The position numbers were made by a program, and so were the translations under genes. From Halapricum desulfuricans (GTDB lineage: Archaea; Halobacteriota; Halobacteria; Halobacteriales; Haloarculaceae), in assembly GCF_017094525.1 (NCBI RefSeq), contig NZ_CP064788.1, positions 1,783,030 to 1,847,029 on the forward strand: a stretch of 64,000 nt of DNA, given 5' to 3'. Below, one piece after another: positions 1 to 64,000 of this stretch. The notes under the pieces were generated by a model. That model was not told the origin of the DNA, ran no database searches, and saw only the letters and a program-made list of their open reading frames with translations. Numbering within the stretch: position 1 is the first letter of the stretch; each line of letters opens with the position of its first letter.

Positions 1-56
1 ATCGCCTCGCGGGACAGCGACGGATCGGGGACGAACGCAGGTCGGACGGGCTCCAT
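1..56 (-). CDS. nfi: Endonuclease V, N-terminal fragment at window edge
   Basis: An ATG at 56 on the minus strand opens a frame reading MEPVRPAFVPDPSLSREA and runs off the left edge of the window. This N-terminus resembles haloarchaeal endonuclease V (Nfi), which cleaves DNA next to deaminated bases such as deoxyinosine. It begins two bases after the stop of the rhomboid gene, so the two are probably cotranscribed. Only about 18 codons are visible and no catalytic residue is in view. The name rests on N-terminal resemblance and gene order. Confidence 0.55.
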   Translation of the reverse strand, partial: MEPVRPAFVPDPSLSREA

Positions 57-58
57 CG

Positions 59-994
59 CTAGAACGGCCCGCGGCCTCTTCCAGGCCCGCCCGGGCCACC
101 CGGACCGCCAGGACCGCCACCGCCGAACTGCAACTGGTTGGGCGCGCGAACGCGACCCTTGACTCGCTGGCCGTACGCGAGCCCGATCAACAGGCCGAGG
201 AGGTGGGCCAGGTCGGCGACGTTACTCCCAGTGAGACTCGGGCCGAAGACGCCGAGCGCACTTATGACCGCAAACCCGGCAGTGAGAACCCAGATCGGGA
301 TCGGCAGCAGGAAGTACAGGTAGACGCGCAAGTTCGGGTTGAGGATCGTCAGCACGCCCATGATGGCAAGTCCCGCCCCGCTGGCACCAACGACGCCGCC
401 AGCGCCCGAGATGACGCCGAATCCCTCGTAGATCTGGAGGGCAACCTGACCGAGGCCGGCTATCGCGCCACTCGCGATGAACAGAGCGCTGAAGTCCCGC
501 GATCCGACGTAGTCCTCGACGAGTCGGCCGAAAAAGAATATCACGATGCTGTTGACCGCGATGTGGCCGAAGTCACCGTGCGCGAAGATCGATGTCACCC
601 ACGTCCAGACGTATTCGGGGTGCTGCGGAGTGAGGACGAACAGCGTCCGGTGGAGCTGGTTGCTGCCGACCGTGAGGACGACCGCCTGCAGGATGAACGT
701 GATCCACATCGCCCCGAGGAAGACGTAGGTCATGTTCCCTCGGAAGTACCCGAGCGGCCCGCCGACACCGCCCAGTCCCAGTCGGGCGGCGAGCCCGTTG
801 GAGCCACTGGTCTGTGGCGTCTCCACGCTGGCGTCGAAGCCGCTGTCGAAGACGCCCCCGGGGTCGTTCCAGTCGTCCAGTCCCGGACAGTCGTGGTTCT
901 CCGGGAGGCGGTGATCGGCACAGAACGTTCCGCCGCAGTGACGGCACTGATACGGCATGTTCGTCTGCTTGCCACACACGTCGCAAGTCGCCAT
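59..994 (-). CDS. Rhomboid family intramembrane serine protease with N-terminal AN1-type zinc finger
   Basis: A membrane-embedded serine protease of about 311 aa. The first 40 residues carry a Cys/His cluster (CDVCGK, CRHCGGTFCADH, HDC) typical of an AN1-type zinc finger. A multi-pass membrane domain follows, with the rhomboid catalytic serine in GASGAG and the catalytic histidine in the helix containing ADLAHLLG. The C-terminus is a Gly/Pro-rich tail (repeats of GGPGG). I place the start at the ATG at 994 (MATCDVCGK) because homologues begin at the zinc finger; an alternative start lies at 1021. It overlaps nothing upstream and is followed closely by the endonuclease V start. The substrate is unknown. 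Confidence 0.88.
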   Translation of the reverse strand: MATCDVCGKQTNMPYQCRHCGGTFCADHRLPENHDCPGLDDWNDPGGVFDSGFDASVETPQTSGSNGLAARLGLGGVGGPLGYFRGNMTYVFLGAMWITFILQAVVLTVGSNQLHRTLFVLTPQHPEYVWTWVTSIFAHGDFGHIAVNSIVIFFFGRLVEDYVGSRDFSALFIASGAIAGLGQVALQIYEGFGVISGAGGVVGASGAGLAIMGVLTILNPNLRVYLYFLLPIPIWVLTAGFAVISALGVFGPSLTGSNVADLAHLLGLLIGLAYGQRVKGRVRAPNQLQFGGGGPGGPGGPGGPGRGRGPF

Positions 995-1153
995 TACCGC
1001 TCTTTCGAACCGGTGGGGCAAATGGATTGTGCTTGGTTGTCCCGGCCAGGTTCGCGCGATCGACGTGCGGGATGCGGGACCGAGTGCCCGCTATCGATCG
1101 GAGACCGGATACGGACGCGTGGATTTTTCTCGATGGGGTCCCGACGGGGGAGT

Positions 1154-1633
1154 GTGCAAGAGTACCAGCGCAAACAACTGCTCGAACGCGTCGAGCGCGA
1201 GGGGGCGACGGTCGGGGCCGCCATCCCCGAGGAGATCGACGTGCAGGGGGAACCGATCGACCTCCGATCGTTCGTCTTCGAGATCAAGCGCCGGGAGACG
1301 GTCCCGCCCGGCGAGCGCGAGCGCGTCGAACGGGCCAAACGTAATCTCCGGCGCGAGCGCCGACAGCGCCGTCGCCGCCTCGAATCCGGATCGATCTCCT
1401 ACGAGGACGGCGAGCGACTCGCGGAGGCGATCGTCGGGATCGACCGCGCGCTGGAAGGGCTTGAGTCGCTGGAGCCGTCCGACATCGAGAGCGAAAAGCA
1501 GGCAAAGGAGGCGGCCGATCGGAAGCGATGGATGACGTTTCTCAAACAGGCGCTGGGCCGCGACGAGACGGGCGGCGCCGGACCGCGCGCTGGGTCGGGC
1601 GGCGGCCGCGATTCGCAGGGAGGGAAACGATGA
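1154..1633 (+). CDS. DUF5788 family protein
   Basis: A small, very charged haloarchaeal protein of about 159 aa with no known activity. The middle is rich in Arg and Glu (RNLRRERRQRRRRLE) and probably forms long helices; the C-terminal tail is Gly/Arg-rich and looks disordered. I prefer the GTG at 1154, giving VQEYQRKQLLERV, because family members start at that point and an AT-rich stretch (about 1123-1129) lies at promoter distance. An in-frame ATG at 1133 is the alternative. Its stop overlaps the PolX start (ATGA at 1630), which implies translational coupling with the DNA repair polymerase. The family assignment is from recognition. Confidence 0.75.
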   Translation: MQEYQRKQLLERVEREGATVGAAIPEEIDVQGEPIDLRSFVFEIKRRETVPPGERERVERAKRNLRRERRQRRRRLESGSISYEDGERLAEAIVGIDRALEGLESLEPSDIESEKQAKEAADRKRWMTFLKQALGRDETGGAGPRAGSGGGRDSQGGKR

Positions 1634-3369
1634 CCCGCAACGACGCCGTCGCGGACCTGCTGGCGGAGATGGCAGATCGGCTCGAGGCGATGGACGTCGA
1701 GTACAAGCCCCGGGCCTATCGGCGGGCGGCCGAGAACGTCCGCGAACACCCCGAACCGATCGAGCGACTCGCTGGCGAGGGCACCGAGGCCGTCGGGGGG
1801 ATCGACGGCGTGGGCGACGCCATCGCGTCGAAGATCGTCGAGTACGTCGAGACCGGGTCGATCGGCGAACTCGAAGAACTGCGTGATGAACTGCCGGTCG
1901 AGATCGACGCGCTGACCGGCGTCGAGGGGGTCGGCCCGAAGACCGTCGGGACGCTCTACGAGGCGCTGGGGGTCCGGACGCTCGACGATCTGGAGGACGC
2001 CGCCGAGGCCGGAGCAATACAGGATGTCAAGGGCTTCGGTGCCAAGACCGAGCAAAATATCCTCGAGGGCATCGAATTCGCCAGAGAGGCCCACGAGCGA
2101 CAGTTGCTGGGCGAGGCGGTCCCGCTCGGGGAGTCCGCGCGGTCGTATCTGGCTGACCGGCCGTCGGTCGAAGCCGTCGAGATCGCGGGCTCGCTGCGGC
2201 GCTGGAAGCCGACGATCGGCGACGTCGACGTGCTGGTCGGCAGCGACGACGGCGAGCGCGTCGTCGAGGCGTTCACCGACTGGGGCGAGGCCGAGACGGT
2301 GCTCGAAGCCGGCGAGACGAAAGCCAGCCTCCGGGTCGGATCGGTTCGGGTCGATCTGCGTGTCGTCGCTCCGGAGGAGTTCGGGTCCGCGCTCCAGTAT
2401 TTCACCGGCAGCCGCGACCACAACGTCGCGCTGCGCAACCGGGCGATCGAGCGCGAGTTGAAGATGAACGAGTACGGCGTCTTCGACGTGTCGGCGGTTG
2501 CGGATCCCGACGCCGGCCAGCGCGTCGGCGAGCGGGTCGCCGGCGAGACCGAGCAGTCGATGTACGCGGCGCTTGATCTCCCGCTCGTCCCGCCGGAGTT
2601 GCGGGAGGGGCGCGGCGAGATCGAAGCGGCCGCGGCCGGCGAGTTGCCCGAGCTGCTCGAGGAAGAGGAGGTGCGTGGCGACCTGCACGTCCACACCGAC
2701 TGGTCGGACGGCGAAAACACGATCGCGGAGATGATCGAGGGCGCGGCGGCGTTCGGCCACGAGTACGTCGCGATCACCGACCACGCCACCGGGCCGGGGA
2801 TGGTCGGCGGCGTCGGGCTCGACGACGCGACGCTGCGCGAGCAGATCGACGAGATCCGGACGGCAGCAGCGGAGGCCGACATCGAGGTCTTCGCGGGCGT
2901 CGAAGCAAACATCGGCGAGGACGGTTCGATCTCGGTCGCCGAGGACGTGCTCGCCGAGCTGGATCTCGTCGTCGCTTCGCCCCACGCGGCCCTCTCCGGC
3001 GACGGGACGGACCGGCTGATCGCCGCCGCCGAGCACCCGCAGGTCGATATCATCGGCCATCCGACCGGGCGGTTTCTCAACCGTCGCCCGGGGCTGAATA
3101 TCGAATACGATCGGCTGGCCGCAGCAGCGGCCGAGGCGGGGACGGCACTCGAGGTCAACGCCAATCCGCGGCGACTCGATCTCGGCGGACAGGCGGTTCG
3201 TGCGGCGATCGAGGCCGGCGCGACGATCGTGATCGACACGGACGCCCACCGGCCGGCCAGTTACGAGTACATGCGCTATGGGGTGCATACCGCCCGCCGG
3301 GGCTGGGCCGAAGCAGGCGACGCGCTCAACACGCGAGGCCCGGGCGCGATCCGGAGGTTCCTGGACTGA
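1630..3369 (+). CDS. polX: Family X DNA polymerase with C-terminal PHP phosphoesterase domain
   Basis: A repair polymerase of 579 aa in the bacterial/archaeal PolX layout. Helix-hairpin-helix segments come first (GIDGVGDAIASKI, GVEGVGPKTVG), then the nucleotidyltransferase core with the GSLRR motif followed by acidic residues in DVDVLVG, then a PHP domain with DLHVHTDWSDGE and ITDHATG. PolX fills gaps in base excision repair, and the PHP domain supplies a Mn-dependent nuclease or phosphoesterase. It overlaps the DUF5788 stop by four bases and its own stop overlaps the next start (TGATG), so it sits inside one operon. The length is normal for the family. Confidence 0.95.
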   Translation: MTRNDAVADLLAEMADRLEAMDVEYKPRAYRRAAENVREHPEPIERLAGEGTEAVGGIDGVGDAIASKIVEYVETGSIGELEELRDELPVEIDALTGVEGVGPKTVGTLYEALGVRTLDDLEDAAEAGAIQDVKGFGAKTEQNILEGIEFAREAHERQLLGEAVPLGESARSYLADRPSVEAVEIAGSLRRWKPTIGDVDVLVGSDDGERVVEAFTDWGEAETVLEAGETKASLRVGSVRVDLRVVAPEEFGSALQYFTGSRDHNVALRNRAIERELKMNEYGVFDVSAVADPDAGQRVGERVAGETEQSMYAALDLPLVPPELREGRGEIEAAAAGELPELLEEEEVRGDLHVHTDWSDGENTIAEMIEGAAAFGHEYVAITDHATGPGMVGGVGLDDATLREQIDEIRTAAAEADIEVFAGVEANIGEDGSISVAEDVLAELDLVVASPHAALSGDGTDRLIAAAEHPQVDIIGHPTGRFLNRRPGLNIEYDRLAAAAAEAGTALEVNANPRRLDLGGQAVRAAIEAGATIVIDTDAHRPASYEYMRYGVHTARRGWAEAGDALNTRGPGAIRRFLD

Positions 3370-3833
3370 TGTCGGGCGACGAACGGCAGCCGGCGCTGTT
3401 GCTGGACACGATGCTCGGCAAGCTCGGGACGTACCTGCGGATGTGTGGCTACGACGCTGCCTACGCGCTGAACCGGGGCGTCGAGGACGACGACGAGATC
3501 GTCGCCCTCGCGCAGACGGAGGGGCGCACAGTCGTGACCAGAGACGTTTCCCTCGCCAGACAGGCACCCGAGGCGGTGCTGATCGAATCCCGGGACACGG
3601 TCGATCAGTTGCGCGAGTTCCGCGACGCCGGCTTCGACCTCGAACTCGAGGCCGAACCCTCGCGTTGCGGTGCCTGCAACGCGCCGCTGACCCGGGTCGC
3701 GCCGGAGGAGCCGACGCCGGACTACGCGCCCGAACCCGACTACGAGGCCGTCTGGCGCTGCCGGGAGTGTGGCCAGCACTTCTGGCGCGGGAGCCACTGG
3801 GACGACGTCGAAGAGACGCTCTCGAAGCTGTAA
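3369..3833 (+). CDS. Mut7-C RNase domain protein with zinc ribbon
   Basis: A 154-aa protein with the Mut7-C (DUF82) fold, a PIN-like RNase domain. The N-terminal part has the typical LLLDTMLGKLGTYLRMCGYD start and the conserved acidic segment EDDDEIVALA; TRDVSLA follows. The C-terminal half is a zinc ribbon (CGACNAPL ... CRECGQHFWRGSHW). It is probably a structured-RNA or nucleic-acid nuclease, but its substrate is not known. Its ATG overlaps the PolX stop, which places it in the same transcript. Confidence 0.88.
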   Translation: MSGDERQPALLLDTMLGKLGTYLRMCGYDAAYALNRGVEDDDEIVALAQTEGRTVVTRDVSLARQAPEAVLIESRDTVDQLREFRDAGFDLELEAEPSRCGACNAPLTRVAPEEPTPDYAPEPDYEAVWRCRECGQHFWRGSHWDDVEETLSKL

Positions 3834-3907
3834 CCGCGCGCCGGCGCGACCGGCGACGCGCGTCGAACCACAACACCATTGTCCCCCGCCGTGCGTAGCC
3901 ACGGGCG

Positions 3908-4399
3908 ATGACGCTCGAGGAGACGGCGAAGCGACGCCTGGCGGACGTCGTTGCGCTCGCGCCGACGAAGAACAGCGAACTCCAGGACCGGTGGGAACTG
4001 GACAGCGGGAGCGAGGTCCACCAGTACCTCGAATCGGAGCTCAAAGACTACTACTACCGCAACGAGGACAGCCTGATCTGTGCGACGCCAGAAGGCCGCC
4101 GGATCGTCGAGGAGGCGGGGCTCGTCGAGGGGACCGACGACGACCAGCACATCACTGTGCCCCCGATTCAGGCGAGGGTTCTCGAGGTGATCGCCGGCCC
4201 CGACGAGGCGACCCAGAGCGTCGTGTCGGTCTATCACGCGCTCGAAGACGCGGGCCACGACGACTACGAGGTCGAGGACGTCCGGTCGGCGCTGCACAGC
4301 CTCGTCGAGAAGGGCGTGCTCGAACGCGTCCGCAAGACCGTCCCGACGTTCCGGCTCGCCGTCGAGCGATCGGAACTCGCCGTCGACGAACTCGAGTGA
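3908..4399 (+). CDS. DUF5797 family protein, probable winged-helix DNA-binding protein
   Basis: A 163-aa protein that I recognise as the haloarchaeal DUF5797 family. The N-terminal region (NSELQDRWELDSGSEVHQYLE) looks like a helix-turn-helix. A second helical module follows around residues 85-145, and the overall layout suggests two winged-helix units. Its stop overlaps the start of the downstream DNA methyltransferase (TGATG at 4397-4401), so the two are translationally coupled and a shared role is plausible. No function has been shown for the family as far as I know. Confidence 0.75.
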   Translation: MTLEETAKRRLADVVALAPTKNSELQDRWELDSGSEVHQYLESELKDYYYRNEDSLICATPEGRRIVEEAGLVEGTDDDQHITVPPIQARVLEVIAGPDEATQSVVSVYHALEDAGHDDYEVEDVRSALHSLVEKGVLERVRKTVPTFRLAVERSELAVDELE

Positions 4400-5496
4400 T
4401 GGAGACAACGCACCGGATCGTGACCGGCGACGCGCGGTCGCTCGCGGCCGTCGAGGACGACTCTGTCGAGCTCGTCGTCACCTCGCCACCCTATCCCATG
4501 ATCGAGATGTGGGACGACCTGTTCGCCGAACTCGATTCCGAGGTCGCCGCCGACCTCGAGGCGGGCGACGGCCGGGCGGCTTTCGAGCGGATGCATGGCG
4601 TGCTCGATGCGGTCTGGCGGGAGGTTGATCGGGTGTTGGTCGACGGTGGCATCGCGTGTGTCAACGTCGGTGACGCGACCCGCTCCATCGGCGATCGCTT
4701 TCGCGTCTTCCGGAACCACGACCGGATCAGCGGCGCGTTCGAGGACCTGGGATTCGATCCGCTCCCCGAAATCCTCTGGCGTAAGCCAACGAACTCCGGG
4801 ACCAAGTTCATGGGCTCGGGGATGGTCCCGCCCAACGCCTACGTCACGCTCGAACACGAGTACGTGCTGGTCTTTCGCAACGGCGGGGAGAGCCGCGAGT
4901 TCGAGCCCCGCGCCCAGCGACGCTACGACGCGGCGTACTTCTGGGAGGAGCGCAACCGCTGGTTCTCCGATGTCTGGACGGATATTCAGGGGACACTCCA
5001 GACGCTCGGCGGTGACGGGACCCACAGCGACGGCCTCCGGGAGCGCTCCGGGGCGTTCCCCGTCGAGCTCCCCTACCGGCTGATCAACATGTACTCGGTC
5101 TACGGCGACACCGTTCTCGATCCGTTCTGGGGGACGGGAACCACCTCGCTGGCGGCGATGCTCGCCGCGCGCAACTCGATCGGCTACGAGCTGAACGAGG
5201 ACTTTCGATCGGTGTTCGACGAGCGCATCGAAGGTCTGCCCGAGCGTTCCCGTGACGTGATCGACAGTCGGCTCCGTGCCCACTGCGAGTTCGTCGCCCG
5301 ACAGCGCGAGGCGGGCGAGACGCTCGAATACGAGGCCGAACGCTACGGCTTCCCCGTCCGCACGAAACAGGAGCGGTCGATCACCTTCTACGAGGCCACG
5401 GACATGTACGAGACTGGTGCTGGGTATGCACTCGCCCACGAGCCGGTCGAGGAGACGCCCGAGCAGCCGTCCCAGGACAGTCACTCGGAGCTGTGA
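4399..5496 (+). CDS. Orphan site-specific DNA methyltransferase, Zim-like (candidate CTAG methylase)
   Basis: A 365-aa amino-methyltransferase acting on N4 of cytosine or N6 of adenine. Motif IV is TSPPYPMIEMWDD near the N-terminus, and the SAM-binding motif I (DPFWGTGTTSLAAML) comes later, the beta-type order of motifs. LEHEYVLVFRNG is typical of this group. No restriction endonuclease gene is adjacent, so it looks like an orphan methylase. Widespread orphan haloarchaeal enzymes of this size include Zim, which modifies CTAG; I suspect this is the same family but cannot prove the specificity. The gene is coupled to DUF5797 upstream. Confidence 0.85.
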   Translation: METTHRIVTGDARSLAAVEDDSVELVVTSPPYPMIEMWDDLFAELDSEVAADLEAGDGRAAFERMHGVLDAVWREVDRVLVDGGIACVNVGDATRSIGDRFRVFRNHDRISGAFEDLGFDPLPEILWRKPTNSGTKFMGSGMVPPNAYVTLEHEYVLVFRNGGESREFEPRAQRRYDAAYFWEERNRWFSDVWTDIQGTLQTLGGDGTHSDGLRERSGAFPVELPYRLINMYSVYGDTVLDPFWGTGTTSLAAMLAARNSIGYELNEDFRSVFDERIEGLPERSRDVIDSRLRAHCEFVARQREAGETLEYEAERYGFPVRTKQERSITFYEATDMYETGAGYALAHEPVEETPEQPSQDSHSEL

Positions 5497-5511
5497 TCGA
5501 CCGACGATCGA

Positions 5512-7206
5512 CTACCGGAAAACCGTCCCGAGTTCGGCACCGCGGTCGCGGGCGTCGCGGTCGCGCTGGGCCGCGCGGTACAGCTCGTAGCCCCCGGCGA
5601 TGTTCTTCGCGTCGAAGCCGTGCTGGGTCAGGATTCGCGTGGTGATATACGATCGGAGCCCGGCCTTGCAGTGGGGAACGATCGTCGTGTCCTCGGGCAG
5701 TTCATCGAGGCGGTCTCTGATGTTCGACAGCGGGAGCTTCCGGGTACCGTAGATCTCGCCGTCGTCGTGGCGCTCCTCCAGCGGTCGACAGTCCAAAAGC
5801 GTGTATTCTGTCGGGTCGAGATCCTCGAGATCGTGCCAGTGGAGCACGTCGACGACGCCGGAGACGATGTTGCCCGCGGCGAACCCGGCCATGTTGACGG
5901 GGTCTTTCCCGGACCCGTACGGCGGCGCGTATGCGAGATCGAGCTCCTGCAGGTCGAAGACCGTCTTCTCAAACTCGATGGCGGTCGCGATCACGTCGAT
6001 GCGCTTGTCGACGCCCTCACCGCCGACGATCTGCGCGCCGTAGAGGCGGCCGTCCTCGGGACCGAAGATCAGCTTGATCCACATCGGCTCGGCGCCGGGG
6101 TAGTAGCTGGCGTGGGACATCGAGTAGGTGAACGACTTCTCGTAGTCGATCCCGGCCGCCTCGAGCGCGCGTTCGTTGCGGCCGGTCGCGGCGACCGTCT
6201 TCTCGAAGACCTTCGCGATCGACGTCGAGAGCACGCAGTTCTGGCTATCCTCGCGGCCGGCGATGACGTTCGCCACGATCCGGCCCTGCTTGTTGGCCGG
6301 CCCGGCCAGCGGGACGTGTGCCGGCTCGCCGGTCACGCAGTCGGTCACCTCGATCGCGTCGCCGATGGCGTAGACGTCGTCCTCGGTCGTCCGAAGCCGG
6401 TCGTCGACGACGATCCCGCCCGCATCGCCGATCTCCAGCCCGGCGGCCTCGGCGAGTTCGGTCCGGGGCGTGACACCCGTCGCGAGCACGATCACGTCCG
6501 CCGGAATGGCCGTCCCGTCGGCGAGTTCGACCGTCGTCGAGTCGCCGGCGTCGATCGACTCGGCGCGGGCGTTGAGATACAGGTCGACGCCCTGATCGCG
6601 GAGGTGGTTGTTGATCTGGGCGGCCATCTCGTAGTCAAGCGCCTGCATCACGTGGTCTTCCATCTCGACCAGCGAGACCGATAGACCGGCCTCCTGCAGG
6701 CTCTCGGTCGCCTCCAGCCCGATGTACCCGCCGCCGATGACGACGGCGCGTTCGGTCCCTTCGGCTTCGACGCGGTCGCGGATCGCCTCTGCCGCCGACA
6801 GCGACTGCAGCGTGTGGACGTTCCCGGCCTCGTCGATCCCGTCGATCGGCGGGACGATCGGCTCGGCACCGGGCGACAGGAGCAGCGAATCGTAGGCCAC
6901 CGTCTCGGTGTCGCCGTCGTGTGCGACCGCGACCGTCTTCTCCTCGGGATCGACGTCGATCACCTCGTGCCCGGTCCGGATGTCGAGCGCGAAGCGCGTC
7001 TCCAGCGACTGGGGCGTCTGGACGAGCAGGTCGTCGATGTCCTCGATCGCGTCTCCCACGTAGTAGGGCATCCCGCAGGTCCCGATCGAGACGTTCTCGC
7101 CCTTTTCGAGGACGACGATGTCGAGCGATTCCTCAAGACGACGGAGTCGGGCCGCCGCGCTGGCACCGCCGGCGTTGCCGCCGACGATCACGACGCGCTC
7201 GCTCAT
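5512..7206 (-). CDS. CoA-disulfide reductase-like FAD/NAD(P)H oxidoreductase fused to rhodanese domain
   Basis: A 564-aa flavoenzyme. It starts with an FAD-binding Rossmann motif (VVIVGGNAGGASAAARL), has the single redox cysteine in GTCGMPYY, a second nucleotide-binding motif (VIGGGYIGLE), and a C-terminal dimerisation domain. A rhodanese domain covers roughly the last 105 residues (DCRPLEERHDDG; active-site Cys in HCKAGLRS). Enzymes of this build reduce CoA disulfide, CoA persulfide or polysulfide, and the fused rhodanese suggests sulfur-transfer chemistry. It is a single gene converging with the methyltransferase. CoA-disulfide reductase versus NADH oxidase activity cannot be told apart from the sequence. 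Confidence 0.9.
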   Translation of the reverse strand: MSERVVIVGGNAGGASAAARLRRLEESLDIVVLEKGENVSIGTCGMPYYVGDAIEDIDDLLVQTPQSLETRFALDIRTGHEVIDVDPEEKTVAVAHDGDTETVAYDSLLLSPGAEPIVPPIDGIDEAGNVHTLQSLSAAEAIRDRVEAEGTERAVVIGGGYIGLEATESLQEAGLSVSLVEMEDHVMQALDYEMAAQINNHLRDQGVDLYLNARAESIDAGDSTTVELADGTAIPADVIVLATGVTPRTELAEAAGLEIGDAGGIVVDDRLRTTEDDVYAIGDAIEVTDCVTGEPAHVPLAGPANKQGRIVANVIAGREDSQNCVLSTSIAKVFEKTVAATGRNERALEAAGIDYEKSFTYSMSHASYYPGAEPMWIKLIFGPEDGRLYGAQIVGGEGVDKRIDVIATAIEFEKTVFDLQELDLAYAPPYGSGKDPVNMAGFAAGNIVSGVVDVLHWHDLEDLDPTEYTLLDCRPLEERHDDGEIYGTRKLPLSNIRDRLDELPEDTTIVPHCKAGLRSYITTRILTQHGFDAKNIAGGYELYRAAQRDRDARDRGAELGTVFR

Positions 7207-7377
7207 CGGCGCTCACCGTCCGTCGAGCATCGGCCGGGCGACATTCGATTGCGATTCGAGACGCGATACGACCAATGCTGTGATAGCGTCGTCATCACTC
7301 GAACGCTCGTCCGTGTGGACCATACGCCCGACGCAATATCAGTTGCACCTTTTAAGTACGTGCCCGAAGACGCGGGC

Positions 7378-8274
7378 CTACTCGTCGAGCGACGCCAGCA
7401 CGCCGCGGACGTTCATCGCGAACTCGCCACGCGCCTTGCGCTCGTCCCAGACCTCGGGGGCGTCGGCCGGATCCCACAGCCGTTCGACGATCCCCTCGAT
7501 GTCGTCGGCGTCTCCGTCGGCGTCTCGAACCTCGGCGACCCACGACTGGAGCCGCTCGGCGTATGCCGAGAGCCGACCGTCGGCCGGGGCCGGCCCGAAG
7601 TGGGCGTACAGCAGCGTCTCGGGGTCGAGATCCTGAAGCATCTCGACGTCCTCGAGCGCGCCGTCGAGATCGAACTGCGGCGGCGGGCTGGTGGCGTGGA
7701 TCCGATCGACCGACGGCGTGTAGACGCCGGCGGCGTCGCCGGTGAAGACAGCGTCGCTCTCGGGCATCTCGAAGACGACCTGATGGGGAGCGTGTCCCGG
7801 CGCGTGATGCGCTCTGAGCGTATGGTCTCCGAGATCGATCTCCGCGCCGTCAGTGATCGGCTCGATCCTCTCTTCGGGGACCGGCTCCGGTTCGGTGTAG
7901 AAGACGATCTGTTCGCCGACGGCCCCTTTCGTCCCCTCCCAGAGTCGGCCGGGGTCGACGAGGTGGGGTGCGCCGATCTCGTGGACGTAGACCGCGGCGT
8001 TCGGACACGCTTCGGCGAGAAATCCGGCACCGCCGGCGTGATCGAGGTGCACGTGCGTCAGCGCGATCACCGACAGCTCGTCGGGAGCCACCCCGACGGT
8101 CTCGAGCAGATGGAGGATCCGCTCGTAGTTCGTCCCGATTCCGGAGTCGACCAGCGCGGGACGGTCGTCGTCGATCAGGTACACCGAGCCGTACTCCGCG
8201 GAGTCGTACATCCCGGTGTCGACGTAGTGGACGCTCTCGTCGGCCGGAACTGTTTCGACGTCACCGATCGCCAT
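7378..8274 (-). CDS. MBL-fold metallo-hydrolase
   Basis: A 298-aa metallo-beta-lactamase-fold hydrolase. The zinc-binding motif THVHLDHAGG, a later HAPGHAPHQ histidine and FTGDAAG aspartate are all present, so the dinuclear metal site looks complete. The C-terminal 70 residues are helical, as in the glyoxalase II-like branch. The substrate cannot be read from the sequence. It is monocistronic, lying between the divergently placed fasciclin remnant and the CoA-disulfide reductase. Confidence 0.88.
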   Translation of the reverse strand: MAIGDVETVPADESVHYVDTGMYDSAEYGSVYLIDDDRPALVDSGIGTNYERILHLLETVGVAPDELSVIALTHVHLDHAGGAGFLAEACPNAAVYVHEIGAPHLVDPGRLWEGTKGAVGEQIVFYTEPEPVPEERIEPITDGAEIDLGDHTLRAHHAPGHAPHQVVFEMPESDAVFTGDAAGVYTPSVDRIHATSPPPQFDLDGALEDVEMLQDLDPETLLYAHFGPAPADGRLSAYAERLQSWVAEVRDADGDADDIEGIVERLWDPADAPEVWDERKARGEFAMNVRGVLASLDE

Positions 8275-8424
8275 ACGTCGATCGACTCGGGGGACGGCAA
8301 TAGGACTGACGTTCTGACGTCCCCAGTTATCGACGCGCTACGTGCTGTCTGGTAGCATACTGAACAGGTTGCGCATCCAGTATATGTCCTCTTGAGTGCA
8401 ACAGAAGTCGAGGAGCGAGAACGT

Positions 8425-9496
8425 ATGACACCAGACATCGGACGGCGAACAGCGTTGAAAGCGATCGGAGCGACGGGGGCGGCGTTCGCCCTCGGGGGGA
8501 TCGGTACTGCCGGTGCGCGAGGGCCCGCCCGAGCGAAGGGACGCGGTATCGCGAACGAACGACGCCGACAGGGTGCGAGCGCGGAACCGACGATCGTCGA
8601 GCTCGCCATCGCGGCTAACGCCGAGGGCGGGCAGAGTTACAGCGGAAGCGAGGCGAAAGCCCACCGGGTTTCGCCGTGGGATGAAGCCGACATGATATGC
8701 CGCAAACCATGCAATCTAGCCAACCCGTAATCCTAACGGTTATTTTATTGGAGAAGCTATAAACACAATAGACATGCGACATGCTGCTGCGGGGAACGCG
8801 CTCACGCTCAAGACGGCCACGAGTGCGTCTCAACTCCTACACTCACACACCTACGCAGCCCAACCAGCAGCGGTTGGCATGTCACTACAGTACTCCCCAC
8901 TTGTGGCTGCAACGGGGAGTGGGGCCGATGGCCCGGCCCGCTGCTCACGGTGCTGGACGCCCGTGAGTGCCACTCCTGCCACGGGAGGGCAACACCGAGC
9001 GGATACTCAACACGCCACACTCTTGTTCGAGGGCCGAAGGTGCATCAGCAAACCCGCAAGTTCACAGCCGGGGTAATCAACTGGCTGGATTACCCACGGA
9101 GGAATCCCACGGCTTCAGCCGTGTGGAGGAGGTCAAGAGGGGCAGTCCGACGTGTTGATCGCCGCGCTCGTGGCGAAGCCGGACCTGCTCGAGACGCTCA
9201 ATACCCGGCGCGGCCAGTACACGGTGTTCGCGCCGGTCGACGCCGCCTTCGGGACGGCTGGCTTCGACGAGGACAACGCCGGGGAGATTCCGGAAGACAT
9301 CCTGCTGTACCACCTCACCCGCGGCCGCCGGTACGCCGACTCGGTCCTCGGCGCGCCGCGGCTCCGGATGCTCAACCGCGAGTTCGTCACGCAGGACGAC
9401 GGCGTGCTAAACGACGGACAGGCGACGATCGTCGTGACGGATCTCGAGGCCGCCAACGGCGTCGTCCACGCGGTCGACGGCGTCCTGCTGCCCTGA
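8425..9496 (+). pseudogene. Fasciclin (FAS1) domain secreted protein, interrupted by a mobile element
   Basis: Two halves of one gene. The 5' part (8425-8640) encodes a Tat-type leader (RRTALKAIGATGAAFALGG) and the start of a FAS1 domain (TIVELAIAANAEGG). The 3' part (9137-9496) continues it (SDVLIAALVAKPDLLETL, YTVFAPVDAAFG, and the closing VVHAVDGVLLP). Removing bases 8641-9136 restores one frame across the joint (GGQSY/EGQSDVLIAAL), which shows the insertion is simple and the gene is otherwise undamaged. The intact product would be a secreted or surface adhesion-type protein of about 191 aa. As it stands, translation from the start runs into the element and stops at about 8730. Confidence 0.88.
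8641..9136 (+). mobile_element. 496-bp non-autonomous IS200/IS605-family element
   Basis: The insert lies directly after TTAC and ends in TCAA, the target and right-end bases used by IS608-type single-strand transposition, and it makes no target duplication. The left end has an imperfect hairpin (cccac ... gtggg, about 8661-8681) and the right end another (cccacggcttcagccgtg, about 9106-9123). It encodes no recognisable TnpA or TnpB. The ends differ from those of the TnpB element at 52.5-54 kb, so it belongs to a second subfamily. The precise boundaries follow from the restored fasciclin reading frame. Confidence 0.85.
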
Positions 9497-9547
9497 GAGC
9501 GGCCCGGATCGGACCGCTTTTTACGGAGGTAATCGTGGCTGACGGAC

Positions 9548-10795
9548 GTGCTGGACCTCGAGGAGCGAAACCGCGGCACCCGACTCGTCCTGCTGGTGGG
9601 CGTCGCGCTCGGACTCGGCAATCTCGCGTACGTCCTGCTGGCCAGCCCCCGGCACATCGCCATCGACTACCGGGTGTACCACCTCGCGGGCACCGTCGCG
9701 CTTGAAGGCGGGAACTTCTACGCGGCCGTCCCCGAGGGACTTCCGGGGTACTTCCATTACGTCTACCCGCCGATCACTGTTCTCGGGTTCGTTCCGCTGG
9801 CGTTGCTGGGTGGTGAGACGGTCGGGTTCGCCGTCCACACGATCGAGACGGTGCTGGTGGGGCTGGGCGCGGCGTGGCTGCTCGTCCGGTACATCGAGCG
9901 CGTCGGCGGCGGTCGCCTCCCGTGGCTCGATCGCGGGCTGATCGCTGCGTTCGTCGTCGGCTCGGTCCACTCGATGTCCTCGCTGCTGTTCGGGCAGGTC
10001 AACCACCATCTCGTGGCCGCACTGGTAGTCGGCTTCGTCGCGCTCGACGCGGATCGGGAGACGCTCGCCGGCGTCGCCTTCGGGCTCGCAGCGTTTCTGA
10101 AGGTGTTTCCGGCGGCCGTCGGCCTCTGGCTGCTCCGGCGGCGGGCCTGGCGAGCGATCGGTAGTGCCGTCGGGTTCGCCCTCGCCGGCTTCGCGGCCGG
10201 GCTGGCCGTCTTCGGGCCGGAGCTGACGGCCGCGTACGTCGAGCGCGCGATCGTCCCGCGGTTCTCGCCCGACGCCTTCGCGGGCGGGCTCGCTCCCGGC
10301 GAAACGTATCTGACGATTCGGCGGCCGATCTCGGTGCTGTTGCCGACCGTCGATCCGGCGCTGTACGGCCTTCTGGCGGCGCTCGTGCTCGCGCCGCCGG
10401 TAGCGTATCTCTACCGGACGATCGAGGACCGTGAGGACCGGCTCGTCTCGATCATGGGGACGATGGCCGCGATTCTCGTCTTCTTCCCGTCGTTTCCGCT
10501 GTACGTCGTGATCCTCTACTTCCCGCTGGTCCCCCTGCTGTACCTGCTCGAACGCGGGCGGCCGCGACGGCTGTTGCTCGCTGGCGCGCTCGTCGCCTCG
10601 ATCGCGATTCGGTACGACGACCTCAGGCAAGGCTTCGAGATGGCGGGTTCCGCACCCGATCTTCTCGAGACGGTCGTCCGACCGGTCTTGACGTTCGTGA
10701 CGCCCGGGCTGGTCGGAGTGCTCGTGATTCTTGGGGCGTGTCTCCTCCAGCGCCGCCACAAGCACGGGCCACAGTTCGACCCAGCTCGTGATTGA
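9548..10795 (+). CDS. Polytopic membrane protein, GT87/DUF2029-type glycosyltransferase-like
   Basis: A 415-aa integral membrane protein with roughly ten hydrophobic segments. The first loop after TM1 holds an acidic residue pair context (AIDYRVYHLAG) and GGNFYAAVPEG, typical of GT-C fold enzymes that use lipid-linked sugars (glycosyltransferase family 87/DUF2029). The start is the GTG at 9548; no better ATG exists. It could act in cell-surface glycan or glycolipid synthesis, but no partner genes are nearby. The tail overlaps a decayed minus-strand coding remnant. Confidence 0.75.
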   Translation: MLDLEERNRGTRLVLLVGVALGLGNLAYVLLASPRHIAIDYRVYHLAGTVALEGGNFYAAVPEGLPGYFHYVYPPITVLGFVPLALLGGETVGFAVHTIETVLVGLGAAWLLVRYIERVGGGRLPWLDRGLIAAFVVGSVHSMSSLLFGQVNHHLVAALVVGFVALDADRETLAGVAFGLAAFLKVFPAAVGLWLLRRRAWRAIGSAVGFALAGFAAGLAVFGPELTAAYVERAIVPRFSPDAFAGGLAPGETYLTIRRPISVLLPTVDPALYGLLAALVLAPPVAYLYRTIEDREDRLVSIMGTMAAILVFFPSFPLYVVILYFPLVPLLYLLERGRPRRLLLAGALVASIAIRYDDLRQGFEMAGSAPDLLETVVRPVLTFVTPGLVGVLVILGACLLQRRHKHGPQFDPARD

Positions 10796-10963
10796 GGCGA
10801 TCAGTACGACGACGAACACCGCCCGGAGCAACCAGTTGCTCACCGGCTCGAGGACGGCAGCGACACCGAGCGAGGAGAGCAGCGTCTCGAGACCGAGATA
10901 CAGCACCACCGTTCTGAACCCGAACGTGAGCGAGAAACAAAACCTCGTGATCCCGATGCTCTC
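10730..10963 (-). pseudogene. Remnant of a small membrane protein gene (low confidence)
   Basis: The minus-strand frame here reads as a plausible hydrophobic protein (segments RTVVLYLGLETLL, VSNWLLRAVFVVVLIAS, WVELWPVLVAAL) with haloarchaeal codon use. It has no in-frame ATG at its beginning and no stop before it runs into the antisense of the neighbouring glycosyltransferase gene. Just upstream lies a palindromic repeat element. I read it as a gene truncated at both ends, but a chance antisense frame is not excluded. Confidence 0.3.
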
Positions 10964-10992
10964 TCGTCTTGTCCCACGCTTTCGCCGGGCTT

Positions 10993-11071
10993 ATACTGCC
11001 GGCTGTAAGTTCGTAAAGATATTCGCCACCCGGGGTGGCGAATTCCTTCAGTGTGTTACAGCCGGCAGTAT
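10993..11071. repeat. 79-bp palindromic repeat element
   Basis: Perfect 16-bp inverted arms (10993-11008, atactgccggctgtaa; complement at 11056-11071) enclose a second perfect palindrome (attcgccacc at 11021-11030 with its complement at 11034-11043). The element touches the stop codon of the following minus-strand gene and lies between convergent genes. It may act as a bidirectional terminator, or it may be a small palindromic mobile repeat. A single arm-like copy (catactgccggct) occurs near 22728. Confidence 0.85.
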
Positions 11072-11316
11072 TAGGAGTGCGTGAACAGCAGTAATTGGTC
11101 GTCCGTGCGGACCAGACAGAACGGCCCGGGGGGAGACTGGAAGGTGTGCTCGCGCTTCTCGGAGGCGAACAGTTTCTCGAAAGGGGACCCACAGACGGGA
11201 CAGTCGTAGCCGGCCCGGTTTTCCAGATGCATCGTCTCCCGGGTCTCCTTGCGGAGTTTGAACCCCTCGCGGTACTCGTGGACGTCGAACCCGTCCGTCA
11301 CGTCCAGTTCCGACAT
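11071..11316 (-). CDS. Small haloarchaeal zinc-binding protein (DUF7385-like)
   Basis: An 81-aa protein with one CPVCGSPFEKLF knuckle and a later Cys in PFCLVRTDDQLL. The beginning (DGFDVHEYREGFKLRKE) matches a family often labelled flagella cluster protein or DUF7385 in haloarchaea; I am not sure of the number. No function is known. Its stop codon coincides with the arm of the palindromic element. Confidence 0.65.
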   Translation of the reverse strand: MSELDVTDGFDVHEYREGFKLRKETRETMHLENRAGYDCPVCGSPFEKLFASEKREHTFQSPPGPFCLVRTDDQLLLFTHS

Positions 11317-11457
11317 ACCGAGGACGGTACGCGGAGGTGGTGGTTATATGCTGTGCCCGTTCGTCGTATCCAGTGACGGTGTGACGATCTCCCGAACAGC
11401 GAGCATACGGCTACCGCATGGATCAATATTAAGTAGCAGCTGGTAGTATCGAGGGGT

Positions 11458-11643
11458 ATGAGTCACGCGTCGAGTTCGGACATGGACGTCGGTCTCGCGA
11501 TGCTGTTCGGGGCGCTCGCGGTCGCCGGGGCCGCAGTGATGTACCTGGCTGTCGACGCCCAGTTGCTGGCGGCGACGGGGTTCGCGATCGCAGTCGCCGC
11601 CGGCGCGCTCGCGATCGGCGCGCTACACGTCTACGGCGCGTAG
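11458..11643 (+). CDS. Small two-helix membrane protein (DUF7525-like)
   Basis: A 61-aa protein with two hydrophobic helices (VGLAMLFGALAVAGAAVMYLAV and LLAATGFAIAVAAGALAIGALHVY) separated by a short polar turn. It resembles a conserved haloarchaeal small membrane family (DUF7525). Nothing points to a function. It precedes the small HTH gene by 36 bases. Confidence 0.65.
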   Translation: MSHASSSDMDVGLAMLFGALAVAGAAVMYLAVDAQLLAATGFAIAVAAGALAIGALHVYGA

Positions 11644-11679
11644 CAAACGGTTTTTATCCTGCAAGACGTACTTGCGTGC

Positions 11680-11904
11680 ATGGGCGAGTTCAGCGAGGAA
11701 GAACAGCGGATCTTGGAGTACGTCCGCGAACGTGCCGCGGGAGGCGAGGCCTACCTCCGGGCGAAACAGATCGCTGAAGGGATCGGGCTCTCGGCGAAGC
11801 AGGTCGGCGTCCGCCTGCCGAAACTCGCCGAGAAGGCCGACGAGGTCGACATCGAGAAATGGGGACGCGCCCGGTCGACGACCTGGCGGGTCACTCGCGG
11901 ATAG
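11680..11904 (+). CDS. Small winged-helix protein (DUF7123-like)
   Basis: A 74-aa protein built as one helix-turn-helix module: EEEQRILEYVRERAAGG, then the recognition region AKQIAEGIGLSAKQVGVRLPKLAEKA, then a short wing ending WGRARSTTWRV. It is probably a DNA-binding regulator. A TATA-like gtttttat lies at about 11650-11657, roughly 26 bases ahead of the ATG, fitting leaderless transcription. The target is unknown. Confidence 0.75.
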   Translation: MGEFSEEEQRILEYVRERAAGGEAYLRAKQIAEGIGLSAKQVGVRLPKLAEKADEVDIEKWGRARSTTWRVTRG

Positions 11905-11973
11905 TCGACCTGTTTTTCGTCTGTCATTTCTGGACAGGCGTCCTTTTTTGCTTCCGCGGTCCGTATAGCGGAT

Positions 11974-12408
11974 ATGACGATTCGGGTCGAGCGGGAAGTG
12001 GACGTGCCGGTGCCGCCCGAGCGAGTCTGGGAGTACATCGTCGAGCCGGAAAACCGGGCCCGGCCGATCAGCGTGGTCACGGATTTCGAACTCGACGACG
12101 AGACGGCTCGGAAAGCGACCTGGCACATCAAGCTCCCGATCCCGTTGATCGATCGGACGATCGCCGTCGAGACCGAAGATGTCACGCGCGATCCTCCGAA
12201 ATACGTCAAGTTCACCGGTCGGTCGAAAGTGATGCGCGTCGTCGGCGAACACGAACTCGAACCGACCGAAACGGGAACGCGCCTGACCAATCGCTTCACC
12301 GTCGAGGGGCGCGTCCCGGGCGTCGAGCGCTTCTTCAAGCGCAACCTCGAAACGGAGTTCGACAACATCGAAGACGCCCTGTTCGACGACCTCGGACTCC
12401 GACACTAG
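11974..12408 (+). CDS. SRPBCC (START-like) ligand-binding fold protein
   Basis: A 144-aa single-domain protein. It begins with the typical IRVEREVDVPVPPERVWEYIVEPEN segment and alternates strands up to a C-terminal helix (ERFFKRNLETEFDNIEDAL), as in the polyketide cyclase/CoxG-type SRPBCC fold. Such proteins bind lipids or other hydrophobic ligands, but the ligand here is unknown. It is monocistronic. Confidence 0.82.
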   Translation: MTIRVEREVDVPVPPERVWEYIVEPENRARPISVVTDFELDDETARKATWHIKLPIPLIDRTIAVETEDVTRDPPKYVKFTGRSKVMRVVGEHELEPTETGTRLTNRFTVEGRVPGVERFFKRNLETEFDNIEDALFDDLGLRH

Positions 12409-12507
12409 TCCGTCTCGATTCGACACCGTCTCGGTCCCGTCGATTCGGACGCCGACACGCCGGTCGAGACACGGATCTTTATAACTCTCCAATCCGTACC
12501 GAATCGA

Positions 12508-12541
12508 TGCCGGTGCGACGCTTTTCTCGTCGATACCGGCA
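12508..12541. terminator. Hairpin downstream of the SRPBCC gene
   Basis: Arms tgccggt...gacg and cgtc...accggca pair around a T-rich loop (cttttc). It lies 100 bases past the SRPBCC stop. It may end that transcript; archaeal terminators are usually T-tracts, so this is only suggestive. Confidence 0.35.
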
Positions 12542-12796
12542 CTGACGGCGACCCGCCTCGCTGCTCGGCCACACCGCCCGCCTCGGCCGTCCGGACGGCC
12601 ATCTCCCACCTCGTCCGCTCTCCCATCTCCGGTGCGTTTGCTGCACGCTCGTCGGCCGCAGTCTCACGATCTGTCGGTTCGTACCGTCGCTCGCGACCCG
12701 CTCGGGGAGCAGGTTTGCTGTGGTAGTCAACTCGCCTGCATGCTCGCGATCGCGTCCTTGTCGCTGGGCATCTGGAAGTCGATCGGGGGTCCATGT

Positions 12797-12806
12797 GTAT
12801 ATATAC
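12797..12806 (-). promoter_or_regulatory. TATA box of an orphan promoter
   Basis: The sequence gtatatatac is a near-ideal archaeal TATA element. Read leftward, the base expected to start transcription (about 25 bases on) is within a few bases of the ATG at 12771, as in leaderless haloarchaeal genes. The frame it serves is only 14 codons long. Confidence 0.5.
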
Positions 12807-12934
12807 CACCCAAGGCCAGGTTAAATAGCCGTGGCCGGTGTGCGTCTCGCCTGCCCGAGCACGAACCTGTAACACACGAGGCCTCGATCGCCTCCGCCGG
12901 ACACATCGAGGTCTCGATCACTCCCCAGGGGCGG

Positions 12935-15025
12935 TCACTCTTCGAGTGCGTTCTCGAAATGTGCGGCCGTGACCGAGATTTCGTCAGCGTACTCGTTGGC
13001 CTCCTCGGGCGCGTGAGCGAGCACGATGTCGTCGATGGCGGCGATCGTGGCCTTGCGGACCAGCGCCTCGATCTCCGCGCCGGAGTACCCCTCCGTCCCG
13101 GTCACCAGCTCTTCGAGATCGACGTCCTCGTCGAGGGGCTTGTCTCGCGTGTGGACATCGAGTATCTTCCGCCGGGCGTCCGCGTCGGGCAGGGGGACCT
13201 CGATGTGCTCCTCGAGCCGTCCGGGCCGCAACAGCGCGTCGTCGATCGCGGCCTTTCGGTTGGTCGCGGCGACGACGACGAGGTTCGGGTTCTCAGCGAC
13301 GCCGTCCAGTTCCGTCAGCAACTGCGAGACGACGCGCTCGGTCACCTCGTTGGAGTCGCCGCGCCGGCCCGCGATGGCGTCGATCTCGTCGAGGAAGACG
13401 ATCGTCGGTGCGGTCTGTCGAGCCCGATCGAAGACTTCCCGAACGGACTCCTCGGACTCGCCGACGTACCGGTCCAGCAGTTCGGGGCCGTTGACGTGGA
13501 TGAAGTTGACGCCGCTCTCGCCGGCCAGCGCCCGTGCGAGCAACGTCTTCCCGGTCCCCGGCGGCCCGTGCAACAGGACGCCGCTGGGCGGTTCGGTATC
13601 GGTCGCCTCGAACAGCGGCCCGTACAGCAGCGGCCACTCGACGGCCCGTTCGAGCGTCGCTTTGGCGCCGTCCAGTCCGCCGACGTCGTCGAAGTCGACG
13701 CTCGGTGATTCGGCGACGTACTCCCGCATCGCGGAGGGGTCGACCGACGCGAGTGCCGACTCGAAGTCCTCGCGGCCGACCGTCGGCCGTTCCTGATCGC
13801 GTCGCAGCGCGTGCATCGCGGCCTCGGTCGTCAGGCTCTCGATGTCGGCACCGACGAACCCGTGGGTCCGCTCTGCCAGTCGGTCGAGGTCCACGTCGTC
13901 GGCCAGCGGCATCCCGCGTGTATGTACGTCCAGAATCTCTCGGCGGCCTTTGACTCCAGGGACGCCGATCTCGATCTCCCGGTCGAAGCGGCCGCCGCGC
14001 CGAAGCGCGGGATCGACCGCGTCCACGCGGTTGGTCGCGCCGATCACCACGACGCGCCCGCGGTCCTCCAGCCCGTCCATCAGCGTCAGCAGCTGGGCGA
14101 CCACGCGGTTCTCCATGTCGCTGTCGTCGTCGCGCGCGCCGGCGATCGAATCGACCTCGTCGATGAACAGGATGGCGGGGGCGTTCTCGGTTGCCCGATC
14201 GAAGGCCTCGCGCAACCGCTCCTCGCTCTCGCCCTTGTACTTCGAGACGATCTCGGGGCCGGAGATGACGTCGAAGTAGGCGTCGACCTCGTTGGCGACC
14301 GCGCGGGCGATCAGCGTCTTGCCAGTGCCCGGTGGTCCGTACAGCAGGACGCCGCTGGGCGGGGAAATGGAGAGTCGCTGAAAGAGATCGGGTCTCGACA
14401 GCGGGAGTTCGATCATCTCCCGGACCTTCTCCAGTTCGTCGTCCAGCCCCCCGATGTCCTCGTAGGTCGTCGATGCGGTTTCGGTGTCGTCGGTGGATTC
14501 GTCAGCCGTCGCTTCGTCGCTCGGTCCGTCCTCAATCTCCCGTGGGGCGACCGTGACCCCCGTCGCGTCCTCGACACGGACTGAACCCCCGGGATCGGTG
14601 TCGAGCACCTCGAACCCGCCGACCCCCTTGACGTGGAACTGCTCGCCCTGCCGTAGCGGCCGGTCAAGCACCCCGTCTTTGACCAGCGGGGCGACCGACT
14701 CACTGCTGAACTCCCCGAGGTCCTCGGTGGGTCGCACCGTGATCGATCGGGCACGGGACACCGTCGCCGGACGGACCCGGACGGTGTCGCCGATCGTCAC
14801 GCCCGCGTTCGCCCGGGTATCGGCGTCGATCCGCAGGGCGTCGTCGTCACCGTTGCCGGGCCAGACTTTCGCGACCGTCTGCTGGTCCCCCTCGATGACG
14901 ATCGAGTCGCCGCTCAACACGCCCAGCCGGCTGCGAACCCGTTCGGGAAGGCGCGCGATGCCACGGCCCGCGTCGCGCTTCCGTGCGCCCGCGACCGTCA
15001 ACGCCACCCCGTCGCCGCCTGACAT
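12935..15025 (-). CDS. CDC48/VCP-type AAA+ ATPase
   Basis: A 696-aa double-AAA unfoldase. An N-terminal substrate/adaptor domain (VALTVAGARKRDAGRGIARLPE) is followed by a Glu/Asp/Thr-rich linker, then the D1 domain (Walker A GPPGTGKTLIARA, Walker B AILFIDEVDSI) and the D2 domain (GPPGTGKTLLARA, TIVFLDEIDAI). Archaeal CDC48 threads and unfolds proteins, partly for the proteasome. I choose the ATG at 15025 (MSGGDGVALTV) by comparison with other haloarchaeal copies; starts at 15046 and 15070 (GTG) are possible. Haloarchaea usually have several paralogues, and this is one of the shorter-N-domain type. Confidence 0.92.
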   Translation of the reverse strand: MSGGDGVALTVAGARKRDAGRGIARLPERVRSRLGVLSGDSIVIEGDQQTVAKVWPGNGDDDALRIDADTRANAGVTIGDTVRVRPATVSRARSITVRPTEDLGEFSSESVAPLVKDGVLDRPLRQGEQFHVKGVGGFEVLDTDPGGSVRVEDATGVTVAPREIEDGPSDEATADESTDDTETASTTYEDIGGLDDELEKVREMIELPLSRPDLFQRLSISPPSGVLLYGPPGTGKTLIARAVANEVDAYFDVISGPEIVSKYKGESEERLREAFDRATENAPAILFIDEVDSIAGARDDDSDMENRVVAQLLTLMDGLEDRGRVVVIGATNRVDAVDPALRRGGRFDREIEIGVPGVKGRREILDVHTRGMPLADDVDLDRLAERTHGFVGADIESLTTEAAMHALRRDQERPTVGREDFESALASVDPSAMREYVAESPSVDFDDVGGLDGAKATLERAVEWPLLYGPLFEATDTEPPSGVLLHGPPGTGKTLLARALAGESGVNFIHVNGPELLDRYVGESEESVREVFDRARQTAPTIVFLDEIDAIAGRRGDSNEVTERVVSQLLTELDGVAENPNLVVVAATNRKAAIDDALLRPGRLEEHIEVPLPDADARRKILDVHTRDKPLDEDVDLEELVTGTEGYSGAEIEALVRKATIAAIDDIVLAHAPEEANEYADEISVTAAHFENALEE

Positions 15026-15360
15026 GCCCCGACGTTCGGGTGCCATGGGCTTGAGCGTTTCACCTGACACCGAGGGCTCGCTGATCCCCGGAGAAGACCG
15101 AATCGAATCCGCAATTCATGTCCGAGGGTAATGTAAAATGACCAATCAGTCAAAACGGAATAGATAATCTTACTTCGGAGGCGAGTAAACACGGTAGGTG
15201 TGCCGGAACGTCTCGTCGGGTCTGCCGGAGTGTGGCGTGGACAGAAGCGGACGCTCACGCCCGCGCTCCCGGACGCGACGCCGGTGCCGGACGACGCGCA
15301 CCGGTCGGTCCCTGACGGGCCGCCGGACGACGGCAACGCGACAAACGGAGGCGAACACAG

Positions 15361-16560
15361 ATGACACTCATCACGGACATCACGCTCCGACGGATACTGG
15401 ACTCGCGAGGTAACGCCACGGTCGAAGCCGAAGTCACCACCGAGAGCGGTGGATTCGGTCGCGGTGCCGCCCCGAGCGGTGCGAGCACGGGCGAACACGA
15501 GGCGATCGAACTGCCCGCGGAGGAAGCCATCGAGAAGGCCGAAGCCGAAGCCGTCCCCGCCCTCGTCGGCGAGGTCGACGCGATCGACCAGCGCGCGGTC
15601 GACGACACGCTACACGAGGTAGACGGGACCGACGACTTCTCGGGTATCGGCGCGAACAGCGCGGTCGCGATCAGCATGGCCGCCGCCAAGGCCGGCGCCG
15701 ACGAACTCGGACTCCCGCTGTTCCAGCACCTGGGCGGGACCTTCCGGGGCGATCAGTTCCCGACGCCGCTGGGGAACGTCGTCGGCGGCGGCGAGCACGC
15801 AGAGGAAGCCACCAACATCCAGGAGTTCCTCTCGGCGCCGGTGGGCGCACCGAGCGTCACCGAGGCGGTCTTCGCCAACGCGCAGGTCCACGCTCGCATC
15901 GGCGAACTCCTCGAGGAGAGGGGCGTCCCCGCGAACAAGGGCGACGAGGGCGCGTGGGCGCCGCCGATCGGCGACGACGAGGCCTTCGAGATCGTCGATC
16001 AGGCCACCACCAAGGTCGGCGACGAACTCGGCTTCGAGATCTCGTTCGGCCTGGACATGGCCGCCGCCGAGATGTACGAAGACGGCGAGTACGTCTACGA
16101 GGGCGAGGACAACCGCTCGACGGCCGAACAGATCGACTACGTCGCCGAGATGGTCGACGAGTACGACATGGCCTACGTCGAGGACCCCCTGGACGAGAAC
16201 GACTTCGAGGCCTTCGCCGAGCTGACCGACCGCGTCGGCGACCGGACGCTCATCTGTGGCGACGACCTCTACGTCACTAACGTCGAGCGCCTCCAGGAGG
16301 GTATCGACAAGGGCTCCTCGAACTCCATTCTCATCAAGCCCAACCAGATCGGCACCCTCTCCGATGCGGTCGACGCCATCGAACTCGGCGCGGACAACGG
16401 TATCGTGTCGGCGGTCTCCCACCGCAGCGGTGAGACCGAGGACACGACCATCGCTCACCTCGCCGTGGGCGCGGCCGCCCCCTACATCAAGACCGGCACC
16501 GTCGCCGGCGAACGCACCGCCAAACTGAACGAACTCATCCGCATCGAAGAACAGGTCTAA
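15361..16560 (+). CDS. eno: Enolase (phosphopyruvate hydratase)
   Basis: A 399-aa glycolytic enzyme that interconverts 2-phosphoglycerate and phosphoenolpyruvate. Family signatures are all present: [38 protein letters not shown], the metal ligands in [21 protein letters not shown] and [11 protein letters not shown], and the C-terminal signature [15 protein letters not shown] with [10 protein letters not shown]. Haloarchaeal enolase is commonly found in a ribosomal protein/rpoN-rpoK/rpsB cluster; here it stands alone next to CDC48. A 54-codon GTG frame immediately upstream overlaps its ATG (see findings). Confidence 0.97.
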
Positions 16561-16569
16561 ACGGAAAGC

Positions 16570-16947
16570 AGCGCGAGTTCCCCGCCCCACCGTGGGCGGG
16601 GGTGAAGCGCGTACGCTCCGCTGCACAATCCATATCTTCAAGTTGCTGTCGAACCATATTTACAGTACGGGAGCCACGGTATCCGCCTCGCAAAACACCG
16701 CAAGGTTGCGCCGGGCTTCAAGTGTGTCGGGCAGTGGTGAAGCCGCCGACCTCCACGGACACACCACCCACGGCGGCAACAGGCGACCCCTGTTGCGGTG
16801 GGATTCGCGGTGTGTTCGGGTGTTACTGCTCCCACACGACCCATCTGGGAAGTGCGGAGGGAATTAAATTCGCCTGCCGCCGTTACGCTCCCTGTTGGGA
16901 GAGGCCAAACGGCGAAGCCCCGCGCCACCGTGCGCGGGGTACTTCAC
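16570..16947 (+). mobile_element. 378-bp non-autonomous derivative of a TnpB (IS200/IS605) element
   Basis: The left end (from agcgcgagt at 16570, hairpin ccccgcccca/cgtgggcgggg) and the right end (hairpin gccccgcgcc ... gcgcggggt, finishing acttcac at 16947) are the same as those of the complete TnpB element at 52543-54009. The 31 bases of the right-end hairpin are identical in the two. The interior shares patches with the 3' end of that tnpB, which suggests an internal deletion derivative that kept the 3' guide-RNA region. It encodes no intact protein. Confidence 0.75.
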
Positions 16948-16955
16948 ACGAGACG

Positions 16956-17035
16956 TAGCGCGAGTTCCCCGCCCTTCCGAAAACCGCAGGCTTTCGTACA
17001 TCTCCGATTTGCGTCAGCACCGTGGGCGGAGGGGA
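16956..17035 (+). mobile_element. Second, split left-end copy of the same element
   Basis: Nine bases after the first element, the left-end sequence agcgcgagttccccgccc recurs. Its partner half (caccgtgggcggagggg) appears only after about 43 unrelated bases. No matching right end follows. I read it as a solo or disrupted end, perhaps a trace of two insertions at one site. Confidence 0.45.
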
Positions 17036-17063
17036 GGTGCGGTCGATCGGTACAAAAGCCGTA

Positions 17064-17282
17064 TCAGAGGAAGGTATCGAAAAAACTAATTACGGAGAAG
17101 ACCCCCACGACGATCCCGCCGACAAACAGGAGGAGGCCCCACAGAAACACCCCGTCGACGACGATAGCGGCCAGCATGAGTACGATCCCGATCGCGAGCA
17201 GAAGGACTGCAAGTACGGCCTGGAGCCCGCTCTCGAGCAGTTCGCCGAGATCGAGTTCGAAGATATCGAACACCTCGTCCAT
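17064..17282 (-). CDS. Small membrane protein, unknown
   Basis: A 72-aa protein: an acidic start (MDEVFDIFELDLGELLESG), then two hydrophobic helices (LQAVLAVLLLAIGIVLMLAAIVV and VFLWGLLLFVGGIVVGVFSVISFF). Similar small proteins are common in haloarchaea, but I cannot name a family. Its stop lies close to the non-autonomous element remnants, so its 3' end may have been reshaped. Confidence 0.55.
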   Translation of the reverse strand: MDEVFDIFELDLGELLESGLQAVLAVLLLAIGIVLMLAAIVVDGVFLWGLLLFVGGIVVGVFSVISFFDTFL

Positions 17283-17393
17283 ATCTCACGCTATTCGAAG
17301 GTGATTGAAAAAACCTTCCAAATCTGTGATCGAACGACCGGCACTGACAGGACCGATCGGACGGAAACCGGGACACCGGGAAGCGAGAGACGT

Positions 17394-18206
17394 CTACCCG
17401 CCGAACAGGCCGAGAACGCCGCCCCTGTCGCCGTCGTCGTCTTCGCTCGTCTCTTCCTCTGTGGCCGAGGGAAACCATTCCGTTTCCTCTTCGACAATAG
17501 TCTCGACGGTCTCGCCTTTGAGTACGCGTTCGAGCGCCGTCGAGAGGCGTCGGTAGGCGTTCGCGGCGGGGCTGTCCGGGAAATTCAACACGAGCGGTTC
17601 GTCGGTCGTCGCCTCCGTGTCCTCCGGGATGACTGCCAGTAGCGGGTAGTCGACCTCGCGCTCGACCTCGTCGATGTCGGACTGGACTTCTGCGCGAGTC
17701 AGGATCGTGCCGATGACTTCGCCGTCGACCCGCTGTGCGAGCTGTGCGGTCTTGCCGGCGTCGCCGATCGCGACGCTGTCGGGCGTCGTGACCAGCAAGA
17801 CGCTGTCCGCCAACCCGAGTGGGACCGTTGCCTCGTGGCTCAGTCCCGCGCCAGTGTCGATCAGGACGACGTCGTAGGCGTTGGCCAGCGTCTTGATAAC
17901 TTTCCGGAGTTTCGCGGGGTCGGCGTCCGCGAACGCTTCAAGACTCTGTTCGCCGGGGACGAGCGTGACACCGCCGGGCCCCTCGGTGAGCGTGTCGCTG
18001 ATCGCCGCGCGCTCGGCGAGCACCTCGTGCAGACTGGTATCGTGGTCGATCCCGAGCATGGCCGCGAGGTTCGCCATCCCGAGGTCGGCGTCGACGATAA
18101 CCACGTCGTAACCGGCGTCTTCCATCGCGACGCCGGCATTGACGGCGGTCGTCGTCTTCCCGACACCGCCCTTGCCGCCAGCAATGGTAAAGACGTGTCC
18201 CGTCAT
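17394..18206 (-). CDS. MinD/ParA-type deviant Walker ATPase
   Basis: A 270-aa ATPase with the deviant Walker A motif GGKGGVGKTT, switch I (DADLGMANLAAMLG) and Walker B (VVLIDTGAGLS). The C-terminal tail is acidic (TEEETSEDDDGDRGG). Haloarchaea carry several MinD paralogues; they do not place FtsZ as in bacteria, and at least one affects positioning of archaella and chemosensory arrays. I use the ATG giving MTGHVFTIAGG; an earlier in-frame ATG adds 11 residues. It is divergent from aRF1. Confidence 0.88.
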   Translation of the reverse strand: MTGHVFTIAGGKGGVGKTTTAVNAGVAMEDAGYDVVIVDADLGMANLAAMLGIDHDTSLHEVLAERAAISDTLTEGPGGVTLVPGEQSLEAFADADPAKLRKVIKTLANAYDVVLIDTGAGLSHEATVPLGLADSVLLVTTPDSVAIGDAGKTAQLAQRVDGEVIGTILTRAEVQSDIDEVEREVDYPLLAVIPEDTEATTDEPLVLNFPDSPAANAYRRLSTALERVLKGETVETIVEEETEWFPSATEEETSEDDDGDRGGVLGLFGG

Positions 18207-18333
18207 TTGGCCTGTTTGAGAACAGCGGGTGCCACCCATATAAAGCCGTCCGTCCCGTGTCAGTAGAAAACAACGTTTTCGGTCCGACGTGCGGTCAAAG
18301 CATACTTACCCCTCATCGGACTAGTAGCAGCCA

Positions 18334-19587
18334 ATGAGCGAACAGGAAGCCGAGCAATCCGACCGGCAGAAATACGAGTTCCAGAAGGTCATCGAGGAAC
18401 TCCAGGACTACCGCGGGTCGGGTACTCAGCTGGTCACTATCTACGTCCCCGAAGACAAGCAGATCAGCGACGTCGTTGCCCACGTCACCCAGGAGCACAG
18501 CGAAGCGAGCAACATCAAGTCCAAGGAGACCCGCACGAACGTGCAGGACGCCCTGAAATCGATCAAGGATCGACTGCGGTACTTCGATACCTATCCCCCC
18601 GAGAACGGGGTCGTCCTCTTTTCGGGCGCGGTCGACGCCGGCGGCGGCCAGACCGACATGATTACCCGCGTGCTGGAGAGTCCGCCCGACCCCATCGAGT
18701 CGTTCAGGTATCACTGCGACGCGGAGTTTCTCACCGAGCCCCTCGAGGACATGCTCGCCGACAAGGGGCTGTTCGGACTGGTCGTCCTCGATCGCCGCGA
18801 GGCCAACGTCGGCTGGCTCAAGGGCAAACGCGTCGAGCCCGTCAAGTCCGCCTCGTCGCTGGTGCCGGGCAAACAGCGCAAAGGTGGCCAGTCCGCCCAG
18901 CGGTTCGCCCGCCTCCGACTGGAGGCGATCGACAACTTCTATCAGGAGGTCGCCGAGATGGCCAACGACCTGTTCGTCCCCGAGCGCCACGACCTAGACG
19001 GCGTGCTCGTCGGCGGACCCTCACCGACGAAAGACGAGTTCCTCGACGGCGATTACCTCCATCACGAACTCCAGGACATGGTGCTGGGGAAGTTCGACGT
19101 CTCCTACACCGACGAGTCGGGGCTATACGATCTGGTCGACGCCGCCGAGGAGGTGCTGGCCGAGCACGAGATCCTCCAGGACAAGGAGGTCATGGAGACG
19201 TTCTTCAAGGAGTTACACGACGGCGAGAAGGCCACCTACGGCTTCGACCAGACCCGACAGAACCTCAACATGGGTGCCGTCGAGCAGTTGCTCATCAGCG
19301 AGGATCTCCGCAAGGACGTGCTCACCTACGAGTGTTCGAACGGCCACACCGACTACGAACTGATCGATACGACGGCGGACACCGACCCGCACACCTGCTC
19401 AACCTGCGGCGAGGACGTTCCGACCGAAGAAGCCGAGCGGGAGGACGCCATCGAACACCTCATGGAACTGGCCGAACAGCGCGGCACCGAGACGGTGTTC
19501 GTCTCGACTGACTTTGAAAAAGGTGAGCAACTGCTGACGGCCTTCGGCGGCATCGCGGGTATTCTGCGGTATTCGACCGGCGTGTGA
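18334..19587 (+). CDS. prf1: Peptide chain release factor aRF1
   Basis: A 417-aa class I release factor that recognises all three stop codons and triggers peptide release. Visible signatures are NIKSKETR and the YHCDAEF cysteine motif for stop-codon reading, and KGGQSAQRF for hydrolysis. The C-terminal domain carries zinc-ribbon cysteines (YECSNGH ... CSTCGED). Length and layout match archaeal aRF1. Confidence 0.97.
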   Translation: MSEQEAEQSDRQKYEFQKVIEELQDYRGSGTQLVTIYVPEDKQISDVVAHVTQEHSEASNIKSKETRTNVQDALKSIKDRLRYFDTYPPENGVVLFSGAVDAGGGQTDMITRVLESPPDPIESFRYHCDAEFLTEPLEDMLADKGLFGLVVLDRREANVGWLKGKRVEPVKSASSLVPGKQRKGGQSAQRFARLRLEAIDNFYQEVAEMANDLFVPERHDLDGVLVGGPSPTKDEFLDGDYLHHELQDMVLGKFDVSYTDESGLYDLVDAAEEVLAEHEILQDKEVMETFFKELHDGEKATYGFDQTRQNLNMGAVEQLLISEDLRKDVLTYECSNGHTDYELIDTTADTDPHTCSTCGEDVPTEEAEREDAIEHLMELAEQRGTETVFVSTDFEKGEQLLTAFGGIAGILRYSTGV

Positions 19588-19751
19588 TCCCGGAGGACCG
19601 GTCCGCCGCGAACGGGCGTCAGATCAGGGGAGACGGTCGCAACGTCGGTGCGACGACGCTCACGGCGAACCGACGGGTGGGTCGAGCACCCACGATGGGA
19701 TTTTTGCCTGGATGAAAATGCGTTCACCCCAATATAATTGGTATCGGCGGC

Positions 19752-22232
19752 TCAGTGCTCGTCTTCGCTGCTTTCGGTTTCAGCGCTGCCACCGTCACTG
19801 GTAAGTGCCGGCTGATCAGGTGCCTCGAGAGCTGCCGTCTCCTCGACGTCGAACCGATCGAGTTCGTCGCGGAGGTTGCCGACCTGTCTGGAGAGGTCCT
19901 CGACGCGCTCGACGGCGTCTCCGATAGCGGCTGACTGGGACTGTGTCGACGCTGCCACGTGTTCGATGTCCTCGGCGGTTCCGTCCGTGAGGTCTGCCAC
20001 GCGGTCGACCATCTCGGCGACCTCCTGGGTCGCCCGTGACTGGTCGTCGGTCGCGTTTTTGATCTCCTGTACACCCGCGTTCGTGTCCTCGGCGCGGTCG
20101 GCGATGTCGTCGAACGCCCGCAAGGCCTGTTCGACGGTTTCGCTCCCGTCCGCGATGCGCTCGCGCATTTCGTGTATCTCCTCGACCGTCCCGTCACTCC
20201 GTCGCTGGACATCCTCGATCACGTCGCTGATCTCCCCGACAGCGTTCTGCGTCTCCTCGGCCAGACTCTTCACTTCGTCCGCGACCACGGCGAACCCGTC
20301 ACCACTCTCGCCGGCGCCCGCACGCGCCGCCTCGATGTTGGCGTTGAGCGCGAGCATGTTCGTCTGCTCTGCGATGTCGGTGATGAACTCGACGATCTCG
20401 CCGATCTGTTCCATGCCGTCGTTCAGTTCCTCGATCGCGTCGACGGCGACCTGACTCTGCTGTTGGATCTCAGCGAGTTCGTCGAGGGCCTCGCTGGCGG
20501 CCTGCTGTCCCTGTTCGCTCGCGCTCGTGGTCCGGCTGGCGTTTTCCGCCACCTGGTCGGCCGTCGCAGCGACCTCCTCGATCGTCGCCGACAGCTGTGT
20601 CGTCTCGTCGGCGACGTCCGCGACGTGGCGCTGCTGTTCGTCGGCGTCCTGCTGGATCTGCTGGGTCGTCTCCGCGATGTCGTCGCTCGCATCACGAATA
20701 TTCCGGATGTCCTGACTGGCCTCTCGGCTGCGCGTGTCGACAGCGTCGGCGAACGACTGGATCTCGACGATCGTTGACTCCCACTGTTCGAGCATCGTGT
20801 TGAACGACTCGGCGATTGAGCGCATCGCCTCGTTATCCGCGTCGGTCGACATTCGCTGACTGAGGTCGCCGTCGGCACACGCTTGCATGACTGTCTCGTA
20901 GTCCTGTGCCTGTTGCTGGAGCTGTCGGGCCAGCTGTTCGGCCTGCTGTTGTGCCTGTTCGGCCTCGGCCCGTGCGGTCTCTGCCTGTTCGCGGGCCGAT
21001 TGGGCGTCGGATTTGGCCCGCTCCGCGTCCTCTATCTTGCCGACCAGCGAGTCGCGCATCGTGGCGATCGAGTCAAACAGCTGTCCGATCTCGTCGCCCC
21101 GACCGGAGTCGATATCGACGTCGAATTCGCCCTGCTCGACCGCGCTCGCCTTCGCCGAGAGGCGATCGATCGCGGCCACCGTGTTCCGGCCGAACACCCC
21201 GCCGACGACGAGTAGCCCGAGAAGCGCCAGCCCGGTAAACAGGTACACGCCTCGCTGGACGTCCGAGACGAGCCCGTAAGCCTGGTCAGTCGGCGCGTGG
21301 ACGACCACGACCCAGTCGCTGCCGAAATCCGGTGCGTTGCGCTCGCCCGAGGGAGCGAACCCGACCAGGTGATCTGTCTCCGGAGCGAAGCCACTCTCCG
21401 GAGCGTGTTCCGGACCGACCGTCATCGAGTCGCTCACGGTTCGTGCTGGGAGTTCCCGAACACGGCTCAGAACGGGGCTGTCACCCGGATACTGCGTGCC
21501 GACGGCCGCTGCCTGCGGCGTGTCGTACATCACGATCGTGTCGTCGCTGTCGACGACCATCGTGTACGAATCGTCTATCTCGGCGTCGGACCCGCCCGAG
21601 AGGATCCGGTTGCCGACAGATTCGACGTCGTAGACGGCGACGAGCAGTCGGCCGTCTCCGAGTTCGGTCGTGAACGCGACGGCGTGATACTCGCCTTCGG
21701 CGACGTACAGTTCGGACACGTCGACATCACCGATCTCGAAATCGGGTTCGCGCGCCCAGCCGACGTCGCCGTCGTCGACGGTCTCCCCGACTTTCACGGA
21801 CCGGGAGGAGTGTTCGATCGTGTTCGTCTCGGGATCGACCACGTGTACCAGCGTCAGCGCGGACCGCTCGGACACGTCGGTCCGGTACGTTTTGAGGTGA
21901 TCGTTGATCGCTTCGTCGCTGGCGCTGGCTTCCGGCAGATTCCGTTCGAGAGTCCGCATCTCGACGGCGCTGCTCGCAAGCCAGTTGTCGAGCGACTGTG
22001 CGTTCGCCGTCGCAGTCGACTCGAAGTCCCGGTCGACGCTCTGTTCGACCTGATCGGCCATGACGGTCGTCGCCCCGATCCCCACAATCGCGACGAGCAA
22101 ACCGATGAACAGGATCACCATACCGAATTTCGCCGCGTAATTCTCCCGAACTACTCCGGGCACGACGCGTCTGTAGACCCCCACCCCAATCCGGCCGACA
22201 CGCGCGACCAGTTGGCGTGGCTGCTCCAACAT
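19752..22232 (-). CDS. Methyl-accepting chemotaxis transducer (Htr) with extracellular Cache-type sensor
   Basis: An 826-aa transducer. After a short cytoplasmic start, TM1 ([18 protein letters not shown]) leads to an extracellular region of about 280 residues whose pattern suits a double-Cache sensor. TM2 ([20 protein letters not shown]), HAMP segments and a long coiled coil rich in Ala/Gln/Glu follow. The signalling tip is [20 protein letters not shown] and [15 protein letters not shown]. It passes ligand binding to CheW/CheA; the ligand is not predictable. The ATG at 22232 is preferred over a GTG at 22250. No che genes are adjacent. Confidence 0.93.
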
Positions 22233-22300
22233 GACTGGAATTGACAACACACGTTGTTATAATATTTTCCACGTGAGAACCGGCACACGTGGCAGTGTCG

Positions 22301-22693
22301 TCACAGCAATTGTTCGAGCTGTCGCCTGCGACCGTCGAGGTCGACGTGACTGTCGACAGTCGGATCAGCGGCGAGCCGGTCGACGACGAGCATCGGATCG
22401 GTTCCAGCACGCTCGACTGCGTCGAACAGCGTCGCGATCTCCGAGCGATACAGCGCGAACCGATCGAGCAGTCCGACCGCCAGCGCCATCGGAACGGCCG
22501 CGTCGGGATTTGTCGGGAACGCGTCGCTGATTCGCTGGCAGTCGGGCTGGCCCGTCGGTGGATCGGCAACGGGCCGTAACGTGAGACAGTGCGTACAGAC
22601 ACCGACACCGGCTTCGTCGCCGGGCAACAGCTCCCGGAACTGCTTGGGCACTTCGAACGCTACGACCGCCGAGCCACACTCGGGACAGTCCAT
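22301..22693 (-). CDS. DUF6276 family zinc-ribbon protein
   Basis: A 130-aa protein beginning MDCPECGSAVVAFEVP, with a second CTHC knuckle about 35 residues later, so one zinc ribbon in the first 45 residues. The rest is helical (MALAVGLLDRFALYRSEIATLFDAVERAG). I recognise it as the haloarchaeal DUF6276 family; the function is unknown. A longer frame starting further upstream has no family support. Confidence 0.75.
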   Translation of the reverse strand: MDCPECGSAVVAFEVPKQFRELLPGDEAGVGVCTHCLTLRPVADPPTGQPDCQRISDAFPTNPDAAVPMALAVGLLDRFALYRSEIATLFDAVERAGTDPMLVVDRLAADPTVDSHVDLDGRRRQLEQLL

Positions 22694-22927
22694 ATCCGGT
22701 TCTGACGGCGCGCGTATTTCATACTGCCGGCTACACGTTCGGGCCACGGCCGGACGGCCGAGGGAACCCGGACCGTGCGTCCGGGCCGCTGCGCGACGGT
22801 TGCGGAGCACGACCCCACAAAAGATTATGCACAAACCTCGCGTAGTTCGACGTGGCGCTGGAATGCGGTCTGACGGCCAGTGGTGACGCGGCGGCTGTCA
22901 GACGCGTGTGACCGGCGGTGATCGAAC

Positions 22928-23455
22928 ATGAAACTCGAAGAGAAACACATCGCCATGTTGGTCGGCCCCGGATACGAGGACCTGGAGTTCTGGGCCGTCT
23001 ACATGCGTATGAAAGAGGAAGGCGCACAGATCGACGTCGTCGGGATGGAAGCCGGCGTCGAATACACGAGCAAGAGCGGCGGACTCACCGCCGAGACCGA
23101 TCTCGCGGCCGCGGACGTCGACCCGGATGACGTGGACGCGGTCCTCGTTCCCGGCGGCTGGGCACCCGACAAGATCCGCCGCGACGAGTCGGTCCTCGAA
23201 CTCGTCCGCGAGGTCTCCGAGGACCACAAGATCGTCGGCATGATCTGTCACGCCGGACTGGTCGGCATCTCCGCGGGCATCGTCGAGGGATCGGACGCGA
23301 CGGGCTCGCGCGGCATCAAAGACGACCTCGAAAACGCCGGGGCGACCTGGGTCGACGAACCGGCGTTCCGGGACGGCAACCTCGTCTGGGGTCGCGTCGT
23401 CGCCGACATCCCGGAGTACTGCCGCGTACTGGTAGACGCGCTGGAAAAACAGTAA
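22928..23455 (+). CDS. DJ-1/PfpI family protein
   Basis: A 175-aa protein of the class I glutamine amidotransferase-like (DJ-1/PfpI) fold. The nucleophile-elbow cysteine lies in MICHAGLVG, and the conserved acidic residue is in GYEDLEFW. Members act as proteases, glyoxalases, deglycases or chaperones, and the activity of this one is open. It is monocistronic, about 60 bases past the end of a GC-rich spacer. Confidence 0.87.
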   Translation: MKLEEKHIAMLVGPGYEDLEFWAVYMRMKEEGAQIDVVGMEAGVEYTSKSGGLTAETDLAAADVDPDDVDAVLVPGGWAPDKIRRDESVLELVREVSEDHKIVGMICHAGLVGISAGIVEGSDATGSRGIKDDLENAGATWVDEPAFRDGNLVWGRVVADIPEYCRVLVDALEKQ

Positions 23456-23517
23456 CCGATCGATAACTGCGATCGGCCAATAGCGCCGAATCGATCGTCA
23501 GTCGCTGATCGAACGAC

Positions 23518-24198
23518 TCAGTCGTCGGCCGAGACGGGCTCTGCCTGGGCGGCCTCCCGTTCGGCGCGCTCTTCGGCCTCTTTCTTGTCCTTGATCTTTT
23601 TCATCCGGAAGATCTCTTCGCGTTCCTGCTCTTCGAGCTTCTGCTCGATGTACTCCTTGTTCGAGCGGAGTTCGGGCAGGAGCTTGAACTCCAGGGCGTT
23701 GACGCGACGCTTGGTCGTCTCGATCTCGTCGAGCAGTTCCTTCATCGCGGTCTCGACCTCGGCGGCGAGGATGATCTGTTCGAGCAGTTCCTCGTAAGCC
23801 TCGGCCGCGGCGTCGATCCGGCCGGACGTGCCGAGCACGCCGTACCCGCGCTGGTCGAGCGTCTTCCGGACGCTCGTCGACTCGATCTGCGGGACGACCA
23901 CGCCCATGATGTTCTTCGACTGGGTCGTGATTTCGGGATGCTCCTTCAGTGCGGCCGCTGCACCCCGAACGGCGATGTCGCCGTCCATCGCCCGGGCCAT
24001 GTTCAGTCGCTGCTGTGCCGTCTCGTAGGTGTCTTCCAGATCCGAGCGGACGTCCTGTGCCTGATCCAGGATGTCCATGAACTCCATGATGAGGCCGTCG
24101 CGCTTCTTCTCGAGGGTGTCGTGCCCCCGCTCGGAGAGCTCGATCCGGTCCTCGATCGCCATGAGGTTCTTCCGGGTCGGTTTGACGTCCGTAGCCAT
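23518..24198 (-). CDS. atpD: A-type ATP synthase subunit D
   Basis: A 226-aa central stalk subunit of the archaeal A1AO ATP synthase. It begins [32 protein letters not shown], the family signature, and is coiled-coil at both ends, ending with [19 protein letters not shown] and a charged tail. It transmits rotation between the A3B3 head and the membrane ring. It stands apart from the main atp operon, as in other haloarchaea. Confidence 0.96.
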
Positions 24199-24270
24199 TT
24201 GCGCGCTAGTTCCGGCTACGGTGACTTACACCTTTCCACTTCCTCGGTCACTGCTCCCGTGGACGACCCG

Positions 24271-24861
24271 TCACTGCCGGCCGCGAACGCGCGTCTGGAC
24301 GTGCTCGGGGAAACACTCCTCGACAGTCGCCTGACCGTACTCCTCGGCGATGACGGCCCGGATCTCCGTCTCGTAGTCGGCTTTCGGAACTGTCTCGCTC
24401 GGCCCGGACTCCACGTCGAGGTGCGTCTCGACGAGCCGATCGACCGCCCCGCGACCGAAGCCCGTCAGCGGCGAGAGGTAGTCGATCCCGTGTCGATCTT
24501 CCAGGCTCTGGGCGAACGCGCGCGGGATCGTCGGCACCCGATCGTCCCGGCGCGTCCCGTCGGCGACGGTGTCGTACCCAAGCGCGGCGACTTCCTCCAG
24601 GGCGTGCTCGTGGATCGCCTGGATGCCGTTGCGCGGGAACCCGTCGGCGACGACCCGCTCGGCGGCCTCGCGGACGATCCGCTCTTCGAGTCCGACCCGT
24701 TCGAACGGCAAGTCGACGGCTTCGGCCGCCTCGCGAGCGTGGACGGCGCTGTCGGCGAGGCCGGCGGTCGCACAGACCAGTGTCACGTCGTAGAACGGCT
24801 CCAGGAGCAACGCCGCCAGCGTCGAGTCCTTGCCACCGCTGAAGCAGACGGCCGCGTCCAT
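24271..24861 (-). CDS. PP-loop superfamily ATP pyrophosphatase-like protein
   Basis: A 196-aa protein with the PP-loop motif CFSGGKDSTLAALLL at its start, as in enzymes that adenylate a substrate (tRNA thiolation, diphthamide amidation, asparagine synthase relatives). ADGTRRDDRVP in the middle suits the second substrate-side segment. The specific reaction is unknown. It starts one base after the PDCD5 stop, so the two form an operon. Confidence 0.8.
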   Translation of the reverse strand: MDAAVCFSGGKDSTLAALLLEPFYDVTLVCATAGLADSAVHAREAAEAVDLPFERVGLEERIVREAAERVVADGFPRNGIQAIHEHALEEVAALGYDTVADGTRRDDRVPTIPRAFAQSLEDRHGIDYLSPLTGFGRGAVDRLVETHLDVESGPSETVPKADYETEIRAVIAEEYGQATVEECFPEHVQTRVRGRQ

Positions 24862-24862
24862 C

Positions 24863-25216
24863 TCACCGGTGGCGGATGTTGAAGCTCTTCGAATCCGGCG
24901 TGAGTTGCTTGAGCAGATCTCGCATCTGGTCCTCGTCGATCTGCTCGCCGCCCAGCCGGCCGCTCTGGGCCAGCGCGACGATCTGCTGTTCGACCTGCTC
25001 GGCGATGTCCGGCTTGGACATTTTGACCGTATTCAGCCGCTTTCGCGCCCCGTCGGTGAGGTGCTGGCGAAGGACGGCCTTGCGCTGGGCCTCGGCCTGC
25101 TCCTGTGCCGCCTGCCTGGCCTCGTCGTCACCCCCGCCTTCGGCCTGATCGCGCAACTGTTCCATCTTTTCCTGGCGAAGCTCCTCGAGTTCGTCGTCGC
25201 TTGGCTCGCCACTCAT
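24863..25216 (-). CDS. PDCD5/TFAR19 family DNA-binding protein
   Basis: A 117-aa archaeal homologue of eukaryotic PDCD5. The N-terminus is an acidic then basic helix ([20 protein letters not shown]). The core [33 protein letters not shown] is the family signature, and it ends [14 protein letters not shown]. Its role in archaea is unclear; a nucleic-acid or chaperone link has been proposed. In many archaea it follows ribosomal protein S19e, which is missing here; tandem repeats lie upstream instead. Confidence 0.92.
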
Positions 25217-25593
25217 TGTATTCGTGGGTAGGATTTCGGCACTCGAAAGTCTTTCCCAAGAAAGCCCTCGGCGGGTGCTGGCGCACCCGCCTCGCCCTTT
25301 GCATGTCCGCCAGGCCCGCCTTGCGGTGCCGCGCCGATCGGCGCGGCATCCGCCCGGGTTACGCCGGCGCTTTCCGCAGTCGCGGCCGCCGTGGCCGCGA
25401 CCGGACCGCGCCGCTCGCCGCGGCCGCACCGCCACCGCGACCGCGCCCCGTTCCTCCCCGGACGCGCGGATGAAACCGCGCGTCGGCATCCTGGCGGCAA
25501 TCGACCGGAATCGCGCGTCGGCATCCTGGCGGCAATCGACCGGAATCGCGCGTCGGCATCCTGGCCGCACCGCAGTGGCACGTCCCGGCCCCG
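25217..25593. other. 377-bp GC-rich intergenic region with tandem repeats
   Basis: It lies between the divergent-looking ends of PDCD5 (start) and GluRS (stop), both on the minus strand. It holds the PDCD5 promoter next to its start, a stretch of Arg/Pro-rich but non-family frames, and 2.5 copies of a 35-bp tandem repeat near 25478-25565. I see no gene. Confidence 0.5.
25478..25565. repeat. 35-bp tandem repeat, 2.5 copies
   Basis: Units begin at 25478, 25513 and 25548 with gcgcgtcggcatcctggcgg and are identical where complete. They sit directly against each other without spacers, so this is a simple tandem duplication and not a CRISPR array. Confidence 0.9.
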
Positions 25594-27342
25594 TCAGGGA
25601 TGAGCGAAGTACGTCACCAGTTCGTCATCGGACTCCGGCAGGGCGTCGATCCGGACGAACCCGACCCGGACGAACTGCACCATCTCGTCGGACTCGTAGT
25701 CCGTGAGTCCGGGTTCGGCGTAGCCGGTCACGTCGCCGTCCATCGTCCGCATGCGCGTCGGGACCGCGCCCTCGGCGGGGACCCAGTGGATCACCTCGAC
25801 GTCGCCCTCTCGCACGACCTCGATGTCGTCGTCGGTGCACTCGAAGGCGTCCCCGGTGTGGCGAACGCAGCCGTAGCCTTTCAGCCAGACGCGCTCGCCC
25901 TCTGCGGGCACGTCTCCGGCCTCGACCAGCACCGCGTCCTCGACGGGGATCTCGCGTCGACCGCGGTCCTCGTTGGGGTGGACCGGGGGCTGACCGGCGT
26001 CTGGACCGCCGACGATCGGCTTCTCGACGGCCGGCCCGATTTCGTCGTCGCCCGCGTGCGAGTCACGGACGAAGAACGCCCGATCGGCCTCCTCGTCGAT
26101 CAGTTCGCGGTTGTTCGCGTAGATCGAGGTCATCGACAGATCGACGTTGCTGGTGGAGGTGCCCAGTTCGGCCATCGCGTCGACAATGGCCTCGCCCCTG
26201 ATCCCGCGGCGCCTGAGGCTCTTGAGGGTGGGGGCGCGCGGATCGTCCCAGCCGTCGAGTGCGCCCGCCTCGATCTTCGCCTTGATCGTCGAGGTGCTCA
26301 TCGAGACGTCGTAGGCGTCGACCTGGACGTGCCCCCAGTGGATGACCTCCGGATAGTCCCAGCCGAAGTAGTCGTAGACGAACCCCTGGCGCTTGGCGGA
26401 GTCCTGCAGGTCGATCCCGCGGATGATGTGAGTGACGCCCGTGAGGTGGTCGTCGATCCCGCTCTGGAAGTCCAGCATCGGCCAGCACCGATACTCGCTG
26501 GCTTCCTCGCGTGGGTGGGGCGTGTCGATCATCCGGAAGGCGACCCAGTCCCGCAGCGCGGGGTTCTTGTGCTCGATGTCGGTTTTCACCCGCAGGACGA
26601 TCTCGCCCGACTCGTACTCGCCGTCGACCATCGCCTCGAACTCCTCGCGGGTCCGCTCGGGGTCTTTCTCGCGGTGCGGACAGGCCTCGCCGCTGTTCTT
26701 GAGGTCGGAGAACGCCTCCTGTGGGCACGTGCAGGTGTAGGCACCGCCCTGCTCGATCAGTTCTCGGGCGTGATCGTAGTAGGTCTCCAGGCGGTCGCTG
26801 GCCCGCAATACCTCGTCCGGCTCGAACCCGAGGTAGTCGACGTCGTCGAGGATCGCGTCGTAGGCGTCGAGGTCCGGGCGTTTCGTCTCCGGATCGGTGT
26901 CGTCGAACCGGACGATGAACGAACCGTCGTACCGTTGCTTGTAGGTCCCGATGACGGCGGGCATCCGGGCGTGACCGATGTGCCAGGGGCCGTTCGGGTT
27001 CGGGGCGGCGCGCATCCGGACCTCGTCGTAGTCCTCGGCGTTGGGTAGGTCCGGGAGCGTGCGTTCGTCCGCCTCGTCGTCGCGTTCGAGTGCCTCGAGA
27101 CGCTCGGGCGCGAGTTCGCCGAGGCGATCGCGCTTTTCCTCGGCGTCCATGTCGTTGACGCGTTCGACGACGGGTGCGACGACGCCGGCGATCTGGTCGC
27201 CGTACTCGCGGAACTCGGGGTTGTCGCCCATCAGCGGGCCCATGATCGCTCCGACCTGTGCGTCGCTGTCGTGTTTGAGGGCGTTGAACAGCGCGTCGAT
27301 CTCGGCGGCCTCCTCGACGCGGTCGCGGATCTCCTCGTCCAT
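25594..27342 (-). CDS. gltX: Glutamyl-tRNA synthetase, archaeal type
   Basis: A 582-aa class I aminoacyl-tRNA synthetase that charges tRNA-Glu (and in archaea tRNA-Gln, later amidated). The HIGH motif appears in [14 protein letters not shown], the KMSKS-equivalent is VSMSTSTIK, and the C-terminal anticodon-binding part is beta-rich, as in GlnRS-like archaeal GluRS. Zinc-like cysteines are in CTCPQEAF ... CPH. I choose the ATG at 27342 ([11 protein letters not shown]), where homologues start. Confidence 0.96.
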
Positions 27343-27434
27343 GCCGCCCGATTGCAGGCGGCGGGTCAAAACGCTCCCGGGTTGGGCTCGCGACCATCCA
27401 CAATCAGTTTGTCCTCCGGCCCGACAGTACGAGT

Positions 27435-27983
27435 ATGACCGACAGCGACCTGACGTGGGAGTGCCTCGAGAGCGAGACCGTCTACACCTGCCCGGGGTTC
27501 GACGTGATCAACGAGACCGTCAGGCTGCCCGACGGCACCGAGACGGACTTCGATTACGTCGCCGAGGGCGACAGCGTCGTGGTCCTCCCGTTCACTACCG
27601 ACGGCGAGGTCGTCGTCATCGAGGAGTGGCGCGAGCCGGTCCGGCGAGTCAACTACGGGCTGCCCGCCGGCGGGGTCGAACCCGACGATAGCGAGCCCGC
27701 GGCGGCGGTCGAGCGCGAACTCGCCGAGGAGACGGGCTACGAGGCCGGACGGGTCGAACACCTCACCACCGTCGAACCGGCCAACGGCTTCGCCGACACG
27801 GTCTTTCACTACTTTCTCGCCGAGGGGTGTACCCCCACGGCCGAGCGCGATCTGGACCACGACGAGTCGATCGACGTGACGACGACTTCCTTCGAGGACC
27901 TCCTCGCCGCCGTCCGCGAAGGCGAACTGCGCGACGGCCGCGCCGCGCTGGGGATCCTGTACTATCATGCCTTCCAGCGGTGA
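27435..27983 (+). CDS. Nudix hydrolase
   Basis: A 182-aa protein whose Nudix box is complete: GGVEPDDSEPAAAVERELAEETGY. Upstream (VVVLPFTTDGEVVVIEEWR) and downstream parts fit an ADP-ribose pyrophosphatase-like enzyme. The exact nucleotide substrate is unknown. It is monocistronic; a second Nudix gene lies 1.4 kb away. Confidence 0.9.
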   Translation: MTDSDLTWECLESETVYTCPGFDVINETVRLPDGTETDFDYVAEGDSVVVLPFTTDGEVVVIEEWREPVRRVNYGLPAGGVEPDDSEPAAAVERELAEETGYEAGRVEHLTTVEPANGFADTVFHYFLAEGCTPTAERDLDHDESIDVTTTSFEDLLAAVREGELRDGRAALGILYYHAFQR

Positions 27984-28035
27984 GGGTCACAAGCGAGCCA
28001 ACAGTCGTATCACTCGCTCGCTCCACTGATCGGAC

Positions 28036-28398
28036 ATGGCGTATCGCTGTCCAGTCTGTGAGGCGGTACAGGCCGACGCCGAGCACCTGGCGAACCATCT
28101 GGCGTTCACGGCAGTCATCCGCGGGGGCGACCACGAGGCGTGGCTCGACGAGCGCTTCGCCGACTGGGGCGAGGACGATCCGGAGACGCTCGCGGCCCGG
28201 GTGCGCAAACGCGACGCGGTCGAGGCCGTCGACCACCCGATCGACGAGATGGACGTCCGCGATTCCGAAGTCGGGGCCGGCGAAGGCGTCCCGAATTCCG
28301 GGCAGCACGCACTCGACGGTGACGCGCTCGATGAGGAAGCACGGGAGATCCTCGCGCGAGCGCGGGAACTGACCCGCCGGATCGAAGACGAGGGGTGA
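28036..28398 (+). CDS. DUF5810 family protein
   Basis: A 120-aa haloarchaeal protein with an N-terminal zinc-finger-like start (YRCPVCEAVQADAEHLANHLAF; two Cys and two His spaced as in a C2H2 finger). A charged helical remainder follows. It is typically found beside a DUF5809 gene, as here. The function is unknown. Confidence 0.78.
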   Translation: MAYRCPVCEAVQADAEHLANHLAFTAVIRGGDHEAWLDERFADWGEDDPETLAARVRKRDAVEAVDHPIDEMDVRDSEVGAGEGVPNSGQHALDGDALDEEAREILARARELTRRIEDEG

Positions 28399-28501
28399 TC
28401 CGCCGAATCGGAGACGACGGGTCCAGCCGCATCGAGGGCGGCGGTTCGGGCGAGGACCGAGAGGCGAAACGGACTAGACGCTGTGGCCCGGAGGGGACGG
28501 C

Positions 28502-28927
28502 ATGGAACGCGAGGGGCAGTTCGCGCCGGAGACGCTCGAGGCGGCGCGCGAACGCTACGAGGCGCTGGGATCGACCGCGCAGGTCGTCGTCAGAGAGGTC
28601 GCGAAGGCCATGGAACTCGACCGGGAGACGTATCGCGACCGCGTCACGAGCGACGTGATCGAGACCGCTCGAGAGGTCCTGTTCGCCGAATCACTCGCCG
28701 TGACTGTCGGCACTCGCGAGGAGTTCGACGCGTGGCGCGTGGACCACCCCGACTACGAGGTCCGTGAGATCGGCAGCGAGAACGTCCGGCAGGTCGCCTG
28801 GCACGCGGCCCCTTTCGCGGAGACGGTCGTCGCCGCGACCTTCCAGGACGAGCGCGAGGCCGCCGTCGGGACGCTCCGCCGGCAGGCGTTCGGCGACGTC
28901 TACCGGGACGCCCTGCGGGGAGGCTGA
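28502..28927 (+). CDS. DUF5809 family protein
   Basis: A 141-aa protein that I recognise as DUF5809, the usual neighbour of DUF5810. A helical N-terminal half (QFAPETLEAARERYEALG, VVREVAKAMELD) is followed by a mixed region with RQVAWHAAPFAETVVAATFQ. No motif for catalysis is visible. It is one base from the next gene, so they are probably cotranscribed. Confidence 0.75.
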   Translation: MEREGQFAPETLEAARERYEALGSTAQVVVREVAKAMELDRETYRDRVTSDVIETAREVLFAESLAVTVGTREEFDAWRVDHPDYEVREIGSENVRQVAWHAAPFAETVVAATFQDEREAAVGTLRRQAFGDVYRDALRGG

Positions 28928-28928
28928 C

Positions 28929-29363
28929 ATGCGACCGATCGCGCGGAACTTCCTGCTGGGCGTGCTCGCGGTGGTCGTACTGCTGCTCGCGCTCGGCGCG
29001 CTGCCGGGGGTGCTCAAGAGCGGCGACCCCTACTATCTCACGGCGACACCCGTCGATGCGGACGAGTTGACGACGGACCACCGTTCCGGTGCCGTCGATG
29101 CGGCCACCCTCTCGGAGCGACGCTACGAGTACACCACCGCGGCGCTGGCCGACGCGACGAACGGGACGGGCTACGCCGACCCGTACTGGCGCGGCCCCGT
29201 CGGGATCAAGGGCGCGTTCACCCACTCGCCGTTCGACGAGTTGAGCGCGCTCCGCTCGAACTACCCCGCCGCGGCCGACGGCGACGCGGTCTTCGTCCGG
29301 GCGAACGCGACCGCCGGGGAGAGCGTCACGTTTTACAGGCTGAACACGACACAGAGACCATGA
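28929..29363 (+). CDS. Membrane-anchored haloarchaeal protein, unknown
   Basis: A 144-aa protein with one N-terminal transmembrane helix (FLLGVLAVVVLLLALGALPG) and an extracytoplasmic part of about 115 residues with ADPYWRGPVGIKGAFTHSPFDEL. I do not recognise the family. Its stop overlaps the start of the second Nudix gene (ATGA), so the two are translationally coupled. Confidence 0.7.
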   Translation: MRPIARNFLLGVLAVVVLLLALGALPGVLKSGDPYYLTATPVDADELTTDHRSGAVDAATLSERRYEYTTAALADATNGTGYADPYWRGPVGIKGAFTHSPFDELSALRSNYPAAADGDAVFVRANATAGESVTFYRLNTTQRP

Positions 29364-29899
29364 GCAACGACACACACGACTGGCCGATCGTCGAATCGGA
29401 AATCGAGTACGAGACGGGATGGTACACCGGCGGCTACGACCTCGTCGAGCAACCCGACGGCTCGCACAAGCGCTACTACTGGGCGGAACTGCCGCCCGCC
29501 GCGGTGGTCGTGCCCGTGACCGACGACACGGTCGTGATGGTCGAGCAGTACCGACCGACGATCGGCGAGCACTGTCTGGAACTGCCGGCGGGGATCGTCG
29601 AGGACGGCGAGTCGTTCACGACCGCCGGCGCGCGCGAACTCCGCGAGGAGACCGGCTTCGATCCGTCCGGGACCGCTCTGCTGGAGTCGTTCTGGACGGC
29701 GACCGGCGTGCTCCGCCACGAGCGCGGGATCGTCTTCGCCGAAGGGCTAGAGCCAGTCGAGATGAGCCACGACGACAACGAGTTCCTCGACGTGCGGCCG
29801 GTCCCGGTCGAGGAGGCGCTCGAACGAGCGCGCGAACCGCCCGCGAACGACGCAACGCTCGAAGGACTGCTGCTCGCAAGAGAGGACGGGTTGCTCTGA
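29360..29899 (+). CDS. Nudix hydrolase, ADP-ribose pyrophosphatase-like
   Basis: A 179-aa protein with a complete Nudix box (GIVEDGESFTTAGARELREETGF) preceded by VMVEQYRPTIGEHCLELPA, the arrangement of ADP-ribose pyrophosphatases. It probably hydrolyses ADP-ribose or a similar nucleoside diphosphate. It overlaps the stop of the membrane-anchored protein gene. Confidence 0.9.
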   Translation: MSNDTHDWPIVESEIEYETGWYTGGYDLVEQPDGSHKRYYWAELPPAAVVVPVTDDTVVMVEQYRPTIGEHCLELPAGIVEDGESFTTAGARELREETGFDPSGTALLESFWTATGVLRHERGIVFAEGLEPVEMSHDDNEFLDVRPVPVEEALERAREPPANDATLEGLLLAREDGLL

Positions 29900-29962
29900 C
29901 GCTTCCGCGCCCCGAAGCGCGCGGTTTCCACGCGCCGGGCGAGTCGATACCAGCGTGAACGC

Positions 29963-30700
29963 TCACCGACGACCGGCGTAGACGATCTGCATCGGCAGTC
30001 CCTCGGCGTCGAGCGGCGGGTCGTCCGGCAGCGTCCGGAAGTCTCCGGCGCCGCGTTTCGCCGCCAGCGCCAGTCCCATCGCGTCGAGCAGGTCGTCCCG
30101 GTTCGACTCGCCGATCCGTCGTGCCCACTGGGGCTGTGATTCGATCAGCGACTCCTCGAAGTCCTCGTAGACGCCTGCGATCGAGTCGTCGACGGCTTCG
30201 AGCACTGTGCGCCGGGCTTCGAGCCCGTCCGCGTCGTGTTTCGAGGGGAGCGATTCGCCTCCCCCCAGTGCACGGAAGCAGACCTCCGGATGGGACTCCA
30301 GAATCGTCGCTTCGGCGTCGACCCCGTCGCGGAGGAGCCGGTCGACCTCCCGGATGCGCGGGATCAGTCCCCACGCCTGACTGGAGAGGCTGTCCCCGCG
30401 GCAATCCTCGTTTTCCTGCTTGGCTCGCTCGTAGGTCGGGGCCTCGACGGCCGCCCGACACGGCGTCCAGAAGACGCTGCTCGATCGCTCCCCGAGGAAC
30501 GCCTTGGCCTGTCGGTCGCATTCCCGGCGTTCCGCCTCGGGGAGTCCGATCGGGACGTCGACCAGAATCGCCGCCGCATCGCGGTGGGCGAACCAGACGC
30601 TGTGCATCGACGGGTGCATCTGCGCCGTCCACTCCTCGCCGTCGGTGGCGACGGTCAACCAGCCGCGCGACGCCCAGTCGACGCCGACGTATCGGGCCAT
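29963..30700 (-). CDS. DUF429 family protein, RNase H-like fold
   Basis: A 245-aa protein opening with YVGVDWASRGWLTV, the acidic first strand of an RNase H-like fold, with later conserved LVDVPIGLPE, ESHPEVCFRAL and a DDLLDAMGLALAA helix. These are DUF429 hallmarks, a predicted nuclease family. No substrate is known. It is monocistronic. Confidence 0.85.
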   Translation of the reverse strand: MARYVGVDWASRGWLTVATDGEEWTAQMHPSMHSVWFAHRDAAAILVDVPIGLPEAERRECDRQAKAFLGERSSSVFWTPCRAAVEAPTYERAKQENEDCRGDSLSSQAWGLIPRIREVDRLLRDGVDAEATILESHPEVCFRALGGGESLPSKHDADGLEARRTVLEAVDDSIAGVYEDFEESLIESQPQWARRIGESNRDDLLDAMGLALAAKRGAGDFRTLPDDPPLDAEGLPMQIVYAGRR

Positions 30701-30819
30701 GTCCGATCGTTTGTGGCCCGGAACAGTAAATCCCGTCCCGTCACCGCACTTGGAGGACCGCCTATCGGTGTCTGACCGGTCGGTGGGTTTTACTGCCGAG
30801 GCGTCGTGACTGGAGACGA

Positions 30820-31551
30820 ATGATCGTCGTCGCCACGGCGGATTTCGAGGTCTACCACGGGGTCGTCACGGCGCTGCGCGACCGCAGCGTCGAGTTCACC
30901 ACGGTCGAACCCGGCGAGCAGTTGCCGGATCGCACGTCGCTGGTGATCGTCGGCCCCGGCGAGTCCGTCGAGACGCCCCCGGACGTGCCGATCGTGACTG
31001 GCGACCCGGAGACGCCACGCCGTGCGGTCGAGGAGGCGCTCGCGCGGCTCAGGGGCGGGCACGGGCGGACGGTCGTCGGCATCGATCCCGGCGAGAAGCC
31101 GGGGATCGCCGTCCTCACGGGCGAGGTCGTCGTCGCGGCGTTTCAGGTGCCGGCCGCCGAGGCCGCCGGGGTCGTCGCCCGGGAACTCGAGGACGCGGTC
31201 GACCCGCTGGTGCGGATCGGCGACGGCGCGCGGCTGGTCGGCGCGCGGGTCATCGACGACATCGACGCGCCGATCGAACTGGTCGACGAGACCGGGACGA
31301 CCCCGTATCTCGGGACCGGTGCACGCGGGATGGGCGACGTGCTGGCAGCGGTCAACATCGCGCGCATGGAGGGCGAACCGATCGACTCGCGCGACGTCAA
31401 GCCCACGGCCGGGGAGATCCAGCGGATCAAAGACCGCTCGCGGGAGGCGAGCGAGACCAACCGCGCGATCGACGAGGAACTCGCCCGGCGCGTCGCAGTC
31501 GGCGACCTCTCGATCGAGGAGGCGCTGGCCGAACACCGCAACGCGGAGTGA
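30820..31551 (+). CDS. Conserved protein with RuvC/RNase H-like core
   Basis: A 243-aa protein conserved in haloarchaea. After an N-terminal domain of about 80 residues comes GRTVVGIDPGEKPGIAVLTG, which resembles the first acidic strand of RuvC-type resolvases. Further acidic residues occur in VRIGDGARL and the DVLAAVNIARM helix. The C-terminal part is helical and charged. It may act on nucleic acids; the function is undetermined. Confidence 0.75.
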   Translation: MIVVATADFEVYHGVVTALRDRSVEFTTVEPGEQLPDRTSLVIVGPGESVETPPDVPIVTGDPETPRRAVEEALARLRGGHGRTVVGIDPGEKPGIAVLTGEVVVAAFQVPAAEAAGVVARELEDAVDPLVRIGDGARLVGARVIDDIDAPIELVDETGTTPYLGTGARGMGDVLAAVNIARMEGEPIDSRDVKPTAGEIQRIKDRSREASETNRAIDEELARRVAVGDLSIEEALAEHRNAE

Positions 31552-31660
31552 CGGCCGTCTGCAGGTCAACTACTTTGGCAGTCGGCGACGAAGTACGAGT
31601 ACCGATCGTTCGGAACACGCGACAGCAGCTGTCGGGTGACACCGACGCGACCGGCGACAG

Positions 31661-32011
31661 ATGACGCGCTACGAGACCTTCGTCGAGGACGGGACTGTCT
31701 ACGTCGGCCACGAGGAGCGACTGGAGATCGGCCCGGTCGAGGACATCGTGGACGTCGTCGGCGGACCGGCCTGGACGATCCAGTATACCGAGGCCGAAAA
31801 GCGACGCCACCCCGGGATGGACACCTCGGACGAGGGGTTGACGGTCGACGTCGTGGACATGCTCCAGACGATGACGCACGGCGAGCGGTTCGTCGAAACG
31901 CTGGCCGCCCACCCGGCCGAGATACCGTCCGACGACCCCGATGCGATCGCGCCGCGGACGGGGCTGTTCGTCGGCAAACTGCTTGAGAACCTCGAGAACG
32001 GGCTGGACTAG
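31661..32011 (+). CDS. Conserved haloarchaeal protein, unknown
   Basis: A 116-aa acidic protein with segments YVGHEERLEIGPVEDIVDVVGG and VDMLQTMTHGERFVETLAAHP. It has no signal peptide, membrane helix or metal motif. The codon use and acidity match neighbouring genes, so I take it as real, but I cannot name a family. It lies 83 bases ahead of citrate synthase. Confidence 0.65.
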   Translation: MTRYETFVEDGTVYVGHEERLEIGPVEDIVDVVGGPAWTIQYTEAEKRRHPGMDTSDEGLTVDVVDMLQTMTHGERFVETLAAHPAEIPSDDPDAIAPRTGLFVGKLLENLENGLD

Positions 32012-32094
32012 GCGGGGCGTGACGGCAGCCATCTCGCCCGCCCGACCGATTCGAAGCCGAGACACATATATCGCCGGCCCTGAAACGACGGGGC

Positions 32095-33216
32095 ATGACT
32101 GGAGTCAACCGGGGTCTCGACGGCGTTGCCGTCGCAGAAACACGCCTGAGCACGATGGACGGCGAGGCCGGTGAACTGATCATCGGGGGGTTTCCCGTCG
32201 AGGAGCTGGCCGACAACGCCACCTTCGAGGAGACGCTGTACCTGTTCTTTCGCGGCCGGCTTCCGGACGCCGAAGAGCTGTCCGCGTTCCGCAGTGATCT
32301 GGCCGAATGCAGGGCGATCGGCGACGAGGTGCTGGCGGTGTTGCGACGGGCCGCCGAGGAGGAGAAACCAGCGATGGACGCGCTCCGGATGGGGGCCGCG
32401 GCGGCGAACCTCGGCACCGAGGACGGCGATCCCGAAGCCGACGCCCTGCGGGTCGTCGCCGCGTTCCCGACGATCGTGGCGGCCTACTGGCGATATCGCG
32501 TGGGCGAGGAGCCGATCGAACCCGACCCCGACCTCGGCCACGCGGCGAACTACCTCTACATGTTGACCGGCGAGCGACCGGACGAGCGCGCGGTTCGCGG
32601 GCTGGAGACGTATCTCAACGCCGTCGTCGATCACGGACTCAACGCCTCGACGTTTACGGCGCGCGTGGTCGTCTCGACGGAGTCGGACGTGGTTTCGGCG
32701 GCGACGGCCGCGGTCGGGACGCTGAAAGGACCGCTCCATGGCGGCGCGCCCGGGCCCGTGCTGGACATGCTCAAGGAGATCCACGAGTCGGGCGACCCCG
32801 AGGCGTACGTTCGGGAGAAACTCGAGGCCGACGAGCGACTGATGGGGTTCGGCCACCGGATCTACCGGGTGCGTGACCCCCGTGCGGCCGTCCTCGAGGC
32901 CGCCGCCGAGCAGTTCTACGATGACGACGACGATTTCTTCGAGACGATCACCGACTTCGAGGACGTCGCCGTCGATCTGCTGGCCGAGTACAAGCCCGAT
33001 CGCGACCTGGAGACCAACGTCGAGTTCTACACGGCGGCACTGTTGCACGGCGTCGGTGTCCCACAGGAGCTGTTCCCCGCGACGTTCGGCATCGCCCGGG
33101 TCGGTGGCTGGATGGCCCACGCGCTGGAACAGCTTGAGGACAACCGCCTGATCCGCCCCGAATCGAGATACACCGGCGAGCGCGGCCGCTCGTGGACGCC
33201 GATCGGGGAACGCTAG
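32095..33216 (+). CDS. citZ: Citrate synthase
   Basis: A 373-aa enzyme that condenses oxaloacetate and acetyl-CoA, the entry step of the citric acid cycle. The catalytic residues are visible: His in DHGLNASTF and in GPLHGGAPGPV, the active-site segment MGFGHRIYRVRDPR, and the C-terminal VGGWMAHALEQ. A TATA-like acatatat lies about 30 bases before the start. Its stop codon shares CTAG with that of the convergent dinB gene. Confidence 0.95.
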   Translation: MTGVNRGLDGVAVAETRLSTMDGEAGELIIGGFPVEELADNATFEETLYLFFRGRLPDAEELSAFRSDLAECRAIGDEVLAVLRRAAEEEKPAMDALRMGAAAANLGTEDGDPEADALRVVAAFPTIVAAYWRYRVGEEPIEPDPDLGHAANYLYMLTGERPDERAVRGLETYLNAVVDHGLNASTFTARVVVSTESDVVSAATAAVGTLKGPLHGGAPGPVLDMLKEIHESGDPEAYVREKLEADERLMGFGHRIYRVRDPRAAVLEAAAEQFYDDDDDFFETITDFEDVAVDLLAEYKPDRDLETNVEFYTAALLHGVGVPQELFPATFGIARVGGWMAHALEQLEDNRLIRPESRYTGERGRSWTPIGER

Positions 33217-34469
33217 AAGTCCGAAAGGGTCAGCTGGTCATCGTCTCGCGTGTGTTCCGGGCCGCGGTTGGACCGATCGCCTTGCTCCTGGCCGGCTTGT
33301 TCGTCGCTGTCGTCGAACCCGTCGAGACTGGCCTGTTCGCGGTCGGTGAAGGACAGTTTCGAAACGCGAACGCCCACCTTGCGGACGCGGGCGTCATCGA
33401 ACTCCGCAAGCAGGTCCGTCGCGATCGCCTCGACCAGATCCGGATCGTCGACAGGTCCGGACAGCGATCGAGCACGCGTGTGCACGTCGTACGGCGGCGT
33501 CACCACCTTGATCCCGATCGTCTGGTAGAGCGCGCTCTCCCGGCGAGCACGCTCTGCCACCGCGGTCGCGAGCGTTCGAACGCGCTCGTATACTAGGTCG
33601 ATGTCCGCGACGGGTTCGGAGAACGCCGACTCCCGCGAGAAGCTCTTCGGGTCGTCTCGGGGCGTGACCTCGCGGGCGTCCTCGCCGCGGGCGAACCGGT
33701 AGATCTCCCGGCCGCGCTCGCCGAAGCGATCGACCAGCCGGTCGGGGTCGGAATCAGCCAGATCGCCCGCGGTCTGGATGCCCATCTCGCGGAGTTCACG
33801 GGCGGTAACGGGGCCGACGTTGTGGACAGCCTCGACGTCCATCGGCGCGAGAAATTCCCGGACGTCGCCGGGTTCGACGACGACCAGTCCGTCCGGTTTG
33901 TCGGCGTCGCTTGCGATCTTCGCGGCGCTCATCGTCGGTGCGACACCGACGCTCGCGACGACGCCGACTGCTGATTCGATCCGGGCTTTCAGGTCGCGAG
34001 CGACCCCCTCGACGCCGTCCCAGTCCGTCCGATCGGTCACGTCAAGGTAGGCCTCGTCGATGCTGACCGCCCGGACGACGTCCGCGCTGTCCCGGAGGAT
34101 CGCCCGCACGTCCTCACTGACGGACTCGTAATAGTCCATGTCGACGGGCCGGTAGTAGCCGGTCTCCTCCGCTGAGTCGCGCTCGCTCGCGCCCGTTCCG
34201 TCGGTCTCCGCCCGGCGCGGGAGTCGCTCCAGGGCCTCGGAGATCGCCATCGCGCTCTCGACGCCGAACGCGCGCGCCTCGTAACTCGCCGTGGCGACGG
34301 CCCCGTGGTCGTCGCCGTCCTCGTAGCCCATCCCGACGACGACTGGCTCGCCACGGAGTTCGGGCTCGCGCAACCGCTCGCAGGCGGCGTAAAAACAGTC
34401 CATGTCCACGTGACAGACGATCTGCTCGGGGCTATTCGTACTCGTCAGACGAGCGTTATGGCGAGTCAT
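33213..34469 (-). CDS. dinB: Y-family DNA polymerase IV (DinB/Dpo4), with element-derived N-terminus
   Basis: A 418-aa translesion polymerase. Catalytic motifs are HVDMDCFYAACERL and SIDEAYLDVTD; the helix-hairpin-helix and little-finger regions follow, and the C-terminus QLTLSDF is a sliding-clamp (PCNA) binding peptide. The first 13 residues (MTRHNARLTSTNS) lie outside the 102-bp repeat, on the integrated element; the ancestral start (MPERARLPGVDRR) is left at 50217. The gene is therefore complete in length but has a replaced start and 5' region. It is divergent from the recombinase gene by 66 bases. Confidence 0.95.
   Translation of the reverse strand: MTRHNARLTSTNSPEQIVCHVDMDCFYAACERLREPELRGEPVVVGMGYEDGDDHGAVATASYEARAFGVESAMAISEALERLPRRAETDGTGASERDSAEETGYYRPVDMDYYESVSEDVRAILRDSADVVRAVSIDEAYLDVTDRTDWDGVEGVARDLKARIESAVGVVASVGVAPTMSAAKIASDADKPDGLVVVEPGDVREFLAPMDVEAVHNVGPVTARELREMGIQTAGDLADSDPDRLVDRFGERGREIYRFARGEDAREVTPRDDPKSFSRESAFSEPVADIDLVYERVRTLATAVAERARRESALYQTIGIKVVTPPYDVHTRARSLSGPVDDPDLVEAIATDLLAEFDDARVRKVGVRVSKLSFTDREQASLDGFDDSDEQAGQEQGDRSNRGPEHTRDDDQLTLSDF
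34329..34430. repeat. Left 102-bp attachment repeat (within dinB)
   Basis: Identical over 102 bases to 50077-50178. It encodes the dinB residues from PEQIVCHVDMD to EPVVVGM. A recombinase gene lies next to it, which supports its being the left attachment core of an integrated element. Confidence 0.93.
34441..34453. repeat. Small hairpin at left inner end of the element
   Basis: CTCGT-cag-ACGAG, a perfect 5-bp stem 10 bases inside the left repeat. It could be a recombinase or accessory-factor site, or could be chance. Confidence 0.3.
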
Positions 34470-34535
34470 CGAATGGCCCCCGTGGTAATGTCGCTGGTTC
34501 GGGGCCGCGCCTTCGTGGACTTCAGGAGCCCACCG

Positions 34536-35567
34536 ATGTCAACACTCGATCCGATCACGCCACGAGAAGCGTTGGAGATGTACTGTAATGACATTGACGG
34601 CGAGTTGTCGCCCAACTCTGTCCAGGCCAAACGCTACCAGTTAGGGTTCTTCGTCGACTGGTGCGAAGGCGCAGACAACGACGAGACGGCCCGTGTCGAG
34701 AATCTGAACGAGATCACTGGAAGAGACTTCACCCGATTCAAGAACTGGCGTAGCGACGGAATCAACAAAGTTACACTGCGGACAAACCTCTCGGCGTTGC
34801 GGACCTTCATGCGGTTTTGCGTTTCGATTGATGCGGTTGATCCGTCCATTCCCGAGAAGATCAATGTCCCAACGTTAGACTACGGTGAGAACGAACGAGA
34901 AACATTCCTGAGCCACGAGCGAGCAACGACGATTCGGGCGTATTTGCGGAAATTTCAGTATGCAAGCCTGAAACACGTCCTGTTCACCCTCCAATGGCAT
35001 ACGGGAGTGAGAATGTCGGCGTTGCATAGCCTCGACGTGGAGGATTTTGACTATGAACAGGAAACCATACGGCTCCGTCACCGTCCAGACACGGACACCC
35101 GACTCAAGAACGGGGAAGCAGGGAACCGTCTTGTAACGATCGACACTGAGACTGCCGCAGTCGTGGACGACTACATTGAGCACAAGCGAACCCCTGCCAC
35201 AGACGAGTACGGGCGACACCCTCTGTTCAGTTCCTCGAAGGGTGGTCGAATGTCCAAATCGCACTTGAACAAACACATGTATCGTCTCACAGTCCCCTGC
35301 GAGTACGGACAACCGTGTCCTGCCGACAAGGACCCACAGGACTGTGAATACGCTGGAACGTTTAGAGACTTCATCAAATGTCCGCACAATGTCCGTCCCC
35401 ACGATGTCCGTCGTGGAAGCATCACCCACTGGCTACGGAACGACGTGCCTGAGAAAGCAGTCAGTGACCGTATGGACGTCTCGGTGAAGACGATCGACAA
35501 GCACTACGACAAACGCAGTGAAGACGAACGAGCCGAGGTGAGACGCCAATACCTGAACGAAGTCTGA
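34536..35567 (+). CDS. Tyrosine recombinase / integrase
   Basis: A 343-aa site-specific recombinase. An N-terminal SAM-like core-binding domain (about residues 5-105) precedes the catalytic domain with Arg159 in HTGVRMSAL, the HxxR box in HDVRRGSITHWL (about 289-293) and the nucleophile Tyr324 in DKHYDKRS. A Cys-rich insert (CEYGQPCPADKDPQDC) before the HxxR box is often seen in haloarchaeal virus and plasmid integrases of the SNJ2 type. It most likely catalyses insertion and excision at the 102-bp dinB repeats. I choose ATG 34536 because upstream codons fall in the repeat. Confidence 0.93.
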   Translation: MSTLDPITPREALEMYCNDIDGELSPNSVQAKRYQLGFFVDWCEGADNDETARVENLNEITGRDFTRFKNWRSDGINKVTLRTNLSALRTFMRFCVSIDAVDPSIPEKINVPTLDYGENERETFLSHERATTIRAYLRKFQYASLKHVLFTLQWHTGVRMSALHSLDVEDFDYEQETIRLRHRPDTDTRLKNGEAGNRLVTIDTETAAVVDDYIEHKRTPATDEYGRHPLFSSSKGGRMSKSHLNKHMYRLTVPCEYGQPCPADKDPQDCEYAGTFRDFIKCPHNVRPHDVRRGSITHWLRNDVPEKAVSDRMDVSVKTIDKHYDKRSEDERAEVRRQYLNEV

Positions 35568-36571
35568 TCTAGAAAGGGCCGTTTCCCTCCATTGTTATAC
35601 CATCATCACATGGAGAACTACAGTACATATGTTATTGCAGTAAAGATGTACTCTCCCCCAGAAACTGTACTATACACCCTTCCATTGGAAGAACGGTAAT
35701 CCGTCGGTGGAATATACACCATGGGTGTGGTTCCTTCCTGCCGTGTGACACTCGATCTTGCTTCCCTGTTAGATTACTCGGGGACAGGTCGACCACCACA
35801 GGGAGGGACTTTGTGGCGTAGCCAACTCCCAGTGCGCTCCGTGGAAGTTGACACCGACCAGCAGATCGAGTGATCCAGTGCGAGTATTCCAACCCGCTTG
35901 GCAGGCGAAGGGGCTTTTGTTACCCGATTATCTCGGGGGATGTGAGGCGTCCAACCAAGTACTGTACCAGCAAATAGGGCTTGTTCACCATTTAAAATTC
36001 TCGGAACCTATAAGATAACTGTCCGTATCAAGCGGGGGATCTCAGGAATCTTTGACGATATGTGGAGCATGAGTCATCGGAGGAAAACCACATTGGCAGA
36101 ATACACCTCCTGTAGAAGTTCATACTAATTCCAAATATCAGTTCCGTCCCGCTGACCCCTCGAAACCTCTATGACAATCTGATAGCGCCAATATTTCTCG
36201 CTCCCCTCTTGTAATCTGATACCAATTGAAAAGCTATGAAGATATGTATGGGGGGAACGAGTATGTAATCAAACATGGTACTACTATATCGGGCACTATC
36301 TTCTAATAACCAAATCTTTATCAGTGATTGTTTCGTAGCATTTAAGTGTTTCTAGCGACAATAGATATAATGAGAGGAATGCACGCCATTCAGATCGACG
36401 GCGATGAGCCTATCCGTTCGCCGTCGTGCGAATATGGTTCGATGGAGCCAACCGCGTCCCAGCGCGGTCAGGGAAGCAATAGTCGTATCTTCACTTCCTT
36501 CTTGGCTTCTATCGAAATAAGACTGACGACAGATTGCTGTCAGTCGATGCGTCCACCTCTCGGGATCATAA
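35568..36571. other. 1-kb AT-rich non-coding stretch in the element; possible origin region
   Basis: I find no gene with coding character. Two short frames (86 codons at 35632-35892 minus; 75 codons from ATG 36370 plus) are Cys/Arg-scrambled and weak. The stretch lies between the recombinase and the rep operon, where replication origins of small haloarchaeal plasmids and viruses often lie. I did not identify clear iterons or a nick-site hairpin by eye. Confidence 0.4.
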
Positions 36572-36691
36572 ATGTCTGCTACGGACGCGAACGATAACGA
36601 GAACAATAGTATAGATCTGCCAACTGACTTTCTACCAGCCCGCTTGCGGCTCCAGAGAAATCTCCGCGATGGGAAGGTGGGTGCAGAATGA
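36572..36691 (+). CDS. 39-aa protein coupled to rep
   Basis: The frame MSATDANDNENNSIDLP ... GKVGAE ends with a stop that overlaps the rep ATG (gcagaATGA), the usual sign of translational coupling. The peptide is acidic at first, then basic (PARLRLQRNLRDGK). It was too short for routine gene calling. It may control rep translation or copy number, but that is inference. Confidence 0.6.
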   Translation: MSATDANDNENNSIDLPTDFLPARLRLQRNLRDGKVGAE

Positions 36692-37767
36692 CCGACGTCG
36701 GGATTGACCCTGTCGAGCAGACGGTTTCCCATCCAACCGCTGTCGAAAGCCTCAGAGACCAATATCTCACCGCCAGAGACGGCGTCAGTCTCCGTGAGGA
36801 AGCCGTGACGGTCAAAGGTCGGGCGAGGACGTGGGGCGACGTCAGAGACGAATTTGAGTCGTATGTGTGGCGACAACGGAAAGCCAGCAGTACGTGGGAA
36901 GACGAGAAGAATGTCTCTCCTAACAGCCATCGTTTCACAGAGCAAGCGAGCAAGGACAGGTACGGGCGAACCCTCGGTGTTGATCGAGCCGCCCGCGATT
37001 TGTGGGGCAACGATTTAACCACGGTGTTCATCACTCGTCGAGCGAGAGCATTTGGCGAAAATGGGCAACCACAACCCCCAGCCGATCACCTCGACGATCT
37101 ACTCGATGGGAACCACAACGTGTATCGAGCCTATGAGAGGCATATCGAGGATGTCCACGGACTGACGTATGCTCGACTGTCGGTATTAGAACCCCACGCG
37201 AACGGGTACGCACACATCCACGATGCCCTGTGGGTCAAGGACCCTGACGCTGTCCTCAGTGACGTGGATATTCTTCCTGCCGTGGACGCACACCTCGACG
37301 CCGTCGAGCAAGCAAGACCACGAAATCACGGTCCTGCGGCGGTGGATGTTCGCCACGACCCCGAGGGTAGAGACAGAGAGAATCGAGAAACCGCACTTGT
37401 AGGAGACGGCGTCCCAGAATCGACGGCGTTGCCCCCTGAACTGTGTAAATATCTGGGCGGAATGGCGGAATATGACGGCTCCAGTAACGCAAATATCCCA
37501 CGTGTTCTCCAGGCCGATACTGGCCCACTGAGATTCTATGCGTTGCTCTGGGCGAGAGGCATTCGACAGTGGCGACCCGACCAATCGGAGTTCCCCCGTT
37601 TTGTAGGCATATCACAGTACTGGTACGATGACGACAGCGGGAGTGACGACGTCGAGGAGACAGTTGCTCCTGAAGATATCGAGAACGGTGGTGGCGTGGA
37701 TCGCGTCGACGTCGAAGGCCGTCCGACTGACTTTGAGAAGTACAACGCAGGTGGCGCAATGGACTGA
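36688..37767 (+). CDS. Candidate HUH-type replication initiation protein
   Basis: A 359-aa protein. The segment ANGYAHIHDALWV fits HUH motif 2 (His-hydrophobic-His), preceded by TTVFITRRA (motif 1-like) and followed by ELCKYLGGMAEYDG (like the Tyr/Lys motif 3 of haloarchaeal Rep proteins). Such proteins nick an origin and start rolling-circle replication of small plasmids and pleolipoviruses. It is coupled to the 39-aa gene. The exact Rep family is not certain from sequence alone. Confidence 0.72.
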   Translation: MTDVGIDPVEQTVSHPTAVESLRDQYLTARDGVSLREEAVTVKGRARTWGDVRDEFESYVWRQRKASSTWEDEKNVSPNSHRFTEQASKDRYGRTLGVDRAARDLWGNDLTTVFITRRARAFGENGQPQPPADHLDDLLDGNHNVYRAYERHIEDVHGLTYARLSVLEPHANGYAHIHDALWVKDPDAVLSDVDILPAVDAHLDAVEQARPRNHGPAAVDVRHDPEGRDRENRETALVGDGVPESTALPPELCKYLGGMAEYDGSSNANIPRVLQADTGPLRFYALLWARGIRQWRPDQSEFPRFVGISQYWYDDDSGSDDVEETVAPEDIENGGGVDRVDVEGRPTDFEKYNAGGAMD

Positions 37768-37921
37768 TTGACTGTCTTCTCTGAATTCTACCCGTACTAA
37801 CTTTACACTTTTGTTTTTGGGCATTTCAGTCCCCTCTGTATCCCGAAATCGGGCAGTACTGATTTTTCGGGGTATAAAAGGGGCAGTAGACAGACACCAA
37901 TCAATACGACCAACACTAACG

Positions 37922-38167
37922 ATGACAGAAACACAATTCACGAAAGTCGCTGGACTCGGAGAATTGCATCCTGATTACTGGAGCGAACTACTCAGCCACC
38001 CAGAAACCACGATAGAGATTCAGCACTGTGGAAAACCGATCTACTACGGGAACGTTCGAGTCAGCCGCCCGAGAGTACGATGTATCCACGATGGGAAAGA
38101 ATACAGTGCCAAAATCTCCATCGCCGTCGAAACGACAAAGCCCCACAAGTGGAGAGTCAATGAATGA
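37922..38167 (+). CDS. 81-aa hypothetical protein of the element
   Basis: The ATG at 37922 opens MTETQFTKVAGLGELHPDYWSELL, with a later beta-rich part (TIEIQHCGKPIYYGNVRVSRPRVRCIHDGKEY). It has no membrane helix. It lies after rep in the same direction, 154 bases away. I do not recognise it; codon use is less GC-biased than that of the host genes. Confidence 0.55.
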   Translation: MTETQFTKVAGLGELHPDYWSELLSHPETTIEIQHCGKPIYYGNVRVSRPRVRCIHDGKEYSAKISIAVETTKPHKWRVNE

Positions 38168-38323
38168 ATAGGCAATATTACTCTTACACATATCATGGTC
38201 GTATGGCTGAGAAAGGCACTGTACTGTCAGTGTAGGACAGTGGCTCTAATCCAGTCAAACCATATGCAGAACTGATCCATTCGCCCCCAAAATTGAAGCG
38301 AATTCATTAACAATTACTTGTCA

Positions 38324-39706
38324 ATGGGTCGGGACTTGCCACCTGACTGGGATCAACGGCGAAAAAGGGTCTATCAGCGAGATAACTATCAGTGCCAGAA
38401 TTGCGGCGCAAAAGGTGGTCCTCGGGGAAATGCAGAACTGCACGCTCATCACATTGTACCCAGAGCGTCTGGTGGATCACACGAACTGAGCAATCTCCAA
38501 ACTGTCTGTAAGCAGTGCCACGACGCAATCCACCATAACAGACAAGCACCGACAGGGCGGGGACAACGACGCCGTCAGCAACTGAAGGAGAACCGCACAG
38601 TTGAGAAACGAGGCTTAGAGGAAAATAGAGCACTGCAAGCGTTTCTCAACAGTGACCAACTGCCGTATGCCATTTCGAAGCATCATACCTGCGTGAAGGA
38701 ACTATACAATGCCAACGAAAATCTCAGTACTGGGTTAGAAAAACTGGATTCGATGAGGCGAACAGCACAGGCATCCCGATCAGGTAGTAGTCCATCCCTA
38801 CAACAGGTGTCAGAAACTCATACACAAACCAAAGACGAAGTCAATGATGCTCTCACTTCGCTTCAGTCGAATATTGAGAATCTACAAAGCATCTCTATTG
38901 GCTCACTTCACCCAGCCACAAACCAACGATTAGAGGACACGATAAGTGAATTGGACAGGCTCTCCCAACAACTGGCACAGATGCGGGATGTATTCGATCG
39001 AGTGGCGACAGATGATGACTTTGGAGAGTCGGATCTCCATGATCTGCGCCTCCTTACTGACGAGGTCCGTGAAGGAACTGATGAGGTTACAGACTCAATG
39101 ACCACGGTCATTGAAAAGATCATTACTGAGGCGAAGGAAGAAGTCACTCATATAGACGAGAAAACGCACCACGGAGAAGTCAATTCTCAATCTGATTTGA
39201 TACCGACTCAACGCCTATACCATAATTCCCTCAAAACATGCCCATTCTGCGGGGAAGAGTTAGACAATCCCGTAATCAGGGTATTTGACTCCAATTTTCA
39301 AGTATCTCAATGTAAGAATTGCACAACGGAGTGGGTCAAGCCCAAGCAACCTTTCAGTGTGACAGATTTGACTGCAGATATAGCGATTACCCACACCCGT
39401 CGTGACATAAAGAATATCTCTTTCCCCAAGGTTGTTTGGGATGTGATACGCAGGGACAGTAAGGACATCCCCGACAGCTGGCACAAATATCAAAGCCTGA
39501 CAGAAGAAGTTCGCAAACAAAACAGAAATGGACTTTTAGCACTCTCTATAATACTTATCGTAGCCTTCATCACACCACTGTTCGCTTTTGGCGGCCCAGG
39601 ATTTATACTATCTTTGATGTTTTTGTTTATACTTCTTCCAATTTTCGCACACATTTTCGATCGGTGGATAAGGGATAGGGTGAGACAGACTATGAGCGCC
39701 GTGTGA
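38324..39706 (+). CDS. HNH endonuclease with coiled coil, zinc ribbon and C-terminal membrane anchor
   Basis: A 460-aa protein of unusual build. Residues about 10-75 form an HNH nuclease domain (YQCQNCG, ELHAHHIVPRASGGSHELSNLQTVCKQCH). A Gln/Glu/Ser-rich coiled-coil region of some 200 residues follows. Next comes a zinc ribbon (CPFCGEEL ... CKNC), then two closely spaced transmembrane helices (LLALSIILIVAFITPLFAF; FILSLMFLFILLPIFAHIF). The start ATG 38324 is 6 bases after a TTG. A membrane-tethered nuclease suggests a defence or DNA-uptake-control role; this is inference. Confidence 0.78.
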   Translation: MGRDLPPDWDQRRKRVYQRDNYQCQNCGAKGGPRGNAELHAHHIVPRASGGSHELSNLQTVCKQCHDAIHHNRQAPTGRGQRRRQQLKENRTVEKRGLEENRALQAFLNSDQLPYAISKHHTCVKELYNANENLSTGLEKLDSMRRTAQASRSGSSPSLQQVSETHTQTKDEVNDALTSLQSNIENLQSISIGSLHPATNQRLEDTISELDRLSQQLAQMRDVFDRVATDDDFGESDLHDLRLLTDEVREGTDEVTDSMTTVIEKIITEAKEEVTHIDEKTHHGEVNSQSDLIPTQRLYHNSLKTCPFCGEELDNPVIRVFDSNFQVSQCKNCTTEWVKPKQPFSVTDLTADIAITHTRRDIKNISFPKVVWDVIRRDSKDIPDSWHKYQSLTEEVRKQNRNGLLALSIILIVAFITPLFAFGGPGFILSLMFLFILLPIFAHIFDRWIRDRVRQTMSAV

Positions 39707-39986
39707 GTCTTTCTATGACGGGTTTACAACCAAAATTTCTGCGAAGACAACGGGGCCGATGACCAACTGATTCGCTGTGTTATCGTGACCGTGTACCCGT
39801 GAGTGTCCCAGTGAAAGTGTCGAAACGGTGACTACCTCCTCCTAATATCACTCCCCCGATACTACTGTAGGATCGTGACGGTGGGGGATAAGTAAATTCC
39901 AGTGGGATAATCAATGGTTTGACTCTGTTGAAACCCTCAATTGATGATGGGTTTCAGCGATCGTACTGGATACAGGTTCCAATTAG
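39707..39986. other. 280-bp spacer with hairpin
   Basis: It lies between convergent genes. It contains a stem-loop tgaaaccc/gggtttca at 39929-39956 that could end transcripts from either side, and the phrase aacggggccga that recurs near 41358. No gene is visible. Confidence 0.4.
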
Positions 39987-40496
39987 TTATTCATTGTAGT
40001 GCGCCTCTAATTCTCCCTTCACGCTTATAAATCGGAAACCGATAACAATGAGAAAAACAAGCAACATCACTGGTGCTGCGTCGGGAACGAGGTCAGCAAT
40101 CAGCAAAAAAAGTCCGTAGACTATAAAGAGCAATCCGTATTCCAGCGACATCTCTTGGAGAGTCAGCACAAATCGATAAGTGAGTGTCAGCTCGTGGGCA
40201 AATGCTGCAATCAAGAGTAGACCAAATGCTGCAGAGAACACCTCAATCTGGGAGGTATATTGGGTAGGATTTTCAGAGAGGATGATAGCTAATCCTGCAA
40301 AGACCAGACTCGCTGTAGCCAATGCAGTTCCGCGTTGATTCTGGGAGATCTCATCATAGAGATCGTGATCCTCGACGATCCCAAATTGGTGCTCTCTATT
40401 CAGATAGACTTTCGCTATTGCCTCAATTATGAAAAGTAGTATCAGAAACCACTGTCTTAGGACATTTATCCAACCAATCCCTGTTAGAATTGCCAT
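39987..40496 (-). CDS. Polytopic membrane protein, unknown
   Basis: A 169-aa protein with about four or five hydrophobic helices (VLRQWFLILLFIIEAIAKVYL, GTALATASLVFAGLAIIL, VFSAAFGLLLIAAFAHELTL, YGLLFIVYGLFLLIADLV, VMLLVFLIVIGFRFI). It is translated two bases after the zinc-ribbon gene stop, so the pair is an operon. No family is recognised. Confidence 0.7.
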   Translation of the reverse strand: MAILTGIGWINVLRQWFLILLFIIEAIAKVYLNREHQFGIVEDHDLYDEISQNQRGTALATASLVFAGLAIILSENPTQYTSQIEVFSAAFGLLLIAAFAHELTLTYRFVLTLQEMSLEYGLLFIVYGLFLLIADLVPDAAPVMLLVFLIVIGFRFISVKGELEAHYNE

Positions 40497-40498
40497 TA

Positions 40499-40612
40499 CT
40501 ATGGCTCGTATCCACAGTTACTGCATTTCTTCTTCCCTCCAGACTGGGTCAAATTTGAGGCACCGCATTTCGGGCAAGTCCACTGGCGTTTCTCAATCTT
40601 GTCTCCGCTCAT
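40499..40612 (-). CDS. 37-aa zinc-ribbon protein
   Basis: MSGDKIEKRQWTCPKCG ... KCSNCGYEP contains two CxxC knuckles spaced as a zinc ribbon, ending in TAG just before the ATG of the membrane protein. Small as it is, the clean motif and the two-base spacing argue that it is real. It may bind RNA or a protein partner of the membrane protein. Confidence 0.7.
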   Translation of the reverse strand: MSGDKIEKRQWTCPKCGASNLTQSGGKKKCSNCGYEP

Positions 40613-40781
40613 GCTAGGAGTGAGAACAACCAATAACAAAAATTGTTTGGTGGATAACTATGGACTGATCTATATCTCAGAGACAAGGGACCTGTCTATT
40701 CATGTTAACAGGTAATAAAAACTGCTAATTTAAAATATTAAAGTAGATCAAATGACTAGCACTCAATGAGAGCAAGCAATT

Positions 40782-41171
40782 ATGCCAGGAGATTCCTCAA
40801 CCACTGAGCCCGATCTCGAAGAAATCCATGAAGAAGTGACTGAGATTACCGCGATAGAAATCACGGAGCCGACAGATGCCCACAACGAACGAGATAATCC
40901 TGAAGTATCTGTGGCAGTTCAGCAGTTTGGTCGTACTATAGAACACTACACATTCGAATTCGTTCGCCCATCACAAGATACTGAATATCCGCGATATCGT
41001 CTTGGTCCTTTTAGAGTAAGTGAAAAATCCAACCAAACACAATACCAGAATAATGCAATGTATGAGGCAGCAAAAGCACTGGCCGAATATACAAAGACGC
41101 CAGTTAGGATGGAGGTCAAACCTGATAGTGAAATTGAAGATCAGGAATTGAAATCATATAGCGGCCCGTGA
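40782..41171 (+). CDS. 129-aa acidic hypothetical protein of the element
   Basis: The N-terminus is highly acidic (TTEPDLEEIHEEVTEITAIEITEPTD) and is followed by a compact domain (VAVQQFGRTIEHYTFEFVRP, YRLGPFRVSEKSNQTQYQNNAMYEAAKALAEY). It has no signal peptide or membrane helix. I cannot name a family. The AT-rich codon use suits the element rather than the host. Confidence 0.6.
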   Translation: MPGDSSTTEPDLEEIHEEVTEITAIEITEPTDAHNERDNPEVSVAVQQFGRTIEHYTFEFVRPSQDTEYPRYRLGPFRVSEKSNQTQYQNNAMYEAAKALAEYTKTPVRMEVKPDSEIEDQELKSYSGP

Positions 41172-41583
41172 GGTAGTGCAGGAAGATGTACTGGCTCAGA
41201 TAGAACTGATCGTAACCCAACCCCAATCTACAATATGGGACGCGTTTTTCCTATCTACCTCAACGATCTCGCCATCGAGGTGATCGACAGGTTCATGTTA
41301 TTGATCGGGACGGTCGCAACACAGTAGTCACCTACATTAAGCTATGATAGAGTTGCAACGGGGCCGACTGTTCGAATAGAGCGATACAGCTGTAGTGGGA
41401 GACGCTACCACTAACTCGTTGTCTGAACCGCGCTCATTGTGTCTCTTTCACCTCTGTTCAGGTCGTGAACATTGGGTAACGCTTATTCGCTCGTCATACG
41501 TGGTTTCACATGCATCTTCGTCTGAGGGTGTCAGCTATCGTTGCTGGCACCTCAGCATTAGACGATATAGCGGCAGGTATCGG
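41172..41583. other. 412-bp intergenic region
   Basis: No gene is visible. It contains the first copy of a 24-bp direct repeat (41511-41534) whose partner lies on the other side of the nuclease gene, near the 3' end of that gene. Confidence 0.4.
41511..41534. repeat. 24-bp direct repeat, copy 1 (flanks nuclease gene)
   Basis: The copy tgcatcttcgtctgagggtg plus tcag matches 42203-42226 with one mismatch in 24 bases. The two copies are 692 bases apart and enclose the whole nuclease gene. Confidence 0.8.
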
Positions 41584-42159
41584 TTATATTCGTCTCAGAC
41601 GACCCGCTTGTTCTTGCTTGATCATTTCGGGCGTGATTTCCTTCTTTGGGAGATGGCGGAGGTACTCAGGTCTAAGATGAACACGCTCGTCGTATGGACT
41701 GTGCTGACCAATCTGACGGAGTCGGCCAGCGGAGATGATCCCAAGCAGCCGAATGATCCCATTGCTGTACTCGGCGAGCAAGTAATCGTCGGCGTTACCG
41801 AGGGTATCGGAATCGACTGATAGTTCTCGGGGTCCATGCCAGCAAGTCTTGACGTCAATATCGCGGCCATGGACAGTGAAATCAGAGCCCCCATCACCCT
41901 GGTCTGCAGGGTAGATTGTCCGATCAACCTGCGTTTGGAAGTAAGTCGCAGCGATGTACTCACCGAGACGACCGACCTTGAACTGTTCTTGGCGTGTTGG
42001 GTTGAGATTGTACTGGCGACCGAGTTTAGTTGCAAATCGATTCGCGGAGTAGACGATATCCTCGTCAACAGACCCAAATGGGTGGTCTGTCCTGTCCCGA
42101 CTCAGCGGGAACGGCATTTGCGAACTGTGCTCCGTGATCTGTGTCTGCTCTGTGGACAT
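41584..42159 (-). CDS. Candidate PD-(D/E)XK nuclease
   Basis: A 191-aa protein whose centre fits the PD-(D/E)XK restriction-endonuclease fold: a helix with conserved Glu (GRLGEYIAATYF), then DQGDGGSDFTVHG giving the first acidic metal ligand, then DIDVKTCWH giving the D-x-K pair. Such folds occur in restriction enzymes, Holliday-junction resolvases and defence effectors. No cognate methylase is adjacent, though the element's DUF1156 methylase is 1.5 kb away. It is flanked by 24-bp direct repeats. The assignment is by motif only. Confidence 0.7.
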   Translation of the reverse strand: MSTEQTQITEHSSQMPFPLSRDRTDHPFGSVDEDIVYSANRFATKLGRQYNLNPTRQEQFKVGRLGEYIAATYFQTQVDRTIYPADQGDGGSDFTVHGRDIDVKTCWHGPRELSVDSDTLGNADDYLLAEYSNGIIRLLGIISAGRLRQIGQHSPYDERVHLRPEYLRHLPKKEITPEMIKQEQAGRLRRI

Positions 42160-42202
42160 AGATGTCTCTCGTGGTATGGAACCCCTCCAGAACCTCAGTC
42201 AG

Positions 42203-42226
42203 TGCATCTCCGTCTGAGGGTGTCAG
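42203..42226. repeat. 24-bp direct repeat, copy 2 (upstream of nuclease gene)
   Basis: It lies 44-67 bases upstream of the nuclease start, so it could be a binding site as well as a recombination scar. One base differs from copy 1. Confidence 0.8.
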
Positions 42227-42285
42227 GGGTGATCTACGTTCGAACCGTTCGTTTGATTACCTGTTCCTGAATGCCATCAAACCTC

Positions 42286-42302
42286 AGTGGGCTCCGCCCA
42301 CT
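42286..42302. terminator. Perfect 7-bp hairpin
   Basis: AGTGGGC-tcc-GCCCACT. It lies between the divergent nuclease and HTH genes, so it may be an operator or remnant end rather than a terminator. Confidence 0.35.
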
Positions 42303-42496
42303 CTATTCTTGGTATCGTGCCTATCCTGACCTCCGACAGCGATGTTTCTCTTCGCTCTATTGCTCGTAGTAGGCCGCTTGCGGGCCGTCGTCCGTGTTCT
42401 CTGTCGAACGCATCTGGTGATTCGAAGGGGGTACTAATAAGTTATCCCCTCAGCCTGGATTTCCCAACAAATTGTACGGACTTTTCACAGGGATTA

Positions 42497-42505
42497 GATA
42501 TATAG
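42497..42505 (+). promoter_or_regulatory. TATA box of the HTH gene
   Basis: gatatatag is centred about 28 bases ahead of the ATG at 42529, the spacing expected for a leaderless haloarchaeal transcript. It decides the start codon used for that gene. Confidence 0.6.
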
Positions 42506-42528
42506 TTGACAGAGCACAGACCTTACGT

Positions 42529-42873
42529 ATGGAAAATACTGGGATGGGTCGCCCGATTCTTCACGTCTTTAACGTAGCCGACCCAGCCTATACAGTAGAG
42601 ACGCCTGATGGTGAACTTATCGAATATCCATATCATCAGCGTTTAGATGCCAAAACGAGGTTTATGCTGATTAACCGCTTTGATGAGACACGGTTTGAGC
42701 CAGATGGCTTTCCGCAGATCCCTGTGGATATCGCAGCGTATGGTAAACCTGCGATTGCTGCTTATCTATGGGAAATTCAGGATGTTCCTCGGGAGGAGAT
42801 CGCTACAATTCTTGATGTTGAACCAAGTACAGTGAGACACTACGTTCGAGAATTTGCTCAAAATAATAGATAG
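42529..42873 (+). CDS. Small helix-turn-helix protein
   Basis: A 114-aa protein. The N-terminal half is of unknown fold (RPILHVFNVADPAYTVETPDGELIEYPYHQ). The C-terminal end is a clear HTH of the sigma-70 region 4 or LuxR-like kind (VPREEIATILDVEPSTVRHYVREF). It probably binds DNA and may regulate the element's nuclease or defence genes. The start was chosen from the TATA position; longer frames upstream have no support. Confidence 0.7.
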   Translation: MENTGMGRPILHVFNVADPAYTVETPDGELIEYPYHQRLDAKTRFMLINRFDETRFEPDGFPQIPVDIAAYGKPAIAAYLWEIQDVPREEIATILDVEPSTVRHYVREFAQNNR

Positions 42874-43183
42874 AGCACATCTTATATAGAGTCTGTCAGA
42901 ATATCAGTGGCACCAATTTTCTTTTGGCTCCGACTCCCCTGTTCTGAACACGACTTAATGAAGTGCCGATACAATGTATGAGCAGTGGGTATCGCGTATT
43001 GGGATATCAACACTATCGTGACTGCTGATCAGTCGGCTCCCACTCAATCCAGCGCCGACTTATCAATAGTGACGATGTCATCTTGCCAGTGGTCGCCAGC
43101 GTTATGTGTTCAGTTGGGACGGTGGTATCGTTTAAGCAGTGACCCTTCCAGCCACTATTGGAGAAGGAACGATCTCAAGAAGT
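42874..43183. other. 310-bp intergenic region
   Basis: It lies between the HTH gene and the small gene behind the DUF1156 methylase, which are convergent. I see no gene, repeat or clear hairpin. Confidence 0.35.
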
Positions 43184-43579
43184 TTATGATTGCACATTGA
43201 TATTGCTGTAGTACCAGCCAGCGCCTTCTTGCTGAATCCCATGGAACACCCGCTTGAGTGGGATCTCGTCGCCCTTGTTGCGGAGTATCGGTTCATCCCA
43301 GTATTCGATATCCTCAACCACGAACTGGACACGAGGGTTCTCTGTCAGTAGAAAATTCACATGGTCTCGGAAGATTCCGTGGACGTAATCGCACGCTTCG
43401 AGCGGCTCATCTGCAGCACGGAGAAAATCGTCAAGCCCGTAGACAGTGACATCGTATGGAAGACTCTCCATCCGATGGACGCTCCGCAGGAACTCAACTG
43501 AACTCATCTCTTCATTGAATGTTCCGTGTCGCTCAGCCGCGTCCTGCGAGTGCACGTGAAAGCCGATATCCAAACTCAT
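43184..43579 (-). CDS. 131-aa protein at the end of the PglZ operon, unknown
   Basis: MSLDIGFHVHSQDAAERHGTF begins a soluble acidic protein with segments YDVTVYGLDDFLRAADEPLE and VQFVVEDIEYWDEPIL. It has no metal motif except the early HVH. It starts 70 bases after the methylase stop on the same strand, so it could be the fourth gene of the operon, perhaps an accessory or regulator. I do not recognise the family. Confidence 0.6.
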   Translation of the reverse strand: MSLDIGFHVHSQDAAERHGTFNEEMSSVEFLRSVHRMESLPYDVTVYGLDDFLRAADEPLEACDYVHGIFRDHVNFLLTENPRVQFVVEDIEYWDEPILRNKGDEIPLKRVFHGIQQEGAGWYYSNINVQS

Positions 43580-43649
43580 CTGTTTACCCCCAACTGGTGT
43601 CGCCCTCCAATATAAACGTCAGTGCGAGAGGGTATTCGCCGTCGCATGG

Positions 43650-46334
43650 TTACGAGAAGTCTTCGAGATCAAGTTGTGTGTCCGTCCGCTCTTCGACATA
43701 GTCTGCGATGTCAGTATACTCGTCGTCATTTTCGATTTCAGCCAGTCGTCGAAGCGCAGCGATCGAGCCCTCGTCGGCCCACTTTCCAAACTTCTGTGCC
43801 AGTTGGTCCGTCTCGTAGAGGTAGCGCATGTAATGGGCCTTGTCGACTGCGAGGGTGTTCCGCTTGGATTCGACGTCGTCAGCACGGTCCAGTGGTCCGC
43901 GGACGTTCAGGTGGTCTCCCTCCTGTTCCAGCAAATCTTCGTGGACAAGTTCAGCGACATCGACTCCTCGCTGGCGGAGATCCTTATTCAGCGCGTTGTA
44001 GGAGATCGTCCCACCGCGTCCGAGCACATAAGTGAGGTAGACGGCACTGAGAGTATCCATCTCGTCACTCATCGTCTGCACCCGCTCTTCCATCAGCTGG
44101 TCGTCGACGATGTCACGGATGGTCTCGACCGCGGCATCGACAGTCATCTGCTCGCCTTCGTGAGTGACGTTCGGGAAGTGACGCGAGTACACTTCCAGGC
44201 ACTTGCCCATTGTCACCGCGAACACGTCGCCCTGCGTGAGCCGCGAGCCGCTCTCTTCGAGACGATTAATCTCCTCCTCGGCGCGGAAATAAATCTCGTC
44301 TTCCAGCGAGCGCCAACTAACAGTCTCAGGGTCTTCGTCTCGGTCCCGACAGACCACGATCATATCGTATTCGATGTTAGCCTTGTCATGGATGTGTGTC
44401 GACCCACGCATCTCGCCACGGATTGGATACAGGGACGTGACGTAGAATCCCGCTTCGAGAACGGATTTCAGCACTGTGCTCCACCCTTCTGTTTCCTTGT
44501 GATGGAAGGTGAAGGCCATGATGCCGTCGTCCTTGAGTTTCTGATTCGCTTGATCGAAGACGTTCGTCAGGCCCGTAACGAAGTGGTCCTCATCGCGGTA
44601 GGTGTCGACGCTGTCCTCGCCAGCAGGGTCGCTTACCACTTCGCTGGCTTTCGGTGTAAGTTCGGCAGTGAAGTGCTCATACTCGTCTTCGAGAACTTGC
44701 TTGAGCCAGACGTAGTAGAAGTCTGCTACCTCGGCGTACATCACGTTGTCAAAGTACGGTGGGTCTGTGATGACGGCATCTACACTGTCGTCTTCGATAG
44801 GAAGGTACTCTGAGGTTCCACAGCGAAGGTAGGTGTTGTACGTCGCATTTTCTGTTCCTTCGACGGGTTGTCCAAGTTGGTCTGGGTCATCAGCGACATA
44901 ACCCTCGATTTTGCCCACACCGTCTTGCTGTTTCGTCTCGCCGTCCTCGATGTACTTCTCGTAGGGATTCAGGCAGAACTCTTTCCCCGCCCGCATTTTG
45001 TCGAACTCCCCAGAGAATGTTCCACGTCCGTATTCAGTTCCCCAGAAGTTATTCTCAATCGGGGTGTGACGAGCGGTGATAGTATGCCGTTTATATATGC
45101 CTTCAAGCTTGTTCGCTGACCGATTGTACTCACAGAGCATATTGTTGAACTCAGAAGAACTCGAAAACGCAAGCAGAAGAAACTCCTTTATATTCTGATC
45201 GTCAATGCTGCCAATCTCACGCAGTAACTTCCCGAGACTAAGCAATTGGCGCGCGTTAAACATCTGGTCGTATCGCTCATAGCCGTGGTTTCTCGCACGG
45301 TCGGAACTTCCTCGATACCGCTCTGTTGTCGGGATTGGGAGCTCGTCACGAATCTCTTCGAGTTCTTCTTGGGCGTCGGCGTACCGTTCGCGGTCAAACT
45401 CGTCGGCAGGCTTGTACCCCTTCTCATCCGTCTCAGGACAGTAGTACTCCACAGCGTAGAGGGACTTGTCGGGTTTCCCAAAGCGATCTACGCTCTCGAT
45501 GATAGACATTTCAGGATGGTCGTCGCAGTGGGGGCAGGTATACGATCCGCGGGAGACATTACCCGCTTCTTTTGGGACGTACTCGTGGTCGCACTCAGGA
45601 CAGGTGGTTTCAGTGCGATAGTCATCAGTCTCGAAGACGTGCCAGCACTCGGGACAGACCACATTGTAGTGGTCGTCTTTCGAGGAGCGGGCATTTGCCA
45701 GTCGGTAGTCTTTGAACAGTGCGACATCTTCGCCGCAGTTCCGACACGGAAGTTCATCGACCCAGAAGTAGTACATCGCCTGGCCTTCCCGATCTGAGTC
45801 GGGACACTTCGTTCGATAGTAGTCCTTGATCTCTTCACCGACTGTCTCTTCGATCTGTTCGTATGCTGCGTCGAGTTTGTCTAAATCGACAGGTTCGACT
45901 TCTTTCTTGACGATGAACCACGCTACTGGGTTGAGCTCACTCCCGATCGCATTGGCCCCCATGCGAAGCGACTCAACGATGCTTGTCCCACCACCCATGA
46001 ACGGATCAAGGACGGTCTTGTCCCCGAAATCAACGTCTTCAAGATAGTATTCCCAGAGTGCATCGGGATTCTCCCAATCCACATCTGGAAGGCCCCCTTC
46101 CTCTGCAAGCGTCGACTGTCGTTCCCCGTCGACAGGCATTTCTTCGTCTGCCAGGGCGTACAGGAGCATTGTACGGAAGACTGAGCCCAGTCGCCGCGCC
46201 CACCACTTGTGCATTGTATAGACGGGGCGGTAATACCGCTTCGCGTGGGCTTCCTTGTTCGCGATTTCGTTCACCTGTTCGATAGGGAACGAGATTTCGA
46301 TCGGTCGTCGGTCATGGTCGCCGTTGGAAGTCAT
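43650..46334 (-). CDS. DUF1156 Zn-ribbon adenine-specific DNA methylase (PglX-like)
   Basis: An 894-aa methylase of the COG1743 type. The N-terminal DUF1156 segment has HKWWARRLGSVFRTMLL. SAM motif I (DPFMGGGTSIVESLRMG) is at about residue 110 and the catalytic DPPY (ITDPPYFDNVMYAEV) at about 545. Between them lie zinc ribbons (CRNCGED, CPECWH, CPECDHEY, CPHCDD). In BREX type 3 the same kind of methylase (PglXI) marks host DNA. Its ATG follows the PglZ gene stop by one base. The length is normal and no motif is broken. Confidence 0.9.
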   Translation of the reverse strand: MTSNGDHDRRPIEISFPIEQVNEIANKEAHAKRYYRPVYTMHKWWARRLGSVFRTMLLYALADEEMPVDGERQSTLAEEGGLPDVDWENPDALWEYYLEDVDFGDKTVLDPFMGGGTSIVESLRMGANAIGSELNPVAWFIVKKEVEPVDLDKLDAAYEQIEETVGEEIKDYYRTKCPDSDREGQAMYYFWVDELPCRNCGEDVALFKDYRLANARSSKDDHYNVVCPECWHVFETDDYRTETTCPECDHEYVPKEAGNVSRGSYTCPHCDDHPEMSIIESVDRFGKPDKSLYAVEYYCPETDEKGYKPADEFDRERYADAQEELEEIRDELPIPTTERYRGSSDRARNHGYERYDQMFNARQLLSLGKLLREIGSIDDQNIKEFLLLAFSSSSEFNNMLCEYNRSANKLEGIYKRHTITARHTPIENNFWGTEYGRGTFSGEFDKMRAGKEFCLNPYEKYIEDGETKQQDGVGKIEGYVADDPDQLGQPVEGTENATYNTYLRCGTSEYLPIEDDSVDAVITDPPYFDNVMYAEVADFYYVWLKQVLEDEYEHFTAELTPKASEVVSDPAGEDSVDTYRDEDHFVTGLTNVFDQANQKLKDDGIMAFTFHHKETEGWSTVLKSVLEAGFYVTSLYPIRGEMRGSTHIHDKANIEYDMIVVCRDRDEDPETVSWRSLEDEIYFRAEEEINRLEESGSRLTQGDVFAVTMGKCLEVYSRHFPNVTHEGEQMTVDAAVETIRDIVDDQLMEERVQTMSDEMDTLSAVYLTYVLGRGGTISYNALNKDLRQRGVDVAELVHEDLLEQEGDHLNVRGPLDRADDVESKRNTLAVDKAHYMRYLYETDQLAQKFGKWADEGSIAALRRLAEIENDDEYTDIADYVEERTDTQLDLEDFS

Positions 46335-46335
46335 A

Positions 46336-47226
46336 TTAGAGAGTTACCTTGATACGGGGCGTGATGCATTCCAGTAGACTACAACCACCATGCTGGAAGG
46401 TACTATACTTGCCTCTCACGGGCCACGTGTATCTTCCGATTGGCATATAGTAGCCATCTGACTCGACGACGAGACTCTCATCAACCAGATGATCTGCGTC
46501 AACATCACCGACGCTCTCGAAGCGCCCGCTGAACGTCTCTTGAAGGGCTGATTTCTCACCGTCACTGATCTGGAAGGTATGACCAGCATCAAGTCGCGCA
46601 TACCCGTGGTCCGAGCCGATCACCACGCGGTCAGTATCGAGTTGGTCAAGAATCGCTCTCAGAGTGGTCTCCGTCTTCTCATACATTTCTTCGATCGAGG
46701 ACAGTTTCGTCTTCCCCTCCTGAATGTTTTCGAGCAGCGCATCGGGGTAGCGACACCAGACAATCTCTTCGTCACCGTCGAGCGAGGGATCTTGACTTTT
46801 GACGCTTGCTGTCTTGTGTTCTCTCTTGAGGTCTGAATAGTCGACACGGTCGCGGTAGAACTTCGTCTCTGACGGGACTGAGGAAAACGAGTATTCTGTC
46901 TCAGGTTCGTGTCCTTGCTCTTCGAGCATATCGACGAACATCGCCGCCTCACGGACGCTCATCGCATCCATCACCACGAACGTGCCGCCGTCAGGAACGT
47001 CGAGAGACGCTTCATTGACGCACTTGTCGGGTAGCACTTCATCGAAAAACTCTCGATAGACGTCCAGCAGCAAGCGCTCGTAGCTTACTGCGTCGGTCTC
47101 TTTCCCGTAATGCTCGTTGATATCGTCGCCAGCGGGATACCAGATGTCCCAGAGTGCGTCCCACACTGGCGGGACAGGGTCATCGTTCTCAACCAATTGA
47201 GCGAGGTCGTCAGTCCTCAGTCTCAC
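46336..47226 (-). CDS. Short PglZ-domain protein (alkaline-phosphatase superfamily)
   Basis: A 296-aa protein. FVVMDAMSVREAAMF carries the metal-binding Asp and the Ser nucleophile position, VVIGSDHGYARL the second metal site (SDHG), and FQHGGCSLLECITPRI the closing HGG motif of PglZ domains. Canonical BREX PglZ is two to three times longer, so this is close to a bare catalytic domain. It overlaps the DUF499 gene by 17 bases and abuts the methylase gene. It is probably a nuclease or phosphodiesterase used in a phage-defence complex. Confidence 0.85.
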   Translation of the reverse strand: MRLRTDDLAQLVENDDPVPPVWDALWDIWYPAGDDINEHYGKETDAVSYERLLLDVYREFFDEVLPDKCVNEASLDVPDGGTFVVMDAMSVREAAMFVDMLEEQGHEPETEYSFSSVPSETKFYRDRVDYSDLKREHKTASVKSQDPSLDGDEEIVWCRYPDALLENIQEGKTKLSSIEEMYEKTETTLRAILDQLDTDRVVIGSDHGYARLDAGHTFQISDGEKSALQETFSGRFESVGDVDADHLVDESLVVESDGYYMPIGRYTWPVRGKYSTFQHGGCSLLECITPRIKVTL

Positions 47227-49735
47227 GTTCGACCACCACCGTTACGTCGATGTGATCGGCACTCGGGAGTTGTTCGAGAAACTCAATTAGTTCATCCTTC
47301 GAGAGATCGTCGACATCGTAATTCAGGTCCACGCTAACTGTCGTATCCGTATCGCTGTTGATCCGCGACTCGGCTTGACTTCTGAGCACGCGGGCACTGT
47401 TGCCTTCCAACTCAATGGTCTCCTTGGTCGTAGATACAGGTGAAGGACCGCCACCTCCGCTACCTCCACCACTGCCGCCACTACCGCCGCCTCCTCCTGA
47501 CGTCGGTTTATCGGGACCATCACCGCCGTCGCCACCGCCACTGTCGATGTCGCCACCCCCACCGTCACCGCCGCCAGTCGGCTCTGGCGGTTCCTCTTCT
47601 TCGAAAATCGAGTCGTCAAGGTTGTCGGGATGGTGGATCGTCAGGTCATCATCGAGATCGGGAAGGGGGTCGTCTTTCTGAGGGACGTAGAAGTTCGCTC
47701 GGTCTCCTTCGAGTACGATCTTCTCGTCGCGGTATAACTGCCTGACTGCGGAGTAAAACACCTCATCGGACAGGAGCACAGGCATCCGACGGAACTGTCT
47801 GAAATCGTTAAGCATCGATGCGATAGCGATACCATTTTCAGCGTCCGCAACTTCTTCGCGGACTTTCTTACCAACGTAGGTCTTGTCTCGACCGACTTTG
47901 TCTTTCACGTCGTCGACATCTGCTGCCACATCGATCCGTCGCATTCGTACACCGTCGCCGCTCGGGTCTTCGCTCCATTTGACCCACTTCCCGAAGCGAT
48001 CTTCGAGTTCGTTCCGCAGTTCCCGTCGCTCGTCGCGGATGATCGACGCGAGTTCTCCATCGTCGTCGACGTTCCCACGAAGATTCTCGGCCCCAAGCAC
48101 GCGGGCAGCCTTGCTAATTATATCCTCGTCGTCGCGGACCGCTTTCTTTGGCGTGACGAAAAGTACTGTGTTTTGGTAGGTTCGACCCTCGAAGAAGTCG
48201 CTAAGCTTCGCTTGCAATGCTCCGTTCGAGAGATAGTCAAGCATCACGACCGTGGTCAGTTCCTTGGTGTCGGGAACATCCTCATCGGGGTAAACGTAGA
48301 CATCGTCATTCCACACATCTTTTTGGACCACGTCGACAAGCGTCTCCTCAATGCTGTCGCGGTCGTCCCCGAGTGCTCGTTCCTGTTCCCGCGTAACGAG
48401 TGCGGTGAGCTTGGGATCTTCTGTCAGGTAGTAGTTTTCCTTCTGAGAGTCGCGGTCAAGGTAGTGAGCAACCCCGTAGAGACTCTCCAGCGACATGTGA
48501 AGCTTATCGACGGTCGTCTTCTCGGGCTTGAATGTCCCGAGCAAGCACTCGGTCACAGACGCCCGCTGCTCTCGCTCCTCGATTGTGTACAGGAAGATTG
48601 TCCGTAGTAAGTCATCTCCAAAGTCGATGTCCTCGACAGCGTCTTTGTCCGAGACGTAGCGGTTGAATAGCGTTTGGTTGATCCCACGGAAGGCACTCGG
48701 TTCGATGTCGCAGGTGACGATGAGATCCGTCTCCTCGTACTTGCGGCGGACAGTATCGGCAAGCACGTTCATTACGCCACGGACACTCTGGCGTTCCTGG
48801 CCCGCTTCGTAAATGTCGTCGAGGAGGTCGAGCAATTCAGGGTGGAAAGGATATGTCTCGACCATCCGATTCTCGTATCGCTTTGGCTCATCGATTTCGA
48901 TAGGAAATGTGTAGTGGTCGACGTACTCACTCACGACATCCCGAACAGCCTTCTTATCGACGTCCTCTTGGCGTGTCTCGAAGAGGCGGTGAAGGATAAT
49001 TTGTTCGCGGTCCCCCGTGTCGTTCATATCGACCGCATAGGGGTTTGTGCGGTCGAGAATCCGTCTGATGTCGCGGCTCTTGTCCAGCAGGGTGACGAAC
49101 GCGAATAGGTCCTCCTGCGGGTCGTTGGCAACTTCGAAGAGGTTCTGGAGGAAGAACTCGTTTCGTTCGAGCAGTTCCTCGTTCTCGCTCTCGTCGAAGG
49201 ACTCCCACCACGTTTCGATCTCGTCGAAGAAGATAGCGACAGGTTCCTCGTCGCTGAGTTGTTCGAGGTGGTCGGTTGTCGGATAGCGTTTGATGTCGTC
49301 GAGAAGATCCTCACGGCCCAAGTCCCTGAAGATCGGCTCCCAAATGAGATCGGCGTCGGTCTCACTGGTCGAGTGGATAGACGCCTTAGTACTCTCGGGA
49401 AGATCGAGTGTGATACCCCAGTCGTCGACCCACTTCTGAGCGACATCTGGGCTGTTGAACATATGGTAGAGCACGAGAAGACCGTGAGACTTGCCAGCGC
49501 CGTAAGGGCCAGAGAGTGCAATGCCACCCTGGCTGTCGCGTCCGCGAAGTTTGTTATCGACATAGTCGAACGCAGTTTGCAGCGCGTTCGAGGGATAGGT
49601 CATCGAGAACAGACGATCAGCATCGTTTTCCAGTCGATCCTCATCGTCCCCAACCTTGTGGGCCTGCAGGACGCCTTGGAACTGTCCTTTGATGACTTCA
49701 TCACGGGGGGTGAGGAGATCGCGAACTGCAGTCAT
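47210..49735 (-). CDS. DUF499 family AAA-like ATPase (BrxC/PglY-like role)
   Basis: An 841-aa P-loop ATPase. Walker A is SGPYGAGKSHGLLVLYHMF and Walker B AIFFDEIETWW, in the N-terminal third. A long helical region follows. Near the C-terminus a Gly-rich linker (runs of GGGDGG and GGSGG, coding about 47440-47590) leads to a small end domain (SVDLNYDVDDLSKDELIEFLEQLP). DUF499 proteins occur in anti-phage gene clusters. I choose the ATG at 49735 (MTAVRDLLTPRDEV); a start at 49825 is unlikely because a TATA-like motif falls in between. It is the first gene of the operon. Confidence 0.87.
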   Translation of the reverse strand: MTAVRDLLTPRDEVIKGQFQGVLQAHKVGDDEDRLENDADRLFSMTYPSNALQTAFDYVDNKLRGRDSQGGIALSGPYGAGKSHGLLVLYHMFNSPDVAQKWVDDWGITLDLPESTKASIHSTSETDADLIWEPIFRDLGREDLLDDIKRYPTTDHLEQLSDEEPVAIFFDEIETWWESFDESENEELLERNEFFLQNLFEVANDPQEDLFAFVTLLDKSRDIRRILDRTNPYAVDMNDTGDREQIILHRLFETRQEDVDKKAVRDVVSEYVDHYTFPIEIDEPKRYENRMVETYPFHPELLDLLDDIYEAGQERQSVRGVMNVLADTVRRKYEETDLIVTCDIEPSAFRGINQTLFNRYVSDKDAVEDIDFGDDLLRTIFLYTIEEREQRASVTECLLGTFKPEKTTVDKLHMSLESLYGVAHYLDRDSQKENYYLTEDPKLTALVTREQERALGDDRDSIEETLVDVVQKDVWNDDVYVYPDEDVPDTKELTTVVMLDYLSNGALQAKLSDFFEGRTYQNTVLFVTPKKAVRDDEDIISKAARVLGAENLRGNVDDDGELASIIRDERRELRNELEDRFGKWVKWSEDPSGDGVRMRRIDVAADVDDVKDKVGRDKTYVGKKVREEVADAENGIAIASMLNDFRQFRRMPVLLSDEVFYSAVRQLYRDEKIVLEGDRANFYVPQKDDPLPDLDDDLTIHHPDNLDDSIFEEEEPPEPTGGGDGGGGDIDSGGGDGGDGPDKPTSGGGGGSGGSGGGSGGGGPSPVSTTKETIELEGNSARVLRSQAESRINSDTDTTVSVDLNYDVDDLSKDELIEFLEQLPSADHIDVTVVVERETED

Positions 49736-50046
49736 AGGATGTGACAGACTCCACGCCCGTACCACTTCATACTTATCACTGAAAAGAGCCGTGTCGTGGT
49801 GAGAGCGGGACGCGCAGGCAGTCACGTTGCCCTACAACTGACTGCCGAGCATCACGCCGAACCCGACCGCTCGCAATCCTACAATCGCACTGCAAACGAT
49901 CACCTACTTTTTCGTATCTGGATGCCTTCAACACAGATGAAGTCCACGACGGGACGCGCCTCGAACGAAAGTATGTGACGATCACGTCGAAACGAATGGA
50001 TAAATCCCGCCGTCCTCGTAGCCGTCGGTGGTTTCGTGAAACGAAA
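49736..50046. other. 311-bp right end of the element
   Basis: It holds the promoter region of the DUF499 operon (an AT-rich cttatcact motif near 49772-49780 in plus reading) and then non-coding sequence with a hairpin at 50032-50046. No gene is visible. Confidence 0.4.
50032..50046. repeat. Hairpin near the right attachment repeat
   Basis: TTTCGT-gaa-ACGAAA, a perfect 6-bp stem 31 bases inside the right repeat. Confidence 0.4.
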
Positions 50047-50056
50047 TCACCGATTA

Positions 50057-50073
50057 GCCGAGGTCTCCTCGGC
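50057..50073. repeat. Hairpin touching the right attachment repeat
   Basis: GCCGAGG-tct-CCTCGGC, a perfect 7-bp stem ending four bases before the 102-bp repeat. It may be an accessory site for recombination. Confidence 0.45.
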
Positions 50074-50076
50074 GTT

Positions 50077-50178
50077 CATCCCGACGACGACTGGCTCGCC
50101 ACGGAGTTCGGGCTCGCGCAACCGCTCGCAGGCGGCGTAAAAACAGTCCATGTCCACGTGACAGACGATCTGCTCGGG
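50077..50178. repeat. Right 102-bp attachment repeat
   Basis: Identical to 34329-34430. Left of it lies element sequence and right of it the ancestral dinB start, so it is the right attachment copy. Confidence 0.93.
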
Positions 50179-50217
50179 ACGGCGATCGACCCCGGGCAGA
50201 CGCGCACGCTCGGGCAT

Positions 50218-50519
50218 ACCCACCCTACGGTTTCGGGACTGGTTACAGTTGCGACAGCGGCCGACCGATCGGTTCTCGTGGCGACGCCGAGACACTCGCC
50301 AGTAGCGAGCGTGTCGTCGGCAGAGAAACCCGGGGGCAGGGTGGCCAGTCCGCCGCCGGGACCGCGCGGTTCGTCGGCGATGCCAATTCCGGACGTTCAC
50401 GACGGTCGTTCCCGTCGGGAACCTCACGGAACGAGGTTCCGTGTGAGTGTAAATACCACACATACTTAATTCTATCGACGGTGGATACCGACGCGAAAAA
50501 ACCGAAACGGTTCGACCGA
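50218..50519. other. 302-bp former dinB upstream region
   Basis: Between the stranded dinB start and the end of tpiA. It holds overlapping inverted repeats (GTTCCC-gtc-GGGAAC at 50408-50422 and GGAACCT/AGGTTCC at 50418-50440) and an AT-rich taaatacc at about 50450-50457. It probably contains the old dinB promoter and control sites. No gene is visible. Confidence 0.45.
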
Positions 50520-51167
50520 TCAGACCAGCGGTTCGACGAGGTCCTCGAGGACGGCACGGGGATCGTCGGCCTTGGCGACGCCGCTGGCAAGCAGGACGCC
50601 GCTGGCACCCAGATCACCGGCCGCGTCGACGTCGTCCCCGCTAGAGATGCCGGCCCCGCAGAACACGTCGACGTCCTCGTCGACGTTGGCGGCCGCCTCG
50701 ACAGCGTCGGTGACGATGTCGGGATCGGCCGTCGCGACCGAGACGTCACCGCCGATGAGTTCCGGCGGTTCGACGGCGACGGCGTCCGGACCGAGCGCGG
50801 TCACCGCGCCGATCTGTTCGGGGTTGTTGGCACAGACGACCGTCTCCAGTCCGGCGCGTTCGGCGGCCTGCACCGACCCGTCGATGTCGGCGAGTTTCAA
50901 GCGGTGCTCGGAGTGGTTGATTAGCGTCCCGTCCGCGCCGGCTTCCGCGACGCTCTCAGCGAGCGTGTGGCCGGTGTTGCTCCCGTAGTCGATGGGGTCT
51001 ACGTGCTGTGCCCAGGTCTCGACGCCGGTCTCGGCGACGGCTTCGAGGTGTGCTGCCTGGGGTGCGACGCCGACCCGAACGCCGCTGTCGTCGGCGACGT
51101 CGGCGGCCGCTTGCGCCACTTCGATCGGATCGCACGGGTACGTCTTCAGATTGACAAGAACGAACAT
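50520..51167 (-). CDS. tpiA: Triosephosphate isomerase
   Basis: A 215-aa archaeal-type TIM that interconverts dihydroxyacetone phosphate and glyceraldehyde 3-phosphate. Visible: [10 protein letters not shown] (the early Asn/Lys), the active-site histidine region ([11 protein letters not shown]), the catalytic Glu in [11 protein letters not shown] and the phosphate loop [12 protein letters not shown]. The shorter length than bacterial TIM is normal for archaea. Confidence 0.96.
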
Positions 51168-51274
51168 TCCGTATGGACTTTCTCAGGCATGTGGAAAATA
51201 GATTTCGAGTCTTCTCTCGAACTGCGAAGGAAAGGTTAAGAAGGGGTCGATGTCAACGCCCGAACGGTGAATTC

Positions 51275-51829
51275 GTGAGCTCTGCGCCCGCGGATCGAGG
51301 GACAGTCCTGGTCGTCGAAGACGAACAGCATCTCGCCGACCGCTATACGGACTACCTGAACGACCGGTACGAGGTTCGGACGGCCTACAGCGGCGAGGAG
51401 GCGATCGAGATGCTCTCCGAGGACACCGATATCGTCTTGCTCGACCGCCGGATGCCGGTCGTCTCGGGCAACGAAGTGCTCGCGTCGATCGAAGAGGACG
51501 GCTACGACTGTCGCGTTGCCATGGTCACGGCCGTCGATCCGGACTTCGACATCATCGACCTCGGCGTGGACGACTATCTGGTCAAGCCCGTCAGCAAGAA
51601 CGCGCTACTGGAGGTCGTCGACCGGCTGTTGACGATCACCGAGTACAGCGAGCGCATGCAGGAACTGACCTCGAAGAAGCTCAAGCGAAACGTGCTGCGG
51701 GTCGAGAAACCCAAGTCGGAACTGCGCGAGAGCGGTCGCTACGCGGAGCTCGAAGCCGAGATCGACCGTCTCGAATCGAAACTCGACGTACTCTCCGAGG
51801 ACCTCTCAGAGGACGATCTGATCCGGTGA
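51275..51829 (+). CDS. HalX-domain response regulator
   Basis: A 184-aa two-domain protein. The receiver domain has the acidic pair in VVEDEQHLADRY, the phospho-acceptor Asp in IVLLDRRMP and the Lys in DYLVKPVSK. The C-terminal HalX domain is a coiled helical segment (LTSKKLKRNVLRVEKPKSEL, AELEAEIDRLESKLDVLSEDL). I start at GTG 51275, right before the receiver; an upstream in-frame ATG at 51173 adds 34 unlikely residues. No histidine kinase is adjacent. Confidence 0.87.
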   Translation: MSSAPADRGTVLVVEDEQHLADRYTDYLNDRYEVRTAYSGEEAIEMLSEDTDIVLLDRRMPVVSGNEVLASIEEDGYDCRVAMVTAVDPDFDIIDLGVDDYLVKPVSKNALLEVVDRLLTITEYSERMQELTSKKLKRNVLRVEKPKSELRESGRYAELEAEIDRLESKLDVLSEDLSEDDLIR

Positions 51830-51856
51830 TCCCGGCAACAGAGGACAAACAGGCAG

Positions 51857-52399
51857 CTAGTCCTTGCGTTCGACGACGTCGCCGAGCGTGTACTCGCCGC
51901 TCGCGGAGCCGCTCTCCCACTCGGTGTCCTCGTCGGGCGTCGAACCTTCCGAGAGATCGATACCCAGCTCGCGTTCGAGTTTCCGCTGTACGTCGTCGCT
52001 AGGGAGGGTCTCACCGTGTTCGAGTTTGCGGATCAGGCTCGCCTTCTCGTTGAGATTTTTCGCGAGGTCCTCCTGGCTGAGATCGGCCGCTTCGCGGGCC
52101 GACCGGATCCGCTCGTCGTAATCCTGTGCCACCTCGTCCATCTCGTCGAACATGTCGCGGCGACGCCCCCCACCGCCGGACCCCCCCGAGGAGCTCGAGC
52201 CGCTCGCTGTGCTGGTCGAACCGCTCGTCGAACTGGAGCTGCTGGACCCGGTCGAGTATTTCGTGCTCGTGCTCGACTGCTCTGTCGTCACTTCAGTCCC
52301 GAACTCCGCACACTCGTCGCAGACCTGGAGTTCCGCGCCTTCGATCTTGACGGTGTTCGGCGAGCTCGTCTCCTTCCCGCACATCTCACACTGGACCAT
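51857..52399 (-). CDS. Multiprotein bridging factor aMBF1
   Basis: A 180-aa transcription coactivator homologue. The N-terminal zinc ribbon (CEMCGKE ... CDECAEFG) and the C-terminal HTH (REAADLSQEDLAKNLNEKASLIRKLEHGETLPSDDVQRKLERELGI) are joined by a Ser/Gly-rich linker of about 45 residues, longer than in many homologues. It probably bridges regulators and TBP, or acts on translation, as proposed for archaeal MBF1. Confidence 0.9.
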   Translation of the reverse strand: MVQCEMCGKETSSPNTVKIEGAELQVCDECAEFGTEVTTEQSSTSTKYSTGSSSSSSTSGSTSTASGSSSSGGSGGGGRRRDMFDEMDEVAQDYDERIRSAREAADLSQEDLAKNLNEKASLIRKLEHGETLPSDDVQRKLERELGIDLSEGSTPDEDTEWESGSASGEYTLGDVVERKD

Positions 52400-52542
52400 G
52401 TTGCTCTATAACTCGCCCCGTGGCTTAAAACGTACGCCGTCGAAGGCAATCGACTCGATCGGCTACAGAGTCGAGTCCGTCCCGCCCGACCGTTCGAGCG
52501 CGGCGTCAGAGATTTCGGACAGCCTTGCCCGTTTCCGCAGGC

Positions 52543-52720
52543 GTGAAGTACCCCGCGCACGGTGGCGCGGGGCGTCCGTGTCTACTCTGGTACTGCTGAG
52601 GCAACGGACTTGAATTCCTCTCGCGCTTGACTCTGCGAGTCTCGCGCCGACGGTCCGTGTCGGTCAACACCCGAACCCGAAGTGGGTCCGTGAGAGTCGG
52701 CCCCTCCACCAGGGCCCGAT
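52543..52720 (-). ncRNA. Probable TnpB guide RNA (omegaRNA) region
   Basis: In this family the guide RNA is read from the 3' part of tnpB through the right-end hairpin. Here that covers the tail of the gene and the gcgcgggg hairpin, and the guide would continue into host DNA to the left of 52543. The boundaries are inferred from family knowledge; no transcript evidence exists here. Confidence 0.45.
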
Positions 52721-53922
52721 ACCGCCCGTCTCACCTTCTTCACCTGAGGAAGGGTGTCGAGAGGCGGCACATTTCCATACTGTTCATCGAACCACTCCTG
52801 CACGACGCACACCGCCGCCTTCCGATCTGCATGGTCCTGGAACCCACACTCCAGACACTTGAACCGCTTTTTCTGCCGGTTCGCTCGTTCGGTATGCTGG
52901 CACTCCGTTCGGGGGCATCGCTGACTCGTGTACTCCGGGTCAGCCTTGTCAGTGGGAATCCCACTCCAGGCAGCCTTGTACGACACCATCTCTTGGAGTG
53001 CCGCGAACGGCAACGAGTGGAGCCGACGGTTCATCCGCGTGCCGTAGTCGATGCTGTCTCGCATGTCTTTGAGGTCTTCAAAGACAAGTACCGGGTCCAG
53101 AAACTGCGAGACCCATTCGACTACGTGACGCGATACCTTGTGCAAAGCGTCGTGGACGTAGTCGCGTTCTTCGGTCTGTACGACTGATTCAAAGCCTGTC
53201 TGCCCCGCTTTCTGCATCCGCTTGCGTTTGGTGAAAAACTCGTGACGCTGTTCTTTCACCGATGGATACTCAAACACCACGGAATCTTTCACAGCACCGT
53301 TTCGACTCATCGCAACAAGTGCGATGCAATCCTCGTTCACATCCACACCAACAATCGTGTCTGCATCGTGTTTGCTGGCGACTCGATGCGTTTCATGCGT
53401 GATGGTAACGTGAAGTCGCCATTCGTCGTGTTTGTGGACGACTTCAGCCGTGCCAACCCGCCATTCCTCATCGTTGAAAGCAGTCCTCAGACGGTCGAAG
53501 TGGTCAGGGCTCCCACGAAGTTCACCTTTGACGTGCGTTCCTCTCGTAGCCGTGATGCGGAATCGAACTGTGGTATCGTCTTCGGGGAACAGCCGGTAGC
53601 CTTCGCCGTGGTTCATCACCATCGGGTACAGGCCGTCAATGTATGGGTAGGGCCGCCCCCACCCATCATCTTTGTTGTCACGGTAGGTTTCGAGCTCTCC
53701 AAGTGCCTTGTCAACGATGAGTTGAGTGGTGTTGTTAACGTGATCGGCGTTGGTGACGACAGTCGATTTGATGTCGTCCCACTCCCATCCTTGTCCGTCA
53801 AGGCGATTGGTTTCGTTACGAATGCGACGAGCTTCGAGACAGCCCGTTTGCAGATCGTCGCCACTCCCCGTGTCAATATCTAGTCCGAACGATAAGGTCT
53901 GGGTGAGTTTGGACAACTGCAC
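52582..53922 (-). CDS. tnpB: TnpB, RNA-guided endonuclease of an IS200/IS605 element
   Basis: A 446-aa RuvC-like nuclease. The catalytic residues appear to be intact: Asp in VGVDVNEDCIAL, Glu in PVLVFEDLKDMR, and Asp in FQDHADRKAAVCV after the zinc finger (RCPRTEC ... CLEC). TnpB proteins cut DNA guided by an RNA made from the element's right end, which helps keep the element in the genome. The start is a GTG at 53922, with a TATA-like catataag 10-18 bases ahead. The C-terminal tail after residue 390 is long and low in complexity, probably overlapping the guide RNA gene. Confidence 0.9.
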   Translation of the reverse strand: MQLSKLTQTLSFGLDIDTGSGDDLQTGCLEARRIRNETNRLDGQGWEWDDIKSTVVTNADHVNNTTQLIVDKALGELETYRDNKDDGWGRPYPYIDGLYPMVMNHGEGYRLFPEDDTTVRFRITATRGTHVKGELRGSPDHFDRLRTAFNDEEWRVGTAEVVHKHDEWRLHVTITHETHRVASKHDADTIVGVDVNEDCIALVAMSRNGAVKDSVVFEYPSVKEQRHEFFTKRKRMQKAGQTGFESVVQTEERDYVHDALHKVSRHVVEWVSQFLDPVLVFEDLKDMRDSIDYGTRMNRRLHSLPFAALQEMVSYKAAWSGIPTDKADPEYTSQRCPRTECQHTERANRQKKRFKCLECGFQDHADRKAAVCVVQEWFDEQYGNVPPLDTLPQVKKVRRAVSGPGGGADSHGPTSGSGVDRHGPSARDSQSQAREEFKSVASAVPE

Positions 53923-54047
53923 TATAATCTTATATGGTTTGATACCTGTTAAAAGTTGATATTGTGACGCGCTTCACCCACGGGCACGGTGGCCCCTGGT
54001 ACTCGCGCTGTTTTCATTATAGACCGACCGAGCCGAAACCGCGTGTA

Positions 54048-54557
54048 ATGGCAACAATCGCTGGGAACGCGACCGTGGATCGGTTCGCCGCGGCGCTCGA
54101 CGACCTCGACGTGGGCTGGACGCTGACGACGGTCGACGAGCTCTCCGGAGAACTCGAACGGTTCTCCGAACCGACCGTCGGCGCGCCCTTCCCGTTCGAG
54201 GACCTGTCGCTCCCGGACTCGATCCCGCGAGCCTCGGAGTCCGAGGACGTGAAAGACGCAAACACCGGTGTCACGGCGGGCGTGCTCGCGATCGCGGAGT
54301 ACGGAAGCGTCGTGATCGGATCGGAACCGCCGGAAACCGAACCCGTCAGCCTGTACGCGGACACGCACGTCGCCGTCGTCCGGGCGGAAGACGTCGTCGC
54401 CTCGATGGGCGAGGCGTTCGCCGAACTCGGGCCGCGGCTGCGAGAAGCCGGCGGGAACGCGATCATCGTCACCGGGCCGAGCGCCACCGCCGACATGGGT
54501 GCACTGGTCCGCGGCGTCCACGGTCCCGGTGACGTCCACGTGGTGATCGTCGAATGA
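54048..54557 (+). CDS. lutC: LUD-domain protein, LutC-like
   Basis: A 169-aa protein of the LUD domain used in L-lactate oxidation to pyruvate. Typical parts are DANTGVTAGVLAIAEYGSVVI, LYADTHVAVVRAEDVV and NAIIVTGPSATADM. The start ATG 54048 follows the TnpB element by 38 bases. It overlaps the next gene's start by four bases, so LutC and LutAB are coupled. Confidence 0.88.
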   Translation: MATIAGNATVDRFAAALDDLDVGWTLTTVDELSGELERFSEPTVGAPFPFEDLSLPDSIPRASESEDVKDANTGVTAGVLAIAEYGSVVIGSEPPETEPVSLYADTHVAVVRAEDVVASMGEAFAELGPRLREAGGNAIIVTGPSATADMGALVRGVHGPGDVHVVIVE

Positions 54558-56731
54558 GCCGAAAATCCAAGCGAGCGAAAGCCGCACAGATCCGCGAGAC
54601 GATGGCCAGCGAGGGTGCGTCCGTCCGGGAGAACACGCAGGGATTCAACCGGGGTCGTTACGAAACCGTCGCGGATCTCGAGAACTACGAGGAACTGAAA
54701 GACGAGGCACGCCAGATCAAGGAAGACGCCATCGAGCGGCTCCCGGAACTGATCGATCAGCTCACCGAGGCCATCGAAGCGAACGGGGGAACGGTCTATC
54801 TCGCCGAGGACGAGGCCGACGCCAACGAGTACGTCTCATCGCTGGTCGAGTCCGGCGAGACGGTCGTCAAGAGCAAGTCGATGACCAGCGAGGAACTCGA
54901 GGTCAACGAACACCTCGAGGCTGCGGGTGCGAACGTCGTCGAGACGGACCTCGGGGAGTGGGTCCTGCAGGTCGCCGACGAGGCTCCGAGCCACCTCGTC
55001 GCGCCGGCGATCCACAAGTCCCGCGAGTCGATCGCCGAGTTATTTCACGAGCGGTTCGATCCGGACCAGCCACTCGAGACGCCGGAAGACCTCACGGCTT
55101 TTGCCAGCGAGTACCTGGCCGACGCCTTCGAGGACGCCGACGTCGGCATGACCGGTGCGAACTTCCTCACTGCCGACAGCGGGTCGATGCTGCTGGTTAC
55201 CAGCGAGGGCAACGCCCGCAAGACCGTCGCCGCGACCGATACCCACGTCGCCGTCGCTGGCGTCGAGAAAGTCGTCCCCAGCGTTGAGGACCTCCAGCCG
55301 TTCGTCGAACTGATCGGCCGCTCCGGCACCGGTCAGGACATCACTTCCTACGTCTCGCTTCTCACGCCACCGGTCGAGACGGCGACCTTCGGCGAGGACG
55401 AGCTCGAGGGCAGCGACGATCGCGACTTCCACCTCGTGCTGATCGACAACGGCCGCATGGCCATGCGCGAGGACGAGCAGTTGCGCGAGACGCTGTACTG
55501 CATCCGGTGTTCGGCGTGTGCCAACACGTGTGCGAACTTCCAGCAGGTCGGCGGCCACGAGTTCGGCGGCGAGACCTACACCGGCGGGATCGCCGGCGGC
55601 TGGGAGACCGGTGTCCACGGCCTCGACAGCAGCGAGGATTTCGTCGACCTCTGTACCGGCTGCTCGCGCTGCGTCGAGGCCTGCCCGGTCGGGATCGACA
55701 TCCCCTGGATCAACACGGTCGTCAGAGACCGGATCAACCGCGGGGCCGACGACCACACCTACGACTTCCTGGTCGACGGTCTGACGCCGGACACCGAGGA
55801 AGGCGGGATGAGCCTCCAGAAGCGGTTCTTCGGCAACTTCGTCACCGTCGCGAAACTCGGCAGCTTCTTCGCGCCTGTCTCGAACTGGCTGGCCGGTTTC
55901 GGCCCCAATCGGTGGATCGCCGAACAGCTTTTGGGCGTCGATCAGCGCCGGGACATGCCGCAGTTCAGCCGAGAGACGCTCAAAGAGTGGGCCAGCGGCC
56001 GGGACGGACCAGCCGACCCGGACTGCGAGGTCGTCTTCATGGCCGACACCTACACCAATTACATGCACGTCGAGCGCGGGAAGGCCGCGATCCGGGCGCT
56101 GGAAGCGCTGAACGTCGACGTCGAGATCGCGGACGTGACCGAGAGCGGGCGGGCCGCCCTCTCACAGGGGATGGTCAGGACAGCGGCCAACCACGGCAAA
56201 GCGGTCGCCGAGGAGTTGCTCCCCCATATCGACACCGGACGAGAGGTCGTGATCGTCGAGCCGAGCGATCTGACGATGCTGCGCGACGACTACGAACGGC
56301 TGCTTGACGCGGAGACGTACGAACGGCTCTCGGAGCACAGCTACGAGATCCTCGAGTACGTCTACGGCCTGCTGGAGAACGGGGCCGACGCCAGTGCCCT
56401 GCGTGACGGCGACGGCGAGGAGATCGCCTATCACGGCCACTGTCAGCAGCGAACGCTCGGGCTTGCGGCCCACACCGAGGCCGTCCTGGAGGAACTCGGC
56501 TACGACCTCGTCACCTCCGACGTCGAGTGCTGTGGCATGGCCGGCTCGTTCGGCTTCAAACAGCAGTACTACGACGTGAGCATGGCGGTCGGCGAGGAGT
56601 TGCGCGAGCAGTTCTCGACCCCCGAAGCCGAGGGCCGGACGGTCGTCGCCAGCGGCACGTCCTGTCACGACCAGCTGACGGACCTGATGAAACAGGACGT
56701 GCCGCATCCGATCGAACTCGTCGCACCGTGA
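54554..56731 (+). CDS. Fused LutB-LutA-like iron-sulfur lactate-utilisation protein
   Basis: A 725-aa fusion. The first 320 residues form a LUD domain (VKSKSMTSEELEVNEHLE, MTGANFLTADSGSMLLV). Two 4Fe-4S clusters follow (CIRCSACANTC; CTGCSRCVEACP). The C-terminal half has the cysteine-rich CCG domain, with HGHCQQRTLG and VECCGMAGSFGFK. In bacteria these are separate LutB and LutA; here both are in one chain. It should transfer electrons from lactate to the respiratory chain. The gene overlaps lutC by four bases. Confidence 0.92.
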   Translation: MSRKSKRAKAAQIRETMASEGASVRENTQGFNRGRYETVADLENYEELKDEARQIKEDAIERLPELIDQLTEAIEANGGTVYLAEDEADANEYVSSLVESGETVVKSKSMTSEELEVNEHLEAAGANVVETDLGEWVLQVADEAPSHLVAPAIHKSRESIAELFHERFDPDQPLETPEDLTAFASEYLADAFEDADVGMTGANFLTADSGSMLLVTSEGNARKTVAATDTHVAVAGVEKVVPSVEDLQPFVELIGRSGTGQDITSYVSLLTPPVETATFGEDELEGSDDRDFHLVLIDNGRMAMREDEQLRETLYCIRCSACANTCANFQQVGGHEFGGETYTGGIAGGWETGVHGLDSSEDFVDLCTGCSRCVEACPVGIDIPWINTVVRDRINRGADDHTYDFLVDGLTPDTEEGGMSLQKRFFGNFVTVAKLGSFFAPVSNWLAGFGPNRWIAEQLLGVDQRRDMPQFSRETLKEWASGRDGPADPDCEVVFMADTYTNYMHVERGKAAIRALEALNVDVEIADVTESGRAALSQGMVRTAANHGKAVAEELLPHIDTGREVVIVEPSDLTMLRDDYERLLDAETYERLSEHSYEILEYVYGLLENGADASALRDGDGEEIAYHGHCQQRTLGLAAHTEAVLEELGYDLVTSDVECCGMAGSFGFKQQYYDVSMAVGEELREQFSTPEAEGRTVVASGTSCHDQLTDLMKQDVPHPIELVAP

Positions 56732-56806
56732 TCTAGACGCAGAGATATCGCCCCTATCTTCCGGTGAGCGCGCCCTTATGCCCGTTCAATCCATACAACG
56801 CCCATC

Positions 56807-57940
56807 ATGATCCAGATTCGAGAAGCGGTTCGACGGTCCGGTCTGACGGTCGCAACCGTCGTGCTGCTGTGGGCGGCGATACGTCCCGCCGCGGCCCACG
56901 TCAGATACGTCACTGCGGACCCGCCTGACGACGGCCTGCAGTTCACCATCGGGGTGCTCACAGAGCCGGCGAACGCGCTGCTGTTCGGTACGACGGGACT
57001 GCTCGCCGTTGCCGGTGTTGGGGCGTACCTGTGGGTTCGGCCGACAATCCCCGACTTCGATGTCCTGCGGTCGGCCCTGCGGGAGTATCTCACGTACGTC
57101 CCCTGGATGCTCCGGCTGAGCCTCGGCCTCCCGCTGGTCGGGGCCGGCTTCATCGGCTATCTGTTCAGCCCGAGCGTGCGGACGGCCGACGTGCTCGGGA
57201 CGACCGCCCAGGCCGAGGCCCGGATCCTGCTGATCGGGATCGGCTTCTTCCTGCTGTTCGGGCTCGCCACGCGAGCGGTCGCGCTGGTCGGGCTGGCGAC
57301 CTACGTCGGATCGGCGATCGCGTTCCCGACGACAATCATCGCGCTCGAGTACGTGCCGGGCTTTATCGCGATCGCGCTGCTCGGCGGCGGACGACCGAGC
57401 GCGGATCACCTGCTCGAACGCGTCGCGAGTTCCCCGGGCACCTACTACGGCCGGATCGATCCTGTCCACCGCAGGGCCGGAACGATCCGGGATCGGCTCG
57501 ATCCCTACACCGCGTACGTCCCCACCGTCCTGCGGATCGGCCTCGGGGCGACCTTCGTGTTACTCGGCCTCGGCGAGAAACTCCTCCGGCCCGGACCGGG
57601 ACTGGGCGTCGTCGAGAAGTACGATCTCACGGCGGTCGTCCCGGTCGACCCGGGCGTGTGGGTCGTCGGCGCGGGACTGGCCGAAATCGCCTTCGGGATC
57701 GCCCTGCTCTTCGGGCTGTTGACCCGCGCGACTGCTGCGGGGGCGTTCGTCCTGTTCACCGTCACCCTCTTTGCCCTGCCCGACGACCCCGTGCTCGCGC
57801 ATATCACGATGTTCGGGCTCGCCTCTGCGGTGTTCACCCTCGGCGGCGGGCCGCTGTCGATCGACGACTGGTTGAACTCGTCCGTCGAACCCCATCGTAA
57901 ACCGGCTCCGGGCAGTCAGGCGGAGAGCCGAAGCGGGTAG
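56807..57940 (+). CDS. DoxX-like polytopic membrane protein
   Basis: A 377-aa membrane protein with a possible signal-like first helix (GLTVATVVLLWAAIRPAAA) and about eight more. VLRIGLGATFVLLGLGEKLLRPG is the mark of the DoxX family, some members of which are subunits of quinol oxidases. The specific role is unknown. It starts 75 bases after the Lut operon. Confidence 0.82.
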   Translation: MIQIREAVRRSGLTVATVVLLWAAIRPAAAHVRYVTADPPDDGLQFTIGVLTEPANALLFGTTGLLAVAGVGAYLWVRPTIPDFDVLRSALREYLTYVPWMLRLSLGLPLVGAGFIGYLFSPSVRTADVLGTTAQAEARILLIGIGFFLLFGLATRAVALVGLATYVGSAIAFPTTIIALEYVPGFIAIALLGGGRPSADHLLERVASSPGTYYGRIDPVHRRAGTIRDRLDPYTAYVPTVLRIGLGATFVLLGLGEKLLRPGPGLGVVEKYDLTAVVPVDPGVWVVGAGLAEIAFGIALLFGLLTRATAAGAFVLFTVTLFALPDDPVLAHITMFGLASAVFTLGGGPLSIDDWLNSSVEPHRKPAPGSQAESRSG

Positions 57941-58077
57941 CCGTCCCAGCGACCGTCGTACGTCGGTTTCGGATCAACCGCATGACCGCGGGCGATATGC
58001 CGGTGACTCGGCACGGTGGTCACTACGACTCTGGAAACCGGGAACCTTTCTTTGTGCTGGCGCGTCGATATTCGCGT

Positions 58078-59538
58078 ATGAGGACCTACGAGGCCGGGGA
58101 CATCACGCTACAGCGAGTCCGCGAGTACGTCTGGGAGATCCCCCGGGAGGGCGAGATGAACGTCCCCGCCCGGGTGCTGGCCAGCGAATCGCTGCTGGAC
58201 GAGATCAGCGACGACAAGACGCTCGAACAGCTGAAGAACACGACCCACCTCCCCGGAATCCGGAAACACGCCCTCTGTATGCCGGACGGCCACCAGGGAT
58301 ACGGCTTCCCGGTCGGGGGCGTGGCCGGGATCGACGCCGAAAACGGCTGTATCTCCCCTGGAGCGGTCGGTTACGATATAAATTGTGGCGTGAGGTTGCT
58401 GAGAACAAACCTCGCGTACAGCGATATTCGGGGCCGCGAGGAGGAACTCGTCGACGCGCTGTTCGACGCGATCCCGTCGGGACTGGGGGGCGGCGGGATC
58501 TTCGAGGGAACGAGAGCCGACATCGAGGCGATCCTCGAAGACGGGATGGAGTGGGCACTGGAGAACGGGTACGCGGTGCCCGAGGACCTCGCACACTGCG
58601 AGGACGAGGGGCGGCGACCGGAGGCCGACGCGGACGCGGTTTCACAGAAGGCCAAGGACCGCGGGAAGGTACAGGTCGGGTCGCTCGGATCGGGCAACCA
58701 CTTCCTCGAGGTCCAGCGGGTCACGGACGTCTTCCTGGAGGACGTCGCCGAGGAGTTCGGACTCGAGGAGGACCAGATCGTCGTGATGATCCACTGTGGA
58801 TCACGCGGGCTGGGCCATCAGGTCTGTACGGACTATCTCCGTGAGATCGAACAGGCCCACCAGGGGTTGCTTGCCAGCTTGCCGGACAAGGAACTGGCCG
58901 CCGCGCCAGCGGGGTCACAACTGGCCGAGGAGTACTACGGGGCGATGTGTGCGGCGATCAACTTCGCGTGGGTCAACCGGCAGTTGATCATGCACCGGAC
59001 CCGCGAGGTCTTCGAGGACGTGTTCGACCGGTCGTGGGAAGAGATGGAGATGGAGTTGCTCTACGACGTGGCGCACAACATCGCCAAGAAAGAGGTCCAC
59101 GAGATCGACGGCGAAGATCAGGATCTGTACGTCCACCGGAAGGGTGCGACGCGGGCGTTCCCGGCTGGTCGTCCGGAACTGCCGCCGGCCTACGCCGACG
59201 TTGGCCAGCCGGTTCTCATCCCCGGGAGCATGGGCTCGGGCAGCTACGTGCTCCGGGGCGGCGAGCGCTCGCTTGAGGAGACGTTCGGCTCGACTGCTCA
59301 CGGCGCGGGACGGCTCATGTCGCGTACGGAAGCGAAAAACACCTTCTGGGGAGAGGACGTCCAAGACGAGTTGCGCGACCAGCAACACGTCTACGTCAAG
59401 GCACAGAGCGGCGCGACCGTCGCAGAAGAAGCGCCGGGCGTCTACAAGGACGTCGACGAGGTCGTGAACGTCTCGGACGCGCTGGGGATCGGGGACAAAG
59501 TCGCCCGGACGTACCCGGTCTGCAACATCAAAGGCTAG
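58078..59538 (+). CDS. rtcB: RtcB RNA-splicing ligase
   Basis: A 486-aa tRNA-splicing ligase that joins the 2',3'-cyclic phosphate and 5'-OH ends left after intron removal. Metal and GMP-site motifs are seen: MPDGHQGYGFPVGGVAG, GYDINCGVRLL, GSGNHFLEV, HCGSRGLGHQ, SMGSGSYVLRG and TAHGAGRLMSR with the guanylylated His. The ATG at 58078 (MRTYEAGDITL) is chosen from homologues. There is no intein. Its stop shares CTAG with the convergent pilin-like gene. Confidence 0.95.
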   Translation: MRTYEAGDITLQRVREYVWEIPREGEMNVPARVLASESLLDEISDDKTLEQLKNTTHLPGIRKHALCMPDGHQGYGFPVGGVAGIDAENGCISPGAVGYDINCGVRLLRTNLAYSDIRGREEELVDALFDAIPSGLGGGGIFEGTRADIEAILEDGMEWALENGYAVPEDLAHCEDEGRRPEADADAVSQKAKDRGKVQVGSLGSGNHFLEVQRVTDVFLEDVAEEFGLEEDQIVVMIHCGSRGLGHQVCTDYLREIEQAHQGLLASLPDKELAAAPAGSQLAEEYYGAMCAAINFAWVNRQLIMHRTREVFEDVFDRSWEEMEMELLYDVAHNIAKKEVHEIDGEDQDLYVHRKGATRAFPAGRPELPPAYADVGQPVLIPGSMGSGSYVLRGGERSLEETFGSTAHGAGRLMSRTEAKNTFWGEDVQDELRDQQHVYVKAQSGATVAEEAPGVYKDVDEVVNVSDALGIGDKVARTYPVCNIKG

Positions 59539-59975
59539 ACTGCGTCCGTTCCGTTCCAGGTATCGAGGACGGTCGCCGTTCCGGACGCGGGATCGATGTA
59601 GACGACGCGGATCGAATCGTCGGGGCCGACCGGCCGTCCGTACGCGCCTTCTTCGCTGACAAGGACCGGATCGCCCGGCTCGATGGTCGCAGAAGCGTCG
59701 TCGCCAGCGAGCGCTGACCACCGCGCCGAGGCGTCGTCGGGCCCCTGGACGGAAATATTCCCGGCCGCGAACGTCCCGCCGCGTTCGTAGGTCACCAGCA
59801 GTCGTTGACGGTCCTCACTGTAGTCGAATTCGAACTGCCCCTGCGGACCCGCCTGATCCTCACCCAAAAACAGAACGCTCGATCCGAGTGCGGCGACGAT
59901 CACGAGTGCGATCGCGATTAGAACGAGGGTGCTGGCGAGTTCAGAGACCGCGCGGTCCACGCCTGCGTTTCGCAT
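59535..59975 (-). CDS. Type IV pilin-like secreted protein
   Basis: A 146-aa protein with an archaeal class III (pilin) leader: RNAGVDRAVSELASTLVLIAIALVIVAALG, a short basic head then a long hydrophobic helix, followed by a beta-rich acidic domain. Such proteins are processed by PibD and form adhesion pili or related fibres. I use the ATG at 59975. A longer frame to 60104 is not supported. Confidence 0.8.
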   Translation of the reverse strand: MRNAGVDRAVSELASTLVLIAIALVIVAALGSSVLFLGEDQAGPQGQFEFDYSEDRQRLLVTYERGGTFAAGNISVQGPDDASARWSALAGDDASATIEPGDPVLVSEEGAYGRPVGPDDSIRVVYIDPASGTATVLDTWNGTDAV

Positions 59976-60142
59976 ATGCGAGTTTTCGGTGGCTCGGCAT
60001 ATAAGATCCATCCCGGCACAGCCGGAAGACCGTTCCTCGGGGGCGTGGCGAGTTTCCGTTCCGATACTTGTGCGATCGGTGTGAAAGGGGTGTACAACAG
60101 TCACGATATGTCGGTGCCGTTAAACCGGTGTGCGTCGTATGG

Positions 60143-60529
60143 ATGAGTGAAATGGTCCGTGACCCGTTCGCGGACGAGGACGCTCCCGATCTCCAGGACG
60201 TGCTCGATGCACTCGACGACCCCGAATGCAGGGCGATCATCAGGGAACTCGACGAACCGATGACCGCAAGCGAAATCTCCGATGCGAGTGACATTCCGCT
60301 CTCGACGACCTACCGAAAGCTTGAGCTGCTGACCGAGGCGTCGCTGCTGAGCGAGGGCGTCGAGATCCGTCCGGACGGCCAGCACGCGAGCACGTACGAA
60401 CTCGATTTCAAGGAGGTCGTCATCGGAGTGACGGACGATCTCGATTTCGACGTCTCGATCGCCCGTCGTGCGCGGACGGCCGACGAGCGCCTCGAAAACC
60501 TGTGGTCGGAGGTGCGCAAAGAAACATGA
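60143..60529 (+). CDS. Winged-helix transcription regulator, ArsR-like
   Basis: A 128-aa protein with a clear HTH: LDDPECRAIIRELDEPMTASEISDASDIPLSTTYRKLELLTEASLLSEG, then a wing with GQHASTYELDF. This is a common haloarchaeal regulator build. Its stop overlaps the start of the small membrane gene that follows, so it likely controls or is paired with it. ATG 60152 is an alternative start. Confidence 0.87.
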   Translation: MSEMVRDPFADEDAPDLQDVLDALDDPECRAIIRELDEPMTASEISDASDIPLSTTYRKLELLTEASLLSEGVEIRPDGQHASTYELDFKEVVIGVTDDLDFDVSIARRARTADERLENLWSEVRKET

Positions 60530-60819
60530 GTCCACACACGTTCACGCTCCCGCCAAGCGCTATCGCGTTCAAGACGTTGACGCTGATCCTCGGCGGCCTC
60601 ATCACGTATCTGTCGTATCGTGCGTACAGGCGAACCGGCTCCCCGGCGCTACGGGCGCTTTCGATCGGCTTCGGACTGGTGACGACGGGGGCGTTACTTG
60701 CGGGCGTGACGAATATTCTCTTGCACGACATCTCGATCGGGGTGAGTCTGGCCATCGAGAGCGGTCTCACGACTGCCGGGTTCGCCGTCATCGTCTACTC
60801 GTTGTACACGCAAGATTGA
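60526..60819 (+). CDS. Small membrane protein, DUF7521-like
   Basis: A 97-aa protein with three hydrophobic helices (AIAFKTLTLILGGLITYLSY, ALSIGFGLVTTGALLAGV, AIESGLTTAGFAVIVYSLY). The segment YLSYRAYRRTGSPALRAL recurs in the next gene. It is coupled to the HTH gene by a four-base overlap. The function is unknown. Confidence 0.75.
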   Translation: MSPHTFTLPPSAIAFKTLTLILGGLITYLSYRAYRRTGSPALRALSIGFGLVTTGALLAGVTNILLHDISIGVSLAIESGLTTAGFAVIVYSLYTQD

Positions 60820-60929
60820 CCGTATCGCCGGAGAATGTACTCGACAGCCAGGGGACACTGGATTCTCGTTTCGTGGAAATACGATCAGTATATATTGTTA
60901 CCCGGATCCTACGTCGATCCGACCGGGAT

Positions 60930-61226
60930 ATGTATGGAAGCACGTCGTTGCTCGTCGCCGCCGAGACGATCATCTTCGTCTGTAGTGGGGTCCTCGCCTC
61001 GCTGTCGTACCGGGCCTATCGACGACGGCGGTCGCGCTCGCTCGGCGCTCTCTGCGGTGGACTCTCCCTCGTCGCGATCGGCACGCTAATCGGCGGGCTA
61101 CTCATCGCGCTCGGGATCGGTACGTTCGTTCACGCCGCCAGCACGAGTGCGGCGTTCGTCGCGGTCGGATTCGTCGTCGTGACCTACGGGATGTACGCCG
61201 GCCGGCCGTCCTCGCAGTCGACGTGA
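60930..61226 (+). CDS. Small membrane protein, paralogue of the preceding gene
   Basis: A 98-aa protein with the same build as its neighbour: SLSYRAYRRRRSRSLGALCGGLSLVAIGTLIGG matches YLSYRAYRRTGSPALRALSIGFGLVTTGALLAG. It looks like a local duplication of the DUF7521-like gene, now diverged. ATG 60930 is chosen; a TATA-like tatatatt lies at about 60889-60896. Confidence 0.72.
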   Translation: MYGSTSLLVAAETIIFVCSGVLASLSYRAYRRRRSRSLGALCGGLSLVAIGTLIGGLLIALGIGTFVHAASTSAAFVAVGFVVVTYGMYAGRPSSQST

Positions 61227-61350
61227 TGTGCGGCTGTTCCATACGGCGGCCCGGGCCGTATTGTCATCCGGCAGGCCGCCGAAAAGCCCTAATTGGGCGT
61301 GTGCCAACTAGCACGCACGCGGTCGATCCGACGCGATCGATCGACTTGCC

Positions 61351-62211
61351 ATGAGCCAGGGCGAACGCAAACTCTACGACGAGCGCGGGAAGTTTATGCA
61401 GGCCGTCAAGGACGGCCACGAGATCCGCGACGCCGACTGGAGCGCCTGTCGCGTCGTCCTGACGACCGAGCGAGTCGTACTGATCGGCGACGAGAAGCGA
61501 TCGATCGATATCGACACCCTGGGGCGGGTCAACGATCGGTTCGACGTCAACCAGAACGCGGCCGTCGAAGGGAGTTACACGTCGCTTCGGACGGACGACA
61601 TGGTCTTTCTCGTTTCGACGCCGGATCAGGACACCTTCGAGACGGCGCTGTACAAGGCCTCGCTCAACAACGGCATCCTGCTCGTCCAGCACCCGGCAGT
61701 CGAAGGCGGGGTCGTCCAGGACGTCGAGTGGACCAAGGCGAAGACGAAGATCTCCGAAGACGCGATCCGCTTTGCGATGGCCGACGGCCAGAAAGTGAGG
61801 ATCGATCGAGACGATATCGGGGACGTCGAGACCGACAAGCGAACGGTCGACGGCCAGGACCGCACCGTATACGAGGTCGAACACACCGAAGACGACCGGA
61901 GCGTCGAAACCCATCTCACCGGCGAGTCTCACCACACGGCAGTCATGGGCGCACTGCTGGAGGAGGGCGTCGAGCGCCACCGCGCGAACCTCGATCTGGA
62001 CGGCGTCGAAAAGCAGGTTATCATGGCGCTGCACTCGGGGGTTTCGCCGTTCGACATCCCGGAGTTCGTCGATCGGGACGTCGAACGCGTCGAGGAAATC
62101 TTCGACCGGCTGATCGAGTACGACGTCATCGAGGTCGAGCGCGAGCGGACCGAGGTCGCGCTGACGCCCGAGGGTCGGCAGGCCGCCGGCGACTCGATCG
62201 GCGATCGGTGA
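61351..62211 (+). CDS. cheF: Taxis protein CheF
   Basis: A 286-aa archaeal taxis protein of the CheF (DUF439) family, which links CheY to the archaellum motor. The start (ERKLYDERGKFMQAVKDGHEIRDADWSACRVVLTTERVVL) fits the family well, and the C-terminal part has an HTH-like region (EKQVIMALHSGVSPFDIPEFV). No other che or arl genes are in this window. Confidence 0.82.
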   Translation: MSQGERKLYDERGKFMQAVKDGHEIRDADWSACRVVLTTERVVLIGDEKRSIDIDTLGRVNDRFDVNQNAAVEGSYTSLRTDDMVFLVSTPDQDTFETALYKASLNNGILLVQHPAVEGGVVQDVEWTKAKTKISEDAIRFAMADGQKVRIDRDDIGDVETDKRTVDGQDRTVYEVEHTEDDRSVETHLTGESHHTAVMGALLEEGVERHRANLDLDGVEKQVIMALHSGVSPFDIPEFVDRDVERVEEIFDRLIEYDVIEVERERTEVALTPEGRQAAGDSIGDR

Positions 62212-62829
62212 CTACACCCTCCGAAGATAGCGCAGCACGTACAGGAGCTGTCTCGCGTGACCCCACGCGATCGAGCGCGGCTTGTCGATCTCGCGGGTTT
62301 CGATGGGGACCTCGCCGATCCGCGCGCCGTTGGCCGTCGCTTCGAGCACGAGCGTCCCACAGGTACAGACCGTATCGAGTTCGAGATCGACCGCCAACTC
62401 ACGCCGGAGCGCCCGCAGTCCAGTCCCCGAATCGCTAACGGGTACTTTCAGTCGCGTGAGGCGGTTGAGCAACCGCTCGGACGGACGTGGAATGTGCGAG
62501 CGCGCGCCCAGCACGAGGTCCAGATCGTGCGTTTCGATCGGTTCGGCGACCCGTCGCACGTCTTCCGGTCGGTGCTCGCCGTCGGCGTCGTAGGTCACCA
62601 CGACCCCGGTCTCGGCCTCCCGGAAGCCGCGTTTCAGCGCCGCGATGTATCCCCGGTTGGTCGGCTGTTCGACGACTGTCGCGCCCGCGTCGCGGGCCTC
62701 GCTTGCCGTTCCGTCGGTCGATCCGTCGTCGACGACCAGCACCTCGTGGTCCCCGACCAGTTCGTCGACGACTACCCCGATCCGCCCCGCCTCGTTGTGG
62801 GCGGGCACGACGACTGTCACGTCTCGCAT
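62212..62829 (-). CDS. Family 2 glycosyltransferase
   Basis: A 205-aa GT-A fold transferase: TVVVPAHNEAGRIGVVVDEL, LVVDDGSTDGT and the DxD region TYDADGEH. RGYIAALKRGF also suits polyprenyl-phosphate-sugar synthases of the DPM1 kind. It has no membrane helix. The donor and acceptor are unknown. It abuts the cheF stop (62211/62212) as a convergent gene. Confidence 0.87.
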   Translation of the reverse strand: MRDVTVVVPAHNEAGRIGVVVDELVGDHEVLVVDDGSTDGTASEARDAGATVVEQPTNRGYIAALKRGFREAETGVVVTYDADGEHRPEDVRRVAEPIETHDLDLVLGARSHIPRPSERLLNRLTRLKVPVSDSGTGLRALRRELAVDLELDTVCTCGTLVLEATANGARIGEVPIETREIDKPRSIAWGHARQLLYVLRYLRRV

Positions 62830-62916
62830 GCTCGGGCGTACTCGTTGTCGGCCCCTGATAGTGGCGATTTGCCCCGGGAGTCGCGGCTTTATCTTCCCGG
62901 GCGGTCAAGCAGGGAT

Positions 62917-63075
62917 ATGCCCGCAACGCTCGAGGTCGCCTGCGAGAACGACGACTGTGAACTTGACATGTTCGAGTTGCACTACACTTACGATATGCCC
63001 GACGACGTGGGCGTCTCGGATTTCCAGTGTCCGTACTGCGGCCGAACCGACTCGCTTCGGGCGATTGAGCTCTGA
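62917..63075 (+). CDS. 52-aa zinc-binding protein, DUF7559-like
   Basis: MPATLEVACENDDCELDMFELHYTYDMP ... CPYCGRTDSL carries two Cys pairs typical of a small zinc finger. It resembles a conserved haloarchaeal family (DUF7559). It is shorter than most gene-calling limits, but the motif and codon use are good. Confidence 0.75.
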   Translation: MPATLEVACENDDCELDMFELHYTYDMPDDVGVSDFQCPYCGRTDSLRAIEL

Positions 63076-63101
63076 GAGTCGCCGAGGAGACTGCCCGATC
63101 G

Positions 63102-63623
63102 TTATCGGTGCTCGGCCAGCGCGTCTTCGACCGCGTCGTAGTTCGGCAGGTCGGGCCACTCGCGGGCCGCCCACGCATACTGGATCGTCCGGTCCTCGTC
63201 GACGAGAAATACTGCGGGTCGCGGCTCGCTGATCCCGGCCATCCCGTCGAGGTCGTGGACCACCCCGTATGATTCGGCGACGCCGTTCTGCGGGTCGCTG
63301 AACAGGCGATACGGAATCCCGCGATCCCCGATGAGCGTCCGGTGTTCGTACGGCGTCGAGATCGACAGCCCGACGATCGTCACGTCGTACGTCTCCTCCC
63401 ACGCCCGATCCCGGAGTTCGTTCCAGATATACGTCGCCGGGAAGCTCCCGTCCATCGGATAGAACACGAGCAGGACCGGGCCGTCGGCCGTCAACTCCGA
63501 CAGTGCGACGTCTTCCCAGTACTCCGAGCCGACGAGCGGGCGGACGAACTCCGGGGCCTGCTCGCCGACCTGTGGATGGTCCGCGTCGCCGAGGTCGACG
63601 ACGTCGAACGCCAGATCCATCAT
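63102..63623 (-). CDS. Peroxiredoxin-like redoxin lacking the peroxidatic cysteine
   Basis: A 173-aa thioredoxin-fold AhpC/TSA-like protein: VGEQAPEFVRPLVG, VLLVFYPMDGSFPATYIWNELRDR, IVGLSIST, and PAVFLVDEDRTIQYAW. At the place where peroxiredoxins have their active Cys it has FPATYIW without cysteine, so peroxidase activity is doubtful. The ATG at 63623 overlaps the stop of the glutaredoxin-like gene, which argues for a shared operon and role. Confidence 0.85.
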   Translation of the reverse strand: MMDLAFDVVDLGDADHPQVGEQAPEFVRPLVGSEYWEDVALSELTADGPVLLVFYPMDGSFPATYIWNELRDRAWEETYDVTIVGLSISTPYEHRTLIGDRGIPYRLFSDPQNGVAESYGVVHDLDGMAGISEPRPAVFLVDEDRTIQYAWAAREWPDLPNYDAVEDALAEHR

Positions 63624-63892
63624 CTCGCCTCCCCGTACGTCTGATCGAGATAGTCGACGATGTTGTCGCTCTCGGACATCGTCACGCCGGTGTTCTCGTC
63701 GACGATGGCCGGGACTGCGCGCTGACCGGTGACTCGCTTGACGACGTTGCGCTCGGAGTGCATCGGTTCCACGAAGCGCGAGCGAAACGGGAGGTCGTAC
63801 TCGTGGAGCTTTCGGACGACGCGCTCACAGAACGGGCAGGCCTGCAACCGATACAGCGTGATCGGCTCGTCGAGGCGCTCGGTGTCGCTCAT
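63620..63892 (-). CDS. Glutaredoxin-like / GST N-terminal domain protein
   Basis: A 90-aa thioredoxin-fold protein with the redox motif ACPFCERVV, the cis-Pro segment QRAVPAIVDENTG and the closing ESDNIVDYLDQTYG. It is likely a glutathione-like (in haloarchaea gamma-glutamylcysteine) dependent reductant or a GST N-domain. ATG 63892 is chosen; the upstream frame to 63946 is unlikely. It is translated just ahead of the redoxin. Confidence 0.87.
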   Translation of the reverse strand: MSDTERLDEPITLYRLQACPFCERVVRKLHEYDLPFRSRFVEPMHSERNVVKRVTGQRAVPAIVDENTGVTMSESDNIVDYLDQTYGEAR

Positions 63893-64000
63893 GCTCCGGC
63901 TTTCAGTTCGAAGACGCCTAAGCGCTGTGTTGGCGGCCGTTTTCACGGGTTGTCGTTGCGAGCGGGAGACGCGTTGCTACCACGCACAGAAATGCACACT

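Follow-up and report, generated by a model that had tools for sequence, protein, structure and literature searches.

A mobile four-gene operon of Halapricum desulfuricans as a likely helicase-less variant of the Type-3 BREX-Related systems

An integrative element in the chromosome of Halapricum desulfuricans carries four intact genes, encoding a DUF499 ATPase, a short PglZ, a DUF1156 methylase and a protein of 131 aa, that keep a fixed order, are inherited together, evolve under purifying selection and show part-by-part homology to a known system, with no helicase in cis. We consider it likely that this operon is a self-contained unit of innate immunity, representing in a variant form without the helicase the Type-3 BREX-Related (BR) systems as described in the main text of the paper that defined them (PMC12839542), and that it works by the mechanism proposed below. 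The window, that is, the whole stretch of DNA analyzed, comprises 64,000 nt of assembly GCF_017094525.1 (NZ_CP064788.1, positions 1,783,030-1,847,029, forward strand), and feature coordinates refer to it.

All four genes lie on the minus strand. The ATPase, an 841-aa AAA+ protein recognized as a BrxC counterpart by its Pfam match, Walker motifs and PADLOC assignment to HmaC, spans 47210..49735; its start is placed at the ATG at 49735, as in homologues, and a start at the alternative GTG at 49825 would lengthen the protein by 30 aa. The stand-alone PglZ (296 aa, 46336..47226), by its residues and fold match a probable metal-dependent nuclease or phosphodiesterase effector, is followed by an 894-aa N6-adenine DNA methyltransferase (43650..46334), the counterpart of BrxX/PglXI by Pfam and its PADLOC assignment to HmaB. 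The ATPase and PglZ reading frames overlap by 17 bp, and a 1-bp gap separates PglZ from the methylase. The start of the fourth gene (43184..43579), assigned by position and profile match as the counterpart of a BrxB/BrxF-type iSTAND, lies 70 bp past the methylase stop codon. A previous sequence-only reading had placed the first three genes correctly in coordinates, strand, overlap and gap, had given the right PglZ length, and had described as intact the Walker A/B motifs, the PglZ SDHG and HGG motifs and the methylase DPFMGGG and DPPY motifs; the catalytic motifs of all three proteins are indeed intact. Its three-gene unit, in which the 131-aa gene at 43579-43184 was overlooked, has to be extended to four. 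The same gene, as a homologue, contradicts its statement that BrxB or BrxF is missing; the remainder of that statement stands, as no BrxA, BrxL or helicase was detected in the element. The triplet whose co-occurrence it had proposed to search for does recur in 26/26 haloarchaeal loci, always with the 131-aa gene as a fourth member.

The ATPase matches DUF499 in Pfam (5e-9), and both its Walker A (GPYGAGKS) and Walker B (FFDE) motifs are intact. Its best PADLOC match is to HmaC (2.4e-21) and that of the methylase to HmaB (3.8e-47), rather than to BREX proteins. HmaB and HmaC belong to known defence families, and these matches are counted in favour of the operon being probably defensive. The methylase matches N6_N4_Mtase (6e-15) and DUF1156 (4e-6) in Pfam, with the DPFMGGGT, DPPY and DUF1156 HKWWARR motifs preserved. 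A zinc-finger recognition insert, containing four CxxC motifs that make up two 4C zinc fingers, lies between motif I at position 110 and DPPY at position 524.

The Pfam score of PglZ (23.0 bits) falls slightly below the 25-bit cut-off, and the assignment is upheld because an independent fold match agrees with it. The AlphaFold model, built from 24 sequences with a pLDDT of 83, matches most closely the PglZ domain of PorX (2e-9), and also BREX PglZ 9zn5 (1e-6); the next matches are enzymes of the nucleotide pyrophosphatase/phosphodiesterase family. At the sequence level, the profile matches BREX PglZ 9nv3 (3e-7). The catalytic residues D87, T121, D162, D206-H207 and H279 are intact; T121 aligns with the motif that holds T538 of the Escherichia fergusonii PglZ, and H279 aligns with H741. 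The E. fergusonii enzyme nicks and linearizes dsDNA in a metal-dependent manner, an activity abolished by the T538A substitution (PMC12205998). Loss of this nuclease activity through T538A in Type 1 BREX cost ~3 logs of defence without abolishing it (PMC12205998). By these correspondences PglZ is likely the effector of the operon.

In three related haloarchaeal loci, the gene maps place a gene of ~130 aa straight after the methylase, and a homologue of the fourth gene is found directly 3' of the methylase in all 26. The gene has no Pfam match, and its identification as DUF3780 was rejected for that reason. Its haloarchaeal profile matches the bacterial gene located between methylase and helicase, with E values down to 7e-11, and this bacterial gene occupies the place expected of the published Type-3 BR iSTAND (BrxB/BrxF-like). 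Profile-profile comparison with hhalign connects the haloarchaeal set to the iSTANDs encoded in bacterial loci that have the helicase (E 8e-12, probability 97.5) and to the fourth-gene set of non-haloarchaeal archaea (3e-14). Direct comparison with the most divergent, proteobacterial iSTANDs was not significant (E 0.4 and 0.1); the link to these consists of position and motif, with the homology running through the intermediate bacterial loci. The AlphaFold model (pLDDT 86) shows alternating β and α elements and, towards the C-terminus, several short strands in succession. Foldseek returned no significant match for it (best E 0.17), the hits being mostly P-loop folds of the RecA, AAA and KaiC types. 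A P-loop fold is therefore weakly suggested, from homology and topology only. Homology outweighs the fold search as evidence, and by profile comparison the fourth gene is a homologue of the BrxB/BrxF-type iSTANDs.

The four genes are cargo of an element (34318-50178, about 15.7 kb) whose target gene, dinB (33213..34469, minus strand; Pfam IMS 7e-40), encodes a Y-family polymerase and is interrupted in its 5' part. The element is bounded by 113-bp direct att repeats that are 96% identical, the left copy (34318..34430) lying within the 5' part of dinB and the right copy (50066..50178) adjoining the operon. It encodes a tyrosine integrase (34305..35567, plus strand; Pfam Phage_integrase 5.7e-10, NCBIfam XerA_Arch) and a DUF1424 replication-type protein (36688..37767, plus strand; Pfam 1.1e-23), and its GC content is lower than that of the flanks. 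The congeners G002 and G005 have an empty site, with dinB uninterrupted and ~0.3 kb in place of the 16 kb of the element. The insertion gives dinB a new N-terminus. The element also contains a gene (38318-39706, plus strand) for a 462-aa HNH protein weakly similar to the HNH regions of IscB and DpdF; considered as a missing nuclease of the system, it was treated as a passenger, as it is not among the recurring neighbours of the operon. Just outside the element a TnpB-family RNA-guided nuclease is encoded at 52582-53922 (minus strand). Related operons are also borne by plasmids, e.g. pHLAC01 (Halorubrum lacusprofundi) and pKBTZ03_58 (Halobacterium salinarum); phage records and viral contigs yielded none.

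The same genome contains a BREX type 5 locus (G000:C1, ~1323.5-1346.3 kb; L013, L018) comprising BrxA, BrxC, BrxB, BrxC, PglX, PglZ and BrxHII. An inserted transposase gene (L013 12927-14072) divides its PglX into two parts. That locus lies ~480 kb from the operon and has its own complete gene set, which rules out the operon as a distant part of it.

A profile of the short PglZ, searched across 392 genomes of the order, found matches in 26, every one of them at E < 1e-87, and the short PglZ is therefore a discrete family. The order ATPase-PglZ-methylase-small gene is kept in all 26 haloarchaeal loci and is seen again in the Theionarchaea locus L084 and the archaeal loci L077 and L078; besides the four, no gene recurs around most of the 26. 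Against homologues 71-90% identical, the dN/dS of the four genes is ~0.04-0.09 wherever dS was computable (synonymous sites were saturated for the fourth gene versus L056 and for the methylase versus L058). Such values, together with the order kept in 26/26 loci, argue against a chance arrangement; the four-gene operon is conserved, under purifying selection and mobile. Several loci carry additional genes. In one subclade (L061, L063, L064, L065, L082) a 284-aa D12-class adenine methylase, possibly a second methylase, directly follows the operon, and in the non-haloarchaeal archaeon L077 a HerA/DUF87 ATPase (14682-15866) comes straight after the fourth gene. Two bacterial relatives have insertions between PglZ and methylase, namely SIR2 and ATP-binding protein genes in L079 (9838-12715) and a DUF3800 gene in L105 (10848-11630).

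The closest published counterpart is one of three DUF499-centred BREX-Related systems. According to the main text of Rakesh and Krishnan (NAR, January 2026; PMC12839542), Type-3 BR is found in 569 taxa, 134 of them archaeal, and comprises a DUF499 ATPase, a DUF1156 methylase, a BrxHII-like helicase and a standalone PglZ, with an iSTAND gene in 82% and two 4C zinc fingers in a subset of the methylases. The operon shares with this description the ATPase, an intact standalone PglZ, the methylase and the iSTAND, in the order of the bacterial loci, as well as a recognition insert inside the methylase core with two 4C zinc fingers as in the published subset. It differs in lacking the SNF2/BrxHII-type helicase, which the main text describes as the third core component, and in the lengths of its methylase (~850-900 aa here versus ~990-1110) and iSTAND (~130 aa versus 140-210). 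What the sequence-only reading called a reduced Pgl/BREX-like system, and a possible distinct minimal defence system, is thus, in parts and order, the published Type-3 BR system minus its helicase, judged by that main text; its view of a compact BREX-like unit outside any longer BREX locus and carried by an integrative element agrees with the remote BREX type 5 locus, the att repeats and the empty sites.

Other known systems are more distant. Type-1 BR, which is the Hma system (HmaA helicase, HmaB methylase, HmaC ATPase), has a homologous methylase and ATPase, whereas the operon has no helicase or helicase-nuclease and possesses PglZ and an iSTAND-like gene. Type-2 BR differs by its DUF3780 gene and HKD-helicase, neither of which the operon has. 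All four core roles of BREX types 1, 3 and 5 (B:C:Z:X) are represented, and the PglZ folds are related. In contrast to these types, the ATPase belongs to DUF499 rather than to the DUF6079 type, the methylase is a DUF1156 protein, PglZ consists of the catalytic domain alone (BREX PglZ is long), and the element has no BrxA, BrxL or helicase.

Three sister loci (L168, L169 and L170), on plasmids of Natronorubrum, Halosimplex and Halobiforma, encode homologues of the DUF499 ATPase, the DUF1156 methylase and the 131-aa protein, arranged as in the operon, and differ in having no PglZ and in being accompanied by a divergent pair of AAA_5 and McrC-like (McrB/McrC-like) genes. In the tree with a Type-1 BR outgroup, the methylases of these loci share a clade with that of the operon. 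If PglZ is an exchangeable effector, a McrB/McrC-like pair in its stead would be expected, and these loci fit. It is possible that the effector position is modular, taken by either PglZ or a McrBC-type nuclease, assuming that the parts of these loci work together.

No SNF2/BrxHII-type helicase was found within ~9 kb of the 26 haloarchaeal loci, setting aside an SNF2 protein at L045 that was rejected as a BR helicase: it is a 446-aa protein that scores 138 bits, compared with at least 650 bits for full-length BR helicases, and it is encoded behind a gene on the opposite strand. The helicase is also missing at L084, L077 and L078; thus no archaeal locus examined has one, and its absence is a rule rather than an accident. 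In one clade, nearly every related bacterial locus has it, in the order DUF499-PglZ-methylase-iSTAND-SNF2 helicase. At L101 it lies 5.5 kb downstream, with inserted genes between. In a methylase tree of 93 rows, helicase-less and helicase-bearing loci fall on opposite sides of a split with SH-aLRT 100, the labels of the two rows off that split being scoring errors. With a Type-1 BR outgroup, the helicase-bearing methylases form one clade (SH-aLRT 98), but the tree does not resolve how the deep helicase-less lineages branch; the DUF499 tree gives the same grouping with weak deep support. As neither tree fixes the rooted deep order, both a single loss of the helicase and several losses are compatible with them.

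The missing parts can be accounted for in other ways. Components of BREX and of bacterial Type-3 BR loci are lacking, as would be expected if a once larger locus of BREX or BR had decayed, but all four genes are intact, purifying selection is strong and the composition is the same in every one of the 26 loci, so that conservation and dN/dS make this reading barely credible and it was set aside. An ordinary Type-3 BR system would instead obtain its helicase in trans, for instance from the BrxHII of the BREX type 5 locus that the H. desulfuricans genome holds. At a threshold of 1e-30, at least one SNF2 match is indeed present in 17/26 haloarchaeal carriers; however, a genome-wide search for BR helicases at the same threshold found none in 9/26 haloarchaeal carriers, nor in the G424, G537, Theionarchaea and Desulfofervidaceae genomes (13/31 genomes in total), and mobile elements and plasmids that carry the operon could not depend on a helicase of the host. 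Generic SNF2 helicases, with matches weaker than 1e-30, could act in trans. Overall, supply of the helicase by the host appears quite improbable.

The function of the operon and of its PglZ can likewise be read differently. Its place beside attR inside the element, and its presence on several plasmids, would suit a mainly selfish addiction or epigenetic module comparable to plasmid-borne restriction-modification, rather than an antiviral system. A mobile-element site is equally standard for defence cargo, though, and PglZ, BrxC-like and BrxB-like proteins are components typically found in antiphage systems; sequence alone does not separate the two roles, maintenance and antiviral roles may coexist, and a mainly selfish role is regarded as rather unlikely. 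PglZ, for its part, might spare DNA and hydrolyze nucleotides or cyclic oligonucleotides, as a regulator or a nucleotide-depleting effector. The ranking of its fold matches, with PorX PglZ closest and nucleotide pyrophosphatase/phosphodiesterase enzymes following, points in this direction, as do the inhibition of BREX PglZ by NTPs and its additional cleavage of linear oligonucleotides and cA6 (PMC12205998). The dsDNA nicking and linearization by BREX PglZ, lost when the residue equivalent to T121 is replaced (PMC12205998), and the McrBC-like nuclease that stands in for PglZ in the sister loci favour a DNA effector instead, and a DNA-sparing PglZ seems unlikely, if worth keeping in mind.

The preferred reading remains that of a helicase-less Type-3 BR variant, for which DNA methylation, assembly of a complex, a nuclease activity of PglZ and an antiviral role are all predicted. 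The methylase would mark a specific motif of the host by adenine methylation. The ATPase, the small protein (taken to be a BrxB/BrxF-like inactive NTPase) and PglZ would assemble on DNA in the manner of the BrxC:BrxB:PglZ core; in Acinetobacter BREX, BrxB bridges BrxC and PglZ (PMC13326643). Upon sensing unmethylated invading DNA, the complex would turn from modification to restriction, and PglZ would then nick or cleave the DNA of the invader, a sequence of events that would not require a dedicated translocating helicase. More tentatively, and with somewhat less than even confidence, the operon may be a complete system, in which a BREX core methylates and restricts without translocase, helicase or BrxL and PglZ is the sole restrictor, constituting a distinct, mainly archaeal subtype with a sister subtype that uses a McrBC-type nuclease for PglZ.

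The operon bears on the question of which BREX parts serve methylation, which serve restriction, and how the DNA is restricted. In the Type 1 BREX system of Acinetobacter, the B:C:Z:X set is genetically needed for both methylation and restriction (PMC13326643). Whether this core suffices, with PglZ as its sole effector, can be tested directly in a natural operon that has B:C:Z:X alone, is under purifying selection and moves between archaea. The 2026 description of Type-3 BR, as given in its main text, also needs qualification, in that the helicase is no part of the system among the archaea examined, and the operon may display the smallest set of parts that such a system needs.
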